DNA of 44,218 nucleotides from an uncultured Clostridia bacterium. Lineage in GTDB: Bacteria > Bacillota > Clostridia > Oscillospirales > Ruminococcaceae. The translations under genes were made by a program, and so were the position numbers. Location of the stretch: contig CANRFM010000018.1 in the NCBI GenBank assembly GCA_947629905.1, forward strand, positions 1 through 44,218, given 5' to 3'. Positions 1 through 44,218 of the stretch are shown here, in pieces. Position 1 is the stretch's first letter; each line of letters begins with the position of its first letter. The notes beneath the pieces were generated by a model. The model did no database searches. It was given only the letters and a program-made list of their open reading frames with translations, and was not told the origin of the DNA.

Positions 1-192
1 ATCGGAGACGGCTCGCTGCTCGTGTTGGATCAGGAAGGACATTTCTGCAAGCTCGACCATGCATTTGGTCTGGAACCGTGCAGCTTCAAAACATTTCTGA
101 CTGACTGGGTGCTGATGTATCTGGAGGAGGATTTAGGCGAAGCTGGGTTTGATGTGGATATGACATCGGAAGAAATGAAAAAGAGGTATTGA
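1..192 (+). CDS. 3' end of a SUKH (SMI1/KNR4)-like protein, partial
   Basis: Frame 1 is open from the window edge to a TGA at 190-192, giving the last 63 residues of a protein. It reads [13 protein letters not shown], then a CKLDH stretch, then [17 protein letters not shown]. The order 'glycine/aspartate turn, short strand, LD-x-x-G, then SFxxFL helix' resembles the C-terminal end of SUKH/SMI1-KNR4 proteins, many of which are immunity proteins against toxins; this is a resemblance only. Its stop lies 2 bases before the ilvD start and the ilvD ribosome site lies inside it, so the two are probably co-transcribed. The N-terminal part is outside the window and no function can be assigned. Confidence 0.45.
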
Positions 193-193
193 T

Positions 194-1855
194 ATGGTAT
201 TTGATACAAAAGTGTCCGGTGCGCCCTGTGCGCCGCAGCGCTCGCTGCTGCACGCACTCGGACTCACAAAAGAGGAAATGGAGCGCCCTCTCGTCGGCAT
301 TGTCAGCTCCTATAATGAGATCGTGCCGGGGCATATGAACCTCGACAAGATCGTGGAAGCCGTCAAGCTCGGCGTGGCAATGGCAGGCGGCACACCGATC
401 GTGTTCCCGGCAATTGCCGTCTGCGACGGTATCGCTATGGGACACAAGGGGATGAAGTATTCGCTTGTGACCCGTGACCTGATTGCGGATTCCACGGAGG
501 CAATGGCTTTGGCGCACGCCTTTGATGCATTGGTCATGGTGCCGAACTGTGACAAAAATGTCCCCGGTCTGCTCATGGCAGCCGCAAGGGTAAATATCCC
601 GACCATTTTTGTCAGCGGCGGTCCGATGTTGGCAGGACACGTGGACGGCAAGCGGACAAGCCTTTCGAGTATGTTTGAAGCCGTTGGTGCTTACAAGGCA
701 GGGAAGATCGATGAGGACAAGCTCAGTGATTATGAGCTGAATGCCTGCCCGACCTGCGGCAGCTGTTCCGGTATGTATACCGCCAATTCCCATAACTGCC
801 TGACCGAAGTCCTTGGCATGGGCTTGCGTGGAAACGGAACGATTCCGGCTGTGTATTCGAGAAGAATTGAACTCGCTAAGCACGCTGGTATGCAGGTCAT
901 GGAGCTGTACCGGAAAAATATCCGTCCCCGTGACATCATGACGGAGAAAGCCTTCCAGAATGCGCTGACAGCAGATATGGCACTCGGCTGTTCCACAAAC
1001 AGTATGCTGCACCTGCCGGCAATTGCACATGAGTGCGGTGTGGAGATCAATCTTGACATTGCCAACCAGATCTCTGCCAAGACCCCAAATCTCTGCCATC
1101 TTGCCCCGGCAGGACATACCTACATGGAGCAGCTGGATGAGGCAGGCGGTGTGTATGCTGTTTTGAAAGAACTGAGCAAGAAGGGCTTGATCCACACGGA
1201 CGTGATGACCGTGACTGGAAAGACCCTCGGCGAAAATATTGCCGATGCCGTGAACCGTGACCCCGAAGTCATCCGCCCGATCGACAACCCCTACAGCGAG
1301 ACAGGCGGCATTGCCGTGCTGCGGGGCAATCTTGCACCGGACGGCTGCGTTGTCAAGCGGAGTGCCGTTGCACCGGAAATGCTTGTGCATGAGGGTACAG
1401 CTAAGGTGTTCGACAGCGAGGAAGATGCCATTGCCGCCATTTATGCAGGTAAGATCGTTTCGGGAGATGTGGTTGTTATCCGGTATGAAGGACCTGCCGG
1501 CGGACCGGGTATGCGGGAAATGCTCAATCCGACATCTGCCATTGCGGGCATGGGACTTGACAAGGAAGTAGCACTCATCACGGACGGCCGTTTCTCCGGT
1601 GCGACAAGAGGCGCTGCGATCGGTCATGTTTCGCCGGAAGCCGTGCGGGGCGGTCTGATCGCCTACGTGAAGGACGGCGACCGGATCTCCATTGACATCC
1701 CGAACTACCGCATTGAGCTGCTCATTTCCGATGAGGAGATCGCAAAGCGCAAGGAAACCATGGAGATCAAGGTCAAGACCGATGTGACTGGCTACCTTGC
1801 ACGCTATGCGAAGATGGTTTCCTCTGCGGACAAGGGTGCGATCATCAATTATTGA
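194..1855 (+). CDS. ilvD: Dihydroxy-acid dehydratase
   Basis: Dehydrates 2,3-dihydroxy-isovalerate and 2,3-dihydroxy-3-methylvalerate to the keto acids that precede valine/leucine and isoleucine; cytoplasmic Fe-S enzyme. The 553-residue length is normal for IlvD. Visible family signatures are [10 protein letters not shown] near residue 116 and [17 protein letters not shown] near residue 183, whose cysteines belong to the cluster-binding set, and the C-terminal [12 protein letters not shown] segment. The ATG at 194 follows an A/G-rich ribosome site (GAAATGAAAAAGAGG) inside the preceding frame. It is the first gene of ilvD-leuC-leuD-DUF815-ilvA-ridA. No promoter is visible directly upstream, so transcription probably enters from outside the window. 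No T-box leader is present here. Confidence 0.97.
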
Positions 1856-1870
1856 AAGGACTGAAAGCAC

Positions 1871-3136
1871 ATGGGTATGACCATGACACAGAAGATCTTA
1901 GCAGCCCATGCCGGGTTGGACAAGGTCGAAGCCGGGCAGCTTGTGCTGGTAAATCTCGATCTTGTGCTTGGCAATGATATTACCTCCCCGGTTGCCATCA
2001 AGGCATTTGATAAAATGGGGAAGAAGCAGGTATTTGACAAGGAAAAAGTGACAATGGTCATGGACCATTTCGCCCCGAACAAGGACATCAAGGCTGCCCA
2101 GCAGTGTATGATGTGCCGGGATTTCTGCGGGGCGCAGGAGATCACCAATTTCTTTGACGTGGGGCAAATGGGCATAGAACACGCCCTGCTCCCGGAAAAG
2201 GGACTTGTTGTCTCCGGTGATGCTGTGATCGGTGCGGATTCCCATACCTGTACCTATGGCGCACTTGGTGCGTTCTCAACGGGTGTCGGTTCAACGGACA
2301 TGGCTTGCGGCATGGCGATCGGCAAGGCATGGTTCAAAGTTCCCTCCGCCCTGAAATTTGAGCTGAAAGGCAAGCTCCGCCCGTATATCTCCGGCAAGGA
2401 CGTGATCTTACATATTATCGGCAAGATCGGCGTGGACGGGGCACTGTATAAATCCATGGAATTTGTCGGCGAGGGACTGGCATCGCTCTCTATGGCAGAC
2501 CGTCTCTGCATGGCAAACATGGCGATCGAAGCCGGTGCGAAGAATGGCATTTTTGCTGTTGACGACATCACCAAAGCCTATGTCAAGGAACATTCCAACC
2601 GTGAACCGGTTGTCTACGAAGCAGATGCGGATGCCGTCTATGAAAAGACCTACGTGATCGACCTTTCTGAGATCGGGCATACGGTCGCATTCCCGCATCT
2701 CCCGGAAAACACCCATACAACGGACGAAATTGACAATATCTCCATTCAGCAGGTTGTCATTGGTTCGTGTACGAACGGCAGACTGGAAGACCTGAAAGCC
2801 GCTGCGGAGATCATGCAGGGCAAAAAAGTCGCCAAGGGCGTGCGCTGTATCGTCATTCCGGCGACCCAGAAGATCTATCTGGAAGCCATGGAACAGGGCT
2901 ACCTGAAAACATTCATCGAGTGCGGGGCAGTTGTCTCTACACCGACCTGCGGACCGTGTTTGGGCGGACATATGGGCATTCTTGCCGAGGGTGAGCGGGC
3001 TGTTGCCACCACGAACCGTAACTTTGTCGGCAGAATGGGACACACAGAATCTGAAATTTATCTGGCAAGCCCCGAAGTAGCCGCTGCGAGTGCCATTGCC
3101 GGCAGAATTGCCGCCCCCGAGGAGGTGCTGAAATGA
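1871..3136 (+). CDS. leuC: 3-isopropylmalate dehydratase large subunit
   Basis: With LeuD it isomerises 2-isopropylmalate to 3-isopropylmalate in leucine synthesis. At 421 residues it is the shorter, archaeal/clostridial type of LeuC rather than the ~465-residue enterobacterial type. Aconitase-family landmarks are [13 protein letters not shown] (near residue 122), [10 protein letters not shown] (near 296) and [12 protein letters not shown] (near 356); these carry the three cysteines that hold the 4Fe-4S cluster. The ATG at 1871 has an AAAGGA ribosome site 10 bases upstream. Its end overlaps the leuD start by 4 bases (ATGA), a usual sign of coupled translation of two subunits. A homologous reaction (homoaconitase or methylmalate dehydratase) cannot be fully excluded from sequence, but the ilv context favours leucine synthesis. 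Confidence 0.95.
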
Positions 3137-3627
3137 AAATGACCGGAACTGTCATCAAATATGGTGACAACGTGGACACGGATGTGATCATTCCCGCCCG
3201 CTACCTGAATACCAGCGACCAGAAAGAACTGGCTTCCCACTGCATGGAGGATATCGATAAGACCTTTGCCTCCCGTGTGAAGGAAGGGGACATCATGGTA
3301 GCCGGTTGGAATTTCGGGTGTGGTTCTTCCCGTGAACACGCACCCATTGCCATTAAGGCAAGCGGCATTTCGCTTGTGATCGCCAAGAGCTTTGCGCGCA
3401 TTTTTTACCGGAATTCCATCAATATCGGGCTTGCCATCGTGGAATCCCCCGAAGCAGCTGATGCCATCGCCGAGGGAGATGTCATCACAGCAGATCTGGA
3501 CAACGGTGTCCTGCACAATGAAACGACCGGGCAGGATCACAGGATAGAGCCGTTCCCGGCATTCATCCAGACGATCATTGAAAACGGCGGTCTGGTGGGA
3601 TCCATCCAAAACGGGAGCATCTCTTAA
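3133..3627 (+). CDS. leuD: 3-isopropylmalate dehydratase small subunit
   Basis: Swivel-domain subunit that completes the LeuCD isomerase. 164 residues, typical for the stand-alone small subunit. The clear signature is [16 protein letters not shown] (near residues 57-72), the substrate-binding loop of LeuD/aconitase swivel domains, followed by [14 protein letters not shown]. The start codon overlaps the leuC stop by 4 bases, and its own TAA shares one base with the next ATG (TAATG), so leuC, leuD and the ATPase gene are tightly coupled. leuA and leuB are not in the window. Confidence 0.96.
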
Positions 3628-4853
3628 TGGACAGAAAAAGCTTGGATCGTCAGCTGGATACGCTCTCTGTATTTTCGGAGCTGAACACCGACCCGGTGTT
3701 CCATGCATTCCGGCAGTGCTTTTATGAGGACGAACAGCCGGAAACGGTGTATGCCGTCGTCAATTTTGCAGGAGCGCTCTATCATCTGGCACATACGGAC
3801 AACTGGACGGCATATCTGAAAGACCTCGTGCTGTCACAGGAAAACGTCTGCACGTATTTTGCCGCAAGGAAACTGCCGCTCCCGGAGCATATCCGCACGG
3901 CAGCGCAGCACGATCTGAAATTGCTTTCGGAATGCGCACAGCTCACAGCGGAGCAGATCACAGAAGGGGAGAACCCGGATGGTCTGTTCGTTCCGGCATG
4001 GAACACGGAACCGTGCGACCTTGCGGCACTGTATGAGAAGCGGCTTTCCGAAATCGACAAGCACGGGTGCGGGATATTTGCCAAATACCGAATGTTTCAC
4101 ATGGAACTTTCTTCCTCTGCGAAAAAAGGCTATGTGCTCAAACCGGCAGTCTGCCCGGATGCTGTAGCGCTGTCCGACTTGATCGGCTACACGATGCAGC
4201 GGCAGCAGGTCATTGACAACACGAAGGCACTGCTCTCCGGGAAAAAAGCTGCCAATATCCTGCTCTACGGCGATGCCGGAACGGGAAAGTCCGCAACGGT
4301 CAAGGCAGTGGCAAATGCCTATGCACAGGAGGGCTTGCGGCTGGTGGAGCTTTCCAAGAATGAACTGCACCTGCTTCCGAAACTGCTCGAGGAGCTGAGT
4401 GACAACCCGCTGAAATTCATCCTGTTCATCGATGACCTGAGTTTTCAGGATAATGACGATGATTTCAGCGCCCTGAAAGCAGTCTTAGAGGGCAGTATTT
4501 CTGCACGGGCGGTCAATACCGTTATCTATGCGACCAGCAACCGCCGCCACATTGTGCGGGAAACGCATTCGCAGCGTGAGGGGGATGAGATCCACCGGAA
4601 CGATGCCATGCAGGAGACCATCTCGCTGTCAGAGCGCTTCGGCATGAAAGTCTATTTTGAAAAGCCCGCCAAGGCGCTGTATCTGGAGATCGTGCAGGGT
4701 CTGGCGCAGCAGAATGGTCTGGACATGGATGCCGATGCGCTTGCCCTCGAAGCCGAACGCTTTGCCCTGCGCAAATGCGGACGGTCTGCACGGGCAGCAA
4801 GACAGCTTGTGGAGCAGCTCTGTGCTGCCCCGAAAACCGAAAATAAGGAGTGA
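3627..4853 (+). CDS. DUF815-family AAA-type ATPase
   Basis: 408-residue ATP-binding protein. An N-terminal ~190-residue helical region without a recognised domain is followed by a P-loop module: Walker A YGDAGTGKS at about residues 213-222 and Walker B FILFIDDLSF at about 263-272. Next comes YATSNRRHIVRET, a sensor-1-like strand with the conserved asparagine, and SLSERFGMKVYFEKPAKALY, then a C-terminal helical lid. This order is that of the DUF815 family of predicted AAA+ ATPases. Its substrate or partner is unknown. It starts within the leuD stop codon and runs to 6 bases before ilvA, so it is translated as part of the amino-acid operon. That may reflect simple co-transcription rather than a role in leucine or isoleucine synthesis. 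Confidence 0.88.
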   Translation: MDRKSLDRQLDTLSVFSELNTDPVFHAFRQCFYEDEQPETVYAVVNFAGALYHLAHTDNWTAYLKDLVLSQENVCTYFAARKLPLPEHIRTAAQHDLKLLSECAQLTAEQITEGENPDGLFVPAWNTEPCDLAALYEKRLSEIDKHGCGIFAKYRMFHMELSSSAKKGYVLKPAVCPDAVALSDLIGYTMQRQQVIDNTKALLSGKKAANILLYGDAGTGKSATVKAVANAYAQEGLRLVELSKNELHLLPKLLEELSDNPLKFILFIDDLSFQDNDDDFSALKAVLEGSISARAVNTVIYATSNRRHIVRETHSQREGDEIHRNDAMQETISLSERFGMKVYFEKPAKALYLEIVQGLAQQNGLDMDADALALEAERFALRKCGRSARAARQLVEQLCAAPKTENKE

Positions 4854-4858
4854 AAACC

Positions 4859-6061
4859 ATGCTCACACTGGATAAAATCTACCATGCCGGCTATGTGCTG
4901 GAAAGCGTTATCCGGCAGACGGATCTGATCCATGCACCCAAGATCTGCCCGGAAGCGAATGTCTACCTAAAGACGGAAAACCTGCAGATCACCGGTTCAT
5001 TTAAGGTGCGGGGCGCTTATTACAAAATTTCCCAGCTTTCCGAAGCCGAAAAGGCAAAGGGCGTGATCGCCTGCTCTGCTGGCAACCATGCGCAGGGTGT
5101 TGCTCTCGCAGCCACAAAGAACGGCATTTCCTCTCTGATCTGTCTGCCGGACGGTGCGCCCATTTCCAAAGTGGAGGCAACCAAGGGCTACGGTGCGCAG
5201 GTCTGCCTTGTGCCGGGCGTGTATGATGATGCATACCGGAAAGCACTGGAACTGCGGGATGAAAAGGGCTATACCTTCATCCATCCCTTTGACGACGAGG
5301 ATGTCATTGCCGGGCAGGGGACGATCGGTCTGGAGATCATCAAGCAGCTCCGGGAGGTGGATATTGTGGTTGTCCCGGTCGGCGGCGGCGGATTGATCTC
5401 CGGTGTGGCATTTGCACTCAAACACCTGAACCCGGACATCAAGGTCTACGGCGTACAGGCAAGCGGCGCACCATCTATGGTGCAGTCGCTCGAAAGCGAC
5501 GAGATCGTCTGTCTGGACAAGGTTGGCACGATCGCTGACGGCATCAAGGTCAAAGAGCCGGGAGAAAATACATTTGCGCTTGTTCGGGAATACGTGGACG
5601 GCGTTGTCACGGTGACGGATGATGAAGTTTCCTCTGCCATTCTTACGCTGATCGAACAGCAGAAACTGATTGCCGAGGGCGCAGGGGCAGTTTCCGTGGC
5701 AGCGGTCATGTTCGGGAAAATTCCCGATATTGCGGGGAAAAATGTAGTCTGTCTGGTTTCGGGCGGCAACATTGATGTGACAATTCTGTCACGTGTGATC
5801 AAGCGTGGTCTGCTGAAATCCGGCAGAAGCGACACGCTCACCATTCAGCTGGAGGACAAGCCGGGACAGCTCAAAGGCGTTTCAGCGATCCTTGCCGATC
5901 TGGGAGGCAATGTCGTTTCCATTCATCACGAACGGGCAAGCGAGGACAGCGACATCACCGACTGCATTCTCCGCCTTGTGCTGGAGACACGCAATGCAGA
6001 CCATATCCGGCAGATCCGGCAGGCACTGACGGATGCAGGTTTCAAAATTGTCAATAAGTAA
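4859..6061 (+). CDS. ilvA: Threonine ammonia-lyase with C-terminal ACT domain
   Basis: PLP enzyme that converts threonine to 2-oxobutanoate, the first committed step of isoleucine synthesis. The PLP lysine is K49 in TGSFKVRGAY; SAGNHAQGVA (near 80) and the glycine-rich phosphate loop PVGGGGLISG (near 177) are intact. From about residue 325 there is one ACT domain (LEDKPGQLKGVSAILADLGG), the usual allosteric module. At 400 residues this is the single-ACT 'medium' form. I place the start at the ATG at 4859, because AAGGAG at 4845-4850 lies 8 bases upstream of it. An in-frame GTG at 4850 overlaps that ribosome site and is unlikely to be used. RidA follows directly, which fits a biosynthetic enzyme releasing reactive enamine/imine. 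Confidence 0.94.
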   Translation: MLTLDKIYHAGYVLESVIRQTDLIHAPKICPEANVYLKTENLQITGSFKVRGAYYKISQLSEAEKAKGVIACSAGNHAQGVALAATKNGISSLICLPDGAPISKVEATKGYGAQVCLVPGVYDDAYRKALELRDEKGYTFIHPFDDEDVIAGQGTIGLEIIKQLREVDIVVVPVGGGGLISGVAFALKHLNPDIKVYGVQASGAPSMVQSLESDEIVCLDKVGTIADGIKVKEPGENTFALVREYVDGVVTVTDDEVSSAILTLIEQQKLIAEGAGAVSVAAVMFGKIPDIAGKNVVCLVSGGNIDVTILSRVIKRGLLKSGRSDTLTIQLEDKPGQLKGVSAILADLGGNVVSIHHERASEDSDITDCILRLVLETRNADHIRQIRQALTDAGFKIVNK

Positions 6062-6074
6062 AGGAGCAGCTATT

Positions 6075-6449
6075 ATGGAAAAAATTTACACTGAGAAAGC
6101 CCCCGCAGCGATCGGACCGTATTCACAGGCTGTCAAGGCAGGCGGCATGGTCTATACTTCGGGGCAGATCGCTATTGTACCGGCAAGCGGCAACATCGAG
6201 GCAAAGGACATTCAGGGGCAGACCAAGCAGGTCATGGAGAACCTGAAAGCCGTCCTGACCGCCGCAGGTACATCCTTTGACAACGTTGTCAAGACGACTT
6301 GCTTCCTTGCCGATATTGCCGATTTCGGGGCATTTAATGAGATCTACGGCAGCTACATCACCGGCAAGCCAGCTCGGAGCTGCGTTGCCGTGAAAGACCT
6401 GCCCAAGGGCGCACTCGTAGAAGTAGAGGTCATCGCAGTTGCTGAATAA
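6075..6449 (+). CDS. ridA: 2-iminobutanoate/2-iminopropanoate deaminase (RidA)
   Basis: RidA/YjgF hydrolyses the 2-aminoacrylate and 2-iminobutanoate released by PLP dehydratases such as IlvA, protecting other PLP enzymes. The 124-residue protein shows family landmarks: APAAIGPYSQAVKAGG, YTSGQIA, TTCFLADIADF, and KPARSCVAVKDLPKGALVEVEV, in which the conserved R binds the substrate carboxylate. I chose the ATG at 6075 because AAAGGAG lies about 8 bases upstream; a longer in-frame opening inside ilvA has no ribosome site. It ends 10 bases before the end of a convergent gene and no hairpin terminator is visible between them. Confidence 0.94.
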   Translation: MEKIYTEKAPAAIGPYSQAVKAGGMVYTSGQIAIVPASGNIEAKDIQGQTKQVMENLKAVLTAAGTSFDNVVKTTCFLADIADFGAFNEIYGSYITGKPARSCVAVKDLPKGALVEVEVIAVAE

Positions 6450-6459
6450 TGCAGCATCG

Positions 6460-7035
6460 TCAAGATAGAAATAGCCCTATTTGCGGCACATGATAGGTAA
6501 ACCAGATCAGGCAGCCTGCCATCAGGAGCATGAACAGCATACCCGGCAGACTGCCTTTTTTCTGTCCGGTCGCATGACGGCGGATATACAGTACCAGAAA
6601 GAGGACGCAGAGATAGTACAGGGCAATATCTGCCGGGAGCCAGAGTTTCCCAAGGATACCTGTGCAGGTGTAGAAGCCGCCGATCATCAGCAGCATGGCA
6701 CGCCATAACCCGGCAGAAAAGGTCGTGACAATGCCTTTCTGAAGGTTTCCCGTCACAAGATAGCGCAAAAGCAGCACAAGTGCAGCAGGGAAGAAGAGCA
6801 GTTTCAGGTGTTCCCAGACACTTTCGCTGACGGGTACAAAGACCTGCAATACCGGGATACGGCAAAGCAGCGGTGCATAGTAATGTATCACCGGACCGGA
6901 TACCGAAAGCACCACAAGCAGCAGAATGTCCCAGATCAGCGTTTTCCGGAGCATATGACTGCGCTGTGCGGCACGGTCAAGGACAGGTGTTTTCTGGGTT
7001 TTTGCCGGATCATGGTAATATTGAATGACTTGCAT
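6460..7035 (-). CDS. Integral membrane protein, DUF6512-like
   Basis: 191-residue hydrophobic protein on the minus strand. After a charged N-terminus (about 30 residues) there are roughly five to six membrane segments, at about 31-50, 60-75, 83-95, 105-125, 135-150 and 163-185. The motif PVSESVWEHLKLLFFP after the second segment is one I associate from memory with the DUF6512 family of small clostridial membrane proteins; no function is established. Start choice is good: AGGAGG lies 10 bases upstream of the ATG at 7033-7035. It is divergent from pyrH and convergent with ridA, so it is a single-gene unit between two large operons. No terminator hairpin was found at its 3' end, only 10 bases from the ridA stop. 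Confidence 0.78.
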   Translation of the reverse strand: MQVIQYYHDPAKTQKTPVLDRAAQRSHMLRKTLIWDILLLVVLSVSGPVIHYYAPLLCRIPVLQVFVPVSESVWEHLKLLFFPAALVLLLRYLVTGNLQKGIVTTFSAGLWRAMLLMIGGFYTCTGILGKLWLPADIALYYLCVLFLVLYIRRHATGQKKGSLPGMLFMLLMAGCLIWFTYHVPQIGLFLS

Positions 7036-7142
7036 GGCAGTTCGCCTCCTGTTTCTGTTTCCAGTTTATGCAGAGAAAACAGGAAATAGGAACGAAACCC
7101 GAAAATTTTTTTGGATTTTTGAAAAAAATTTCAGAAAATCTC

Positions 7143-7171
7143 TTTACAGATTCACTTTTTTAGTGTAAAAT
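7143..7171 (+). promoter_or_regulatory. Sigma-A promoter of the pyrH-frr-uppS... operon
   Basis: TTTACA at 7143-7148 and TAAAAT at 7166-7171 are separated by 17 bases and preceded by A/T-rich tracts (7105-7140) that could act as an UP element. The predicted start is near 7178, leaving a leader of about 25 bases before pyrH, with a GAGGTG ribosome site. It lies in the only gap between the amino-acid block and the housekeeping operon. Confidence 0.75.
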
Positions 7172-7202
7172 AGAAATAGGATATTTTTGTGAGGTGTGAA
7201 GT

Positions 7203-7922
7203 ATGGAACTGAAATACAAACGGATCCTGCTCAAGCTCAGCGGTGAGGCGCTTGCGGGTGAGAAACGCTTCGGGCTGGATTATGCTGTCATTGGCAACAT
7301 CTGCGAGAGCATCAAGAAGTGCGTGGATGTCGGTGCAGAGGTCGCTATCGTTGTCGGCGGCGGTAACTTCCTGCGGGGCAGGATGAGCGGCGGACTGGAC
7401 AGAACACGAGCTGACCACATGGGTATGCTTGCCACCACGATCAATGCCCTTGCCCTTGCGGATGTGCTGGAATCTCTCGGTCTGGAAGTGCGTGTGCAGA
7501 CTGCCATTACCATGCAGCAGGTTGCGGAACCGTATATCCGCAATAAAGCGATCAATCACCTCAACAAGGGGCGAGTGGTGATTTTTGGCTGCGGTACGGG
7601 TAACCCGTTTTTCTCCACGGATACAGCAGCCGCACTGCGTGGCGTGGAGATCGAAGCGGAAATTCTCATGAAAGCCACACTCGTGGACGGCGTTTACAAC
7701 AAAGACCCGCACAAGTTTGACGATGCCGTGAAGTACGAAAAACTCACTTTCAGCGAGGTACTCAACAATGAACTGGCAGTCATGGACATGACTGCTGCGA
7801 CCCTGTGCAGGGATAACCACCTTGCCATGCTGGTGTTCGATCTGAGCAGACCGGACAATATCCTCGATGCCGTCATGGGCAAAAATGTTGGTACGGTCAT
7901 TTCCGAGGATACAACAAATTAG
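7203..7922 (+). CDS. pyrH: UMP kinase
   Basis: Phosphorylates UMP to UDP, the first step in pyrimidine nucleotide maturation; cytoplasmic hexamer of the amino-acid-kinase fold. 239 residues, normal length. Signatures are [14 protein letters not shown] at the N-terminus, [10 protein letters not shown] near 56, and [16 protein letters not shown] near 136, followed by [13 protein letters not shown]. It precedes frr, the usual order in Firmicutes (commonly rpsB-tsf-pyrH-frr). Here rpsB and tsf are not upstream, and the gene has its own promoter. Confidence 0.97.
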
Positions 7923-7962
7923 GAAAGGAGTACGCTCCCCCGACCGGAGCGGAACAAGCACT

Positions 7963-8517
7963 ATGAAAGCAACCCTGAAAGAAACCGAGGCGAAAATGCA
8001 GAAAAGCATTGAGAGCCTCAAGAATAATTTTGCCTCCATCCGTGCCGGCAGAGCGACCCCTGCCGTGCTCGAAAAGATCAATGTGGATTACTATGGTGTC
8101 CCCACCCCCATTCAGCAGATGGCAGCCATTTCCGTGGCTGAAGCACGTGTGCTGCTGATTCAGCCGTGGGATGTTTCTACCTTGAAAGAGATCGAAAAAG
8201 CCATTCTTGCTTCCGACCTTGGCATTACCCCGAACAATGACGGCAAGGTCATCCGGCTTGCCTTTCCGCAGCCAACGGAGGAACGCCGTAAGGAACTTTG
8301 CAAGAGCGTGAAGAAGTACGGCGAAGAAGCCAAAGTCGCTGTCCGCAATCTACGCCGTGACACCCTTGAAAAGTGCAAGGCAATGAAGAAAAACGGTGAG
8401 ATCACCGAGGACGACCAGAAAGATGCAGAAAAGAAGATCCAGAAGCTGACCGACAAGTACTGCGAAGAAGCAGACAAGGCAGTCAGCGAAAAGGAAAAGG
8501 AGATCATGAGCATCTGA
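7963..8517 (+). CDS. frr: Ribosome recycling factor
   Basis: Splits post-termination ribosomes together with EF-G. The ATG at 7963 gives 184 residues, the normal RRF length. Longer in-frame extension into pyrH is not credible. Family landmarks are SIRAGRATPAVLEKINVDYYGVPTPI near residues 27-50, and LTEERRKE-like PTEERRKELCKSVKKYGEEAKVAVRNLRRD near 105-130, with a lysine/glutamate-rich C-terminal helix. The ribosome site is weak (GGAGCGG about 10 bases upstream). A stronger AAGGAG at 7924-7929 is too far away, so the start is supported mainly by family length. Confidence 0.96.
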   Translation: MKATLKETEAKMQKSIESLKNNFASIRAGRATPAVLEKINVDYYGVPTPIQQMAAISVAEARVLLIQPWDVSTLKEIEKAILASDLGITPNNDGKVIRLAFPQPTEERRKELCKSVKKYGEEAKVAVRNLRRDTLEKCKAMKKNGEITEDDQKDAEKKIQKLTDKYCEEADKAVSEKEKEIMSI

Positions 8518-8551
8518 TCGGCTTTGCTATTTTACGGAAAAGGAGCCTGCT

Positions 8552-9292
8552 ATGGCGATATTTGGAAAAAAAGAAGCTGTCTCTGCCGCTTTGCCGGAGA
8601 AGTTGCCGACCCATGTAGGTTTTATCATGGACGGTAACGGCAGATGGGCAAAAAAGCGTGGCCTGCCCAGAAGTCTGGGTCATGTAGAGGGCGGTAAGAC
8701 CTTTAAGAAGATCATGCAGTATTGCAAGGACATCGGCATCCCCTATGCCTCGTTCTATGTGTTTTCCACTGAAAACTGGAAACGTCCGAAAGAGGAGATC
8801 AACGGCATCCTCGCTATCATGCGGGAGTATCTGGACGAGGTACAGAGCCACTTGGGCGATGGTGTACGGGCAATCTTCCTTGGGGATAAAAGCGTGTACC
8901 CGGAGGACATCCGGGAGCGCATGATCAAGCTGGAGAACGATACCGCCCACCATTCCCGCTTGACTGTACTGTTAGCGTGCAATTACGGCGGACGGGATGA
9001 AATTGCCCGTTCCGCAAAGCAGATCGCTGAACTGGTACAGAAGGGCGAGCTGAACCCGGAGGACATTACTGAACAGACAGTCGCTGATCATCTGTATACT
9101 GCCGGGCTGCCGGATGTCGATTTGGTCATCCGTCCGAGCGGGGAACTGCGCCTTTCCAATTACCTGATCTGGCAGTGCGCCTATGCGGAGTATTATTTTA
9201 CGGATGTTCTGTGGCCGGATTTTAGCCCGGAGGAACTGGATAAGGCACTGATCGACTATGCCGCAAGAGGCAGGCGTTTCGGAGGCGTGTAA
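8552..9292 (+). CDS. uppS: Isoprenyl (undecaprenyl) diphosphate synthase
   Basis: cis-Prenyltransferase that builds undecaprenyl diphosphate, the lipid carrier for peptidoglycan and other wall polymers. 246 residues. The hallmark FIMDGNGRWAKKRG carries the Mg-binding aspartate D27, followed by HVEGGKTFKKIM and, near the end, DLVIRPSGELRLSNYLIWQCAYAE, the conserved region V of the family. An AAAAGGAG site precedes the ATG by about 9 bases. It stands between frr and cdsA, the standard arrangement, and uses the isoprenoid precursors made by dxr and ispG in the same operon. Confidence 0.97.
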   Translation: MAIFGKKEAVSAALPEKLPTHVGFIMDGNGRWAKKRGLPRSLGHVEGGKTFKKIMQYCKDIGIPYASFYVFSTENWKRPKEEINGILAIMREYLDEVQSHLGDGVRAIFLGDKSVYPEDIRERMIKLENDTAHHSRLTVLLACNYGGRDEIARSAKQIAELVQKGELNPEDITEQTVADHLYTAGLPDVDLVIRPSGELRLSNYLIWQCAYAEYYFTDVLWPDFSPEELDKALIDYAARGRRFGGV

Positions 9293-9294
9293 GT

Positions 9295-10143
9295 ATGGCG
9301 ACCCGTCTGATCAGTTCTGCGGTCGGTATTGTTCTCCTGATCGTTGTGATATGCCTGCGGGATACTTTTGTATTTCCCCTTGCACTGGGTATCGTAGCAG
9401 CGATCATCATCTATGAATTGGCAAAGGCAGTGGGGGCGGACAAATTCCGGCTTGCCCTGACGGCTTCGGTTCTGTATGTCCCTGTCCGTGAGATCCTCGG
9501 CTTCGTGAAAGCACGATCCGGGTGGCTCATGCCGTATATGGTCATGGCTGCCTATTTCGTCACATTTCTGTTCCTGCTGTGTCTGCTGCTGACATTCCTG
9601 AAACGGCATGGTGAATTCCGCACGGAGCAGCTTTGTTTCCTGATCGTTTCCGTGATGCTGGTAGATCGTACCATTGAGACAATGGATCAGAGTATGCAGA
9701 TCGGCAATACTTTCTATTTCCTGATGTCGCTTGGCGGGGCATGGATCGCTGATTCCGGTGCTTACTTTGCAGGTGTCACATTGGGGAAGCACAAGCTTTG
9801 CCCGAATATCTCCCCGAAAAAGACCGTAGAGGGCTTTGTCGGTGGTCTGCTGTGCAATATGATCGTATTTCCGGTTGTATTCAACATTTATCTGAGAGCG
9901 CAGGGAGCGGATGTGGCATCCTCGGCAGTGATCGTGGAAGCCGCTGTGCTTGGATTGGTGTGTGCGCTGGTGAGCGTCATCGGCGACCTGACTGCCTCGG
10001 TCATCAAGCGGGAAAAGGGTATCAAGGATTTCGGGAACATTATGCCCGGTCATGGCGGTCTGATGGATCGTTTTGACAGCATTCTGTTTGTGGTGCCGGT
10101 CTATTGGTTCACGCTCAATTTTCTCCCGGATCTGAAATATTGA
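9295..10143 (+). CDS. cdsA: Phosphatidate cytidylyltransferase
   Basis: Makes CDP-diacylglycerol from phosphatidic acid and CTP, the branch point of bacterial phospholipid synthesis; integral membrane enzyme. 282 residues with several hydrophobic segments. The CdsA signature is complete near the C-terminus (about residues 228-262): VSVIGDLTASVIKREKG, then DFGNIMPGHGGLMDRFDS. SPKKTVEGFVGG (near 174) is also typical. The ATG is 2 bases after the uppS stop, with GGAGG inside uppS, so translation is coupled. Confidence 0.95.
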   Translation: MATRLISSAVGIVLLIVVICLRDTFVFPLALGIVAAIIIYELAKAVGADKFRLALTASVLYVPVREILGFVKARSGWLMPYMVMAAYFVTFLFLLCLLLTFLKRHGEFRTEQLCFLIVSVMLVDRTIETMDQSMQIGNTFYFLMSLGGAWIADSGAYFAGVTLGKHKLCPNISPKKTVEGFVGGLLCNMIVFPVVFNIYLRAQGADVASSAVIVEAAVLGLVCALVSVIGDLTASVIKREKGIKDFGNIMPGHGGLMDRFDSILFVVPVYWFTLNFLPDLKY

Positions 10144-10148
10144 TGGCT

Positions 10149-10173
10149 AAGCCCGTCCGCAGCGGATGGGCTT
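10149..10173 (+). other. Hairpin between cdsA and dxr
   Basis: A 12-base arm at 10149-10160 pairs with 10162-10173, with one G-T wobble and almost no loop (functionally about 11 bp with a 3-base loop). No clear T tract follows, so it is not a convincing intrinsic terminator. It could be an RNA processing or stability site or a weak attenuator splitting the operon before the MEP-pathway genes. Confidence 0.6.
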
Positions 10174-10218
10174 ATTCCGGTTTATTGCCGCATAATGGCG
10201 GGGAAAGGACGATATACT

Positions 10219-11370
10219 ATGAAGAAAGCAGCGATTCTTGGTTCTACTGGCTCGATCGGTACGCAGGCGCTGGAAGTCGTGGAAAAGCATGGCATTCAGG
10301 TCACGGCACTTGCGGCGCACAGCAATGTCAGCTTACTGGCGGAACAGGCAAAGCATTTTCACCCGGAGGTCGTGTGTATTTTCGACGAGGAAAAGGCGCA
10401 GGCGCTTTCGGAACTTCTGAAAGGGGAGGGCATCGAGATTGTCACCGGCATGGAGGGCTTGTGTGAACTGGCAGAACTGCCGGAAAATGACGTTGTGCTC
10501 AATTCCGTGGTCGGCATGGTCGGTCTGCTTCCCACCCTGAAAGCCATTGAAGCCGGAAAGGACATTGCCCTTGCCAACAAGGAGACCCTCGTGGCAGGTG
10601 GTTCGCTTGTCATGGAAGCGGCAAGGAAACAGGGCGTGCGCATTTTCCCGGTGGACAGTGAGCATTCCGCCGTGTTCCAGTGCTTGCAGGGCAACAGCAT
10701 GAACCGCATCCGGAAGATGATACTGACCGCTTCGGGCGGACCTTTCTTCGGGAAGAAAAAGGCAGATCTTGTCCATGTCAAAGCAGCCGATGCCCTGCAT
10801 CATCCCAACTGGGAAATGGGCAGCAAGATCACCATTGATTCCGCAACTCTCATGAACAAGGGCTTGGAATTTATCGAGGCAAAGTGGCTGTTCGACTTGG
10901 ATTCGTCCCAGATCGAAATTGTCGTCCACCGGCAGAGCGTACTGCATTCGGCAGTAGAATTTGAGGACTATGCGGTCATCGGGCAGATGGGTGTACCGGA
11001 TATGAAGATCCCGATCCAGTATGCACTGCTCTACCCGGAGCGAAAGCCCTGCCCGACCCGTCCGCTGTCTCTGACGGACTATGGCACGCTGACTTTTGAA
11101 AAGCCCGATCTGGAGACATTTGACTGCCTGCGGGCAGCATTGGATGCGATCTCCGAGGGCGGTCTGCGCCCGGCAATTGTCAACGGGGCAAATGAGGAAG
11201 CTGTCTATGCATTCCTGCGGGATGAGATCGGGTTCCTCGACATCGGCAGACTTGTCCGGGAGGCAATGGAGCATATTGAAGGCGGCACAGTACACAGCTA
11301 TGAAGATGTACTGCAAGCCGACCATGCGGCAAGAGCCTATGTGCGGGAGCGTATCGGGGCTGGTCTGTAA
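10219..11370 (+). CDS. dxr: 1-deoxy-D-xylulose 5-phosphate reductoisomerase
   Basis: Second enzyme of the MEP isoprenoid pathway: NADPH-dependent conversion of DXP to MEP. 383 residues from the ATG at 10219, which has GGGAAAGGA 8-9 bases upstream; an in-frame ATG at 10195 would place that site inside the coding region. Landmarks are the NADPH loop GSTGSIGTQ (residues 7-15), the LANKETLV motif (near 116), the metal/substrate motif PVDSEHSAVFQCLQG (near 142), and HPNWEMGSKITIDSATLMNKGLE (near 195). ispG follows two genes later, so two MEP-pathway enzymes share this operon. Confidence 0.96.
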   Translation: MKKAAILGSTGSIGTQALEVVEKHGIQVTALAAHSNVSLLAEQAKHFHPEVVCIFDEEKAQALSELLKGEGIEIVTGMEGLCELAELPENDVVLNSVVGMVGLLPTLKAIEAGKDIALANKETLVAGGSLVMEAARKQGVRIFPVDSEHSAVFQCLQGNSMNRIRKMILTASGGPFFGKKKADLVHVKAADALHHPNWEMGSKITIDSATLMNKGLEFIEAKWLFDLDSSQIEIVVHRQSVLHSAVEFEDYAVIGQMGVPDMKIPIQYALLYPERKPCPTRPLSLTDYGTLTFEKPDLETFDCLRAALDAISEGGLRPAIVNGANEEAVYAFLRDEIGFLDIGRLVREAMEHIEGGTVHSYEDVLQADHAARAYVRERIGAGL

Positions 11371-11399
11371 TTTTTCTTGGCACGGAAAGGAAAGCATCT

Positions 11400-12455
11400 A
11401 TGGGTATTGGTTCGATTCTGATTGCGCTTGTGGTATTTCTGGCAATCGTGGTGTTTCATGAGTTCGGGCATTTTATCGTGGCAAAGCTCTGCGGTATCAA
11501 GGTCAATGAATTTTCGGTAGGCATGGGTCCTGTGCTTCTGAAAAAGAAGGGAAAGGAAACGCAGTACTCCCTGCGGCTGTTTCCCATTGGCGGTTTCTGT
11601 GCGATGGAAGGGGAGGATGCAGAAAGCAGTGACCCCCATTCCTTTGGCAGCAGACCGGTGTGGAGCAGAATTGCCGTTGTGGTTGCCGGGGCAGCGATGA
11701 ACCTGATTCTGGGATTTCTGATCATCATTGTCACGACCTTGCTCTATGGGGATGTGACAACGCTGCAGATCGCCGGATTTTCGAGCGATGTGGAAACCGG
11801 GCAGTCTACCTCCACCAGTGAAACGAGCGGATTGCAGGCAGGGGATACCATTCTTTCACTGGACGGGATGCATCTGTTTACAGATACCGACCTTTCCTAC
11901 AAGCTTCAGACGGCAGAGTCGGATACCATGGAGGTCGTCGTGCGCCGTGACGGGAAAAAAGTCACGCTCCCGGCAGTAACGTTTCACAATACGAACACCA
12001 TGACACGGTTTGATTTCTATGTGAAAGCAGAAGACCTGAGCTTTTTGAGTGTGGTAAAATATGGTTTTCTGAATACCATTTCCACCGGGCGGCTAATCTG
12101 GTCGTCTCTGATCGACCTGCTGACGGGGAAGTATGGGTTTCAGGATATGTCGGGACCAGTCGGCATTGTAAGCACTATCGGGGAAGCGGCAAGCTACGGT
12201 GAAACATTCCGGCAGCATCTGATCTCTGTGCTGTCGCTGGCATCTTTTATTACGATCAATGTCGGCATATTCAATCTGCTGCCCATCCCTGCACTGGACG
12301 GGGCAAGGCTGATCTTCCTGCTGGTCGAAGCTGTCCGCCGCAAGCCTGTCAAGCCCGAATATGAGGGAATGGTGCATTTTATTGGCATGGCACTGCTGAT
12401 GCTGCTGATGCTGGCGGTGACGTTTCAGGACATCACCCGTCTGATACAGAAATAG
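11400..12455 (+). CDS. rseP: RseP-type site-2 zinc metalloprotease
   Basis: M50B intramembrane protease that cleaves membrane proteins (anti-sigma factors, signal peptides) within the bilayer. 351 residues. The zinc motif HEFGH is at residues 20-24 in the first membrane segment. A single PDZ domain spans roughly 120-195 (SGLQAGDTILSLDG), and the third zinc ligand motif NLLPIPALDGAR is near 291-302, followed by the last membrane segments. One PDZ domain and a ~350-residue length match the Gram-positive RasP/RseP form. The ATG has a GAAAGGAAAG site. The location between dxr and ispG is common in clostridia. Confidence 0.95.
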   Translation: MGIGSILIALVVFLAIVVFHEFGHFIVAKLCGIKVNEFSVGMGPVLLKKKGKETQYSLRLFPIGGFCAMEGEDAESSDPHSFGSRPVWSRIAVVVAGAAMNLILGFLIIIVTTLLYGDVTTLQIAGFSSDVETGQSTSTSETSGLQAGDTILSLDGMHLFTDTDLSYKLQTAESDTMEVVVRRDGKKVTLPAVTFHNTNTMTRFDFYVKAEDLSFLSVVKYGFLNTISTGRLIWSSLIDLLTGKYGFQDMSGPVGIVSTIGEAASYGETFRQHLISVLSLASFITINVGIFNLLPIPALDGARLIFLLVEAVRRKPVKPEYEGMVHFIGMALLMLLMLAVTFQDITRLIQK

Positions 12456-12482
12456 TACCAATCTAAAAGAGGAGGAACTGCA

Positions 12483-13520
12483 ATGAGAACTGTAAAACCT
12501 GTCCGTGTCGGCAATTGTCTGCTGAACGGCGAACATATCTATATGCAATCTATGCTGAACGTACCCGCAGAAGACGTGGAAGGCAATGTTGCACAGGCAG
12601 TCGCTTTAGAGAAAGCCGGCTGCGAAATCATCCGCACAGCCGTACCGGATCTCGAAGCTGTGCGCCTGATCCCTGCCATCAAGGAGAAGATCCACATTCC
12701 GCTGGTCGCAGACATTCACTTTGATTATCGCATTGCACTGGAAGCAGCCGCTGCGGGCGTGGATAAAATACGCATCAACCCCGGCAACATCGGCAGCATG
12801 GACAGGGTAAAGCAGGTCGCAGAGGCTTGCAAGTCCCGTAATATCCCCATTCGCATCGGTGTCAATTCCGGTTCTCTGGAAAAGGAGATTCTTGCCAAAT
12901 ACGGCGCTCCCACCCCGGAAGCCCTCGTGGAAAGTGCGCTGCACCATGCGGCAATGCTGGAACAGTTTGACTTCACGGACATTGTGATCTCTATCAAATC
13001 CTCCGATGTCAACCGCATGATCGACAGCTACCGCCTTGCCGCTGAGAAGTGCCCTTACCCACTGCATTTAGGTGTTACGGAAGCAGGCACGGAACGCATG
13101 GGGCTGATCAAATCCGCTATCGGCATTGGTTCGCTGCTGCATGACGGTATCGGGGAAACGATCCGGGTTTCTTTGACAGATGACCCTGTCAGGGAAATCG
13201 CTGCTGCCAAGGATATTCTCAAAAGCATCGGCAAGCGGGGCGGTGTGCAGCTTGTCTCCTGTCCGACCTGCGGCAGAACGAAGATCGACATCGTAGGGCT
13301 TGCAAAAAAGGTAGAAGAAGCTGTGCAGGACATTGACAAAAATGTGAAGATCGCCGTCATGGGCTGCGTAGTCAACGGACCGGGTGAAGCAAGGGAAGCT
13401 GACCTTGGTGTTGCGGGCGGTGACGGTATCGGGCTGCTGTTCCGGCACGGAGAAATTCTCCGGAAAGTACCGGAAGCGGAGATCGTTCCGGCATTGCTGG
13501 AAGAACTTGCAAAATTCTGA
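12483..13520 (+). CDS. ispG: 4-hydroxy-3-methylbut-2-en-1-yl diphosphate synthase (flavodoxin)
   Basis: Penultimate MEP-pathway enzyme: reductive conversion of ME-cPP to HMBPP, using a 4Fe-4S cluster. 345 residues, the usual bacterial two-domain form. The N-terminal TIM barrel contains VADIHFDYRIALEA and KIRINPGNIG. Cluster cysteines are C260 and C263 (VSCPTCGRT) and C295 (MGCVVNGPGEA). A strong GAGGAGGA ribosome site sits 5-6 bases before the ATG. It is followed 15 bases later by polC. Confidence 0.96.
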   Translation: MRTVKPVRVGNCLLNGEHIYMQSMLNVPAEDVEGNVAQAVALEKAGCEIIRTAVPDLEAVRLIPAIKEKIHIPLVADIHFDYRIALEAAAAGVDKIRINPGNIGSMDRVKQVAEACKSRNIPIRIGVNSGSLEKEILAKYGAPTPEALVESALHHAAMLEQFDFTDIVISIKSSDVNRMIDSYRLAAEKCPYPLHLGVTEAGTERMGLIKSAIGIGSLLHDGIGETIRVSLTDDPVREIAAAKDILKSIGKRGGVQLVSCPTCGRTKIDIVGLAKKVEEAVQDIDKNVKIAVMGCVVNGPGEAREADLGVAGGDGIGLLFRHGEILRKVPEAEIVPALLEELAKF

Positions 13521-13535
13521 ACCTAAGGTGATTAC

Positions 13536-16500
13536 ATGGAAAAAGCAACCGTTCTCGAATTCCTGAAACAATACATAGAGGACATTCCAATTTCCTTGCA
13601 GCAGGCTGTGATAGAGGAAATTCAGTTTGAGCCGGACAGCTACCGGCTGGTGCGGTTTGTGGTGCGTTGTCCGTCGGTCGTGCCGATGTCGGATATTGTA
13701 CGGCTGGAGCTTGCTGTCAATGCGGCACTGGGCATTGCGGGGGCAGAATTCAGCTGCCGCTATGATGCGGCATTGTTCACTGAAGCCTGTCAGGCGGAAC
13801 TGATCGCCATGCTCAAGCGGAAACTGCCGGTCGTCAACGGATTCCTGAACAAGGCGGACTGGACATGGGAGGGAGATCATATCCACATCGAGCTGCACAA
13901 CGGCGGCTATCCGATTCTTGCGAAATTTCATTTCCCGCAGGTATTTGAAGAACTTGCCGCAGAGCAATTTGGCAAGGAAATTCACGTGACATTCCACGGG
14001 AAAGATACCCTCACTGAGACGGAGCTGCAAAAAGTCATTGAGGAAGTGCCGCCTGAATTTGAAACGCCGCCCCCACCTCCGCCGCCTGTCTACCAGAGTT
14101 ACACACCGCCGCCCATTCCGGACAAGCCGCAATCCGTTTCACAGGATGCGGTCGAGCTGTCCTCTTGTAAGGGCGAAGATAAGGTCATCATGGGGCGCAG
14201 TATCCGTACAGAACCCATTCCCATTCCGGAAGCCTTGCAGACAAGAGGCGAACGGGTCGTGGTCTATGGCGATATCTTTGCCACGGAAAGCCGGGACATA
14301 CGGGGAGAACGGCGCATTGTGACCTATTCTATCACGGATTTTTCCGGTTCGGTGCTGGTGAAGTTGTTTGAGAGTGTCAAAAAGCTCGAACTGCTTCATC
14401 TCGAGGAGCTGAAAAATGGTGTCAGCGTACTGGTTGCCGGAAAAATGGAAGAGGATACTTACATCCATGAGGCTGTACTCCGCCCAGATGCCATTGTTAT
14501 CCGCAAACGCAAGCGCAAGGCGGACAATGCGCCCCGCAAGCGTGTTGAGCTGCATTGCCACACGAATATGTCCGCCATGGATGCCATTACGCCTGCGGCT
14601 GATCTGGTAAAACGGGCACACGATTGGGGACATCCGGCAATTGCCATTACCGACCACGGCGTGGTGCAGGCATTTCCGGAAGCCATGTCGGCAGAGCGTT
14701 CTCTCAAAGACCCGAATTTCAAGGTTATCTACGGCTGTGAAGCCTATGTCGTGGATGATCTGGAACGGCAGACTATCCTGAAAGGGGAGGACGACCGGAG
14801 CATTCAGGACGAAATCATCATCTTTGACGTGGAAACCACGGGTCTGAGCTGTAAGCACGACCGCCTGACGGAGATCGGTGCCGTCAAGCTGAAACGTATG
14901 CAGATCGTGGAAACATTTGACACGTTTGTCAATCCGGAACGGGAGATCCCGGCAGCCATCACGGAGCTGACCGGTATCACCAATGAAATGGTACAGGGTG
15001 CCCCCTCGGAAAAAAAGGCACTGAAAGCGTTCATGGAATTCTGCGGTGATAAGCCTGTTCTTGCGGCGCACAACGCAAGCTTTGATACCTCTTTCATTCA
15101 GACAGCCTGTAAGCGGCAGGGCATTGCATTTGACTATGCGTGGATCGATACACTGGTACTCTGTCAGTCTGCCTTGCCGGAACTGAACCGCCACAAGCTC
15201 GATGTAGTCGCCAAGCACCTCAAGCTTGGCAAATTCGGGCATCATCGTGCGAGTGAAGATGCGGCAATGCTTGCGAAGATCTACATCACACTGGTGGAAC
15301 GCCTTGCCAAGGAAAAGGGTGTGGAGCGTCTCACGGACTTGAATACCAAAGCCGACCCGATCGACGTGCGCAAACTGAAATCCTATCATCAGATCATTCT
15401 TGTCCGCAATCAGTTGGGCATGAAGAATCTGTACCGTCTGGTTTCATCCGGGCATCTCGAACATTTCTACCGGCATCCGCTGATCCCGAAATCGGAGCTG
15501 CTTCGTTACAGGGACGGTCTGATCTTCGGTTCAGCCTGTGAGGCAGGGCAGTTGTTTTCGGCTTTGGTGGACGGCAAGGACGATGCTTATCTGGAAAAGC
15601 TTGCCAAATTTTATGACTATCTGGAGATCCAGCCCATTGCCAATAATGCTTTCATGCTCCGGAACGGGCTTGCCAAGGATGAGGAAGCCTTGCGGGAATA
15701 TAACCGGAAGATCGTTGCACTGGGCGAGAAACTCGGCATTCCGGTCGTGGCGACCTGCGATGTGCATTTTATGGACAAAAAAGACGCTGTTTACCGGAAG
15801 ATCCTGACCTCCGGGCAGGGCTTTTCGGATACGGATCTCCAGCCGCCGCTGTATCTGCGCACCACGGAGGAAATGCTGAAAGAATTCGCCTATCTCGGGG
15901 AAGAAAAGGCGGAGGAGATCGTGATCACCAATCCTTGCCGCATTGCGGATGCGTGTGAGCACGTGTTTGCGATCCCGAGCGGGACATTCCCCCCGAATAT
16001 TCCCGGCGCAGAGGAAGATCTTGTCCGTATCACCAACGAACGGGCAAAGGAGATCTACGGCGACCCGCTGCCGGAGATCATTCGGGTACGGCTTGACCGG
16101 GAGCTGGATTCTATCATCAAGCACGGCTATTCGGTGCTGTATATGATCGCCCAGAAACTGGTGTACGATTCGGAGCTGCATGGGTATCATGTCGGTTCGA
16201 GAGGGTCGGTCGGTTCTTCGTTTGTTGCATCGATGGCAGGTATTTCGGAGGTCAATCCGCTGCCGCCGCACTATATCTGTCCGAAATGCAAATACAGCGA
16301 ATTTATTTCAGACGGCAGCTATGGGTCGGGGTATGACCTGCCGGCAAAAGATTGTCCGCAATGCGGAACAGAGCTGCTGCATGACGGGCATGACATTCCC
16401 TTTGAAACGTTCCTCGGGTTTGACGGCGACAAGGAACCGGATATTGACCTGAACTTCTCAGGGGAATACCAATCCGGCGCACACCGCTACACGGAGGAGC

Positions 16501-17867
16501 TGTTCGGGCGGGATAACGTGTTTAAGGCGGGGACGATTGGTACAATTGCCGAAAAGACAGCCTATGGCTTTGTGATGAAATACGTGGAGGAGCAGGGCGC
16601 CTTGCTCAACAACACGGAAATGAACCGTCTGTCAATTGGCTGTACCGGTATCAAGCGCACCACCGGACAGCATCCGGGCGGCATGGTCGTTGTACCCTCC
16701 AATTATGAGGTGTACGACTTCACACCCGTGCAGCACCCGGCGGATTCAGCAGATTCGGACATTATCACCACGCATTTTGACTTTCACTCGCTGCACGACA
16801 CCATATTAAAGCTGGACGAACTGGGTCATGTTGTGCCGACACAGTACAAACATCTGGAAGATATGACCGGGAAGAAAATCTCGGAGATACCCGGCTATGA
16901 CCCGAAGGTCATTCAGATGTGTACGGACTGTTCGGTGCTGGGGGTGACGAAGGAGGACATTTTCTGCGAAACAGGCAGCCTCGGTCTGCCGGAAATGGGT
17001 ACCAGTTTCACGATACAGATGCTGTTGGATGCCAAACCGAAGCGCTTTTCAGACTTCTTGCAGATCTCCGGGCTGTCACATGGCACGGATGTATGGCTTG
17101 GCAATGCCAAAGATCTGATCGATGCAGGTACTTGCACCATTTCCGAGGTAATAGGTACCCGTGACAGCATTATGACCTATCTGCTGCACAAGGGCGTTGA
17201 ACCGAAGGATGCCTTCCAGATCATGGAATTTACCCGTAAGGGCAAGGCGAAAAAGCTGTTTACCCCTGAACTGGTTGCCATGCTCAAAGAGCATGATGTG
17301 CCGGAATGGTATATCGAGAGCTGTCTGAAAATCAAATATATGTTCCCGAAAGCCCATGCAGCTGCCTACATCATCGCTGCCATGAAGCTTGGCTGGTTCA
17401 AGCTGTATATGCCGCTGCCGTATTACTCGACATTCTTTACGGTGCGGGGCGAGGACTTTGATGCCGAGCTTGCTGTCAAGGGTAAGGATGCCGTCCGGGA
17501 AAAGATCATGGAACTGCGTGAAAAGGGAAACGGCAGAACAAAAAAGGAGTCCGACCTCTATGAAATCCTGCTGATCGTCAACGAAATGCTGGCAAGAGGG
17601 CTGGAGTTCCTGCCAATCGACCTGTATCACTCTCATGCCACGAATTACCTGATCGAGGACGGAAAGATCCGCATCCCGTTCGGTGCACTCAGCGGTGTGG
17701 GGGAAGCGGCTGCCTGCAATGTATACGAGACAGCACAAAAGGGGAATTTTCTCTCCATTGAGGAATTTCAGCAGGAGAGCGGTGTGTCAAAAACGATAAT
17801 TGAAACACTGGAAAGTTTAGGAGCGTTTGGTGATTTGCCTAAATCGACACAGATGAGCTTCTTTTAA
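13536..17867 (+). CDS. polC: DNA polymerase III alpha subunit, PolC type
   Basis: Replicative polymerase of low-GC Gram-positives. 1443 residues, the expected size. Order of parts: N-terminal region with a proline-rich linker (about 175-190); OB-fold (about 225-320); PHP domain starting at RVELHCHTNMSAMDA (about 335); an inserted DEDD proofreading exonuclease beginning FDVETTGLS (about 428) with LAAHNASFD downstream; the rest of PHP; then the polymerase core with GSRGSVGSSFVASM (about 886), a zinc-finger-like CPKC...CPQCG pair (about 914-950), and the catalytic DKEPDIDLNFSGEYQ (about 967). All match PolC and not DnaE. The stop is immediately followed by the his promoter with no terminator, so polC transcripts may read into his. 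Confidence 0.98.
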   Translation: MEKATVLEFLKQYIEDIPISLQQAVIEEIQFEPDSYRLVRFVVRCPSVVPMSDIVRLELAVNAALGIAGAEFSCRYDAALFTEACQAELIAMLKRKLPVVNGFLNKADWTWEGDHIHIELHNGGYPILAKFHFPQVFEELAAEQFGKEIHVTFHGKDTLTETELQKVIEEVPPEFETPPPPPPPVYQSYTPPPIPDKPQSVSQDAVELSSCKGEDKVIMGRSIRTEPIPIPEALQTRGERVVVYGDIFATESRDIRGERRIVTYSITDFSGSVLVKLFESVKKLELLHLEELKNGVSVLVAGKMEEDTYIHEAVLRPDAIVIRKRKRKADNAPRKRVELHCHTNMSAMDAITPAADLVKRAHDWGHPAIAITDHGVVQAFPEAMSAERSLKDPNFKVIYGCEAYVVDDLERQTILKGEDDRSIQDEIIIFDVETTGLSCKHDRLTEIGAVKLKRMQIVETFDTFVNPEREIPAAITELTGITNEMVQGAPSEKKALKAFMEFCGDKPVLAAHNASFDTSFIQTACKRQGIAFDYAWIDTLVLCQSALPELNRHKLDVVAKHLKLGKFGHHRASEDAAMLAKIYITLVERLAKEKGVERLTDLNTKADPIDVRKLKSYHQIILVRNQLGMKNLYRLVSSGHLEHFYRHPLIPKSELLRYRDGLIFGSACEAGQLFSALVDGKDDAYLEKLAKFYDYLEIQPIANNAFMLRNGLAKDEEALREYNRKIVALGEKLGIPVVATCDVHFMDKKDAVYRKILTSGQGFSDTDLQPPLYLRTTEEMLKEFAYLGEEKAEEIVITNPCRIADACEHVFAIPSGTFPPNIPGAEEDLVRITNERAKEIYGDPLPEIIRVRLDRELDSIIKHGYSVLYMIAQKLVYDSELHGYHVGSRGSVGSSFVASMAGISEVNPLPPHYICPKCKYSEFISDGSYGSGYDLPAKDCPQCGTELLHDGHDIPFETFLGFDGDKEPDIDLNFSGEYQSGAHRYTEELFGRDNVFKAGTIGTIAEKTAYGFVMKYVEEQGALLNNTEMNRLSIGCTGIKRTTGQHPGGMVVVPSNYEVYDFTPVQHPADSADSDIITTHFDFHSLHDTILKLDELGHVVPTQYKHLEDMTGKKISEIPGYDPKVIQMCTDCSVLGVTKEDIFCETGSLGLPEMGTSFTIQMLLDAKPKRFSDFLQISGLSHGTDVWLGNAKDLIDAGTCTISEVIGTRDSIMTYLLHKGVEPKDAFQIMEFTRKGKAKKLFTPELVAMLKEHDVPEWYIESCLKIKYMFPKAHAAAYIIAAMKLGWFKLYMPLPYYSTFFTVRGEDFDAELAVKGKDAVREKIMELREKGNGRTKKESDLYEILLIVNEMLARGLEFLPIDLYHSHATNYLIEDGKIRIPFGALSGVGEAAACNVYETAQKGNFLSIEEFQQESGVSKTIIETLESLGAFGDLPKSTQMSFF

Positions 17868-17868
17868 C

Positions 17869-17897
17869 TTGACAAGGATGAACAAATGTGTTATTAT
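17869..17897 (+). promoter_or_regulatory. Promoter of the histidine operon
   Basis: A perfect -35 TTGACA (17869-17874) and -10 TATTAT (17892-17897) are spaced by 17 bases, beginning one base after the polC stop. The predicted start is near 17904, giving about a 50-base leader with GAAAGGAT before hisZ. No T-box, His-rich leader peptide or attenuator hairpin fits in this short leader. Control is therefore likely at initiation, through the palindrome that overlaps the -10. Confidence 0.82.
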
Positions 17898-17914
17898 AGT
17901 ACCATGATACTATA
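17895..17914 (+). promoter_or_regulatory. Palindromic operator-like site over the his promoter
   Basis: TATAGTA at 17895-17901 and TACTATA at 17908-17914 are exact inverted repeats around CCATGA, whose core CATG is itself palindromic. The site covers the -10 box and the expected transcription start, where a repressor would block initiation. TAGTAAC is then repeated downstream (17914-17920 and 17922-17928). From general knowledge, a TrpR-fold repressor of the YerC/HisR type has been proposed to control histidine genes in Firmicutes; assigning this site to it is inference, because the regulator gene is not in the window. Confidence 0.6.
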
Positions 17915-17952
17915 GTAACGTAGTAACACACTAAAGTGAAAGGATATACGCT

Positions 17953-19170
17953 ATGCGCCGATATGATCTGATCACCCCGGAGGGGACTAAGGACTATTTA
18001 TTTGAGGAATGCGCCCGCAAGCGCATGGTCGAGAACCGTACCCGTTCTATCTTTAAGTCAATGGGCTATACCCGTGTCATCACGCCCGGACTGGAATTTC
18101 TGGACGTATTCAGCCAGAATGCCCATTATTTTCCGCCGGAGGAACTTTGCAAGCTGACGGATAACAAGGGCAGACTGATGGCAGTGAGACCGGATTCGAC
18201 AATGCCGATCGCAAGAGTGGCAGCGACCCGCCTGAAAGATGCACCGCTGCCCCTGCGGCTGTATTATACACAGCCGGTCTACCGCTTTACGCCGTCTTTG
18301 AAAGGGCGCAGCACAGAGGTCAACCAGACCGGCATTGAGCTGCTTGGTTCGGCATCGGAAATGGCAGATATTGAGGTCATTTCGGCAGCGCTTTCCGTGC
18401 TGTCCTCGGTGGGGCAGGATGTGCCTGAGCCTTTTTCTGTGCATTATTCGCTGGAACTGGGGGATGTGCGCATTTTCCGGGAGCTGATGCACCGGCTGAA
18501 TGCTTCCCCTGCCCAGAAAGAGGAGATCTATGCACTGATCGAGTCCAAAAATTACCCGGCACTGAATGATATGCTTGACCGTATCGGCAAAAATCCGCTG
18601 ACACAGGCACTGCGCAAGCTGCCGACACTGTTCGGCGGGGAAGAGGTCTTTGAAAAGGCTTCGGAAGTTTTCCGGGATGCACGTATTCAGGAAATACTGG
18701 ACAGCTTGCAGGAGCTGTACCATACGGTATGCGCACTCATGAAGGGCGGCACTGTGCTGGTAGATCTCGGACTGGTGAACAGAACGGATTACTATACAGG
18801 GCTTGTCATCAAGGGCTATCTGGAGGGCTGCGGGGAGGAGGTCATTTCCGGCGGACGGTATGACACACTGCTGTCGGAATTTGGTTATGACATTCCGGCA
18901 GTAGGAATGGCGGTCAATGTCGATGCCGTTGCCAATGTCATCGGCAGAAAATATACACCGCACCCTGCCCCTGCGGATGTGCTGATCGCAGCAGAAAAAG
19001 GCTGTGAAGCGCTTGCTGTGCAGAAAGCAGAGATGCTCCGGGCAGAGGGGCTGTGCTGTGAGCATATGCTGGGCATGGATGATCCTGTGGAATTTGCAAA
19101 GAGCAGGGGCATCCCGAAAGTAATTCTGATGAATGCAGATACTGTGACGGAGGTGATGGTCGGTGAATAA
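17953..19170 (+). CDS. hisZ: ATP phosphoribosyltransferase regulatory subunit
   Basis: Catalytically inactive histidyl-tRNA-synthetase-like subunit that, with the short HisG, forms the ATP phosphoribosyltransferase and gives it histidine feedback control. 405 residues. It keeps the class II synthetase core: RYDLITPEGTKDYLFEE at the start, RPDSTMPIARVAATR (motif-2 region, near 76), and YYTGLVIKGYLEGCGEEVISGGRYD near 280-303. It lacks a full-length anticodon-binding end. It has a GAAAGGAT ribosome site and is first in the his operon. hisG follows with an 8-base overlap, as expected for a pair that works as one enzyme. Confidence 0.94.
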   Translation: MRRYDLITPEGTKDYLFEECARKRMVENRTRSIFKSMGYTRVITPGLEFLDVFSQNAHYFPPEELCKLTDNKGRLMAVRPDSTMPIARVAATRLKDAPLPLRLYYTQPVYRFTPSLKGRSTEVNQTGIELLGSASEMADIEVISAALSVLSSVGQDVPEPFSVHYSLELGDVRIFRELMHRLNASPAQKEEIYALIESKNYPALNDMLDRIGKNPLTQALRKLPTLFGGEEVFEKASEVFRDARIQEILDSLQELYHTVCALMKGGTVLVDLGLVNRTDYYTGLVIKGYLEGCGEEVISGGRYDTLLSEFGYDIPAVGMAVNVDAVANVIGRKYTPHPAPADVLIAAEKGCEALAVQKAEMLRAEGLCCEHMLGMDDPVEFAKSRGIPKVILMNADTVTEVMVGE

Positions 19171-19798
19171 GCCGCTGCGTATTGCCCTGACTAAGGGCAG
19201 ACTGGAAAAGGATACAGTTGCTTTGCTGGAACGGCTCGGTTACGACTGCACTGCCGTACATGAAAAGGGGAGACGGCTGATTTTGCCCATTCCCGATGCC
19301 AATTTAGAGGTCGTGCTTGCCAAGGCTGCGGATGTGATCACTTATGTGGAACACGGTGTCTGTGATATGGGTGTTGTCGGTAAGGACACGCTGATGGAAA
19401 TGAACGGGAAACTGTTCGAGCTGGTGAATCTGGGCTTCGGGAAGTGTAAATTTGCCCTTGCCACAAAGAAAGACTACCCGTTCTATGACGGTTTCGGAGT
19501 CAAGACCATTGCTTCCAAATACCCGAATGTGACACGTGCTTTCTTTGAGAATAAGGGCATGGATGTGGATATTGTAAAAATTGAAGGCTCTGTGGAGCTT
19601 GCACCGCTGCTGGGGCTTGCGGACGGGATCGTGGATATTGTGGAGACGGGGACAACACTGAAAGAAAACGGTCTGGAAGTCGTGGAAGATGTCTGTCAGA
19701 TCTCCGCACGCCTGATCGTGAACACTGTCAGCCTGAAAATGCGGCAGCGGGAGATCGAACAGCTTGTCACGAAGATCGAGGAGATGATAACAGTATGA
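19163..19798 (+). CDS. hisG: ATP phosphoribosyltransferase catalytic subunit, short form
   Basis: Condenses ATP and PRPP, the first step of histidine synthesis. 211 residues, lacking the C-terminal regulatory domain of the long form; this short form depends on HisZ, which precedes it. Landmarks are RIALTKGRLEKDTV at the N-terminus, CDMGVVGKDTL near 67, and the PRPP-binding loop DIVETGTTLKENGL near 156. The start is a GTG at 19163 with a near-perfect GGAGGTGAT site 5 bases upstream inside hisZ. It ends with ATGA shared with the start of the TIR gene. Confidence 0.95.
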   Translation: MNKPLRIALTKGRLEKDTVALLERLGYDCTAVHEKGRRLILPIPDANLEVVLAKAADVITYVEHGVCDMGVVGKDTLMEMNGKLFELVNLGFGKCKFALATKKDYPFYDGFGVKTIASKYPNVTRAFFENKGMDVDIVKIEGSVELAPLLGLADGIVDIVETGTTLKENGLEVVEDVCQISARLIVNTVSLKMRQREIEQLVTKIEEMITV

Positions 19799-20829
19799 AC
19801 AGCGTTATCAAAGGAAAGCCGTACTTATTCATCAGCTACAAGAGCGATGACAGGCGAATTGTAGAAAAAATTGTAGAGCAGCTTCGGAAACGATATGGTC
19901 TGAATATCTGGTATGATTCCGAAATAACCACCGGTTCGGTTTGGGAGAAAACTGTCAAGCAGATCATCCGGGCTGATGATTGTTGTGCTGTTTTGTTCTT
20001 CGCCAGCAAAAAGGCACTGATGAGCAGCAATGTAAAGATCGAATTGCAAGAGGCAACGGATTGGGGTAAATTTATCATTCCGGTCAATTTTGTGGACTGT
20101 CGGTTCAGTCAGATCCTGCGTGAGATCAATACCGAATATAACGGGACGATCATCGATGGTATGGATGTAGTGGATGAGGCAAAATATGTCATTACTACAC
20201 TTTTGGGAAATGATGCGTTATCCTATATTGTACTGGATGAAAATTCTGACCATTTTTATTCGTCTATCTACAGATCACTGGAAGTGAATGCACCTCAGTT
20301 GATAGAAAGCGCTGTGCAGCACGAAAAAGAAGTGACTCCGCAGGAAGTGATCCCCTCTGAACCTGTGCAGCGATCTGCACCGCAGCAGACGCAGAAGCAT
20401 AGCAAATTCAGAAAATACTCCTATCTGGAAAAAAAGAATGGTACCGCTGAACGTGTTCAGAAAAATGCGGAACTGAAAAAGCGTGCTGATGTCCTGCTGG
20501 ACAAGGCAGAAGAGATCGGTGCGGTGCTTGACCAAGCGAAATGTATGTTATGGTACAACCATAAGCCGATTTCGTGGACTGTCAGCATTACAGAAAAGGA
20601 CAACGGTGGCTGGTGGCAGAAACTGTCTCTCATTTATTTTGGAAAGAACGAGACACTTCACCTGAACATACATGATGATCTGGACGGGAATGTCATGATC
20701 AACAGTGCCAATGTTTTTGCCAACGGTGCATCGATCAGGGCAGGTGCTGTTGCAGATGCGGATGTGAGTGCGGAAATGAAAAAAGTAGTAGCCTGCCTGT
20801 ATGAAAACGGCTATCTGACAAGCGAATGA
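19795..20829 (+). CDS. TIR-domain protein embedded in the his operon
   Basis: 344-residue protein with an N-terminal TIR domain (about 8-135): PYLFISYKSDD (residues 9-19), WYDSEITTGSVW (39-50), a hydrophobic ADDCCAVLFFASKKAL strand-turn, and E83 in KIELQEATDWGKFIIPV, the position of the catalytic glutamate of NAD-cleaving TIRs. A Pro/Gln/Lys-rich linker (about 175-215) and a helix lead to an unrecognised C-terminal region (about 225-344) with WYNHKPISWTVSI and GGWWQKLSLIYFG. No membrane segment. It overlaps the hisG stop by 4 bases and the hisD ribosome site overlaps its stop, so it is translationally coupled. It is clearly A/T-richer than its neighbours, suggesting later insertion. It could be an NADase of a defence system, a signalling enzyme, or a regulator; NAD cleavage is inferred only. 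Confidence 0.85.
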   Translation: MNSVIKGKPYLFISYKSDDRRIVEKIVEQLRKRYGLNIWYDSEITTGSVWEKTVKQIIRADDCCAVLFFASKKALMSSNVKIELQEATDWGKFIIPVNFVDCRFSQILREINTEYNGTIIDGMDVVDEAKYVITTLLGNDALSYIVLDENSDHFYSSIYRSLEVNAPQLIESAVQHEKEVTPQEVIPSEPVQRSAPQQTQKHSKFRKYSYLEKKNGTAERVQKNAELKKRADVLLDKAEEIGAVLDQAKCMLWYNHKPISWTVSITEKDNGGWWQKLSLIYFGKNETLHLNIHDDLDGNVMINSANVFANGASIRAGAVADADVSAEMKKVVACLYENGYLTSE

Positions 20830-20843
20830 AAGGGGTATGGAAA

Positions 20844-22142
20844 ATGATCAAAACGATACAATGTGACGGCACACAGGAGTTTGCATTTCTGAAAGAACTT
20901 GCCAAGCGCAGCGGCGAGACAGACCGCCGTGTGTCACAGGTGGTGACGGAGATCATTGACACCGTCCGGGACGGCGGCGACAAGGCAGTCAAGGACTACA
21001 CGATGCAATTTGACGGCAGTCTGCCGCAGTATTATGAAGTGCCTGCCGAGGTCATTCAGGATGCCCTCACAGAGGCAGATCAGGATTTTGTGAATGCGCT
21101 GCTGAATGCACAGGAGAACATTGCCAATTTCCACAACCGCCAGAAGCCGCAGGGCTTCACGGATGCACAGCCGAACGGTGTTATTTTAGGGCAGCGTGTC
21201 CGTGGTCTGGAACGTGTCGGTCTGTATGTGCCGGGCGGTACGGCAGCCTATCCCTCAAGCGTGCTGATGAATGCGATCCCTGCCAAGATTGCCGGTGTTA
21301 AGGAAATTATTATGGTAACGCCCCCCTGCAAGGACGGCACACCGAACAAGGATATTTTGGTTGCCGCAGCGATCTGCGGGGTGGACAGGGTGTTCCTCTG
21401 CGGCGGCGCACAGGCGATCGCAGCGCTTGCCTATGGCACAGAGACGATACCGAAAGTCGATAAAATCGTAGGACCCGGCAATATTTACGTGGCAACTGCA
21501 AAAAAGCTGCTGTATGGTGTGGTGGATATTGACATGATCGCCGGACCGAGTGAGATCTTGGTGATGTCCGACAGTACAGGTGACCCGAAATTCATTGCTG
21601 CCGACCTGATGAGTCAGGCAGAGCATGATGTCCTTGCTTCGGCTATCCTGATCACCACAGACCCGTCACTTCCTGCCAAGGTGGAGACAGAGGTCAAACG
21701 GCAGATGGCTGCCCTTTCCAGAAAGGACATCATTGAAAAATCGCTGACAAATTATGGTGCGATCCTCATTGCCCGTAACCGGGCAGAGGCTGTCGAACTT
21801 GCCAATGCCATTGCGCCGGAGCATTTAGAGGTACACATGGAAAACCCATTGGAGCTGATCGGGGCACTGGACAATGCAGGTTCGGTATTCCTCGGCAGCT
21901 ATGCCTCTGAACCGCTCGGAGACTACTATGCAGGACCGAACCATGTGCTGCCGACTTCAGGAACGGCAAGATTTTTCTCGCCCCTTGGCGTGAATAGTTT
22001 CCTGAAGCGTTCGAGCTATATTTACTACACGGAGCAGGCACTGCGGGATGCGAAGGATGACATTGTGCTGATCGCCGAACGTGAGGGACTGACTGCCCAT
22101 GCCAATGCGATCAAGGTTCGCTTTGAGGGGGCATCCGAATGA
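20844..22142 (+). CDS. hisD: Histidinol dehydrogenase
   Basis: Oxidises histidinol to histidine in two NAD-dependent steps; zinc enzyme. 432 residues from the ATG at 20844, which has AAAGGGG 8 bases upstream. An in-frame ATG at 20826 lies upstream of that site and overlaps the TIR stop. Landmarks are YVPGGTAAYPSSVLMN (near 131), FLCGGAQAIAALAYGTE (near 190), KIVGPGNIYVATAKK, DMIAGPSEILV (near 235), AEHDVLASAILIT, and APEHLEVHME near 325. The hisC start overlaps its stop by 4 bases. Confidence 0.97.
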   Translation: MIKTIQCDGTQEFAFLKELAKRSGETDRRVSQVVTEIIDTVRDGGDKAVKDYTMQFDGSLPQYYEVPAEVIQDALTEADQDFVNALLNAQENIANFHNRQKPQGFTDAQPNGVILGQRVRGLERVGLYVPGGTAAYPSSVLMNAIPAKIAGVKEIIMVTPPCKDGTPNKDILVAAAICGVDRVFLCGGAQAIAALAYGTETIPKVDKIVGPGNIYVATAKKLLYGVVDIDMIAGPSEILVMSDSTGDPKFIAADLMSQAEHDVLASAILITTDPSLPAKVETEVKRQMAALSRKDIIEKSLTNYGAILIARNRAEAVELANAIAPEHLEVHMENPLELIGALDNAGSVFLGSYASEPLGDYYAGPNHVLPTSGTARFFSPLGVNSFLKRSSYIYYTEQALRDAKDDIVLIAEREGLTAHANAIKVRFEGASE

Positions 22143-23194
22143 GCTGGGAAGCCAACGTGCGCCGAGTCGTACCCTATACCCCCGGTGAACAGCCGAAAAT
22201 AGACGGTATCATCAAACTGAACACCAACGAGAACCCCTATCCCCCTGCCCCCGGTGTGGCAGAGGTACTCCGGCAGACGGACAGCACGCTCCTGCGTCTG
22301 TATCCCGACCCGGATGCTAAAGTTCTGGTGGATGCCCTTGCAGAGACCTACAGCGTGAAGCCTTCACAGGTGTTTGTGGGGGTGGGGTCGGATGATGTGC
22401 TGTCCATGGCGTTCATGACGTTTTTCAACGGGGAAAAGCCGGTGCTGTTTCCGGATGTGACCTATTCTTTCTATGATGTATGGGCAGAGGTACACCACAT
22501 CCCGTATCAGACCATTCCGCTGACGGAGGACTGGCATATCCGTGCAGAGGACTATAAGCGGGAAAACGGCGGCATCGTTTTCCCGAACCCGAATGCCCCC
22601 ACGGGCGTACTGGAACCGCTTTCGCTGATCGAGGAGATCTTGCAGGCGAATCCGGATTCTGTGGTTATCGTGGATGAAGCCTATATTGATTTCGGGGGGA
22701 CAAGTTGTCTGCCCTTGCTGAAAAAATATGAAAACCTGCTCGTCGTGCAGACCTTTTCCAAATCCCGTTCCCTTGCCGGGATGCGCATCGGCTTTGCCAT
22801 TGGTTCGGAGAAGCTTATACAGTATCTCAATGATGTGAAATTCTCCATCAATTCCTATACCATGACCCGGTTAGCCTGCCTTTGCGGGGCAGCGGCATTA
22901 GCTGACAAGGTATATTTTGAGATGACGGCCCAAAAAATCATTGCGACCCGTGAAGCTGCCAAGCAGCAGCTTTCGGCTTTGGGCTTTACGTTTCCGGATG
23001 CGTACAGTAATTTTCTGTTTGTCAGTCACCCGGAACTGCCGGCAGGGGAATTGTTCCGGGAATTGAAACAGCGGAAGATCTTTGTCCGTTACTGGAACAA
23101 GCCAAGAATTGACAATTCGCTGCGTGTTACCATCGGCACGCCCGAACAGATGGAGCAGCTTTATGCAGCTCTGAAAGAAATTCTCAAGAAATGA
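22139..23194 (+). CDS. hisC: Histidinol-phosphate aminotransferase
   Basis: PLP fold-type I aminotransferase that converts imidazole-acetol phosphate to histidinol phosphate. 351 residues. Typical segments are IKLNTNENPYPPAPGV near residue 23, FPNPNAPTGV (near 141), VDEAYIDFGG (near 179), and the PLP-lysine region QTFSKSRSLAGMRIGFAIG (near 204-222). The C-terminal RVTIGTPEQM is also family-like. Its stop overlaps one possible hisB start. Confidence 0.95.
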   Translation: MSWEANVRRVVPYTPGEQPKIDGIIKLNTNENPYPPAPGVAEVLRQTDSTLLRLYPDPDAKVLVDALAETYSVKPSQVFVGVGSDDVLSMAFMTFFNGEKPVLFPDVTYSFYDVWAEVHHIPYQTIPLTEDWHIRAEDYKRENGGIVFPNPNAPTGVLEPLSLIEEILQANPDSVVIVDEAYIDFGGTSCLPLLKKYENLLVVQTFSKSRSLAGMRIGFAIGSEKLIQYLNDVKFSINSYTMTRLACLCGAAALADKVYFEMTAQKIIATREAAKQQLSALGFTFPDAYSNFLFVSHPELPAGELFRELKQRKIFVRYWNKPRIDNSLRVTIGTPEQMEQLYAALKEILKK

Positions 23195-23202
23195 GGGATA
23201 CC

Positions 23203-23781
23203 ATGCAGACCGCTTCTGTGACACGTACTTCTAAGGAAACGGACATCACAGCCGTAATTCTGCCGGAGGACGGAAAGATGGAAATATCCACAGGAATTGG
23301 CTTTTTTGACCATATGCTGACTGCTCTTTCCGTACACAGCCGGATCCCGATGCGCATTACTGCCAAGGGAGACCTGCACGTGGATGCACATCATACCGTT
23401 GAGGACACGGGCATTGTACTCGGACAAGCACTGGCAAAAGCACTCGGTGACAAGAGTGGTATTGCCCGTTACGGTTCGGCGTATATTCCGATGGATGAAG
23501 CACTGGCGTTCTGTGCGCTGGACATCTGCAACCGCCCGTTTCTGGTGTTTGATGCGGCATTCACGAATGCAATGATCGGCACCTATGACAGCTGCCTGAC
23601 GGAAGAATTTCTGCGGGCATTTGCCTTTCAGGCAGGTATTACACTGCACGTCCGGGTGCTGTACGGCAAGAATGACCACCACAAGACCGAGGCAGCGTTC
23701 AAGGCGCTTGCCCATGCGCTGCGGATCGCCTGCACAACGGCAGGGGAGGGCGCTTTCTCGACGAAAGGGATATTAGGATGA
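23203..23781 (+). CDS. hisB: Imidazoleglycerol-phosphate dehydratase
   Basis: Dehydrates IGP to imidazole-acetol phosphate, using a di-manganese centre. Stand-alone HisB without a phosphatase domain, 192 residues from the ATG at 23203. I prefer this start because MQTASVTRTSKETDI matches the usual N-terminus and GAGGG lies just upstream. The ATG at 23191, overlapping the hisC stop, adds four residues and cannot be fully excluded. Metal-binding motifs are FFDHMLTALSVHS, DAHHTVEDTGIVLGQ, and the C-terminal KNDHHKTEAAFKALAHAL. Confidence 0.95.
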   Translation: MQTASVTRTSKETDITAVILPEDGKMEISTGIGFFDHMLTALSVHSRIPMRITAKGDLHVDAHHTVEDTGIVLGQALAKALGDKSGIARYGSAYIPMDEALAFCALDICNRPFLVFDAAFTNAMIGTYDSCLTEEFLRAFAFQAGITLHVRVLYGKNDHHKTEAAFKALAHALRIACTTAGEGAFSTKGILG

Positions 23782-24380
23782 TCGCAATCGTAGATTATGG
23801 AGCCGGGAATATTTTCAGTGTCAAAAATGCACTGGACTACCTCGGCATGGAAAATCAGCTTACAGATCAAGCAGAAGAACTTGCGGCAGCGGATGAGATC
23901 ATCCTGCCGGGTGTGGGTGCGTTCCCGAGCGCTATGCGGATGCTTGCGAAATGCGGTCTGGTCGGTGTTTTACAGGAACAGGCAAAGCAGAAACCGCTGC
24001 TGGGGATCTGTCTGGGTATGCAGATGCTGCTCGACAAGAGCTATGAATTTGAGGAGTGCAACGGCTTGGGGCTGATCCCCGGAACAGTCGAACCGTTGGA
24101 TGCACCGGGGCTGATCATTCCGCATATGGGATGGAATAAACTCGAAATGGGTGTGGACTGCCCCCTGCTGCACGGGCTGGGGGAGGAAAGCTATGTGTAT
24201 TTTGTGCATTCCTTTGCTGCCAAGTGTGCGGATGAAAATTTAGCGGCATGGGTGGAATACGGCGGACGTGTGCCTGCCATGGTGTATGACGGGAACTATG
24301 TATTTGGTGCACAGTTCCACCCGGAGAAAAGCGGCGAAGCGGGATTGCAGATCCTGCGGAATTTCGGAGGTCTGGTATGA
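23778..24380 (+). CDS. hisH: Imidazole glycerol phosphate synthase glutaminase subunit
   Basis: Class I glutamine amidotransferase that supplies ammonia to HisF. 200 residues. The nucleophile is C78 in LLGICLGMQMLLD; the histidine-glutamate pair is in FGAQFHPEKSGEAG near the C-terminus. ILPGVGAFPSAM (near 39) forms the oxyanion region. It overlaps hisB and hisA by 4 bases each. hisF is one gene further on, so both subunits are made from the same transcript. Confidence 0.96.
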   Translation: MIAIVDYGAGNIFSVKNALDYLGMENQLTDQAEELAAADEIILPGVGAFPSAMRMLAKCGLVGVLQEQAKQKPLLGICLGMQMLLDKSYEFEECNGLGLIPGTVEPLDAPGLIIPHMGWNKLEMGVDCPLLHGLGEESYVYFVHSFAAKCADENLAAWVEYGGRVPAMVYDGNYVFGAQFHPEKSGEAGLQILRNFGGLV

Positions 24381-25099
24381 TCATACTGCCTGCAATTGAT
24401 ATTAAGGACGGCAACTGTGTGCGTTTGGTGCAGGGGGATTACGGCACGGCACACAAGGTGGCTGAGGACTATATGCAGACGGCACAGGGCTTTGTAAAAG
24501 CCGGTGCCGAATGGATCCATATGGTCGATCTGGACGGTGCAAAAGAGGCAAAGCCCGTCAACACGGAGATTTTTCTGGACGTGGCAAGGCATACACCCCT
24601 GAAAGTAGAGGTCGGCGGCGGCATCCGCACGATGGAGACTATGGAACTGTACCTCTCCGGTGGTGTTTCACGGGTCATTCTGGGGAGTGTGGCACTGAAG
24701 CAGCCGGAACTTGTGGAACAGGCTGTCAGGGAATACGGCGAACGCATTGCAGTCGGCATTGATGCCAAAAACGGCTTTGTTGCTGTGGAGGGCTGGCTGG
24801 ACGCTTCTACGGTGGATTATATTTCCCTTGCAAAGGAAATGGAAAAAATGGGCGTGCGGACGATCATCTTCACGGATATTTCCAAGGACGGAACGCTTTC
24901 CGGGGTGAATACGGAACAGCTTTCTGCGCTGCATGAGGCTGTGGCGTGCCATGTCATTGCCAGCGGCGGTGTGCATACGATAGAGGACATACAAGCTTGT
25001 GCGGCAATGGGACTGTACGGGACGATTGCGGGAAAATCGCTCTATCAGGGCACACTTGACCTTGCACAGGCAATTGCCTACGCAAAGAAAGGGGCTTGA
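24377..25099 (+). CDS. hisA: ProFAR isomerase
   Basis: Amadori isomerisation of ProFAR to PRFAR; (beta/alpha)8 barrel. 240 residues. Catalytic aspartates are D8 in [19 protein letters not shown] and the aspartate in [14 protein letters not shown] near 167. The duplicated phosphate-binding glycine motifs [12 protein letters not shown] (near 76) and [12 protein letters not shown] (near 194) are intact. The segment KPVNTEIF and the histidine-operon position distinguish it from TrpF, though PriA-like dual function cannot be judged from sequence alone. Confidence 0.95.
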
Positions 25100-25101
25100 C
25101 T

Positions 25102-25857
25102 ATGCTGGCGAAACGGATTATTCCCTGTCTCGATGTGCGGGACGGGAAAGTTGTCAAGGGCGTGAATTTTGAGGGCATCCGTGAAGTCGGTGACCCTGTT
25201 GTCTGTGCTGCCGAATATAACCGTCAGGGGGCAGATGAAATTGTATTCTATGACATTACCGCTTCCCACGAGGGGCGTGGCGTGATACTCGATGTTGTCC
25301 GGGAGACGGCAAAGCAGGTCTTTGTCCCGCTTACGGTCGGCGGCGGTATCAAAACGGTCGATGATATCCGGGAGACACTGCGTGCCGGGGCGGACAAGGT
25401 CTCTGTCAATTCGCAGGCAGTGCAGAATCCGCAGCTTATCCGGGACGGGGCGGATATTTTCGGGAGTCAGTGCATCTGTGTCGGCATTGATGCCAAAAAG
25501 ACAAAATCCGGCAACTGGACGGTGTTCATCAACGGTGGCAGGATCGACATGGAACTGGATCTGCTCGACTGGGTGAAGCAGATCGAACAGCTCGGGGCAG
25601 GGGAGATCTGCCTCAATTCCATTGACACGGACGGCGTGAAGGGCGGCTTTGATCTGCCCATGCTGAAAGCGGTCGTGGATGCGGTCAGCATTCCGGTCAT
25701 TGCCAGCGGCGGGGCAGGGAAGTGCAGCGATTTTGCGGAAGCATTCGAGAAAACGGACTGTTCCGCAGCACTGGCGGCATCGCTGTTCCATTTCCACGAA
25801 CTGACCGTACAGGAAGTCAAGGCAGACTGCCGGCGCAAGGGGATCATTGTCCGATAG
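25102..25857 (+). CDS. hisF: Imidazole glycerol phosphate synthase cyclase subunit
   Basis: Uses ammonia from HisH to turn PRFAR into IGP and AICAR. 251 residues from the ATG at 25102, which has AAAGGGG 8 bases upstream; a TTG at 25096 is unlikely. Catalytic D11 is in [19 protein letters not shown]; the second aspartate is in [14 protein letters not shown] near 175. The phosphate loops [13 protein letters not shown] and [12 protein letters not shown] are present. Two unrelated genes separate it from hisI. Confidence 0.96.
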
Positions 25858-25875
25858 CAGAAATGAGGAATCGCT

Positions 25876-26733
25876 GTGCAGGTCAATTTCTTTGGATTTG
25901 ATGTGACAAAGGATGCAGGTGCAGAAGAGATTGCCGGTTCTGCGTTTCAGGTCAGAACGCTCTCTGAGGGGATGCGGGCTGAAATAGATGCGGCACGGGA
26001 AAAGCTTGATCAGTTAGAAGAACAGAGCAGCCTGCCGACCTCGCTGGGTATCGTAAAAACGTTCTCCGGATTGGCATTTTTTCTCATTCTGGGCTCTACC
26101 CTGAACGCTGGGATCGTGAAAGCATTTCAAAATGCATGGTGGCTGGAACTCATCGGTCTGGCGTGTCTCATCCTATGGATCGTTCTGACCGTCAAGACGT
26201 GGAAACTTCAGAAGAATGTGAAAATGCCGGAACATTTTCAGGAGCAGATGGAGGACACCTTGCGGCGTGCAAGGCAGGAACTCTGGGCAACGGAAAACGT
26301 TGATGCGCTGCTCGAAAACGCAGTGAACTTTGATATTCTGGCAGAGGTCTATGTCGTGAAAAATGACAAACCGGTGCGGAAAAACATGGGACTGACGATG
26401 TACAACAATATGGAAGTATGTGCGTATGTGGAAGCGGGAATGCTGTATCTGTCGGATGTCGAGACCCTCTGGGGCATTCCGACAGCTTCCCTGCGTTCCA
26501 TTACTCTGGTAAAAAAGCGTGTCAGCTTTCCGGAATGGAACAAGACCGAACCGTACAATGCTGCGTGTTACAAGCCCTTCAAGATCACCACAAATTCTTA
26601 CGGGCATTATTTTTCCCGCTATTATAAAGTGGAGATCTGTGATGTGAAAGGGGAGTTTTATCTGCTCATTCCGGAATATGACGGGGAAACTTTCATGCAG
26701 CTCACGAAACTGCGCCCGGCGGACAGCGACTGA
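25876..26733 (+). CDS. Uncharacterised two-helix membrane protein in the his operon
   Basis: 285 residues starting at a GTG (25876) with TGAGGA 6 bases upstream. No family recognised. An N-terminal soluble stretch with an acidic amphipathic helix (about 30-50, coiled-coil-like) precedes two membrane segments at about 60-80 and 86-105, with a very short turn between them (AFQNAWW), so both ends should face the same side. The C-terminal ~175 residues are soluble: a charged helix (about 110-140), then a mostly beta region with GLTMYNNMEVCAYVEAGMLY and YGHYFSRYYKVEICDVKGEFYLLIP, which reads like a PH-like or GRAM-like barrel. It lies 18 bases after hisF and 14 bases before the next gene, in the same transcript as histidine synthesis. 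Confidence 0.72.
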   Translation: MQVNFFGFDVTKDAGAEEIAGSAFQVRTLSEGMRAEIDAAREKLDQLEEQSSLPTSLGIVKTFSGLAFFLILGSTLNAGIVKAFQNAWWLELIGLACLILWIVLTVKTWKLQKNVKMPEHFQEQMEDTLRRARQELWATENVDALLENAVNFDILAEVYVVKNDKPVRKNMGLTMYNNMEVCAYVEAGMLYLSDVETLWGIPTASLRSITLVKKRVSFPEWNKTEPYNAACYKPFKITTNSYGHYFSRYYKVEICDVKGEFYLLIPEYDGETFMQLTKLRPADSD

Positions 26734-26747
26734 AAAGAGGACATATC

Positions 26748-27185
26748 ATGCAGACGACAAGACCGACAACAGCGCAGCTCAGGCACTGGAAAGAGATCTA
26801 TGCTGCGCACCGTCCCGGTATGCAGCCTGACCGGAAAACCGGTGCGGAGGTGAGTGCCTATCTACAAGAGCAATATCCCTGTGAGCCTCTGAATGACCCG
26901 GCGTTCACAGAAACGGTCACATATAACATCATGGAAAATGAACATTCCCGCCGGAAACTGCCGGAAGGGATGCAGCCGGATATTGCCGCTTATCATATCG
27001 GGGGTGTGCTTGTGGGGATCGATCTGGTGAGCGGTGAATTTCATGTGGAGAGCGAAGATACGGAACAGATAGCAGCGATCTATGACGATCTGTTTCTATT
27101 TCGGGGCTTGGATGCAGAAGATCTGGACAATTATTTTCTGACAGCACAGTATGTGCTGCTGTCACAAAAAGCTACTGAAAGATAA
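26748..27185 (+). CDS. Uncharacterised 145-residue protein in the his operon
   Basis: Small soluble acidic protein without a recognised family, signal peptide or membrane segment. An N-terminal helix ([18 protein letters not shown]) leads to a central region with conserved-looking [17 protein letters not shown] and [20 protein letters not shown] (alternating hydrophobic strands), and an acidic helix rich in D/E. It follows the membrane protein by 14 bases and precedes hisI by 17. A GAGGACAT site is placed well for the ATG. It may act with the upstream membrane protein; nothing in the sequence ties either to an enzymatic step in histidine synthesis. Confidence 0.7.
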
Positions 27186-27202
27186 GGGGGGAACAGAACA
27201 GC

Positions 27203-27535
27203 ATGGAGCTTGACAAATATTTTGTAAAATCCGACCTCATTCCTGCCATTGCGGTGGATGTACACACAAAGCAGGTGCTGATGCTTGCCTACATGAACCG
27301 GGAAAGCCTGCAAAAGACTTTGGAGACAGGCTATACATGGTACTGGAGCCGTTCCCGGCAGGAGCTGTGGAACAAGGGCGCAACGTCCGGGCATCTCCAG
27401 AAAGTTGTCTCGATGTTTGCGGACTGTGATGATGATACGCTGCTCATTTATGTAGAGCAGACCGGAAATGCCTGCCATACGGGAGCGTATTCCTGTTTCT
27501 TCAAGCAAATTTACGGTGAGCCGCAGGTGAAATAA
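27203..27535 (+). CDS. hisI: Phosphoribosyl-AMP cyclohydrolase
   Basis: Opens the purine ring of PR-AMP to give ProFAR; zinc/magnesium enzyme. 110 residues, the single-domain form without a fused HisE. Landmarks are [35 protein letters not shown], the metal motif [21 protein letters not shown] (split here by the conserved aspartates and the CH pair), and YSCFF. Strong AAGGGGGGAA site. It is the last his gene; a separate hisE (PR-ATP pyrophosphatase) is not in the window and must be elsewhere if the pathway is complete. Confidence 0.94.
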
Positions 27536-27579
27536 GAAAACCGTCACATTTCAGCCCCCTCCTGAATACTCTGTAACTA

Positions 27580-27598
27580 AGGGAAGCCTGCCTTCCCT
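27580..27598 (+). terminator. Hairpin after hisI, possible weak terminator
   Basis: AGGGAAG (27580-27586) pairs exactly with CTTCCCT (27592-27598) around CCTGC. A short GTTTTAG follows only after about 9 more bases, so termination would be weak. It is the only structure between the his operon and the next gene. Confidence 0.4.
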
Positions 27599-27623
27599 GT
27601 ACTAACGTTTTAGGAGGGCTACT

Positions 27624-28415
27624 ATGAACTACGATCAGAACCTTCCGGAGGACTTCGACCGCCGTCCCGGACGTGGCGAAGCTGTTCCGGTCAAGGTAAA
27701 TCAGGTTTTTGACAGCTGCAGCGACCGTGATTGTATTTCCAATGTGCCGGTGATTCTCGACAGCGGGGAACTACCTGCCAATATTCAGCTCGTCAAGTGC
27801 AAATGTGCCCGTGTGGCAGATGTTTGTATGCGTATCGAGCCGGTACCGTTCAACAGGGGATTCTATAACATAGACCTCACTTTTACATTCCGTGTACAGA
27901 TCCTTGGCTACACCTGTGCCTGCGACCAGCCGCAGCTTTTAGAGGGTACTGTGTACGCCAGCAAGAGCAGCATTCTCTACGGCAGTGAATCCAACACGCA
28001 GACGTTCTCCAGCACCGGAGCCAATATCGGCACGACCGATACTGCCTGCTGTGAAGTGGTCAACCTGCCGACTGCCAATGTGCAGGTCGTTGCACCGCTT
28101 GCACTGGAAACCAAGATCGGAACGGTGTGCCGTCAGCCTGATCCGGCACAGGGCGCAGAAGGTTACCCGCCGACCATGCGCACGGTTGTAATGACGCTTG
28201 GTCTGTTCTCGGTCATTGAGCTGACAAGACCGGTGACGATCCTCGTGCCGACCTATGATTACACCATTCCGACCAAGGAATGCAATGTAGACACGGAGAC
28301 ACCTTGTGCTGTATTTGACAAAATGCGTTTCCCGACAGAGGAATTTTCCCCTGCCTCGCTCAATGACACAAATGACCGCTCGTGCTGTACAGAGCAGGAA
28401 GCTTTTTCAAGCTGA
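27624..28415 (+). CDS. Cysteine-rich clostridial protein, possibly a spore-surface protein
   Basis: 263 residues with 14 cysteines, several in pairs (KCKC, YTCAC, ACC, SCC). The N-terminal motif VKVNQVFDSCSDRDC recurs, from memory, in uncharacterised clostridial proteins. The middle part is beta-rich (RVADVCMRIEPVPF, YNIDLTFTFRVQILG), with no signal peptide or membrane segment. A very strong TAGGAGGG ribosome site precedes the ATG by about 7 bases, suggesting high expression. High cysteine content without an export signal is common in spore coat or exosporium proteins made inside the mother cell, and this genome encodes CotJ; that role is inference only. No clear sigma-A promoter was seen just upstream. 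Confidence 0.75.
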   Translation: MNYDQNLPEDFDRRPGRGEAVPVKVNQVFDSCSDRDCISNVPVILDSGELPANIQLVKCKCARVADVCMRIEPVPFNRGFYNIDLTFTFRVQILGYTCACDQPQLLEGTVYASKSSILYGSESNTQTFSSTGANIGTTDTACCEVVNLPTANVQVVAPLALETKIGTVCRQPDPAQGAEGYPPTMRTVVMTLGLFSVIELTRPVTILVPTYDYTIPTKECNVDTETPCAVFDKMRFPTEEFSPASLNDTNDRSCCTEQEAFSS

Positions 28416-28425
28416 CCGACAGGGC

Positions 28426-28451
28426 GCCTTCCCCGTGGAAGCGGGGAGGGC
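28426..28451. repeat. GC-rich palindrome upstream of proC
   Basis: GCCTTCCCCG (28426-28435) pairs over 10 bp (one wobble) with 28442-28451 around TGGAAG. No T tract follows on the + strand. The C/G-run stem with a short loop resembles the small interspersed palindromic repeats found many times in Oscillospiraceae genomes; only one copy is visible here, so this is a suggestion. Confidence 0.55.
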
Positions 28452-28479
28452 TGACCCATTTATAGAAAGGATGAGTATT

Positions 28480-29277
28480 ATGGAAAAAATCGGATTTATC
28501 GGAGCTGGCAATATGGGCTATGCGATCATGAAAGGCATTGTAAACAGCCCGCTATCCGGGTGTTCGCTGTCTGCCTATGATCCTGACAAGGACAAGCTTG
28601 ACAGGCTTGCACAGATCGGCGTGAATGCCTGTCATTCCGGTCTGGAAGTCGTACAGAACTGCAAGTATGTTTTCCTTGCCGTCAAGCCGCAGATGTTTGA
28701 GGAGGTTTTGGATTCCCTTGCTGCCGGTGTGACGGAAGAGACAGTGCTGATCTCGATTGCCGCAGGTATTACGGCAGACTACATCCGAAGCAGGACACGT
28801 TCCGATGCAAAGGTGATCCTTGTCATGCCGAACACGCCTCTTCTTCTGGGCGAGGGGGCTTCTGCCCTTGCAAAATGTGACAAGGTGACGGACGAGGAAT
28901 TTGGGTTTGTCAGCAGCATTTTCGGGGCGTGTGGTGTGACAGCCGCATTGCCGGAGGACAAGATGAAAGAGGTCATTGCCATCAACGGCAGCAGTCCTGC
29001 CTTTATTTACCTGTTTGCCAAGGCTTTTGTGGACTATGCGGTCAAGGTGGGCATAGATGAAAAAGTAGCACTTCCGCTGTTTGCGCAGAGCCTTGTGGGG
29101 AGTGCAAAAATGCTGACAGATTCCGGCTACAGCATTGACGAACTGATCAAAATGGTATCTTCTCCGGGCGGTACAACGCTGGCAGGGCTGGATGAACTCT
29201 ATAAGGGAAAGCTGACAGAGATCGTAGATCACGCCTGCGAAGCCTGCACAAAGCGGGCATACGAGCTTTCTAAATAG
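28480..29277 (+). CDS. proC: Pyrroline-5-carboxylate reductase
   Basis: Last step of proline synthesis, reducing P5C with NAD(P)H. 265 residues from the ATG at 28480, which has GAAAGGA about 9 bases upstream; an ATG at 28471 would directly abut that site. The Rossmann motif IGFIGAGNMGYAI is at residues 4-16. VFLAVKPQ (near 64), VMPNTPLLLGEGASAL (near 110), and the dimerisation/substrate region INGSSPAFIYLFAKAFVDYAVKVG are present, as is the C-terminal signature VSSPGGTTLAGLDEL. Proline genes proA/proB are not nearby. Confidence 0.96.
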   Translation: MEKIGFIGAGNMGYAIMKGIVNSPLSGCSLSAYDPDKDKLDRLAQIGVNACHSGLEVVQNCKYVFLAVKPQMFEEVLDSLAAGVTEETVLISIAAGITADYIRSRTRSDAKVILVMPNTPLLLGEGASALAKCDKVTDEEFGFVSSIFGACGVTAALPEDKMKEVIAINGSSPAFIYLFAKAFVDYAVKVGIDEKVALPLFAQSLVGSAKMLTDSGYSIDELIKMVSSPGGTTLAGLDELYKGKLTEIVDHACEACTKRAYELSK

Positions 29278-29325
29278 TATAATTGACCGGACAGGCACAT
29301 ACACTTCACTAAGGGAGTGATGTGC

Positions 29326-29904
29326 GTGAAACAGAAAATACTGCTGTATGCGATGTTGTCTGCTGTGCTTGTGGGGACAGCGGTGGGGAGCTTTGCAAGG
29401 GTGCTCTATCCGGAGTGGCATATCTGGGATAGCTGTCTGATCCGGCAGGGAATGGCAGAGTATGCCGCAACATTTGGAACGCAGCTGCTGTCCTGCTGTG
29501 CAGGGCTGTTGTTCTGGACAGGCATTTTAACGGCGGCAGGGCTTTCGGTGTTGGGTACGCCGGCGGCATTTGCAGTCATGCTGTTTCGTGGATGTGCGAT
29601 CGGGGCAGCGTTGGCGGAGCTGTATTGGCGGGCAGGCTGGCGGGGTGTGCCGGAGGGAATCCTGTTCGTGCTGCCGTTTGCGGTAACGGGTACGGGGGTG
29701 CTGCTGCTTGCGGCAAGGGAATGTATCCGCAGTGCCGGGCAGCTTTGGACAGGCATAACCGGAAAAGACGGAGAGAGCTTTTCTGTTCTGCTGTATGGGA
29801 TACGTTTTGGGGTGCTGTTGCTGGGGGTGCTGATTCTTGCCCTTGTGCAGAGTGGGTGGATGCTGTACGGCTATCCGCTCTGGCAGGAAGTTTGGGGACG
29901 ATAG
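29326..29904 (+). CDS. SpoIIM-like (DUF95) integral membrane protein
   Basis: About 192 residues, very hydrophobic, with roughly five membrane segments (about 5-25, 43-68, 75-95, 105-130, 155-178). FRGCAIGAALAELYWRAGWRGVPEGILFVLPF in its middle has the arrangement RGx-x-IG ... GxxGV ... LP seen in the SpoIIM family, which includes the engulfment protein of sporulating Firmicutes. The match is partial, so the specific sporulation role is uncertain. The start is a choice among GTG 29317, ATG 29320 and GTG 29326; AGGGAGTGAT at 29312-29321 best fits the GTG at 29326. The next gene begins 34 bases after it. Confidence 0.65.
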   Translation: MKQKILLYAMLSAVLVGTAVGSFARVLYPEWHIWDSCLIRQGMAEYAATFGTQLLSCCAGLLFWTGILTAAGLSVLGTPAAFAVMLFRGCAIGAALAELYWRAGWRGVPEGILFVLPFAVTGTGVLLLAARECIRSAGQLWTGITGKDGESFSVLLYGIRFGVLLLGVLILALVQSGWMLYGYPLWQEVWGR

Positions 29905-29938
29905 AAAACAAGGATTCAAGATAGAAAGGACGGGTAAG

Positions 29939-30880
29939 ATGCCGCTGTTCAAAAGCTATGAAGCTTCCGGGGCAGGTATTGCCAAAGATGCACCGAAGAA
30001 AAAACCTTTTTTCCGGTTCTGGGAGCTGGTGGGCAGAAAATTCTGGAAACTGCTGGAACTGAATGTGCTATTTATGCTGGAATTTCTGCCGCTGCTGCTG
30101 ATTTTTCTGCTGAACTATCTGCTGAGGGAGTTTGACCCAGTTATACCGCTTACGATCTCCGGGGTGCTGCTGCTTGCATTTGTGGTGCTGTTTGGTCCGA
30201 TGATCGCCGGGTGTACGCAGGTACTGCGCCATTTTTCAATTGAAAAGCCATGCTTTATGTTGGATACGTTTTTCAAGGCGTTCCGGAGCAGTTTTAAGCA
30301 GGCTTGTCCGATGGGGCTGATCAACCTGCTGGTGATCGCTTCTGTGGCAAGCGGTTCTTTTGTGTATCCTCGTCTGATCGAGCTTGCCAAGCAGGAAGGG
30401 CAGGGGGGAGAACTGTTCTTCTACATCCTGTTTGTAGCGACTCTGAGCCTTGGCATTGAAATGATCATCATGAGCTTTTACGCCTATCTGATGATCGTTT
30501 CAACGGAGCTGAATTTTGTGCAGATCTTAAAAAATGCATTGGTACTGAGCTTTTTTGCACTGAAAACCAATCTGCTGACACTGGTGCTCTGTGCGCTGAT
30601 ACTGGGGCTGTTCGTATGGCTGACAACGCTGATACCGTCTGTGATGCTGTTGCTGTGGCTTTTTATGCCGTTGGCATTTGTGGGATTTCTTATTGTGTTC
30701 AACTGCTATCCGGTCATTCAGAAATATATCATCAACCCCTACTACACCATGAAAGGTGAAGTCAATCCGGAAATGAACTATGCACAGACGGAAGGGGAGA
30801 ACCTCTTTGAGGATCAGGGCGGCAGGGAAGCCCCTGTCGAACCGAAGAAGAAAGGCAGGAAGGGCAAGATCATTTCCTGA
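29939..30880 (+). CDS. DUF624/YesL-like membrane protein
   Basis: 313 residues from the ATG at 29939 (GAAAGGA 8 bases upstream; an upstream in-frame extension overlaps the previous gene and is unlikely). A cytoplasmic start with KKKPFFRFWELVGRKFWKLLELN leads into the first membrane segment; the FF-x-FW ... N pattern is like the DUF624/YesL family of unknown function. About six membrane segments follow, ending near residue 260. A hydrophilic lysine-rich tail (about 290-313, PKKKGRKGKIIS) closes the protein. It probably forms a unit with the SpoIIM-like gene. Confidence 0.68.
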   Translation: MPLFKSYEASGAGIAKDAPKKKPFFRFWELVGRKFWKLLELNVLFMLEFLPLLLIFLLNYLLREFDPVIPLTISGVLLLAFVVLFGPMIAGCTQVLRHFSIEKPCFMLDTFFKAFRSSFKQACPMGLINLLVIASVASGSFVYPRLIELAKQEGQGGELFFYILFVATLSLGIEMIIMSFYAYLMIVSTELNFVQILKNALVLSFFALKTNLLTLVLCALILGLFVWLTTLIPSVMLLLWLFMPLAFVGFLIVFNCYPVIQKYIINPYYTMKGEVNPEMNYAQTEGENLFEDQGGREAPVEPKKKGRKGKIIS

Positions 30881-30954
30881 GAAGGCTTCCGCTTTTTGAA
30901 ATATCATTTCATGGTATCGAAAATAGAAGGATCTCAGAAAGGAATGCGAAACAG

Positions 30955-32088
30955 ATGGAAATTTACCTTGACAATGCAGCTACGACAAAGCCCTACACGT
31001 CGGTCGTACAGGCAGTAGCGGACAGCATGGAGCGTGTATATGGCAACCCGTCCTCCCTGCATAAAATAGGGCTGCAGGCAGAGCTGCTGGTCACTGCGCA
31101 GCGAAAAACCATTGCAGAGGCGCTTGGCTGCGAGCCGGAATGTATCCTGTTCACCTCCGGTGCAACGGAGAGCAACAATCTGGCGCTGCGGGGTGCAGCT
31201 GCTGTCTACGGAAAGCGGAAGCCACATATTGTGGCATCGGCTGTTGAACACGCTTCGGTCAGCAGCACACTGGACGCACTTGAAGCGCAGGGTTTCCGGG
31301 TCACAAGGGTATTGCCGGACAGTGAGGGGAGATTCACCTCGAAGGAATTTTTACAGGCAATTACGGAAGATACCTGCCTTGTCAGCATGATGGCATATGA
31401 GAACGAGACCGGGCACAGACTGCCGGTCAGCAGTGTATTCACGACACTTCGGAGACGGTATCCGCATATCATACGGCACTGTGATTTTGTGCAGGGGTTC
31501 ATGAAAGACTCGACGACTGTAGACTTGTTGGCAGCTGATCTGCTCTCTGTCAGCGCACATAAGATACATGGTCCAAAGGGGATCGGGGCATTATATATCC
31601 GGAAGGGGATACGCTTGCAGCCTATTTTGACGGGAGGAAAGCAGGAGAAATCACTCCGTCCGGGAACAGAAGCCGTTCCGCTGATCGCAGGTTTCGGGGA
31701 AGCGGTGCGGCAGCATGAAAACAAGCTGTATGATTTCGGAAAGCAGACAGAGCGCTGTTACAATGCGCTGGAAAGCCGTCTGCGGGAAATGGATGGTATC
31801 ACGATCAACCGGTTTATGGAGGGGACAACCTATATCCTGAATTTCTCCGTGCAGGGGATACGTTCGGAAACGATGCTGCATTTTCTGGAAAGCAAGGGAA
31901 TCTATGTTTCCAGCGGTTCGGCGTGTGCAAAGGGGGCAAGAAGCCATGTGCTGTCTGCCTACGGCATTTCAGACGACAGGGTAGACAGTGCGCTGCGTGT
32001 GAGCTTTTCCGAGGAAAACACGGTCGAAGAAGTCATTGCCCTGACAGAAGCGATCGCACAGGGACAGAGGCAGCTTATTCATAAATAG
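30955..32088 (+). CDS. Cysteine desulfurase paired with ThiI (NifZ-like)
   Basis: PLP enzyme that takes sulfur from cysteine as a persulfide and hands it to an acceptor, here most likely ThiI, encoded 14 bases downstream; the same pairing is known for B. subtilis NifZ-ThiI. 377 residues. MEIYLDNAATTKPY opens the protein; GATESNNLAL is near 65; the PLP lysine is K203 in SAHKIHGPKG; the catalytic cysteine is C324 in SSGSACAKGA. Odd: the usual H-T-D-A-V-Q-A-x-G-K block reads HCDFVQGFMK (175-184), with cysteine and bulky residues at normally conserved positions. D177 and Q180, which contact PLP, are kept, so activity is likely. Confidence 0.9.
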   Translation: MEIYLDNAATTKPYTSVVQAVADSMERVYGNPSSLHKIGLQAELLVTAQRKTIAEALGCEPECILFTSGATESNNLALRGAAAVYGKRKPHIVASAVEHASVSSTLDALEAQGFRVTRVLPDSEGRFTSKEFLQAITEDTCLVSMMAYENETGHRLPVSSVFTTLRRRYPHIIRHCDFVQGFMKDSTTVDLLAADLLSVSAHKIHGPKGIGALYIRKGIRLQPILTGGKQEKSLRPGTEAVPLIAGFGEAVRQHENKLYDFGKQTERCYNALESRLREMDGITINRFMEGTTYILNFSVQGIRSETMLHFLESKGIYVSSGSACAKGARSHVLSAYGISDDRVDSALRVSFSEENTVEEVIALTEAIAQGQRQLIHK

Positions 32089-32102
32089 AAGGGAAGTACG
32101 TT

Positions 32103-33281
32103 ATGAAAGAAGTCATTCTTGTAAAATATGGCGAAATGGCACTGAAAGGCTTGAATAAGCACAGCTTTGAAAAGCTTCTGATGCAGCAGATCAGGAACCG
32201 GCTGCATCCGTTGGGGGAATTCGGGTATACCTGTGCGCAGTCCACGATTTATATTGTGCCGCAGGATGAGCGTATTTCGCTGGATGCAGCTGTGGAACGG
32301 CTGAAAAGGATATTCGGGATCGCAACAATTTGCCGTGCCTGTTCCTGTGAAAAGTCCATGGAAGACATCATGGCAAAGTCGGTGGACTATCTTCGTGAAA
32401 CACTGGAAACGGCTGTAAGCTTCAAGGTAGAGGCAAAGCGTGCGGATAAGCAATTTCCGCTGAAATCCCCGGAGATCTGCATGGAGCTGGGCGGTTTTCT
32501 CTGTGAGCAGTTCCCGGCGCTGCAAGTTGATGTGCATACACCGGATATCACGGTCATGGTGGATATCCGGGACACAAATGCATTTATCTATGCGGAAAAA
32601 ATCAAAGGAGCAGGCGGACTTCCGCTTGGCAGCAGCGGGAAAGCGATGCTTTTACTCTCCGGCGGGATAGACAGTCCGGTCGCAGGCTATATGCTGGCAA
32701 AACGGGGCGTGATCATTTCAGCAGTCCACTTTGCAAGCCCGCCTTATACTTCGGAACGGGCAAGGCTCAAGGTGGAACAGCTCTGCGAGAAAATGACGGA
32801 TTATTGCAGGGAAATGCATTTCTATTGCGTTCCGTTCACGGAAATTCAGGAGACACTGAAAAACAAGTGCCCGGAGGAATATTTTACCATTCTGATGCGC
32901 CGGCTGATGATGCTCATTGCCCAGGAAATCGCACAGAAAGAAGGGGCATCGGCGCTGATTACCGGTGAAAGTGTGGGACAGGTCGCAAGTCAGACCTTAC
33001 AGGCGATGGTCTGCACGGATGCAGTCTGCAAAATGCCTGTATTCCGTCCCTGCATCGGTCTGGACAAGACGGAGATCATCGAGATTGCCCGGAAAATTGA
33101 CACGTTCGATATTTCGATCATGCCCTATGAGGATTGTTGCACAGTCTTTACCCCCAAACACCCAAAGCTTCACCCACAGCTGGAACGCATAGAAGCAGCG
33201 CAGGAAAGAGGAGATTTTGCTGCACTGATCCGCAAAGCGGTTGACGAAACAGAATGTAAGGTGATTTCCGGCAGGGGATAG
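32103..33281 (+). CDS. thiI: tRNA 4-thiouridine synthase
   Basis: Adenylates U8 of tRNA and installs sulfur received from a cysteine desulfurase. 392 residues, the Firmicutes form without a rhodanese domain. Order: N-terminal ferredoxin-like domain (VKYGEMALKGLNKHSFE), THUMP domain (about 60-165), then the PP-loop ATP-pyrophosphatase domain with LLSGGIDSPVAGYMLAKRG near 184 and GESVGQVASQTLQ near 285. EDCCTVFTPKHPK near 341 carries the conserved cysteine region of the family. The preceding gene encodes the matching desulfurase. A role in thiazole synthesis cannot be excluded, but the missing rhodanese domain makes it unlikely. Confidence 0.96.
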   Translation: MKEVILVKYGEMALKGLNKHSFEKLLMQQIRNRLHPLGEFGYTCAQSTIYIVPQDERISLDAAVERLKRIFGIATICRACSCEKSMEDIMAKSVDYLRETLETAVSFKVEAKRADKQFPLKSPEICMELGGFLCEQFPALQVDVHTPDITVMVDIRDTNAFIYAEKIKGAGGLPLGSSGKAMLLLSGGIDSPVAGYMLAKRGVIISAVHFASPPYTSERARLKVEQLCEKMTDYCREMHFYCVPFTEIQETLKNKCPEEYFTILMRRLMMLIAQEIAQKEGASALITGESVGQVASQTLQAMVCTDAVCKMPVFRPCIGLDKTEIIEIARKIDTFDISIMPYEDCCTVFTPKHPKLHPQLERIEAAQERGDFAALIRKAVDETECKVISGRG

Positions 33282-33363
33282 ACATATATTTGACGTTTCG
33301 CTTTGTTTCAACAGAGAAAATTGTATAATGTGCTGAAATGTGCGGATGACGCTGGTGCTAAAC

Positions 33364-33393
33364 TTGACAAAACCATAACAAATGTTGTAAAAT
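33364..33393 (+). promoter_or_regulatory. Promoter of the sortase genes
   Basis: TTGACA (33364-33369) and TAAAAT (33388-33393), spaced by 18 bases, with TG just before the -10 (extended -10). The predicted start is near 33400, leaving a 63-base leader and a GGAGGA ribosome site. A second TATAAT at 33324-33329 lacks a good -35 box. Nothing else is seen in the 33282-33462 gap. Confidence 0.7.
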
Positions 33394-33462
33394 AGGGGTA
33401 GTAACCTCTACAGGCAGTAAGGGTTTTCACATTGTAACGGAATAACTGATGGAGGAAACTGT

Positions 33463-34800
33463 ATGAGTCAATTGACGGAGGAACCGTTAGAAAATAAAGA
33501 AAGCGGCAATGACACACCACGGGAGATAACCGAAGCAGAGAACAAAACGCCTGAGACCTCACCACAAGAGGCAGCTGACGGGACTGCGGAGGAAGCACCG
33601 GCGGTTGCAGAGGACAAGTTCCAGGCAATTAAGACTGCACTGCAAAAACAAGAGGAAGAAAGGCAGCAGGAGGAGACCCGTGTACAGATAGCGGACAAGA
33701 TCCAGAAAATGCGGACGGTTAAGGACGAGCCGTCAGCAGGGGAGACTTCAGAGCAGACACCATCCAAAAAGAAAAAGAAAAAAAGCAAAAAGGGAAAAAA
33801 GAAGAAGAAAAAATCTTTGGGAAGGAGATTTATCGAGCTTTTTCCGCAAAAGGGAGACAGTGTATTTGAGGTCATACGGAAAACAGTTTTTCTGATGTCA
33901 ACAACTGTTTTTATTGCGTGTCTGGTTTTGATCGGTGACTATTTTTGGGAAAGCTACAGGGCAAAGAACACGTGGGATGAGATTCGGGATACGGTACAGC
34001 GTGTTAAAATGGAGAAACCAACTGAAATTGAAGTTGGTGAACCGTATGAGCACTTTGTCATGAAACCAGAAGCAGAAGTGCTGTACAGGCAGAACCCCGA
34101 TGTGGTGGGTTATCTTTCTATTCCCAATACGCTGATTGCTTATCCGGTATTACAGCGCAAGAATGAAACAGATGGGAATGAGTATTACCTGAATAAGGAT
34201 TTTTATGGAAATCCCTCTAAATCCGGAGCGATTTTTATGGATTACCGTAACTATTTTGATTATGTGGTTGATTTTCAGCGGGTATATCCCAATTCCCAGA
34301 ATCTTATCATTTATGGGCATAATATGCATGACTACTCAATGTTCGGAAGTCTGAAATATTATATCAATGATGTTTCCTACTATGATGCCCATCCGATCGT
34401 TGAGCTGAGTTCTAACTACAGAGATTATAAATACAAGATTTTCGGCATGATTATTGTTGATATAGATGATGAAACGGAGACAAGATTCGATTATTGGAAT
34501 ATAATCAATTTTTCAGGTGAAGAAGATTTTTATGATTATGTCAATGAGATCAAGCGCCGTACTGTCCGTCTGACAGATGTGGATGTGAAGTACGGTGATC
34601 AGCTGCTGACACTGTCTACTTGTAATAGCACTTTTTCCGAGGGCAGGCTTGTCATCTTTGCAAGATTGCTCCGGGACGGTGAGGACTTGATGGAAGGCTG
34701 CACAAGCACGGAAAACCCAAACATCAAGTGGCCGAACAGCTACTACAAATGGCGCAAGAAAACGTATGATCCCGATGCAGAGTTTATACCCTATGGCTAA
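33463..34800 (+). CDS. Class B sortase with long charged cytoplasmic extension
   Basis: Membrane transpeptidase that cuts a C-terminal sorting signal and joins the protein to the cell wall or to another protein. 445 residues: an N-terminal ~135-residue E/Q-rich region ends in a lysine-dense tract (about 103-120, almost all K), then one membrane segment (about 140-160), then the sortase domain. Catalytic residues are visible: H286 in IYGHNM, C387 in LLTLSTC, R395 in EGRLVIFARL. YLNKDFYGNPSKSGAIFMDYRN is typical of class B. The long charged cytosolic extension is unusual. No sorting-signal substrate is encoded beside it. A second class B sortase follows after 19 bases. Confidence 0.92.
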   Translation: MSQLTEEPLENKESGNDTPREITEAENKTPETSPQEAADGTAEEAPAVAEDKFQAIKTALQKQEEERQQEETRVQIADKIQKMRTVKDEPSAGETSEQTPSKKKKKKSKKGKKKKKKSLGRRFIELFPQKGDSVFEVIRKTVFLMSTTVFIACLVLIGDYFWESYRAKNTWDEIRDTVQRVKMEKPTEIEVGEPYEHFVMKPEAEVLYRQNPDVVGYLSIPNTLIAYPVLQRKNETDGNEYYLNKDFYGNPSKSGAIFMDYRNYFDYVVDFQRVYPNSQNLIIYGHNMHDYSMFGSLKYYINDVSYYDAHPIVELSSNYRDYKYKIFGMIIVDIDDETETRFDYWNIINFSGEEDFYDYVNEIKRRTVRLTDVDVKYGDQLLTLSTCNSTFSEGRLVIFARLLRDGEDLMEGCTSTENPNIKWPNSYYKWRKKTYDPDAEFIPYG

Positions 34801-34819
34801 TGCATGAGAGGATAGTACG

Positions 34820-35653
34820 ATGACTTTCAGGAAAAAAGCGGTGGCGGCGGCGGTTACTTGTGGGGTTCTGGTTATTGCATTCGGTGTGATCTGGACACTG
34901 CGGGAACGGCAGGGGACACCCATAGTGCAGGAAACCACGCTTGAAAGCGTTGAACCGCTTCCGGAAACGGAACCGCTGCCAACAGAATTTGATACGACCG
35001 GGCTGACTTTCGGACCTGATAACGGTATGAGCGGCATGGCAAAGGTGCTGCTCCAGAAAAATGCCGACACTGTGGGCTGGATCACGATCCCCGGTACGAA
35101 TGTGGACAATCCTATCGTACAGTCAGCGGACAATGACTTCTATCTGAACACCAGTTATGAGCACAAGCCTTTTCGGGCAGGAACGGTATTTATGGATTAC
35201 CGGGATGTGTTCGGATTCGATGAGGATGCACAGTCGGAAAATATCGTTCTGTATGGGCATAACATGGCAAATAATACCATGTTTGGTTCTCTGCGCCTCT
35301 ATAGGCAGGATTATTCGTATTATAAGACAGCACCATTTATTGAGTTATATTCCAATTTTACACATTATACCTATGTTATTTGCGGACTTGTCATTACAAG
35401 TGGAAGTTCGTCAGCCGAATGGCGGTATTGGGATATGGAAGATCTTTCGGACAAGCAGTCGTTTGACGCTTATGTTGCTGCGATGCAGCGGAAAGCTCTT
35501 GTGGATATTCCTGTGGATGTGCAGTACGGAGATAAGCTGCTGACATTATCTACCTGCTATTCGGGCGCAGTGGATTCCCGTTTTCTGATTATTGCACGGC
35601 GTGTCAGACCAGATGAAACGCTGGAATCCTTTGCGGCAATATTTGCTGAATAA
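34820..35653 (+). CDS. Class B sortase, second copy
   Basis: 277 residues with an N-terminal membrane anchor (about 5-24) and a Pro/Glu/Thr linker (about 32-58) before the sortase domain. Catalytic residues are H147 in LYGHNM, C246 in LLTLSTCYSG and R254 in SRFLIIARR. NTSYEHKPFRAGTVFMDYRD parallels the first sortase, which supports an old tandem duplication followed by divergence. It follows the first sortase by 19 bases on the same transcript and precedes the secreted SpoIID-like gene by 31 bases. Substrates are not evident in the window. Confidence 0.92.
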   Translation: MTFRKKAVAAAVTCGVLVIAFGVIWTLRERQGTPIVQETTLESVEPLPETEPLPTEFDTTGLTFGPDNGMSGMAKVLLQKNADTVGWITIPGTNVDNPIVQSADNDFYLNTSYEHKPFRAGTVFMDYRDVFGFDEDAQSENIVLYGHNMANNTMFGSLRLYRQDYSYYKTAPFIELYSNFTHYTYVICGLVITSGSSSAEWRYWDMEDLSDKQSFDAYVAAMQRKALVDIPVDVQYGDKLLTLSTCYSGAVDSRFLIIARRVRPDETLESFAAIFAE

Positions 35654-35684
35654 CTGCCGTTTCCGGCAGGATGGAGTTGTATTT

Positions 35685-37073
35685 ATGAATATCCGAAAAT
35701 TCAAAAAACCCTTTGCGGTAGGGTTGTCTGTACTGTTTCTGACAGGCGTGCCGTTTTCTTATGTGGAAGCGGAGGATGGCACAGAAGCGGTTTCAGAGGC
35801 TGTCACAGAGGAAATGACCGAAGCTGCAACAGAAGCACCGCTGAGTTCGGTGACGGTCGTACATACCGCAGAAATTACGGATACAGACTACGAACCGACA
35901 GACTGGTGGAAAGCAGGACTGGATGAGTATGACGATCTTTCTCTTGTCAGCTATGAATCCATGAAACGTTCTGCTACGGGAGAGAGTGAATTTTTAGCCG
36001 AGGGCAGAGATGATTCTATCGTCTCTAATTCTCCCACACAATCCGCAGTCGGTTCGACAGAGAATGGTACTTTTGCTTTCACCAGCTACGGGTGGGGGCA
36101 TTGTGTCGGGTTAAGCCAGAATGGTGCTAATTTCTATGCAAAGTATGCGGGTTGGAATTACCGGGACATTTTGTTCCATTACTATCCGGGTACTTCGTTG
36201 ATCAATACCGGCACGGCTGAAAGCGAGATCGTAACCGTGCAGGGTGTTCCGGGGAATGTGCTCCAGCAGGTTGCAGAAATTGTCAATATGGAGATCGGTC
36301 CGTCCTTTGAGGTGGAATGCATCAAGGCACAGGCTGTTGCAATTTATACCTACATGAAGTATCATGACAATGATGCACATGACCTGAAAGGCAAGCCCAA
36401 TCCACCGCAGAGTCTGATCGATGCGTGCGCTTCGGTTCTGGGTGAGGCGCTTGTGTACAATAATGAATTCTGCCTGACGATGTTCTACGCATCGTGCGGC
36501 GGTATCACGGCAAATTGTTACGATGTATTCTCCGCAGATCTGCCCTATTTGAGAAGTGTTGCCAGTGAATATGATTCACAGTATGATCCTCACTGGGGAG
36601 ATGTGACCTATTATACCATTGATGAGGTTCGCAGCAGGATCCAAGGGGCTTATGGAATCACGCTTTCCGCTGATCCCAATAACTGGATCCAGATCGTGGA
36701 AGGCAATGGCGGTTATGTCAACCGTGTTGTCATAGACGGACAGCTCACCGTTCGTGGTAATGCATTCCGCTCTGTTATGGGGTTGAAATCTCCGAAATTT
36801 ACATACATTTGCAATGTCAATCAACCGGCTGCACCGGCTAATCCCGATGGTGCTGCTGAACTGCCGGAAGAAACACCGGACACAACACCTTCACAGCCGG
36901 CAGAAACGCCGTCACAGCCTTATACACCGCCGGAAGCACCGGTTCAGCCAAGCACACCGGAAAGTGTACCAAGTGTACCATCGGACACGCCGCTTGCGCC
37001 GCCGCCAATGCCTTCGCAGGGAAGTGGAGCTTCTGATTTGACGGCACCTCCGCTGGATTCTATCCTTACATGA
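35685..37073 (+). CDS. Secreted SpoIID/LytB-like protein with permuted domain order
   Basis: 462 residues from the ATG at 35685 (GGATGGAG upstream). Signal peptide about 1-29 (KK, hydrophobic core, cut near VEA-EDG). Then an E/T-rich stretch (30-130); YGWGHCVGLSQNGANFYAK at 135-153 followed by ILFHYYPGTSL; then the SpoIID core with NMEIGPSFEVECIKAQAVAIYTY (about 200-222, the glutamate in MEIGP corresponds to the lytic transglycosylase residue), FYASCGGITANCYDVF (about 267), LPYLRSVASEYDS, and RGNAFRSVMGLKSP. A Pro/Thr/Ser-rich tail (about 380-462) ends the protein. In ordinary SpoIID the GxGHGVGMSQxGA...HYYPG part comes last; here it comes first. Likely a peptidoglycan-cleaving enzyme outside the membrane. 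Confidence 0.85.
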   Translation: MNIRKFKKPFAVGLSVLFLTGVPFSYVEAEDGTEAVSEAVTEEMTEAATEAPLSSVTVVHTAEITDTDYEPTDWWKAGLDEYDDLSLVSYESMKRSATGESEFLAEGRDDSIVSNSPTQSAVGSTENGTFAFTSYGWGHCVGLSQNGANFYAKYAGWNYRDILFHYYPGTSLINTGTAESEIVTVQGVPGNVLQQVAEIVNMEIGPSFEVECIKAQAVAIYTYMKYHDNDAHDLKGKPNPPQSLIDACASVLGEALVYNNEFCLTMFYASCGGITANCYDVFSADLPYLRSVASEYDSQYDPHWGDVTYYTIDEVRSRIQGAYGITLSADPNNWIQIVEGNGGYVNRVVIDGQLTVRGNAFRSVMGLKSPKFTYICNVNQPAAPANPDGAAELPEETPDTTPSQPAETPSQPYTPPEAPVQPSTPESVPSVPSDTPLAPPPMPSQGSGASDLTAPPLDSILT

Positions 37074-37079
37074 TATTTT

Positions 37080-37112
37080 ACGCACGGCAGCAACGCCGTG
37101 CGTTTTCTTTTG
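37080..37112 (+). terminator. Intrinsic terminator after the SpoIID-like gene
   Basis: ACGCACGGC (37080-37088) pairs perfectly with GCCGTGCGT (37095-37103) around AGCAAC, followed by TTTTCTTTTG. It ends the sortase/SpoIID transcript. Confidence 0.9.
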
Positions 37113-37134
37113 CAGGGGAGTTATAACATAAAGC

Positions 37135-37158
37135 TGCACAAAACACAAATTTTGTGCA
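37135..37158. repeat. Inverted repeat between converging units
   Basis: TGCACAAAA (37135-37143) and TTTTGTGCA (37150-37158) are exact inverted repeats around CACAAA. It lies between two terminators pointing towards each other, away from any start codon, so it may be a third stop element or a protein-binding site. Confidence 0.5.
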
Positions 37159-37203
37159 ATTAAGTGCTATGAAAGAGTAGGGAACTATGTCCTGTGAAAA
37201 TAC

Positions 37204-37237
37204 AAAGCCTCACCCAGTAAAAACCGGGCGAGGCTTT
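37204..37237 (-). terminator. Intrinsic terminator of cotJABC
   Basis: Read on the minus strand, AAAGCCTCGCCC pairs with GGGTGAGGCTTT over 12 bp (one G-U) around GGTTTTTACT, followed by a T-rich run (TTTGTATTTTC). It begins 12 bases after the cotJC stop. Confidence 0.85.
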
Positions 37238-37248
37238 TGGCGCATGAA

Positions 37249-37872
37249 TTACTTTTTACATCCTCTCCTGCCGCAATTCTTGTCAAACGACGGGTTGCAG
37301 GCGTAGAAATTCCGAGCATCCAGCCGATCCTGTACCATGCGGGTCGCTTCACCGAAACGCTGGAAATGCACGACCTCACGCTCACGCAGATAGCGAATCG
37401 GGTCAATGACATCCGGGTCATCTGCAAGGCGCAGAATGTTGTCATAGGTGGCACGTGCTTTTTGTTCCGCAGCCATATCTTCCGTCAGGTCGGCGAATGC
37501 ATCGCCCTTGGTCTGGAAATAAGCTGCTGTAAACGGCACACCGACTGCTGAAGCCGGGTAAATACCTGACGTGTGATCTACAAAGTATTTGTCAAATCCG
37601 CTTTTTTTCATTTCCTCCGGCTTCAGGTTACGAGTCAGCTGGTAGATAATGGCAGAGATCATCTCCATATGCGCCAGTTCCTCTGTACCAATGTCCGTCA
37701 GAAGTCCCTTGATCTTATCTGTCGGCATGGAATACCGCTGATTCAGATAACGGAGAGAAGCCGTCAGTTCACCATCTGGTCCGCCAAGCTGACTCATGAT
37801 GACCTGTGCCATCTGCGGGTCGGGATTCTTGATATTGACAGGATATTGCAGCTTTTTCTCATAGCTCCACAT
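37249..37872 (-). CDS. cotJC: Spore coat manganese catalase CotJC
   Basis: Manganese-catalase-family protein of the inner spore coat. 207 residues: WSYEKKLQYPVNIKNPDP at the start; ferritin-like helices carrying the metal ligands in DGELTASLRYLNQRY, TDIGTEELAHMEMISAIIYQL (E and H ligands), and REREVVHFQRFGEA. A short cysteine-containing tail (NPSFDKNCGRRGCKK) closes it. It has a GGGAGG site 10 bases upstream and starts 2 bases after cotJB ends. Peroxide-degrading activity is expected from the family and retained ligands but is not proven for CotJC generally. Confidence 0.95.
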   Translation of the reverse strand: MWSYEKKLQYPVNIKNPDPQMAQVIMSQLGGPDGELTASLRYLNQRYSMPTDKIKGLLTDIGTEELAHMEMISAIIYQLTRNLKPEEMKKSGFDKYFVDHTSGIYPASAVGVPFTAAYFQTKGDAFADLTEDMAAEQKARATYDNILRLADDPDVIDPIRYLREREVVHFQRFGEATRMVQDRLDARNFYACNPSFDKNCGRRGCKK

Positions 37873-37874
37873 AT

Positions 37875-38129
37875 TCAGTTAGCCTCCCTTTCCCATGGAT
37901 AGGGTCCGTTGCCCCAGTTCCACTTCTTTTCTGCATCGCTTTGCAGTGCCTGTATCGGACCGTAATTCTTCACATACTCACTGACTGCTTCCTCACGCTT
38001 ATCCCGGTATTTCCGGAACAAGCGCATACCTTCAGTGCAATGCGGATGTGTGTCAAGATACAGCATCAGATCATAAAGCGCAAAGTCGTACTTCTGGATC
38101 ATCTGCATCAGATCTTTACGGCTTTTCAT
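37875..38129 (-). CDS. cotJB: Spore coat protein CotJB
   Basis: 84 residues, the normal CotJB size. Recognisable pattern: LMQMIQKYDFALYDLMLYLDTHPHC, then a charged helix (RKYRDKREEAVSEYVKNYGPI) and the C-terminal WNWGNGPYPWE, rich in tryptophan and proline as in the family. It overlaps the cotJA stop by 4 bases (ATGA) and precedes cotJC, the conserved cotJA-cotJB-cotJC order. It is needed with the other CotJ proteins for coat assembly. Confidence 0.95.
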   Translation of the reverse strand: MKSRKDLMQMIQKYDFALYDLMLYLDTHPHCTEGMRLFRKYRDKREEAVSEYVKNYGPIQALQSDAEKKWNWGNGPYPWEREAN

Positions 38130-38380
38130 TTTGTGCAGCCACCTCCTACGCTATCCGGTGCAAAGGGCAGATCCAGTACAGGAAACATTGTCCCGTTTTG
38201 AAAGCCCTTTTCTGAGCTGTACACCTCGCCCCACTGTTGGAACGGCACATATGCCATTCCGGGTGGGGTCACTGCCGGAAACACGCTTGTCGGTTTCGTG
38301 TCCTCTGCCGACTGCATGGTTCCGGGCATCATCGAGGTTCCCAGCGCCTGCGCCATCTCCTCAAATGCATGAAGCTCCAT
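38126..38380 (-). CDS. cotJA: Spore coat protein CotJA
   Basis: 84 residues. The CotJA core is AYVPFQQWGEVYSSEKGFQNGTMFPVLDLPF (shown as its parts: YVPFQxW, Y...G, GTxFPxLDxPF). The N-terminal ~40 residues are variable and methionine-rich. An in-frame TAG sits two codons before the ATG at 38380, so translation cannot start further up; internal ATGs at codons 9, 16 and 17 remain possible. The obvious ribosome site lies about 32 bases upstream with a hairpin between it and the ATG (see the leader entry). cotJ operons are made in the mother cell under sigma-E in Bacillus; I could not place a convincing sigma-E box here. Confidence 0.88.
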   Translation of the reverse strand: MELHAFEEMAQALGTSMMPGTMQSAEDTKPTSVFPAVTPPGMAYVPFQQWGEVYSSEKGFQNGTMFPVLDLPFAPDSVGGGCTK

Positions 38381-38420
38381 ACTCTATACTGTCGCCCGTC
38401 TTACGGCGGGCGCTCCTTTC
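38381..38420 (-). promoter_or_regulatory. cotJA leader with structured ribosome-site spacer
   Basis: On the minus strand GAAAGGAG (38413-38420) is followed by CGCCCG...CGGGCG (38393-38412, six perfect pairs) and then 12 bases to the cotJA ATG. With the hairpin folded, the ribosome site comes to a workable distance from the start; unfolded, it is about 32 bases away, too far. Confidence 0.5.
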
Positions 38421-38582
38421 CATGATTCGCATATTGCTATGCGTACTACACAATATGCCTGTGGTTTTATTTTGGTGCATACACGCAGCGTGATATTTAT
38501 GTCATAATAGGATATAACTGGAAATTGTTGATCTACTTTTATGGAAATTGTTACCTATTTTCAGGAAATTTACCGAAAAGTC

Positions 38583-38611
38583 TTGACAAAGTTTGTAAGG
38601 TATGCTATAAT
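38583..38611 (+). promoter_or_regulatory. Strong promoter of the GH25-dockerin gene
   Basis: Perfect TTGACA (38583-38588) and perfect TATAAT (38606-38611), 17 bases apart, with TGC before the -10 (extended -10). The predicted start is near 38617, so the leader to the ATG at 38784 is about 167 bases. That leader is A/T-rich and contains an extra AAAGGAG (38742-38748) with no good start codon after it; I recognise no riboswitch in it. The 38421-38582 stretch holds no gene that I can support. Confidence 0.88.
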
Positions 38612-38783
38612 TATCATGTAGTAGAATGAAATTTGTGTGAATTGTTATGAAGATAGATGACTGCTTTGATCGAGTTTCATGTATCATTTATTTCATCAAT
38701 TCAGTACAGCCGGACAAATAGATACGGTGTGTACACAACAGAAAGGAGCTCGCCGCATTATTTTAAGAAAGGAAGCTTCTGTC

Positions 38784-40307
38784 ATGATATGTAACAAAAA
38801 AAGCAGATGCAGCCGTCTGTTTGCTTCGATTGGTGCCGTACTACTCGCCTCTCAGTGCATGACAGTATGTCTGCCTGCACTTGCAGCTGAAACGAAAGAG
38901 GAGCAAATTCAGGCGATTTATGACCAGTACAAGTTGGAAGACCCGGAACGATTTCATGAAAATTCTAAACTTGCACTTTCTGAGGAGGGTGAATCGGAAA
39001 GTCAGGATGTTGAACATGATGAACGGTTCGATGATTTTGTGAGGATCCGGTGTATTGATGTTTCCAAATTTCAGGGTGACATTGACTGGGAAGCTGTTGC
39101 TGCTGATGGTGTTTCACAGGTGATCGTTCGTGCTGGATACCGTGGATATGGTTCAACAGGTGCATTGGTGCAGGATCCAAAGCTGGCAGAGAATTTAGAA
39201 GGTGCAGCTAATGCCGGACTTGAGGTCGGGGTATATTTCTATACACAGGCGATCACAGAGGAAGAAGCCATTGAAGAAGCCGATTTTGTGCTTTCTATTC
39301 TGGAGGGTTTTCCCCTTTCCCTGCCGGTTTATTATGATATTGAGAATGTCGATTATGCCAAGGGGCGTATGGACAATGCAGGATTAACAACGGAAGATTT
39401 TACTGCACATTGCGATGTGTTCTGCTCCACGATTGAAGCTGGCGGATATGATGCTGGTGTTTATGCCAATAAGAACTGGCTGACCAATCACCTGAATTCT
39501 GAGGAACTTGCTGAAAAATATCATATCTGGCTGGCAGAATACAAAAACAAGGCTACCTATACCGGTGAATATCAGATGTGGCAATATTCAAGTAAAGGTA
39601 AGGTGGATGGTATTTCTGGAAATGTGGATATGAATGTAAATTATTCAAGAAAAGTTACTTATGCGGCTAATGGTCTGACACTTGCCCAAATCGGAGATAC
39701 TTCTGTACCGGTCATGTCAGGGGAAGGAACGATCAGTTATCGCTCTTCTGATCCTTTGGTTGCAACTGTCAGCAAAGACGGAGAAATTACAGCTGTTGGT
39801 ATGGGTACAGCTCGGATCTCTGCTGTTTCCAGTAATGGATCCAGTGATTCTATAGAGATTACTGTATTGTCAAAAAACAAAGTGGTAATGAATTATTCAA
39901 CCATGATTTTCACACATTTGGGTGATACTGAAGTGTTGAAAGCAGATAGGGATGTGATTTGGACATCCTCTGATACACAGGTCATCAATATCGGAGAGGA
40001 TGGCACTGTAAAAGCAGTCGGCTATGGAACAGCTGACCTGATTGCAGAAGATGCTGAGGGAAACAAAGGCATTTGTAATGTAATTGTGCTGGAAAATGTG
40101 CCGGAATTGGGTGATGTAAATTTTGATGGGGTTCTGGATATTTCTGATGCTTCCTCTATACTCACTTATATTGCGAACGAACTGATTGGTTCAAAGGTGA
40201 ATTTGACACAGTCGCATTATGCGATTTATGATTATAATCTTGATGGAAATATAGATTCTGCTGATGTTTCACAAATTCTTACCTATTGCGCAGAAAAAAT
40301 GTTCTGA
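38784..40307 (+). CDS. Secreted GH25 lysozyme with two Big2 domains and a dockerin
   Basis: 507 residues from the ATG at 38784 (AAAGGAAG 9 bases upstream). Signal peptide about 1-36 (KKSRC, hydrophobic core, ALAAET). GH25 muramidase domain about 86-290: RCIDVSKFQGDIDWEAV, IVRAGYRGYG, the catalytic YYDIEN (near 185), WLAEYKN and MWQYSSKGKVDGISGNVDMN. Two Big2-type domains follow, about 293-362 and 363-437 (SSDPLVATVSKDGEITAVGMGTA; SSDTQVINIGEDGTVKAVGYGTA). A type I dockerin fills about 443-507, with two calcium loops, DVNFDGVLDISD and DYNLDGNIDSAD. It probably hydrolyses peptidoglycan while docked to a cohesin scaffold, or at the cell's own wall. Confidence 0.94.
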   Translation: MICNKKSRCSRLFASIGAVLLASQCMTVCLPALAAETKEEQIQAIYDQYKLEDPERFHENSKLALSEEGESESQDVEHDERFDDFVRIRCIDVSKFQGDIDWEAVAADGVSQVIVRAGYRGYGSTGALVQDPKLAENLEGAANAGLEVGVYFYTQAITEEEAIEEADFVLSILEGFPLSLPVYYDIENVDYAKGRMDNAGLTTEDFTAHCDVFCSTIEAGGYDAGVYANKNWLTNHLNSEELAEKYHIWLAEYKNKATYTGEYQMWQYSSKGKVDGISGNVDMNVNYSRKVTYAANGLTLAQIGDTSVPVMSGEGTISYRSSDPLVATVSKDGEITAVGMGTARISAVSSNGSSDSIEITVLSKNKVVMNYSTMIFTHLGDTEVLKADRDVIWTSSDTQVINIGEDGTVKAVGYGTADLIAEDAEGNKGICNVIVLENVPELGDVNFDGVLDISDASSILTYIANELIGSKVNLTQSHYAIYDYNLDGNIDSADVSQILTYCAEKMF

Positions 40308-40315
40308 TGTTTTTG

Positions 40316-40345
40316 AAAGCCGGACTGCTTGTCCGGCTTTCTACT
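40316..40345 (+). terminator. Hairpin terminator after the GH25 gene
   Basis: AAAGCCGGAC (40316-40325) pairs perfectly with GTCCGGCTTT (40331-40340) around TGCTT; the T run is the 3' end of the stem plus CTACT. It starts 8 bases after the stop. Confidence 0.8.
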
Positions 40346-40401
40346 GTCCCCTGCCCTATCCATTGAAATATGAAAATTTAGAAATATTTTCATTTTAGGG
40401 G

Positions 40402-40430
40402 TTGATTTTTTCTTTCAATTATGGTATAAT
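40402..40430 (+). promoter_or_regulatory. Promoter of the tRNA-Ser gene
   Basis: TTGATT (40402-40407) and TATAAT (40425-40430) with a 17-base spacer; a second TATAAT follows at 40433-40438. It lies directly before the tRNA at 40443, so the start would be only a few bases upstream of, or inside, the mature 5' end. Confidence 0.65.
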
Positions 40431-40442
40431 GTATAATGGTAC

Positions 40443-40536
40443 GGAGATGTATCGAAGAGGTCATAACGAGAACGACTCGAAATCGTTTGATCGGTGATGA
40501 GCCGGTCCGTGGGTTCGAATCCCACCATCTCCGCCA
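40443..40536 (+). tRNA. tRNA-Ser (CGA anticodon)
   Basis: Class II tRNA. The acceptor arm GGAGATG (40443-40449) pairs perfectly with CATCTCC (40526-40532), followed by discriminator G and encoded CCA (40534-40536). The anticodon stem AACGA/TCGTT encloses the 7-base loop CTCGAAA, anticodon CGA, which reads UCG. A long variable arm follows (TGATCGG...CCGGTCC), as required for serine tRNA, then the T arm GTGGG-TTCGAAT-CCCAC. G at the discriminator position is also the serine identity base. Confidence 0.96.
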
Positions 40537-40544
40537 AAAAACAT

Positions 40545-40575
40545 AAACGCCGCTTTGCTGCGGCGTTTCTTGTTA
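40545..40575 (+). terminator. Terminator after tRNA-Ser
   Basis: AAACGCCGC (40545-40553) pairs perfectly with GCGGCGTTT (40560-40568) around TTTGCT, followed by CTTGTTAT. It separates the tRNA from the DUF3737 gene. Confidence 0.85.
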
Positions 40576-40620
40576 TACTTTCTAACTTTACAAAACAGCA
40601 TCAGAATAGGAGCATGACGA

Positions 40621-41460
40621 ATGAAAGAATTACACCAGCAATTTCTGACGGGTGAACGGGCGCTGTATATGGCTGCTGATATGCATATACAGGACTGTCT
40701 GTTCGATGACGGTGAATCCCCGCTGAAACACAGCAAAAATCTGACACTTGACAGCTGTATGTTCAAATGGAAATATCCGCTATGGTACAGCGAAAACATT
40801 TCCATGCAGCATTGCTCCGTCTTTGAAATGGGGCGTGCCGGCATCTGGTACACAAACAATATTACTGTCACGGATTGTGTATTTGAAGCACCTAAGAATT
40901 TTCGCCGCTGCAATGGCGTTGTGCTGGAGCGTGTGAGCTTTTCTAATGCGGCTGAAACACTTTGGCAATGCCGGGATATCCGAATGCAGGACGTGACTGC
41001 CAAGGGGGATTATTTTGCCATGAACTGCTCCGGGGCTGATGTGGAGGGGCTGAAACTTGTGGGTAATTATTGCTTTGATGGTGCTTCGGATATAACCATA
41101 CGTACCTCTTCCCTGCTCAGCAAGGATGCATTCTGGAACTGCGAGAATATTACAATTTATGATTCTTTTATTTCAGGTGAATATTTTGGCTGGAATTCCA
41201 GAAATATCCGGCTTGTAAATTGTACCGTTGAGAGCTTGCAGGGGTTTTGCTACATAGAAAACCTTGTCATGGAAAATTGTAAACTCCTGCACACTGATCT
41301 TGCCTTTGAGTATTCGACAGTCAATGCTGAGATCATAAGCCATATTGATAGTATAAAGAACCCCTCCGGCGGCATTATCAAGGCAAGATCCATTGGCGAG
41401 ATCATTCTTGAACCGGACAAAATCAACCCGGCTGACACAAAGATACTTTGCGAGGAATAA
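40621..41460 (+). CDS. DUF3737 beta-helix protein
   Basis: 279 residues, no signal peptide. The start QFLTGERALYMAADMHIQDCLFDDGESPLKHS, FKWKYPLWYSENI, RAGIWYTNNITVTDC and KNFRRCN are landmarks of the DUF3737 family (parts listed separately). The protein is a run of short repeats of about 20 residues ending in hydrophobic-x-NC or -DC steps (e.g. ITVTDCVF, IRLVNCTV, LVMENCKL), the pattern of a right-handed parallel beta-helix. The function of the family is not established; carbohydrate binding or processing has been guessed for the fold. It stands 3 bases before the patB-like gene and is translated with it. Confidence 0.88.
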   Translation: MKELHQQFLTGERALYMAADMHIQDCLFDDGESPLKHSKNLTLDSCMFKWKYPLWYSENISMQHCSVFEMGRAGIWYTNNITVTDCVFEAPKNFRRCNGVVLERVSFSNAAETLWQCRDIRMQDVTAKGDYFAMNCSGADVEGLKLVGNYCFDGASDITIRTSSLLSKDAFWNCENITIYDSFISGEYFGWNSRNIRLVNCTVESLQGFCYIENLVMENCKLLHTDLAFEYSTVNAEIISHIDSIKNPSGGIIKARSIGEIILEPDKINPADTKILCEE

Positions 41461-41463
41461 GCG

Positions 41464-42630
41464 ATGCAATACGATTTTGATACTGTCATTGACAGAACCA
41501 ATACCAATTCCTATAAATGGGACATTGCAGAGGGAGAGCTGCCCATGTGGGTAGCGGATATGGATTTCCGGACTGCCCCGGAGATCATCGCTGCCATTCA
41601 GGAACGGGCAGCACATGGTATTTTTGGGTATTCCACTTTACCGGATAGCTGGTATGATGCGTATATCTGCTGGTGGAAAAAACGGCATGGTGTGGTATTC
41701 CAAAAGGATCAACTCATTTTCAGCACCGGTGTTATTCCAACTATTTCAAGCTGTATCCGGAAACTGACAACACCAGCCGAAAAAATATTGCTGCTGACAC
41801 CAGTCTACAATATTTTCTACAATTGTATCTATAATAATGGGAGGAATGCACTCCCCTGCCCTCTTGTCTATGCAAACGGCAGCTACCATATTGACTGGAC
41901 TGCACTGGAGAGCGGGCTTTCTGACCCGCAGACAACGTTGATGCTGCTCTGTAATCCCCATAACCCGATCGGGAAAATCTGGGACAGAGAGACCCTTGAC
42001 CGCATAGGAACGCTTGCCTATGAGAATGGAGTGACTGTGTTGTCGGATGAGATCCACTGTGACATTACAGATCCCGGTCTGGAATATGTGCCGTTTGCTT
42101 CAGTTTCAGAGGTATGCGCACAAAATAGCATTACCTGCCTCTCCCCTACCAAAGCATTTAATCTGGCAGGTCTGCATACTTCTGCCGCCGTTGTCCCGAA
42201 TCAACAGCTTCGGCACAAGGTTTGGCGGGCATTAAATACAGATGAAGTCGCAGAACCCAATGCCTTTGCCGTGCAGGCAGCGGTCGCAGCTTTTCGCTGC
42301 GGAGCGGAATGGCTTGATGAATTACGGGAATACCTCTACAGAAATAAACAGCTTGTTAAGGCATTTCTGGAGGAACATATCCCGGAGATCCGGCTCGTTC
42401 CCTCTGAGGCGACTTACCTGTTATGGCTGGACTGTTCTGCCATATGTACAGATTCAAGGGAATTTGCAGGATTTATCCGGAAAACGACCGGTCTATATCT
42501 TTCAAACGGCGTACAGTACGGAAATGGAGAACAATTTCTCCGCCTGAACATTGCCTGTCCCGCCTCACTGCTGACAGACGGTCTGCATCGGCTGCAAAAA
42601 GCTGCAAAGACATACAACGCAATTTGCTAA
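41464..42630 (+). CDS. MalY/PatB-type cystathionine beta-lyase (aminotransferase class I/II)
   Basis: 388-residue PLP enzyme. The N-terminal YDFDTVIDRTNTNSYKWD and PMWVADMDFRTAPEI are diagnostic for the MalY/PatB group of C-S beta-lyases. CNPHNPIGKIW (near 162), VLSDEIHCDI (near 192) and the PLP lysine in SPTKAFNLAGLHTSA (near 233) are intact, and the C-terminal LRLNIACP arginine is present. Expected activity is cleavage of cystathionine or cysteine conjugates to a thiol, pyruvate and ammonia; the true substrate cannot be read from sequence. It is co-transcribed with DUF3737. The next gene has a separate promoter. Confidence 0.92.
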   Translation: MQYDFDTVIDRTNTNSYKWDIAEGELPMWVADMDFRTAPEIIAAIQERAAHGIFGYSTLPDSWYDAYICWWKKRHGVVFQKDQLIFSTGVIPTISSCIRKLTTPAEKILLLTPVYNIFYNCIYNNGRNALPCPLVYANGSYHIDWTALESGLSDPQTTLMLLCNPHNPIGKIWDRETLDRIGTLAYENGVTVLSDEIHCDITDPGLEYVPFASVSEVCAQNSITCLSPTKAFNLAGLHTSAAVVPNQQLRHKVWRALNTDEVAEPNAFAVQAAVAAFRCGAEWLDELREYLYRNKQLVKAFLEEHIPEIRLVPSEATYLLWLDCSAICTDSREFAGFIRKTTGLYLSNGVQYGNGEQFLRLNIACPASLLTDGLHRLQKAAKTYNAIC

Positions 42631-42756
42631 AAAACTAAGAATTTCAGGCTGTGAACTAATGAATGGCATCAGACAAGAATTTGACTATGGTTTAGATTAT
42701 TAAGAAATAGGGTCGAAATAGTATGCATTTTTACGAAATTGGCTTAAAATAATTTC

Positions 42757-42785
42757 TTGACAAGTCAGCACATAAGTGATATAAT
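42757..42785 (+). promoter_or_regulatory. Perfect-consensus promoter of the ATP-grasp operon
   Basis: TTGACA (42757-42762) and TATAAT (42780-42785) with a 17-base spacer, the best sigma-A promoter in the window. The start would be near 42792, only a few bases before the leader hairpin. The 42631-42756 stretch holds nothing else that I can support. Confidence 0.9.
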
Positions 42786-42794
42786 AAGATTATA

Positions 42795-42850
42795 GAAAAC
42801 AAAGCAATGGTGCTTCTCCGGCAACGGAGCAAGTGCCATTTTTTGTTTTC
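42795..42850 (+). promoter_or_regulatory. Terminator-like leader hairpin (attenuator candidate)
   Basis: The leader RNA can fold end to end: GAAAACAAA (42795-42803) with TTTGTTTTC (42842-42850), AATGG (42806-42810) with CCATT (42836-42840), then a stem with two wobbles and a bulge, closed by CTCCG-GCAA-CGGAG (42816-42830). The 3' side contains a TTTTTTGTTTT run, so this is a full intrinsic terminator, and it lies in the 5' leader between the promoter and the start codon. Unless termination is prevented, only a ~60-base RNA would be made. No alternative antiterminator strand is obvious in the short leader. Confidence 0.75.
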
Positions 42851-42878
42851 GCTATTTTGAAGGATTGGAGTGAGAAAC

Positions 42879-44210
42879 ATGACACAGCAGGTGCAGTTCA
42901 CCAAGGCAGTAGGCAATGCCAGTGAGATCAACGAGCTTCTCCGAAGATACGGTGTCAAGTTCGGCATATACAAAAACGGCGTGTTCAACGAGCAATTCTT
43001 CCCGTTCGACCCTATTCCACGTGTCATAACGGCAGAAGATTTTCAGAGTATGGAAAAGGGACTTGCTCAGCGTGTCAACGCCCTGAACGAGTTCCTTTTT
43101 GACATTTACCACGAAAAAAAGATCGTGCGGGACGGCATCATACCAGAGGACTTTATCTACATCTCCAAAGGCTACCTTGCCGAATGCGAGGGCATCACGC
43201 CCAAAAACAACGTGTACAGCCACATTTCGGGGATAGACCTTGTACAGGCAAAGGACGGGGAATGGTATATCTTAGAGGACAATCTGCGTATTCCCTCAGG
43301 GGCTTCCTACCCGCTGATCGCAAGAGATCTGACACGTATTGCCGCACCGCAGGCTTTCGAGGAAAATGCGATCGTCGATAACCGCGGCTATGCGGAGCTT
43401 CTGAAAGAAACGATGGAATATGTCAACTGCGGCGGCGCAAGGGCAATCCTGACACCCGGACGGTACAATGCGGCTTATTTTGAGCATTCTTACCTTGCGG
43501 AACTGACCGGCTCGGTGTTGGTGCAGAATGATGAGCTTTTCGTGGAGGACAATATTCTCTATCACCACACCTATTCCGGCGGAAAATCGAGGATAGGTGT
43601 ACTGTACCGCCGTATTGCCGATGAATACCTTGACCCGCTGACATTCCTGCCCGAATCGCTGATCGGTATCCCCAACCTGATGGAAGCCTACCGCAGCGGC
43701 AATGTTGGTATTATAAATGCACCGGGCAACGGCGTAGCGGATGACAAAGGCATCTATTATTTCGTACCGAAGATGATACAATACTACCTCGGTGAAGAAC
43801 CGATCCTGAAAAATGCACCGACCTATCTGCCGTTCTATGCGGAAGATATGAAATATGTCATGGCACATCTTGACACGCTTGTCATCAAGGACGTTGCCGA
43901 GGCAGGTGGCTATGGCGTAGTATTCGGCAGCGACCTGACCAAGGCACAATTAGAGGAATTCCGCAAGACGATCATCGCAGAGCCACGGCGCTTTATTGCA
44001 CAGGAAGTCATCGATTTTCTGGATTTGCCGATCATCGAGGGCAAGGAAACCGTCATGCGCAAGGCTGACCTGAGAGCTTTTGTGCTTTCGGGTGCGGAGA
44101 CAAAGGTCTGGGCTTCCGGGCTGACAAGATTCTCACGCAACCCCGATTCATTCGTGGTGAACTCATCACAAGGAGGAGGTTTTAAGGACACATGGGTACT
44201 ATCTCGTTAG
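42879..44210 (+). CDS. Circularly permuted ATP-grasp type 2 protein
   Basis: 443 residues from the ATG at 42879 (GGAG 8 bases upstream; a GTG at 42870 overlaps that site). The sequence follows the COG2308 family, a circularly permuted ATP-grasp: an N-terminal FPFDPIPRVITAEDF segment, VRDGIIPEDFIYISKG, WYILEDNLRIPSGASYPLIARD (near 128, acidic metal-binding part), GKSRIGVLYRRIADEYLDPL, NAPGNGVADDKGIYYFVPKM, LVIKDVAEAGGYGVVFG (near 336) and the C-terminal GLTRFSRNPDSFVVNSSQGGG. Such proteins are predicted to form peptide or amide bonds and are usually encoded with alpha-E and transglutaminase-like genes. The alpha-E start follows, overlapping by 19 bases. Substrate unknown. Leader-controlled (see hairpin). 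Confidence 0.93.
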   Translation: MTQQVQFTKAVGNASEINELLRRYGVKFGIYKNGVFNEQFFPFDPIPRVITAEDFQSMEKGLAQRVNALNEFLFDIYHEKKIVRDGIIPEDFIYISKGYLAECEGITPKNNVYSHISGIDLVQAKDGEWYILEDNLRIPSGASYPLIARDLTRIAAPQAFEENAIVDNRGYAELLKETMEYVNCGGARAILTPGRYNAAYFEHSYLAELTGSVLVQNDELFVEDNILYHHTYSGGKSRIGVLYRRIADEYLDPLTFLPESLIGIPNLMEAYRSGNVGIINAPGNGVADDKGIYYFVPKMIQYYLGEEPILKNAPTYLPFYAEDMKYVMAHLDTLVIKDVAEAGGYGVVFGSDLTKAQLEEFRKTIIAEPRRFIAQEVIDFLDLPIIEGKETVMRKADLRAFVLSGAETKVWASGLTRFSRNPDSFVVNSSQGGGFKDTWVLSR

Positions 44211-44218
44211 AACACAGC
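44192..44218 (+). CDS. Start of an alpha-E domain gene, cut by the window edge
   Basis: ATG at 44192 reads MGTISLEHS up to the window end. An AGGAGGAGG ribosome site (44171-44179) lies 12 bases upstream inside the ATP-grasp gene. The nine residues match the typical beginning of alpha-E proteins (MG-I-S-x-E-x-S), which are the usual partners of this ATP-grasp family. Identification rests on this start and on context. Confidence 0.6.

Follow-up and report, generated by a model that had tools for sequence, protein, structure and literature searches.

A putative lone TIR immune gene inserted between hisG and hisD in the histidine operon of a Ruminococcaceae bacterium

The SpbK protein of the Bacillus subtilis element ICEBs1 is described as a single TIR protein with NADase activity that confers abortive infection and is activated by the phage portal protein YonE, on which its non-TIR domain docks (PMC12847820). 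Here, we describe a TIR-domain gene located between hisG and hisD in a stretch of 44,218 nucleotides, referred to below as the window, from the draft genome of an uncultured gut-type bacterium of the family Ruminococcaceae; among the papers listed in searches of the open PMC library, none gives an account of a TIR gene in a his operon. Because the gene is an insertion with a patchy distribution and a leader shared with its homologue, encodes a TIR_2 domain with a conserved glutamate, belongs to a protein class in which the TIR partner is modular, matches PADLOC models and has a precedent in SpbK, we consider it probable, at roughly 60%, that it is a lone, horizontally acquired immune gene, i.e., a self-contained effector working like SpbK, which rides in the his transcript.

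The TIR gene is tightly joined to both neighbors (Table 1). Its initial ATGA overlaps the hisG stop codon (19796-19798) by 4 bases, as the first-pass annotation had stated. The hisD reading frame has a first ATG at 20826 and a second Met codon at 20844, and because the HisD matches in relatives begin at or near the latter, the hisD start is placed there; the AAAGGGG ribosome site therefore abuts the end of the TIR gene. The likely layout is a TIR stop codon at 20827-20829, the hisD Shine-Dalgarno sequence at 20829-20835 and the hisD ATG at 20844, in agreement with the earlier claim that the hisD ribosome site overlaps the end of the gene. Downstream of hisD are genes that we take, from their ORF sequences, to be hisC, hisB, hisH and hisA, in this order. 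The genes adjoining the TIR gene are his genes, with no defense gene among the neighbors, a point against the immune reading, and we infer from the layout that the gene belongs to the his transcript.

Table 1. Coordinates of the features discussed in the text (window numbering).
Feature	Position	Strand	Basis
Promoter-like TTGACA-17-TATTAT with extended TG, upstream of hisZ	17869..17897	+	11/12 matches, best of 11 sites
GATACTATAGTAA, operator candidate in imperfect palindrome, just after promoter	17906..17918	+	sequence
hisZ	17953..19170	+	TIGR00443, above cut-off (NCBIfam)
hisG	19163..19798	+	TIGR00070 (NCBIfam)
Shine-Dalgarno-like GAGGAG for TIR gene, within hisG	19778..19783	+	sequence
Leader common to window and homologue L009	19780..19794	+	13/15 bases
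Segment absent from nearest relative G007	19794..20823	+	1,030 bp; blastn breakpoints
TIR gene	19795..20829	+	ORF, 344 aa plus stop, ATG start; TIR_2 E 1e-14
TIR core, ~residues 1-110	19795..20124	+	Pfam residues 12-102
Putative catalytic E83	20041-20043	+	conserved E column; weak Cat1 alignment
C-terminal domain, residues 207-344	20413..20826	+	AlphaFold2, no Pfam match
AAAGGGG, likely hisD ribosome site	20829..20835	+	sequence; relatives' hisD starts compared
hisD, likely start	20844..22142	+	TIGR00069 (NCBIfam); start by comparison with relatives

Comparison within the genus demonstrated that the TIR gene is an insertion at the hisG/hisD junction of the window's lineage. A hisG match was obtained in 35 of 38 genus genomes (G004, G012 and G036, where there was none, were left out of the junction count), and in all 34 genomes other than the window's own, hisG leads straight into hisD; at 33 of these junctions tblastn places hisD 4-35 nt past hisG codon 205, and the remaining sequence (L035) ends in the first hisD codons. 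The gene is thus present between hisG and hisD in 1 of 35 genomes, i.e., only in the window. In the nearest relative as judged by hisG (G007, 97%), the flanks are ~92% identical and colinear over 19 kb upstream and 10 kb downstream (blastn; window 194-19793 at 92.5% and 91.3% identity, 20824-30891 at 91.5%), and the breakpoints at 19793 and 20824 both map to G007:C1:141252. The segment of ~1,030 bp between them carries one gene in the same direction as the operon, with the hisD ribosome site just after it, and shows no target-site duplication beyond one base. A repeat search found no repeats flanking the gene in the window, and a mobile-element vehicle was rejected on these grounds. Synteny with G007 ends at window position 30891. 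Because the sequence of G007:C1 after 151328 (to 167000) is unlike the window's next genes, which were named by eye as cysteine-desulfurase-like and ThiI-like, there is a rearrangement or insertion within window positions 30892-44218 relative to G007.

It is these uninterrupted junctions and the break around the gene in the G007 alignment that bear out the first-pass suggestion of a later arrival, which had been drawn from base composition. Both hand counts of G+C given at the time were exact on recount (23 at 19861-19920 and 36 at 20941-21000), and the G+C content of the TIR gene is 44.5%, below the 50.5-54.2% measured for seven his genes. Composition by itself is nevertheless weak evidence for a foreign origin because 7.9% of equal-length window stretches are as low in G+C. 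Three other large ORFs of the window (33463-34800, 38679-40307 and 40621-41460) have a G+C fraction of 0.42-0.45, as low as that of the TIR gene, and low G+C alone is therefore no marker of foreign genes in the window.

The search for homologues covered a genome collection described as comprising 84,980 species, which was scanned with six peptide patterns of the TIR protein; the scan requires an exact pattern, i.e., more distant members could be missed. A single full-length homologue was found (L009, contig CANQKD010000022.1, G100:C22), 50% identical overall and 64% over residues 1-110, in MAG Lapin-026, a genome of the same family and another genus that, to judge by name, derives from a rabbit sample. 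At that locus it is a solitary gene, flanked by divergent coaX-like and ECF-transporter-like genes and by a HIT-like gene (names by sequence reading), and no his genes are present. Six genomes of that genus, G100 included, have the ECF-like gene; the TIR segment is absent from all three of the others that could be read across the site, and the remaining two loci are cut short or too divergent to read. Because each is lacking at the readable sites of relatives, both known copies appear to be lone and recent, in different places. Upstream of the homologue, at 2023-2249 of L009, is a MITE-like inverted repeat with 28-nt arms that are 89% complementary and 169 nt apart. The repeat does not enclose the homologue; two 12-mer core strings from it were not found in the loci of five relatives, where degenerate matches to the region are present.

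The two genes share more than their coding sequence. Among 11,239 places in L009, the 15-base leader is matched at 13 or more bases at a single one, whereas of the 11 window bases that end at 19793 just 7 agree with G007. Because of this difference, we infer that the true left edge of the insertion is near 19780, i.e., that the leader probably arrived with the gene and that the last hisG codons were rewritten.

The N-terminal part of the protein is a TIR domain, as recognized from the Pfam family TIR_2 (PF13676) at residues 12-102 (E 1e-14, 55.5 bits against a cut-off of 28). The column of E83, which we take from its position to be the catalytic glutamate column of TIR NADases, holds E in 21 of 22 rows of an alignment of the window protein and L009 with 20 others (the exception, L050, was mis-sliced), and E83 lies opposite a Glu of Cat1 in a weak profile alignment (E 0.33). 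The earlier reading of a TIR core with a glutamate at the NADase position is thereby upheld by position. The AlphaFold2 confidence of the TIR half was poor (block means 46-71 over residues 1-100, two-sequence input), and the assignment of E83 is positional; the best Foldseek match of the full model is a TIR domain, which is also weak (E 0.0028).

The C-terminal domain had been called unrecognized, and so it proved in Pfam, NCBIfam, PADLOC and PHROGs. Even at E 10, Pfam assigns no family to the last 163 residues, NCBIfam offers no name for the protein, and the PADLOC matches cover the TIR part only. The PHROGs matches are weak and fall on families whose function is unknown, with two of these matches covering residues 167-257. 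AlphaFold2 produced a confident model when the domain was predicted alone (pLDDT 86, pTM 0.82), in which an alpha/beta fold would be built from one long and two short helices and a four- to five-stranded antiparallel sheet. Searches of this model with Foldseek, VIA and a viral library gave no clear PDB or viral fold match, which does not show that the fold is new. The protein thus adds to the TIR partners a domain without a confident match in the four libraries.

This domain is also rare. A profile of it, built from two rows and searched against family, class and order samples that overlap, identified at E<=0.001 only the window's genome (G000) and G100 among 396 family genomes and again among 391 class genomes; at E<=0.01 the 394 order genomes gave the same two and two weak matches judged spurious. 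With the full-length profile at E<=1e-10, 15 of the 394 order genomes were matched, and in the 13 besides G000 and G100 the match ends short of the C-terminal domain, at profile position 189 of 351 at the furthest. TIR proteins elsewhere in the order are, by eye, joined to many different partner segments, i.e., the layout is modular. The window's genome has a second TIR protein (L002, G000:C11:3705-4004), a 737-codon frame with a repeat-rich, TPR-looking C-terminal part. Two proteins with other partner segments (L049, G389:C10, and L059, G179:C14) have, like the window protein, two inserted residues ahead of the strand that leads into the Glu loop (strings ADDC, DADC and HPNC), and they possibly belong to its TIR subfamily. 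No vehicle was seen, because three scans of viral contigs and searches of phages and plasmids yielded no full-length or C-terminal relative; one phage-record match has 33% identity over query residues 7-146.

From these observations, the following mechanism may be proposed for a lone immune gene. The segment would have brought its own ribosome-binding leader; the hisZ promoter would drive its transcription, and its translation would be coupled to that of hisG, such that the his operon would supply expression and give no function. The C-terminal domain would serve as the sensor, and the N-terminal TIR domain, once clustered and thus activated, would cleave NAD+ (or make cyclic ADP-ribose) via E83, leading to growth arrest of infected cells. 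Of the two functions put forward in the first-pass annotation, a defense gene lodged in an operon is the one that fits an insertion lacking a conserved his linkage. The locus would then be a clean case of a single putative immune gene within a core biosynthetic operon that remains unbroken, a position in which a defense-island search would likely miss it. If the enzyme is active, this species and G007, which are ~8% apart in DNA, offer a natural comparison of the operon with and without the gene.

The main rival to the immune reading, although unlikely in our view, is that of a selfish or neutral passenger that was brought in through illegitimate recombination at a patch resembling a ribosome site, and that is expressed without benefit and now being lost. 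Presence in a single genome of the genus would be expected from such a gene, and G007 may already have lost it: the distance from hisG codon 205 to the hisD Met is 35 nt in G007 as compared with 4-22 nt in the other 32 relatives measured, and 13 of 20 bases of this spacer resemble the sequence that follows the TIR gene in the window, as would a deletion scar. There is thus a hint, and only a hint, that the gene may have entered a common ancestor; the 13/20 resemblance is weak, and it involves purine-rich ribosome sites. Against a mere passenger speaks the ORF itself, which is intact and, at the identity to L009 given above, conserved, strongly so at its C-terminal end, and therefore points to selection on the family as a whole. 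For the C-terminal domain, this apparent constraint rests on one pair because only two members with the domain are known.

Other readings involve the control of the operon. The number of promoter-like sites in the search (11) equals that expected from shuffles (10.8), and the case for the site upstream of hisZ therefore lies in its score and place. The pattern GATACTAYRGTAA has two exact matches in the 2.01-Mb draft genome, at the hisZ promoter and upstream of the single YerC/HisR-family match, a result that is partly circular, as these same two promoters had served to derive the pattern; with at most one mismatch, the reversed control pattern occurs at 31 places and GATACTAYRGTAA itself at 9. 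Of 35 hisZ upstream regions in the genus, 9 were left out for want of sequence; 10 of the other 26 carry the element exactly, and the reversed control has none with fewer than two mismatches. At hisR, the element is exact in just 2 of 16 anchored upstream regions, the window's own and that of G007, where the anchor was a simple residue pattern that may sometimes be wrong and that left out 14 of 30 loci. The published common HisR consensus was unconvincing at the hisZ promoter, where it matches at 10 of 14 positions, since 23 of 339 stretches of the window reach that score; the genus-specific element does better, within the circularity noted above. Rfam at gathering thresholds found a single tRNA and nothing else in the window, and regulation of the operon by a T-box or another known RNA element was therefore rejected. 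In many genus members, as in the window (17893-17952), the stretch from the -10 box to hisZ has TAGTA/TACTA-like units in tandem and, after them, often a TAAAGTGA-like block; this region is a candidate for a lineage-specific operator.

In Ruminococcus gnavus, the repressor HisR is reported to belong to the TrpR family, to have 20-bp palindromic sites and to require histidine for DNA binding (PMC9413887), and HisR repression with histidine is plausible in the present species. With the hisZ promoter ahead of the insertion, and next to that promoter an element that recurs upstream of the YerC/HisR-type gene, TIR expression could possibly follow histidine supply; this would be a consequence of location and is no evidence of a role. 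An extended scenario, with the C-terminal domain as a sensor of an undescribed kind and a HisR-type promoter that raises the TIR level when histidine is scarce, such that amino-acid supply sets immune readiness, seems to us quite improbable. Very improbable is the link offered as an option at first pass, i.e., that the TIR protein is kept in the operon as a regulator whose level follows histidine demand and ties NAD or nucleotide signaling to the histidine/PRPP state. The same-strand coupling with hisG and hisD, the shared element and the histidine requirement of HisR would suit such a role, but all 34 relatives lack the gene at the site, the sole full-length homologue found does not lie between hisG and hisD or near any his gene, and the low counts above for the hisR-side element and the HisR consensus speak against it. 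A histidine-linked function was rejected for this want of linkage.

That the protein is secreted to act on neighbors or the host, as host-mimicking or inter-bacterial TIR toxins do, is highly improbable; such use of TIR proteins is reported for some bacteria (PMC9092222; PMC4219826), but here inspection by eye shows the N terminus passing directly into the TIR core, with nothing like a signal sequence ahead of it, and the neighbors are metabolic genes. Least credible is an assembly artifact in which a foreign fragment was joined into the his contig, for although the genome is a 40-contig draft that is 89.65% complete, one contig carries the gene with both colinear flanks, and hisG and hisD are in frame with plausible ribosome sites.

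Returning to the immune reading, the window protein may be compared with the described TIR systems. The same-order TIR_2 proteins (e.g., L047, L048, L054 and L056-L060) are 20-34% identical to it over residues 1-110 (19 correctly sliced rows) and most have a similar PY-x-F-x-SY opening, but none is matched by the C-terminal-domain profile in the same 394-genome order sample. The structures of Cat1 (CRISPR-associated TIR 1) and AbTIR align with part of the TIR core, for Cat1 including the Glu, but with weak scores (E 0.015-0.33) and with other domains and contexts. The CBASS effector TIR-SAVED is similar in its TIR part (PADLOC SAVED_TIR, E 1.3e-7, residues 10-90), but the match ends at residue 90, there is no SAVED match in the C-terminal part and no CD-NTase is found among the adjoining genes. 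Likewise, Thoeris ThsB shares the TIR domain (PADLOC ThsB, E 0.00046, residues 6-85), but the Pfam ThsB_TIR score of 15.5 bits is below the cut-off of 21.2, the window protein has the additional C-terminal domain, and the neighbors are hisG and hisD with no adjacent ThsA; a search of the window's genome for STALD/SLOG receptors gave no match, as was the case for control genomes. SpbK differs in domain order and partner, with a four-helix bundle at the N terminus and the TIR domain at the C terminus, whereas in the window protein the TIR domain is N-terminal and its partner is predicted to be alpha/beta; furthermore, SpbK rides an integrative element, whereas the window gene is alone in a biosynthetic operon. 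The two are alike in that each is one protein composed of one TIR domain, one other domain and a linker, gained horizontally, and a proposed NADase triggered by clustering, in the case of SpbK in the account cited above (PMC12847820).
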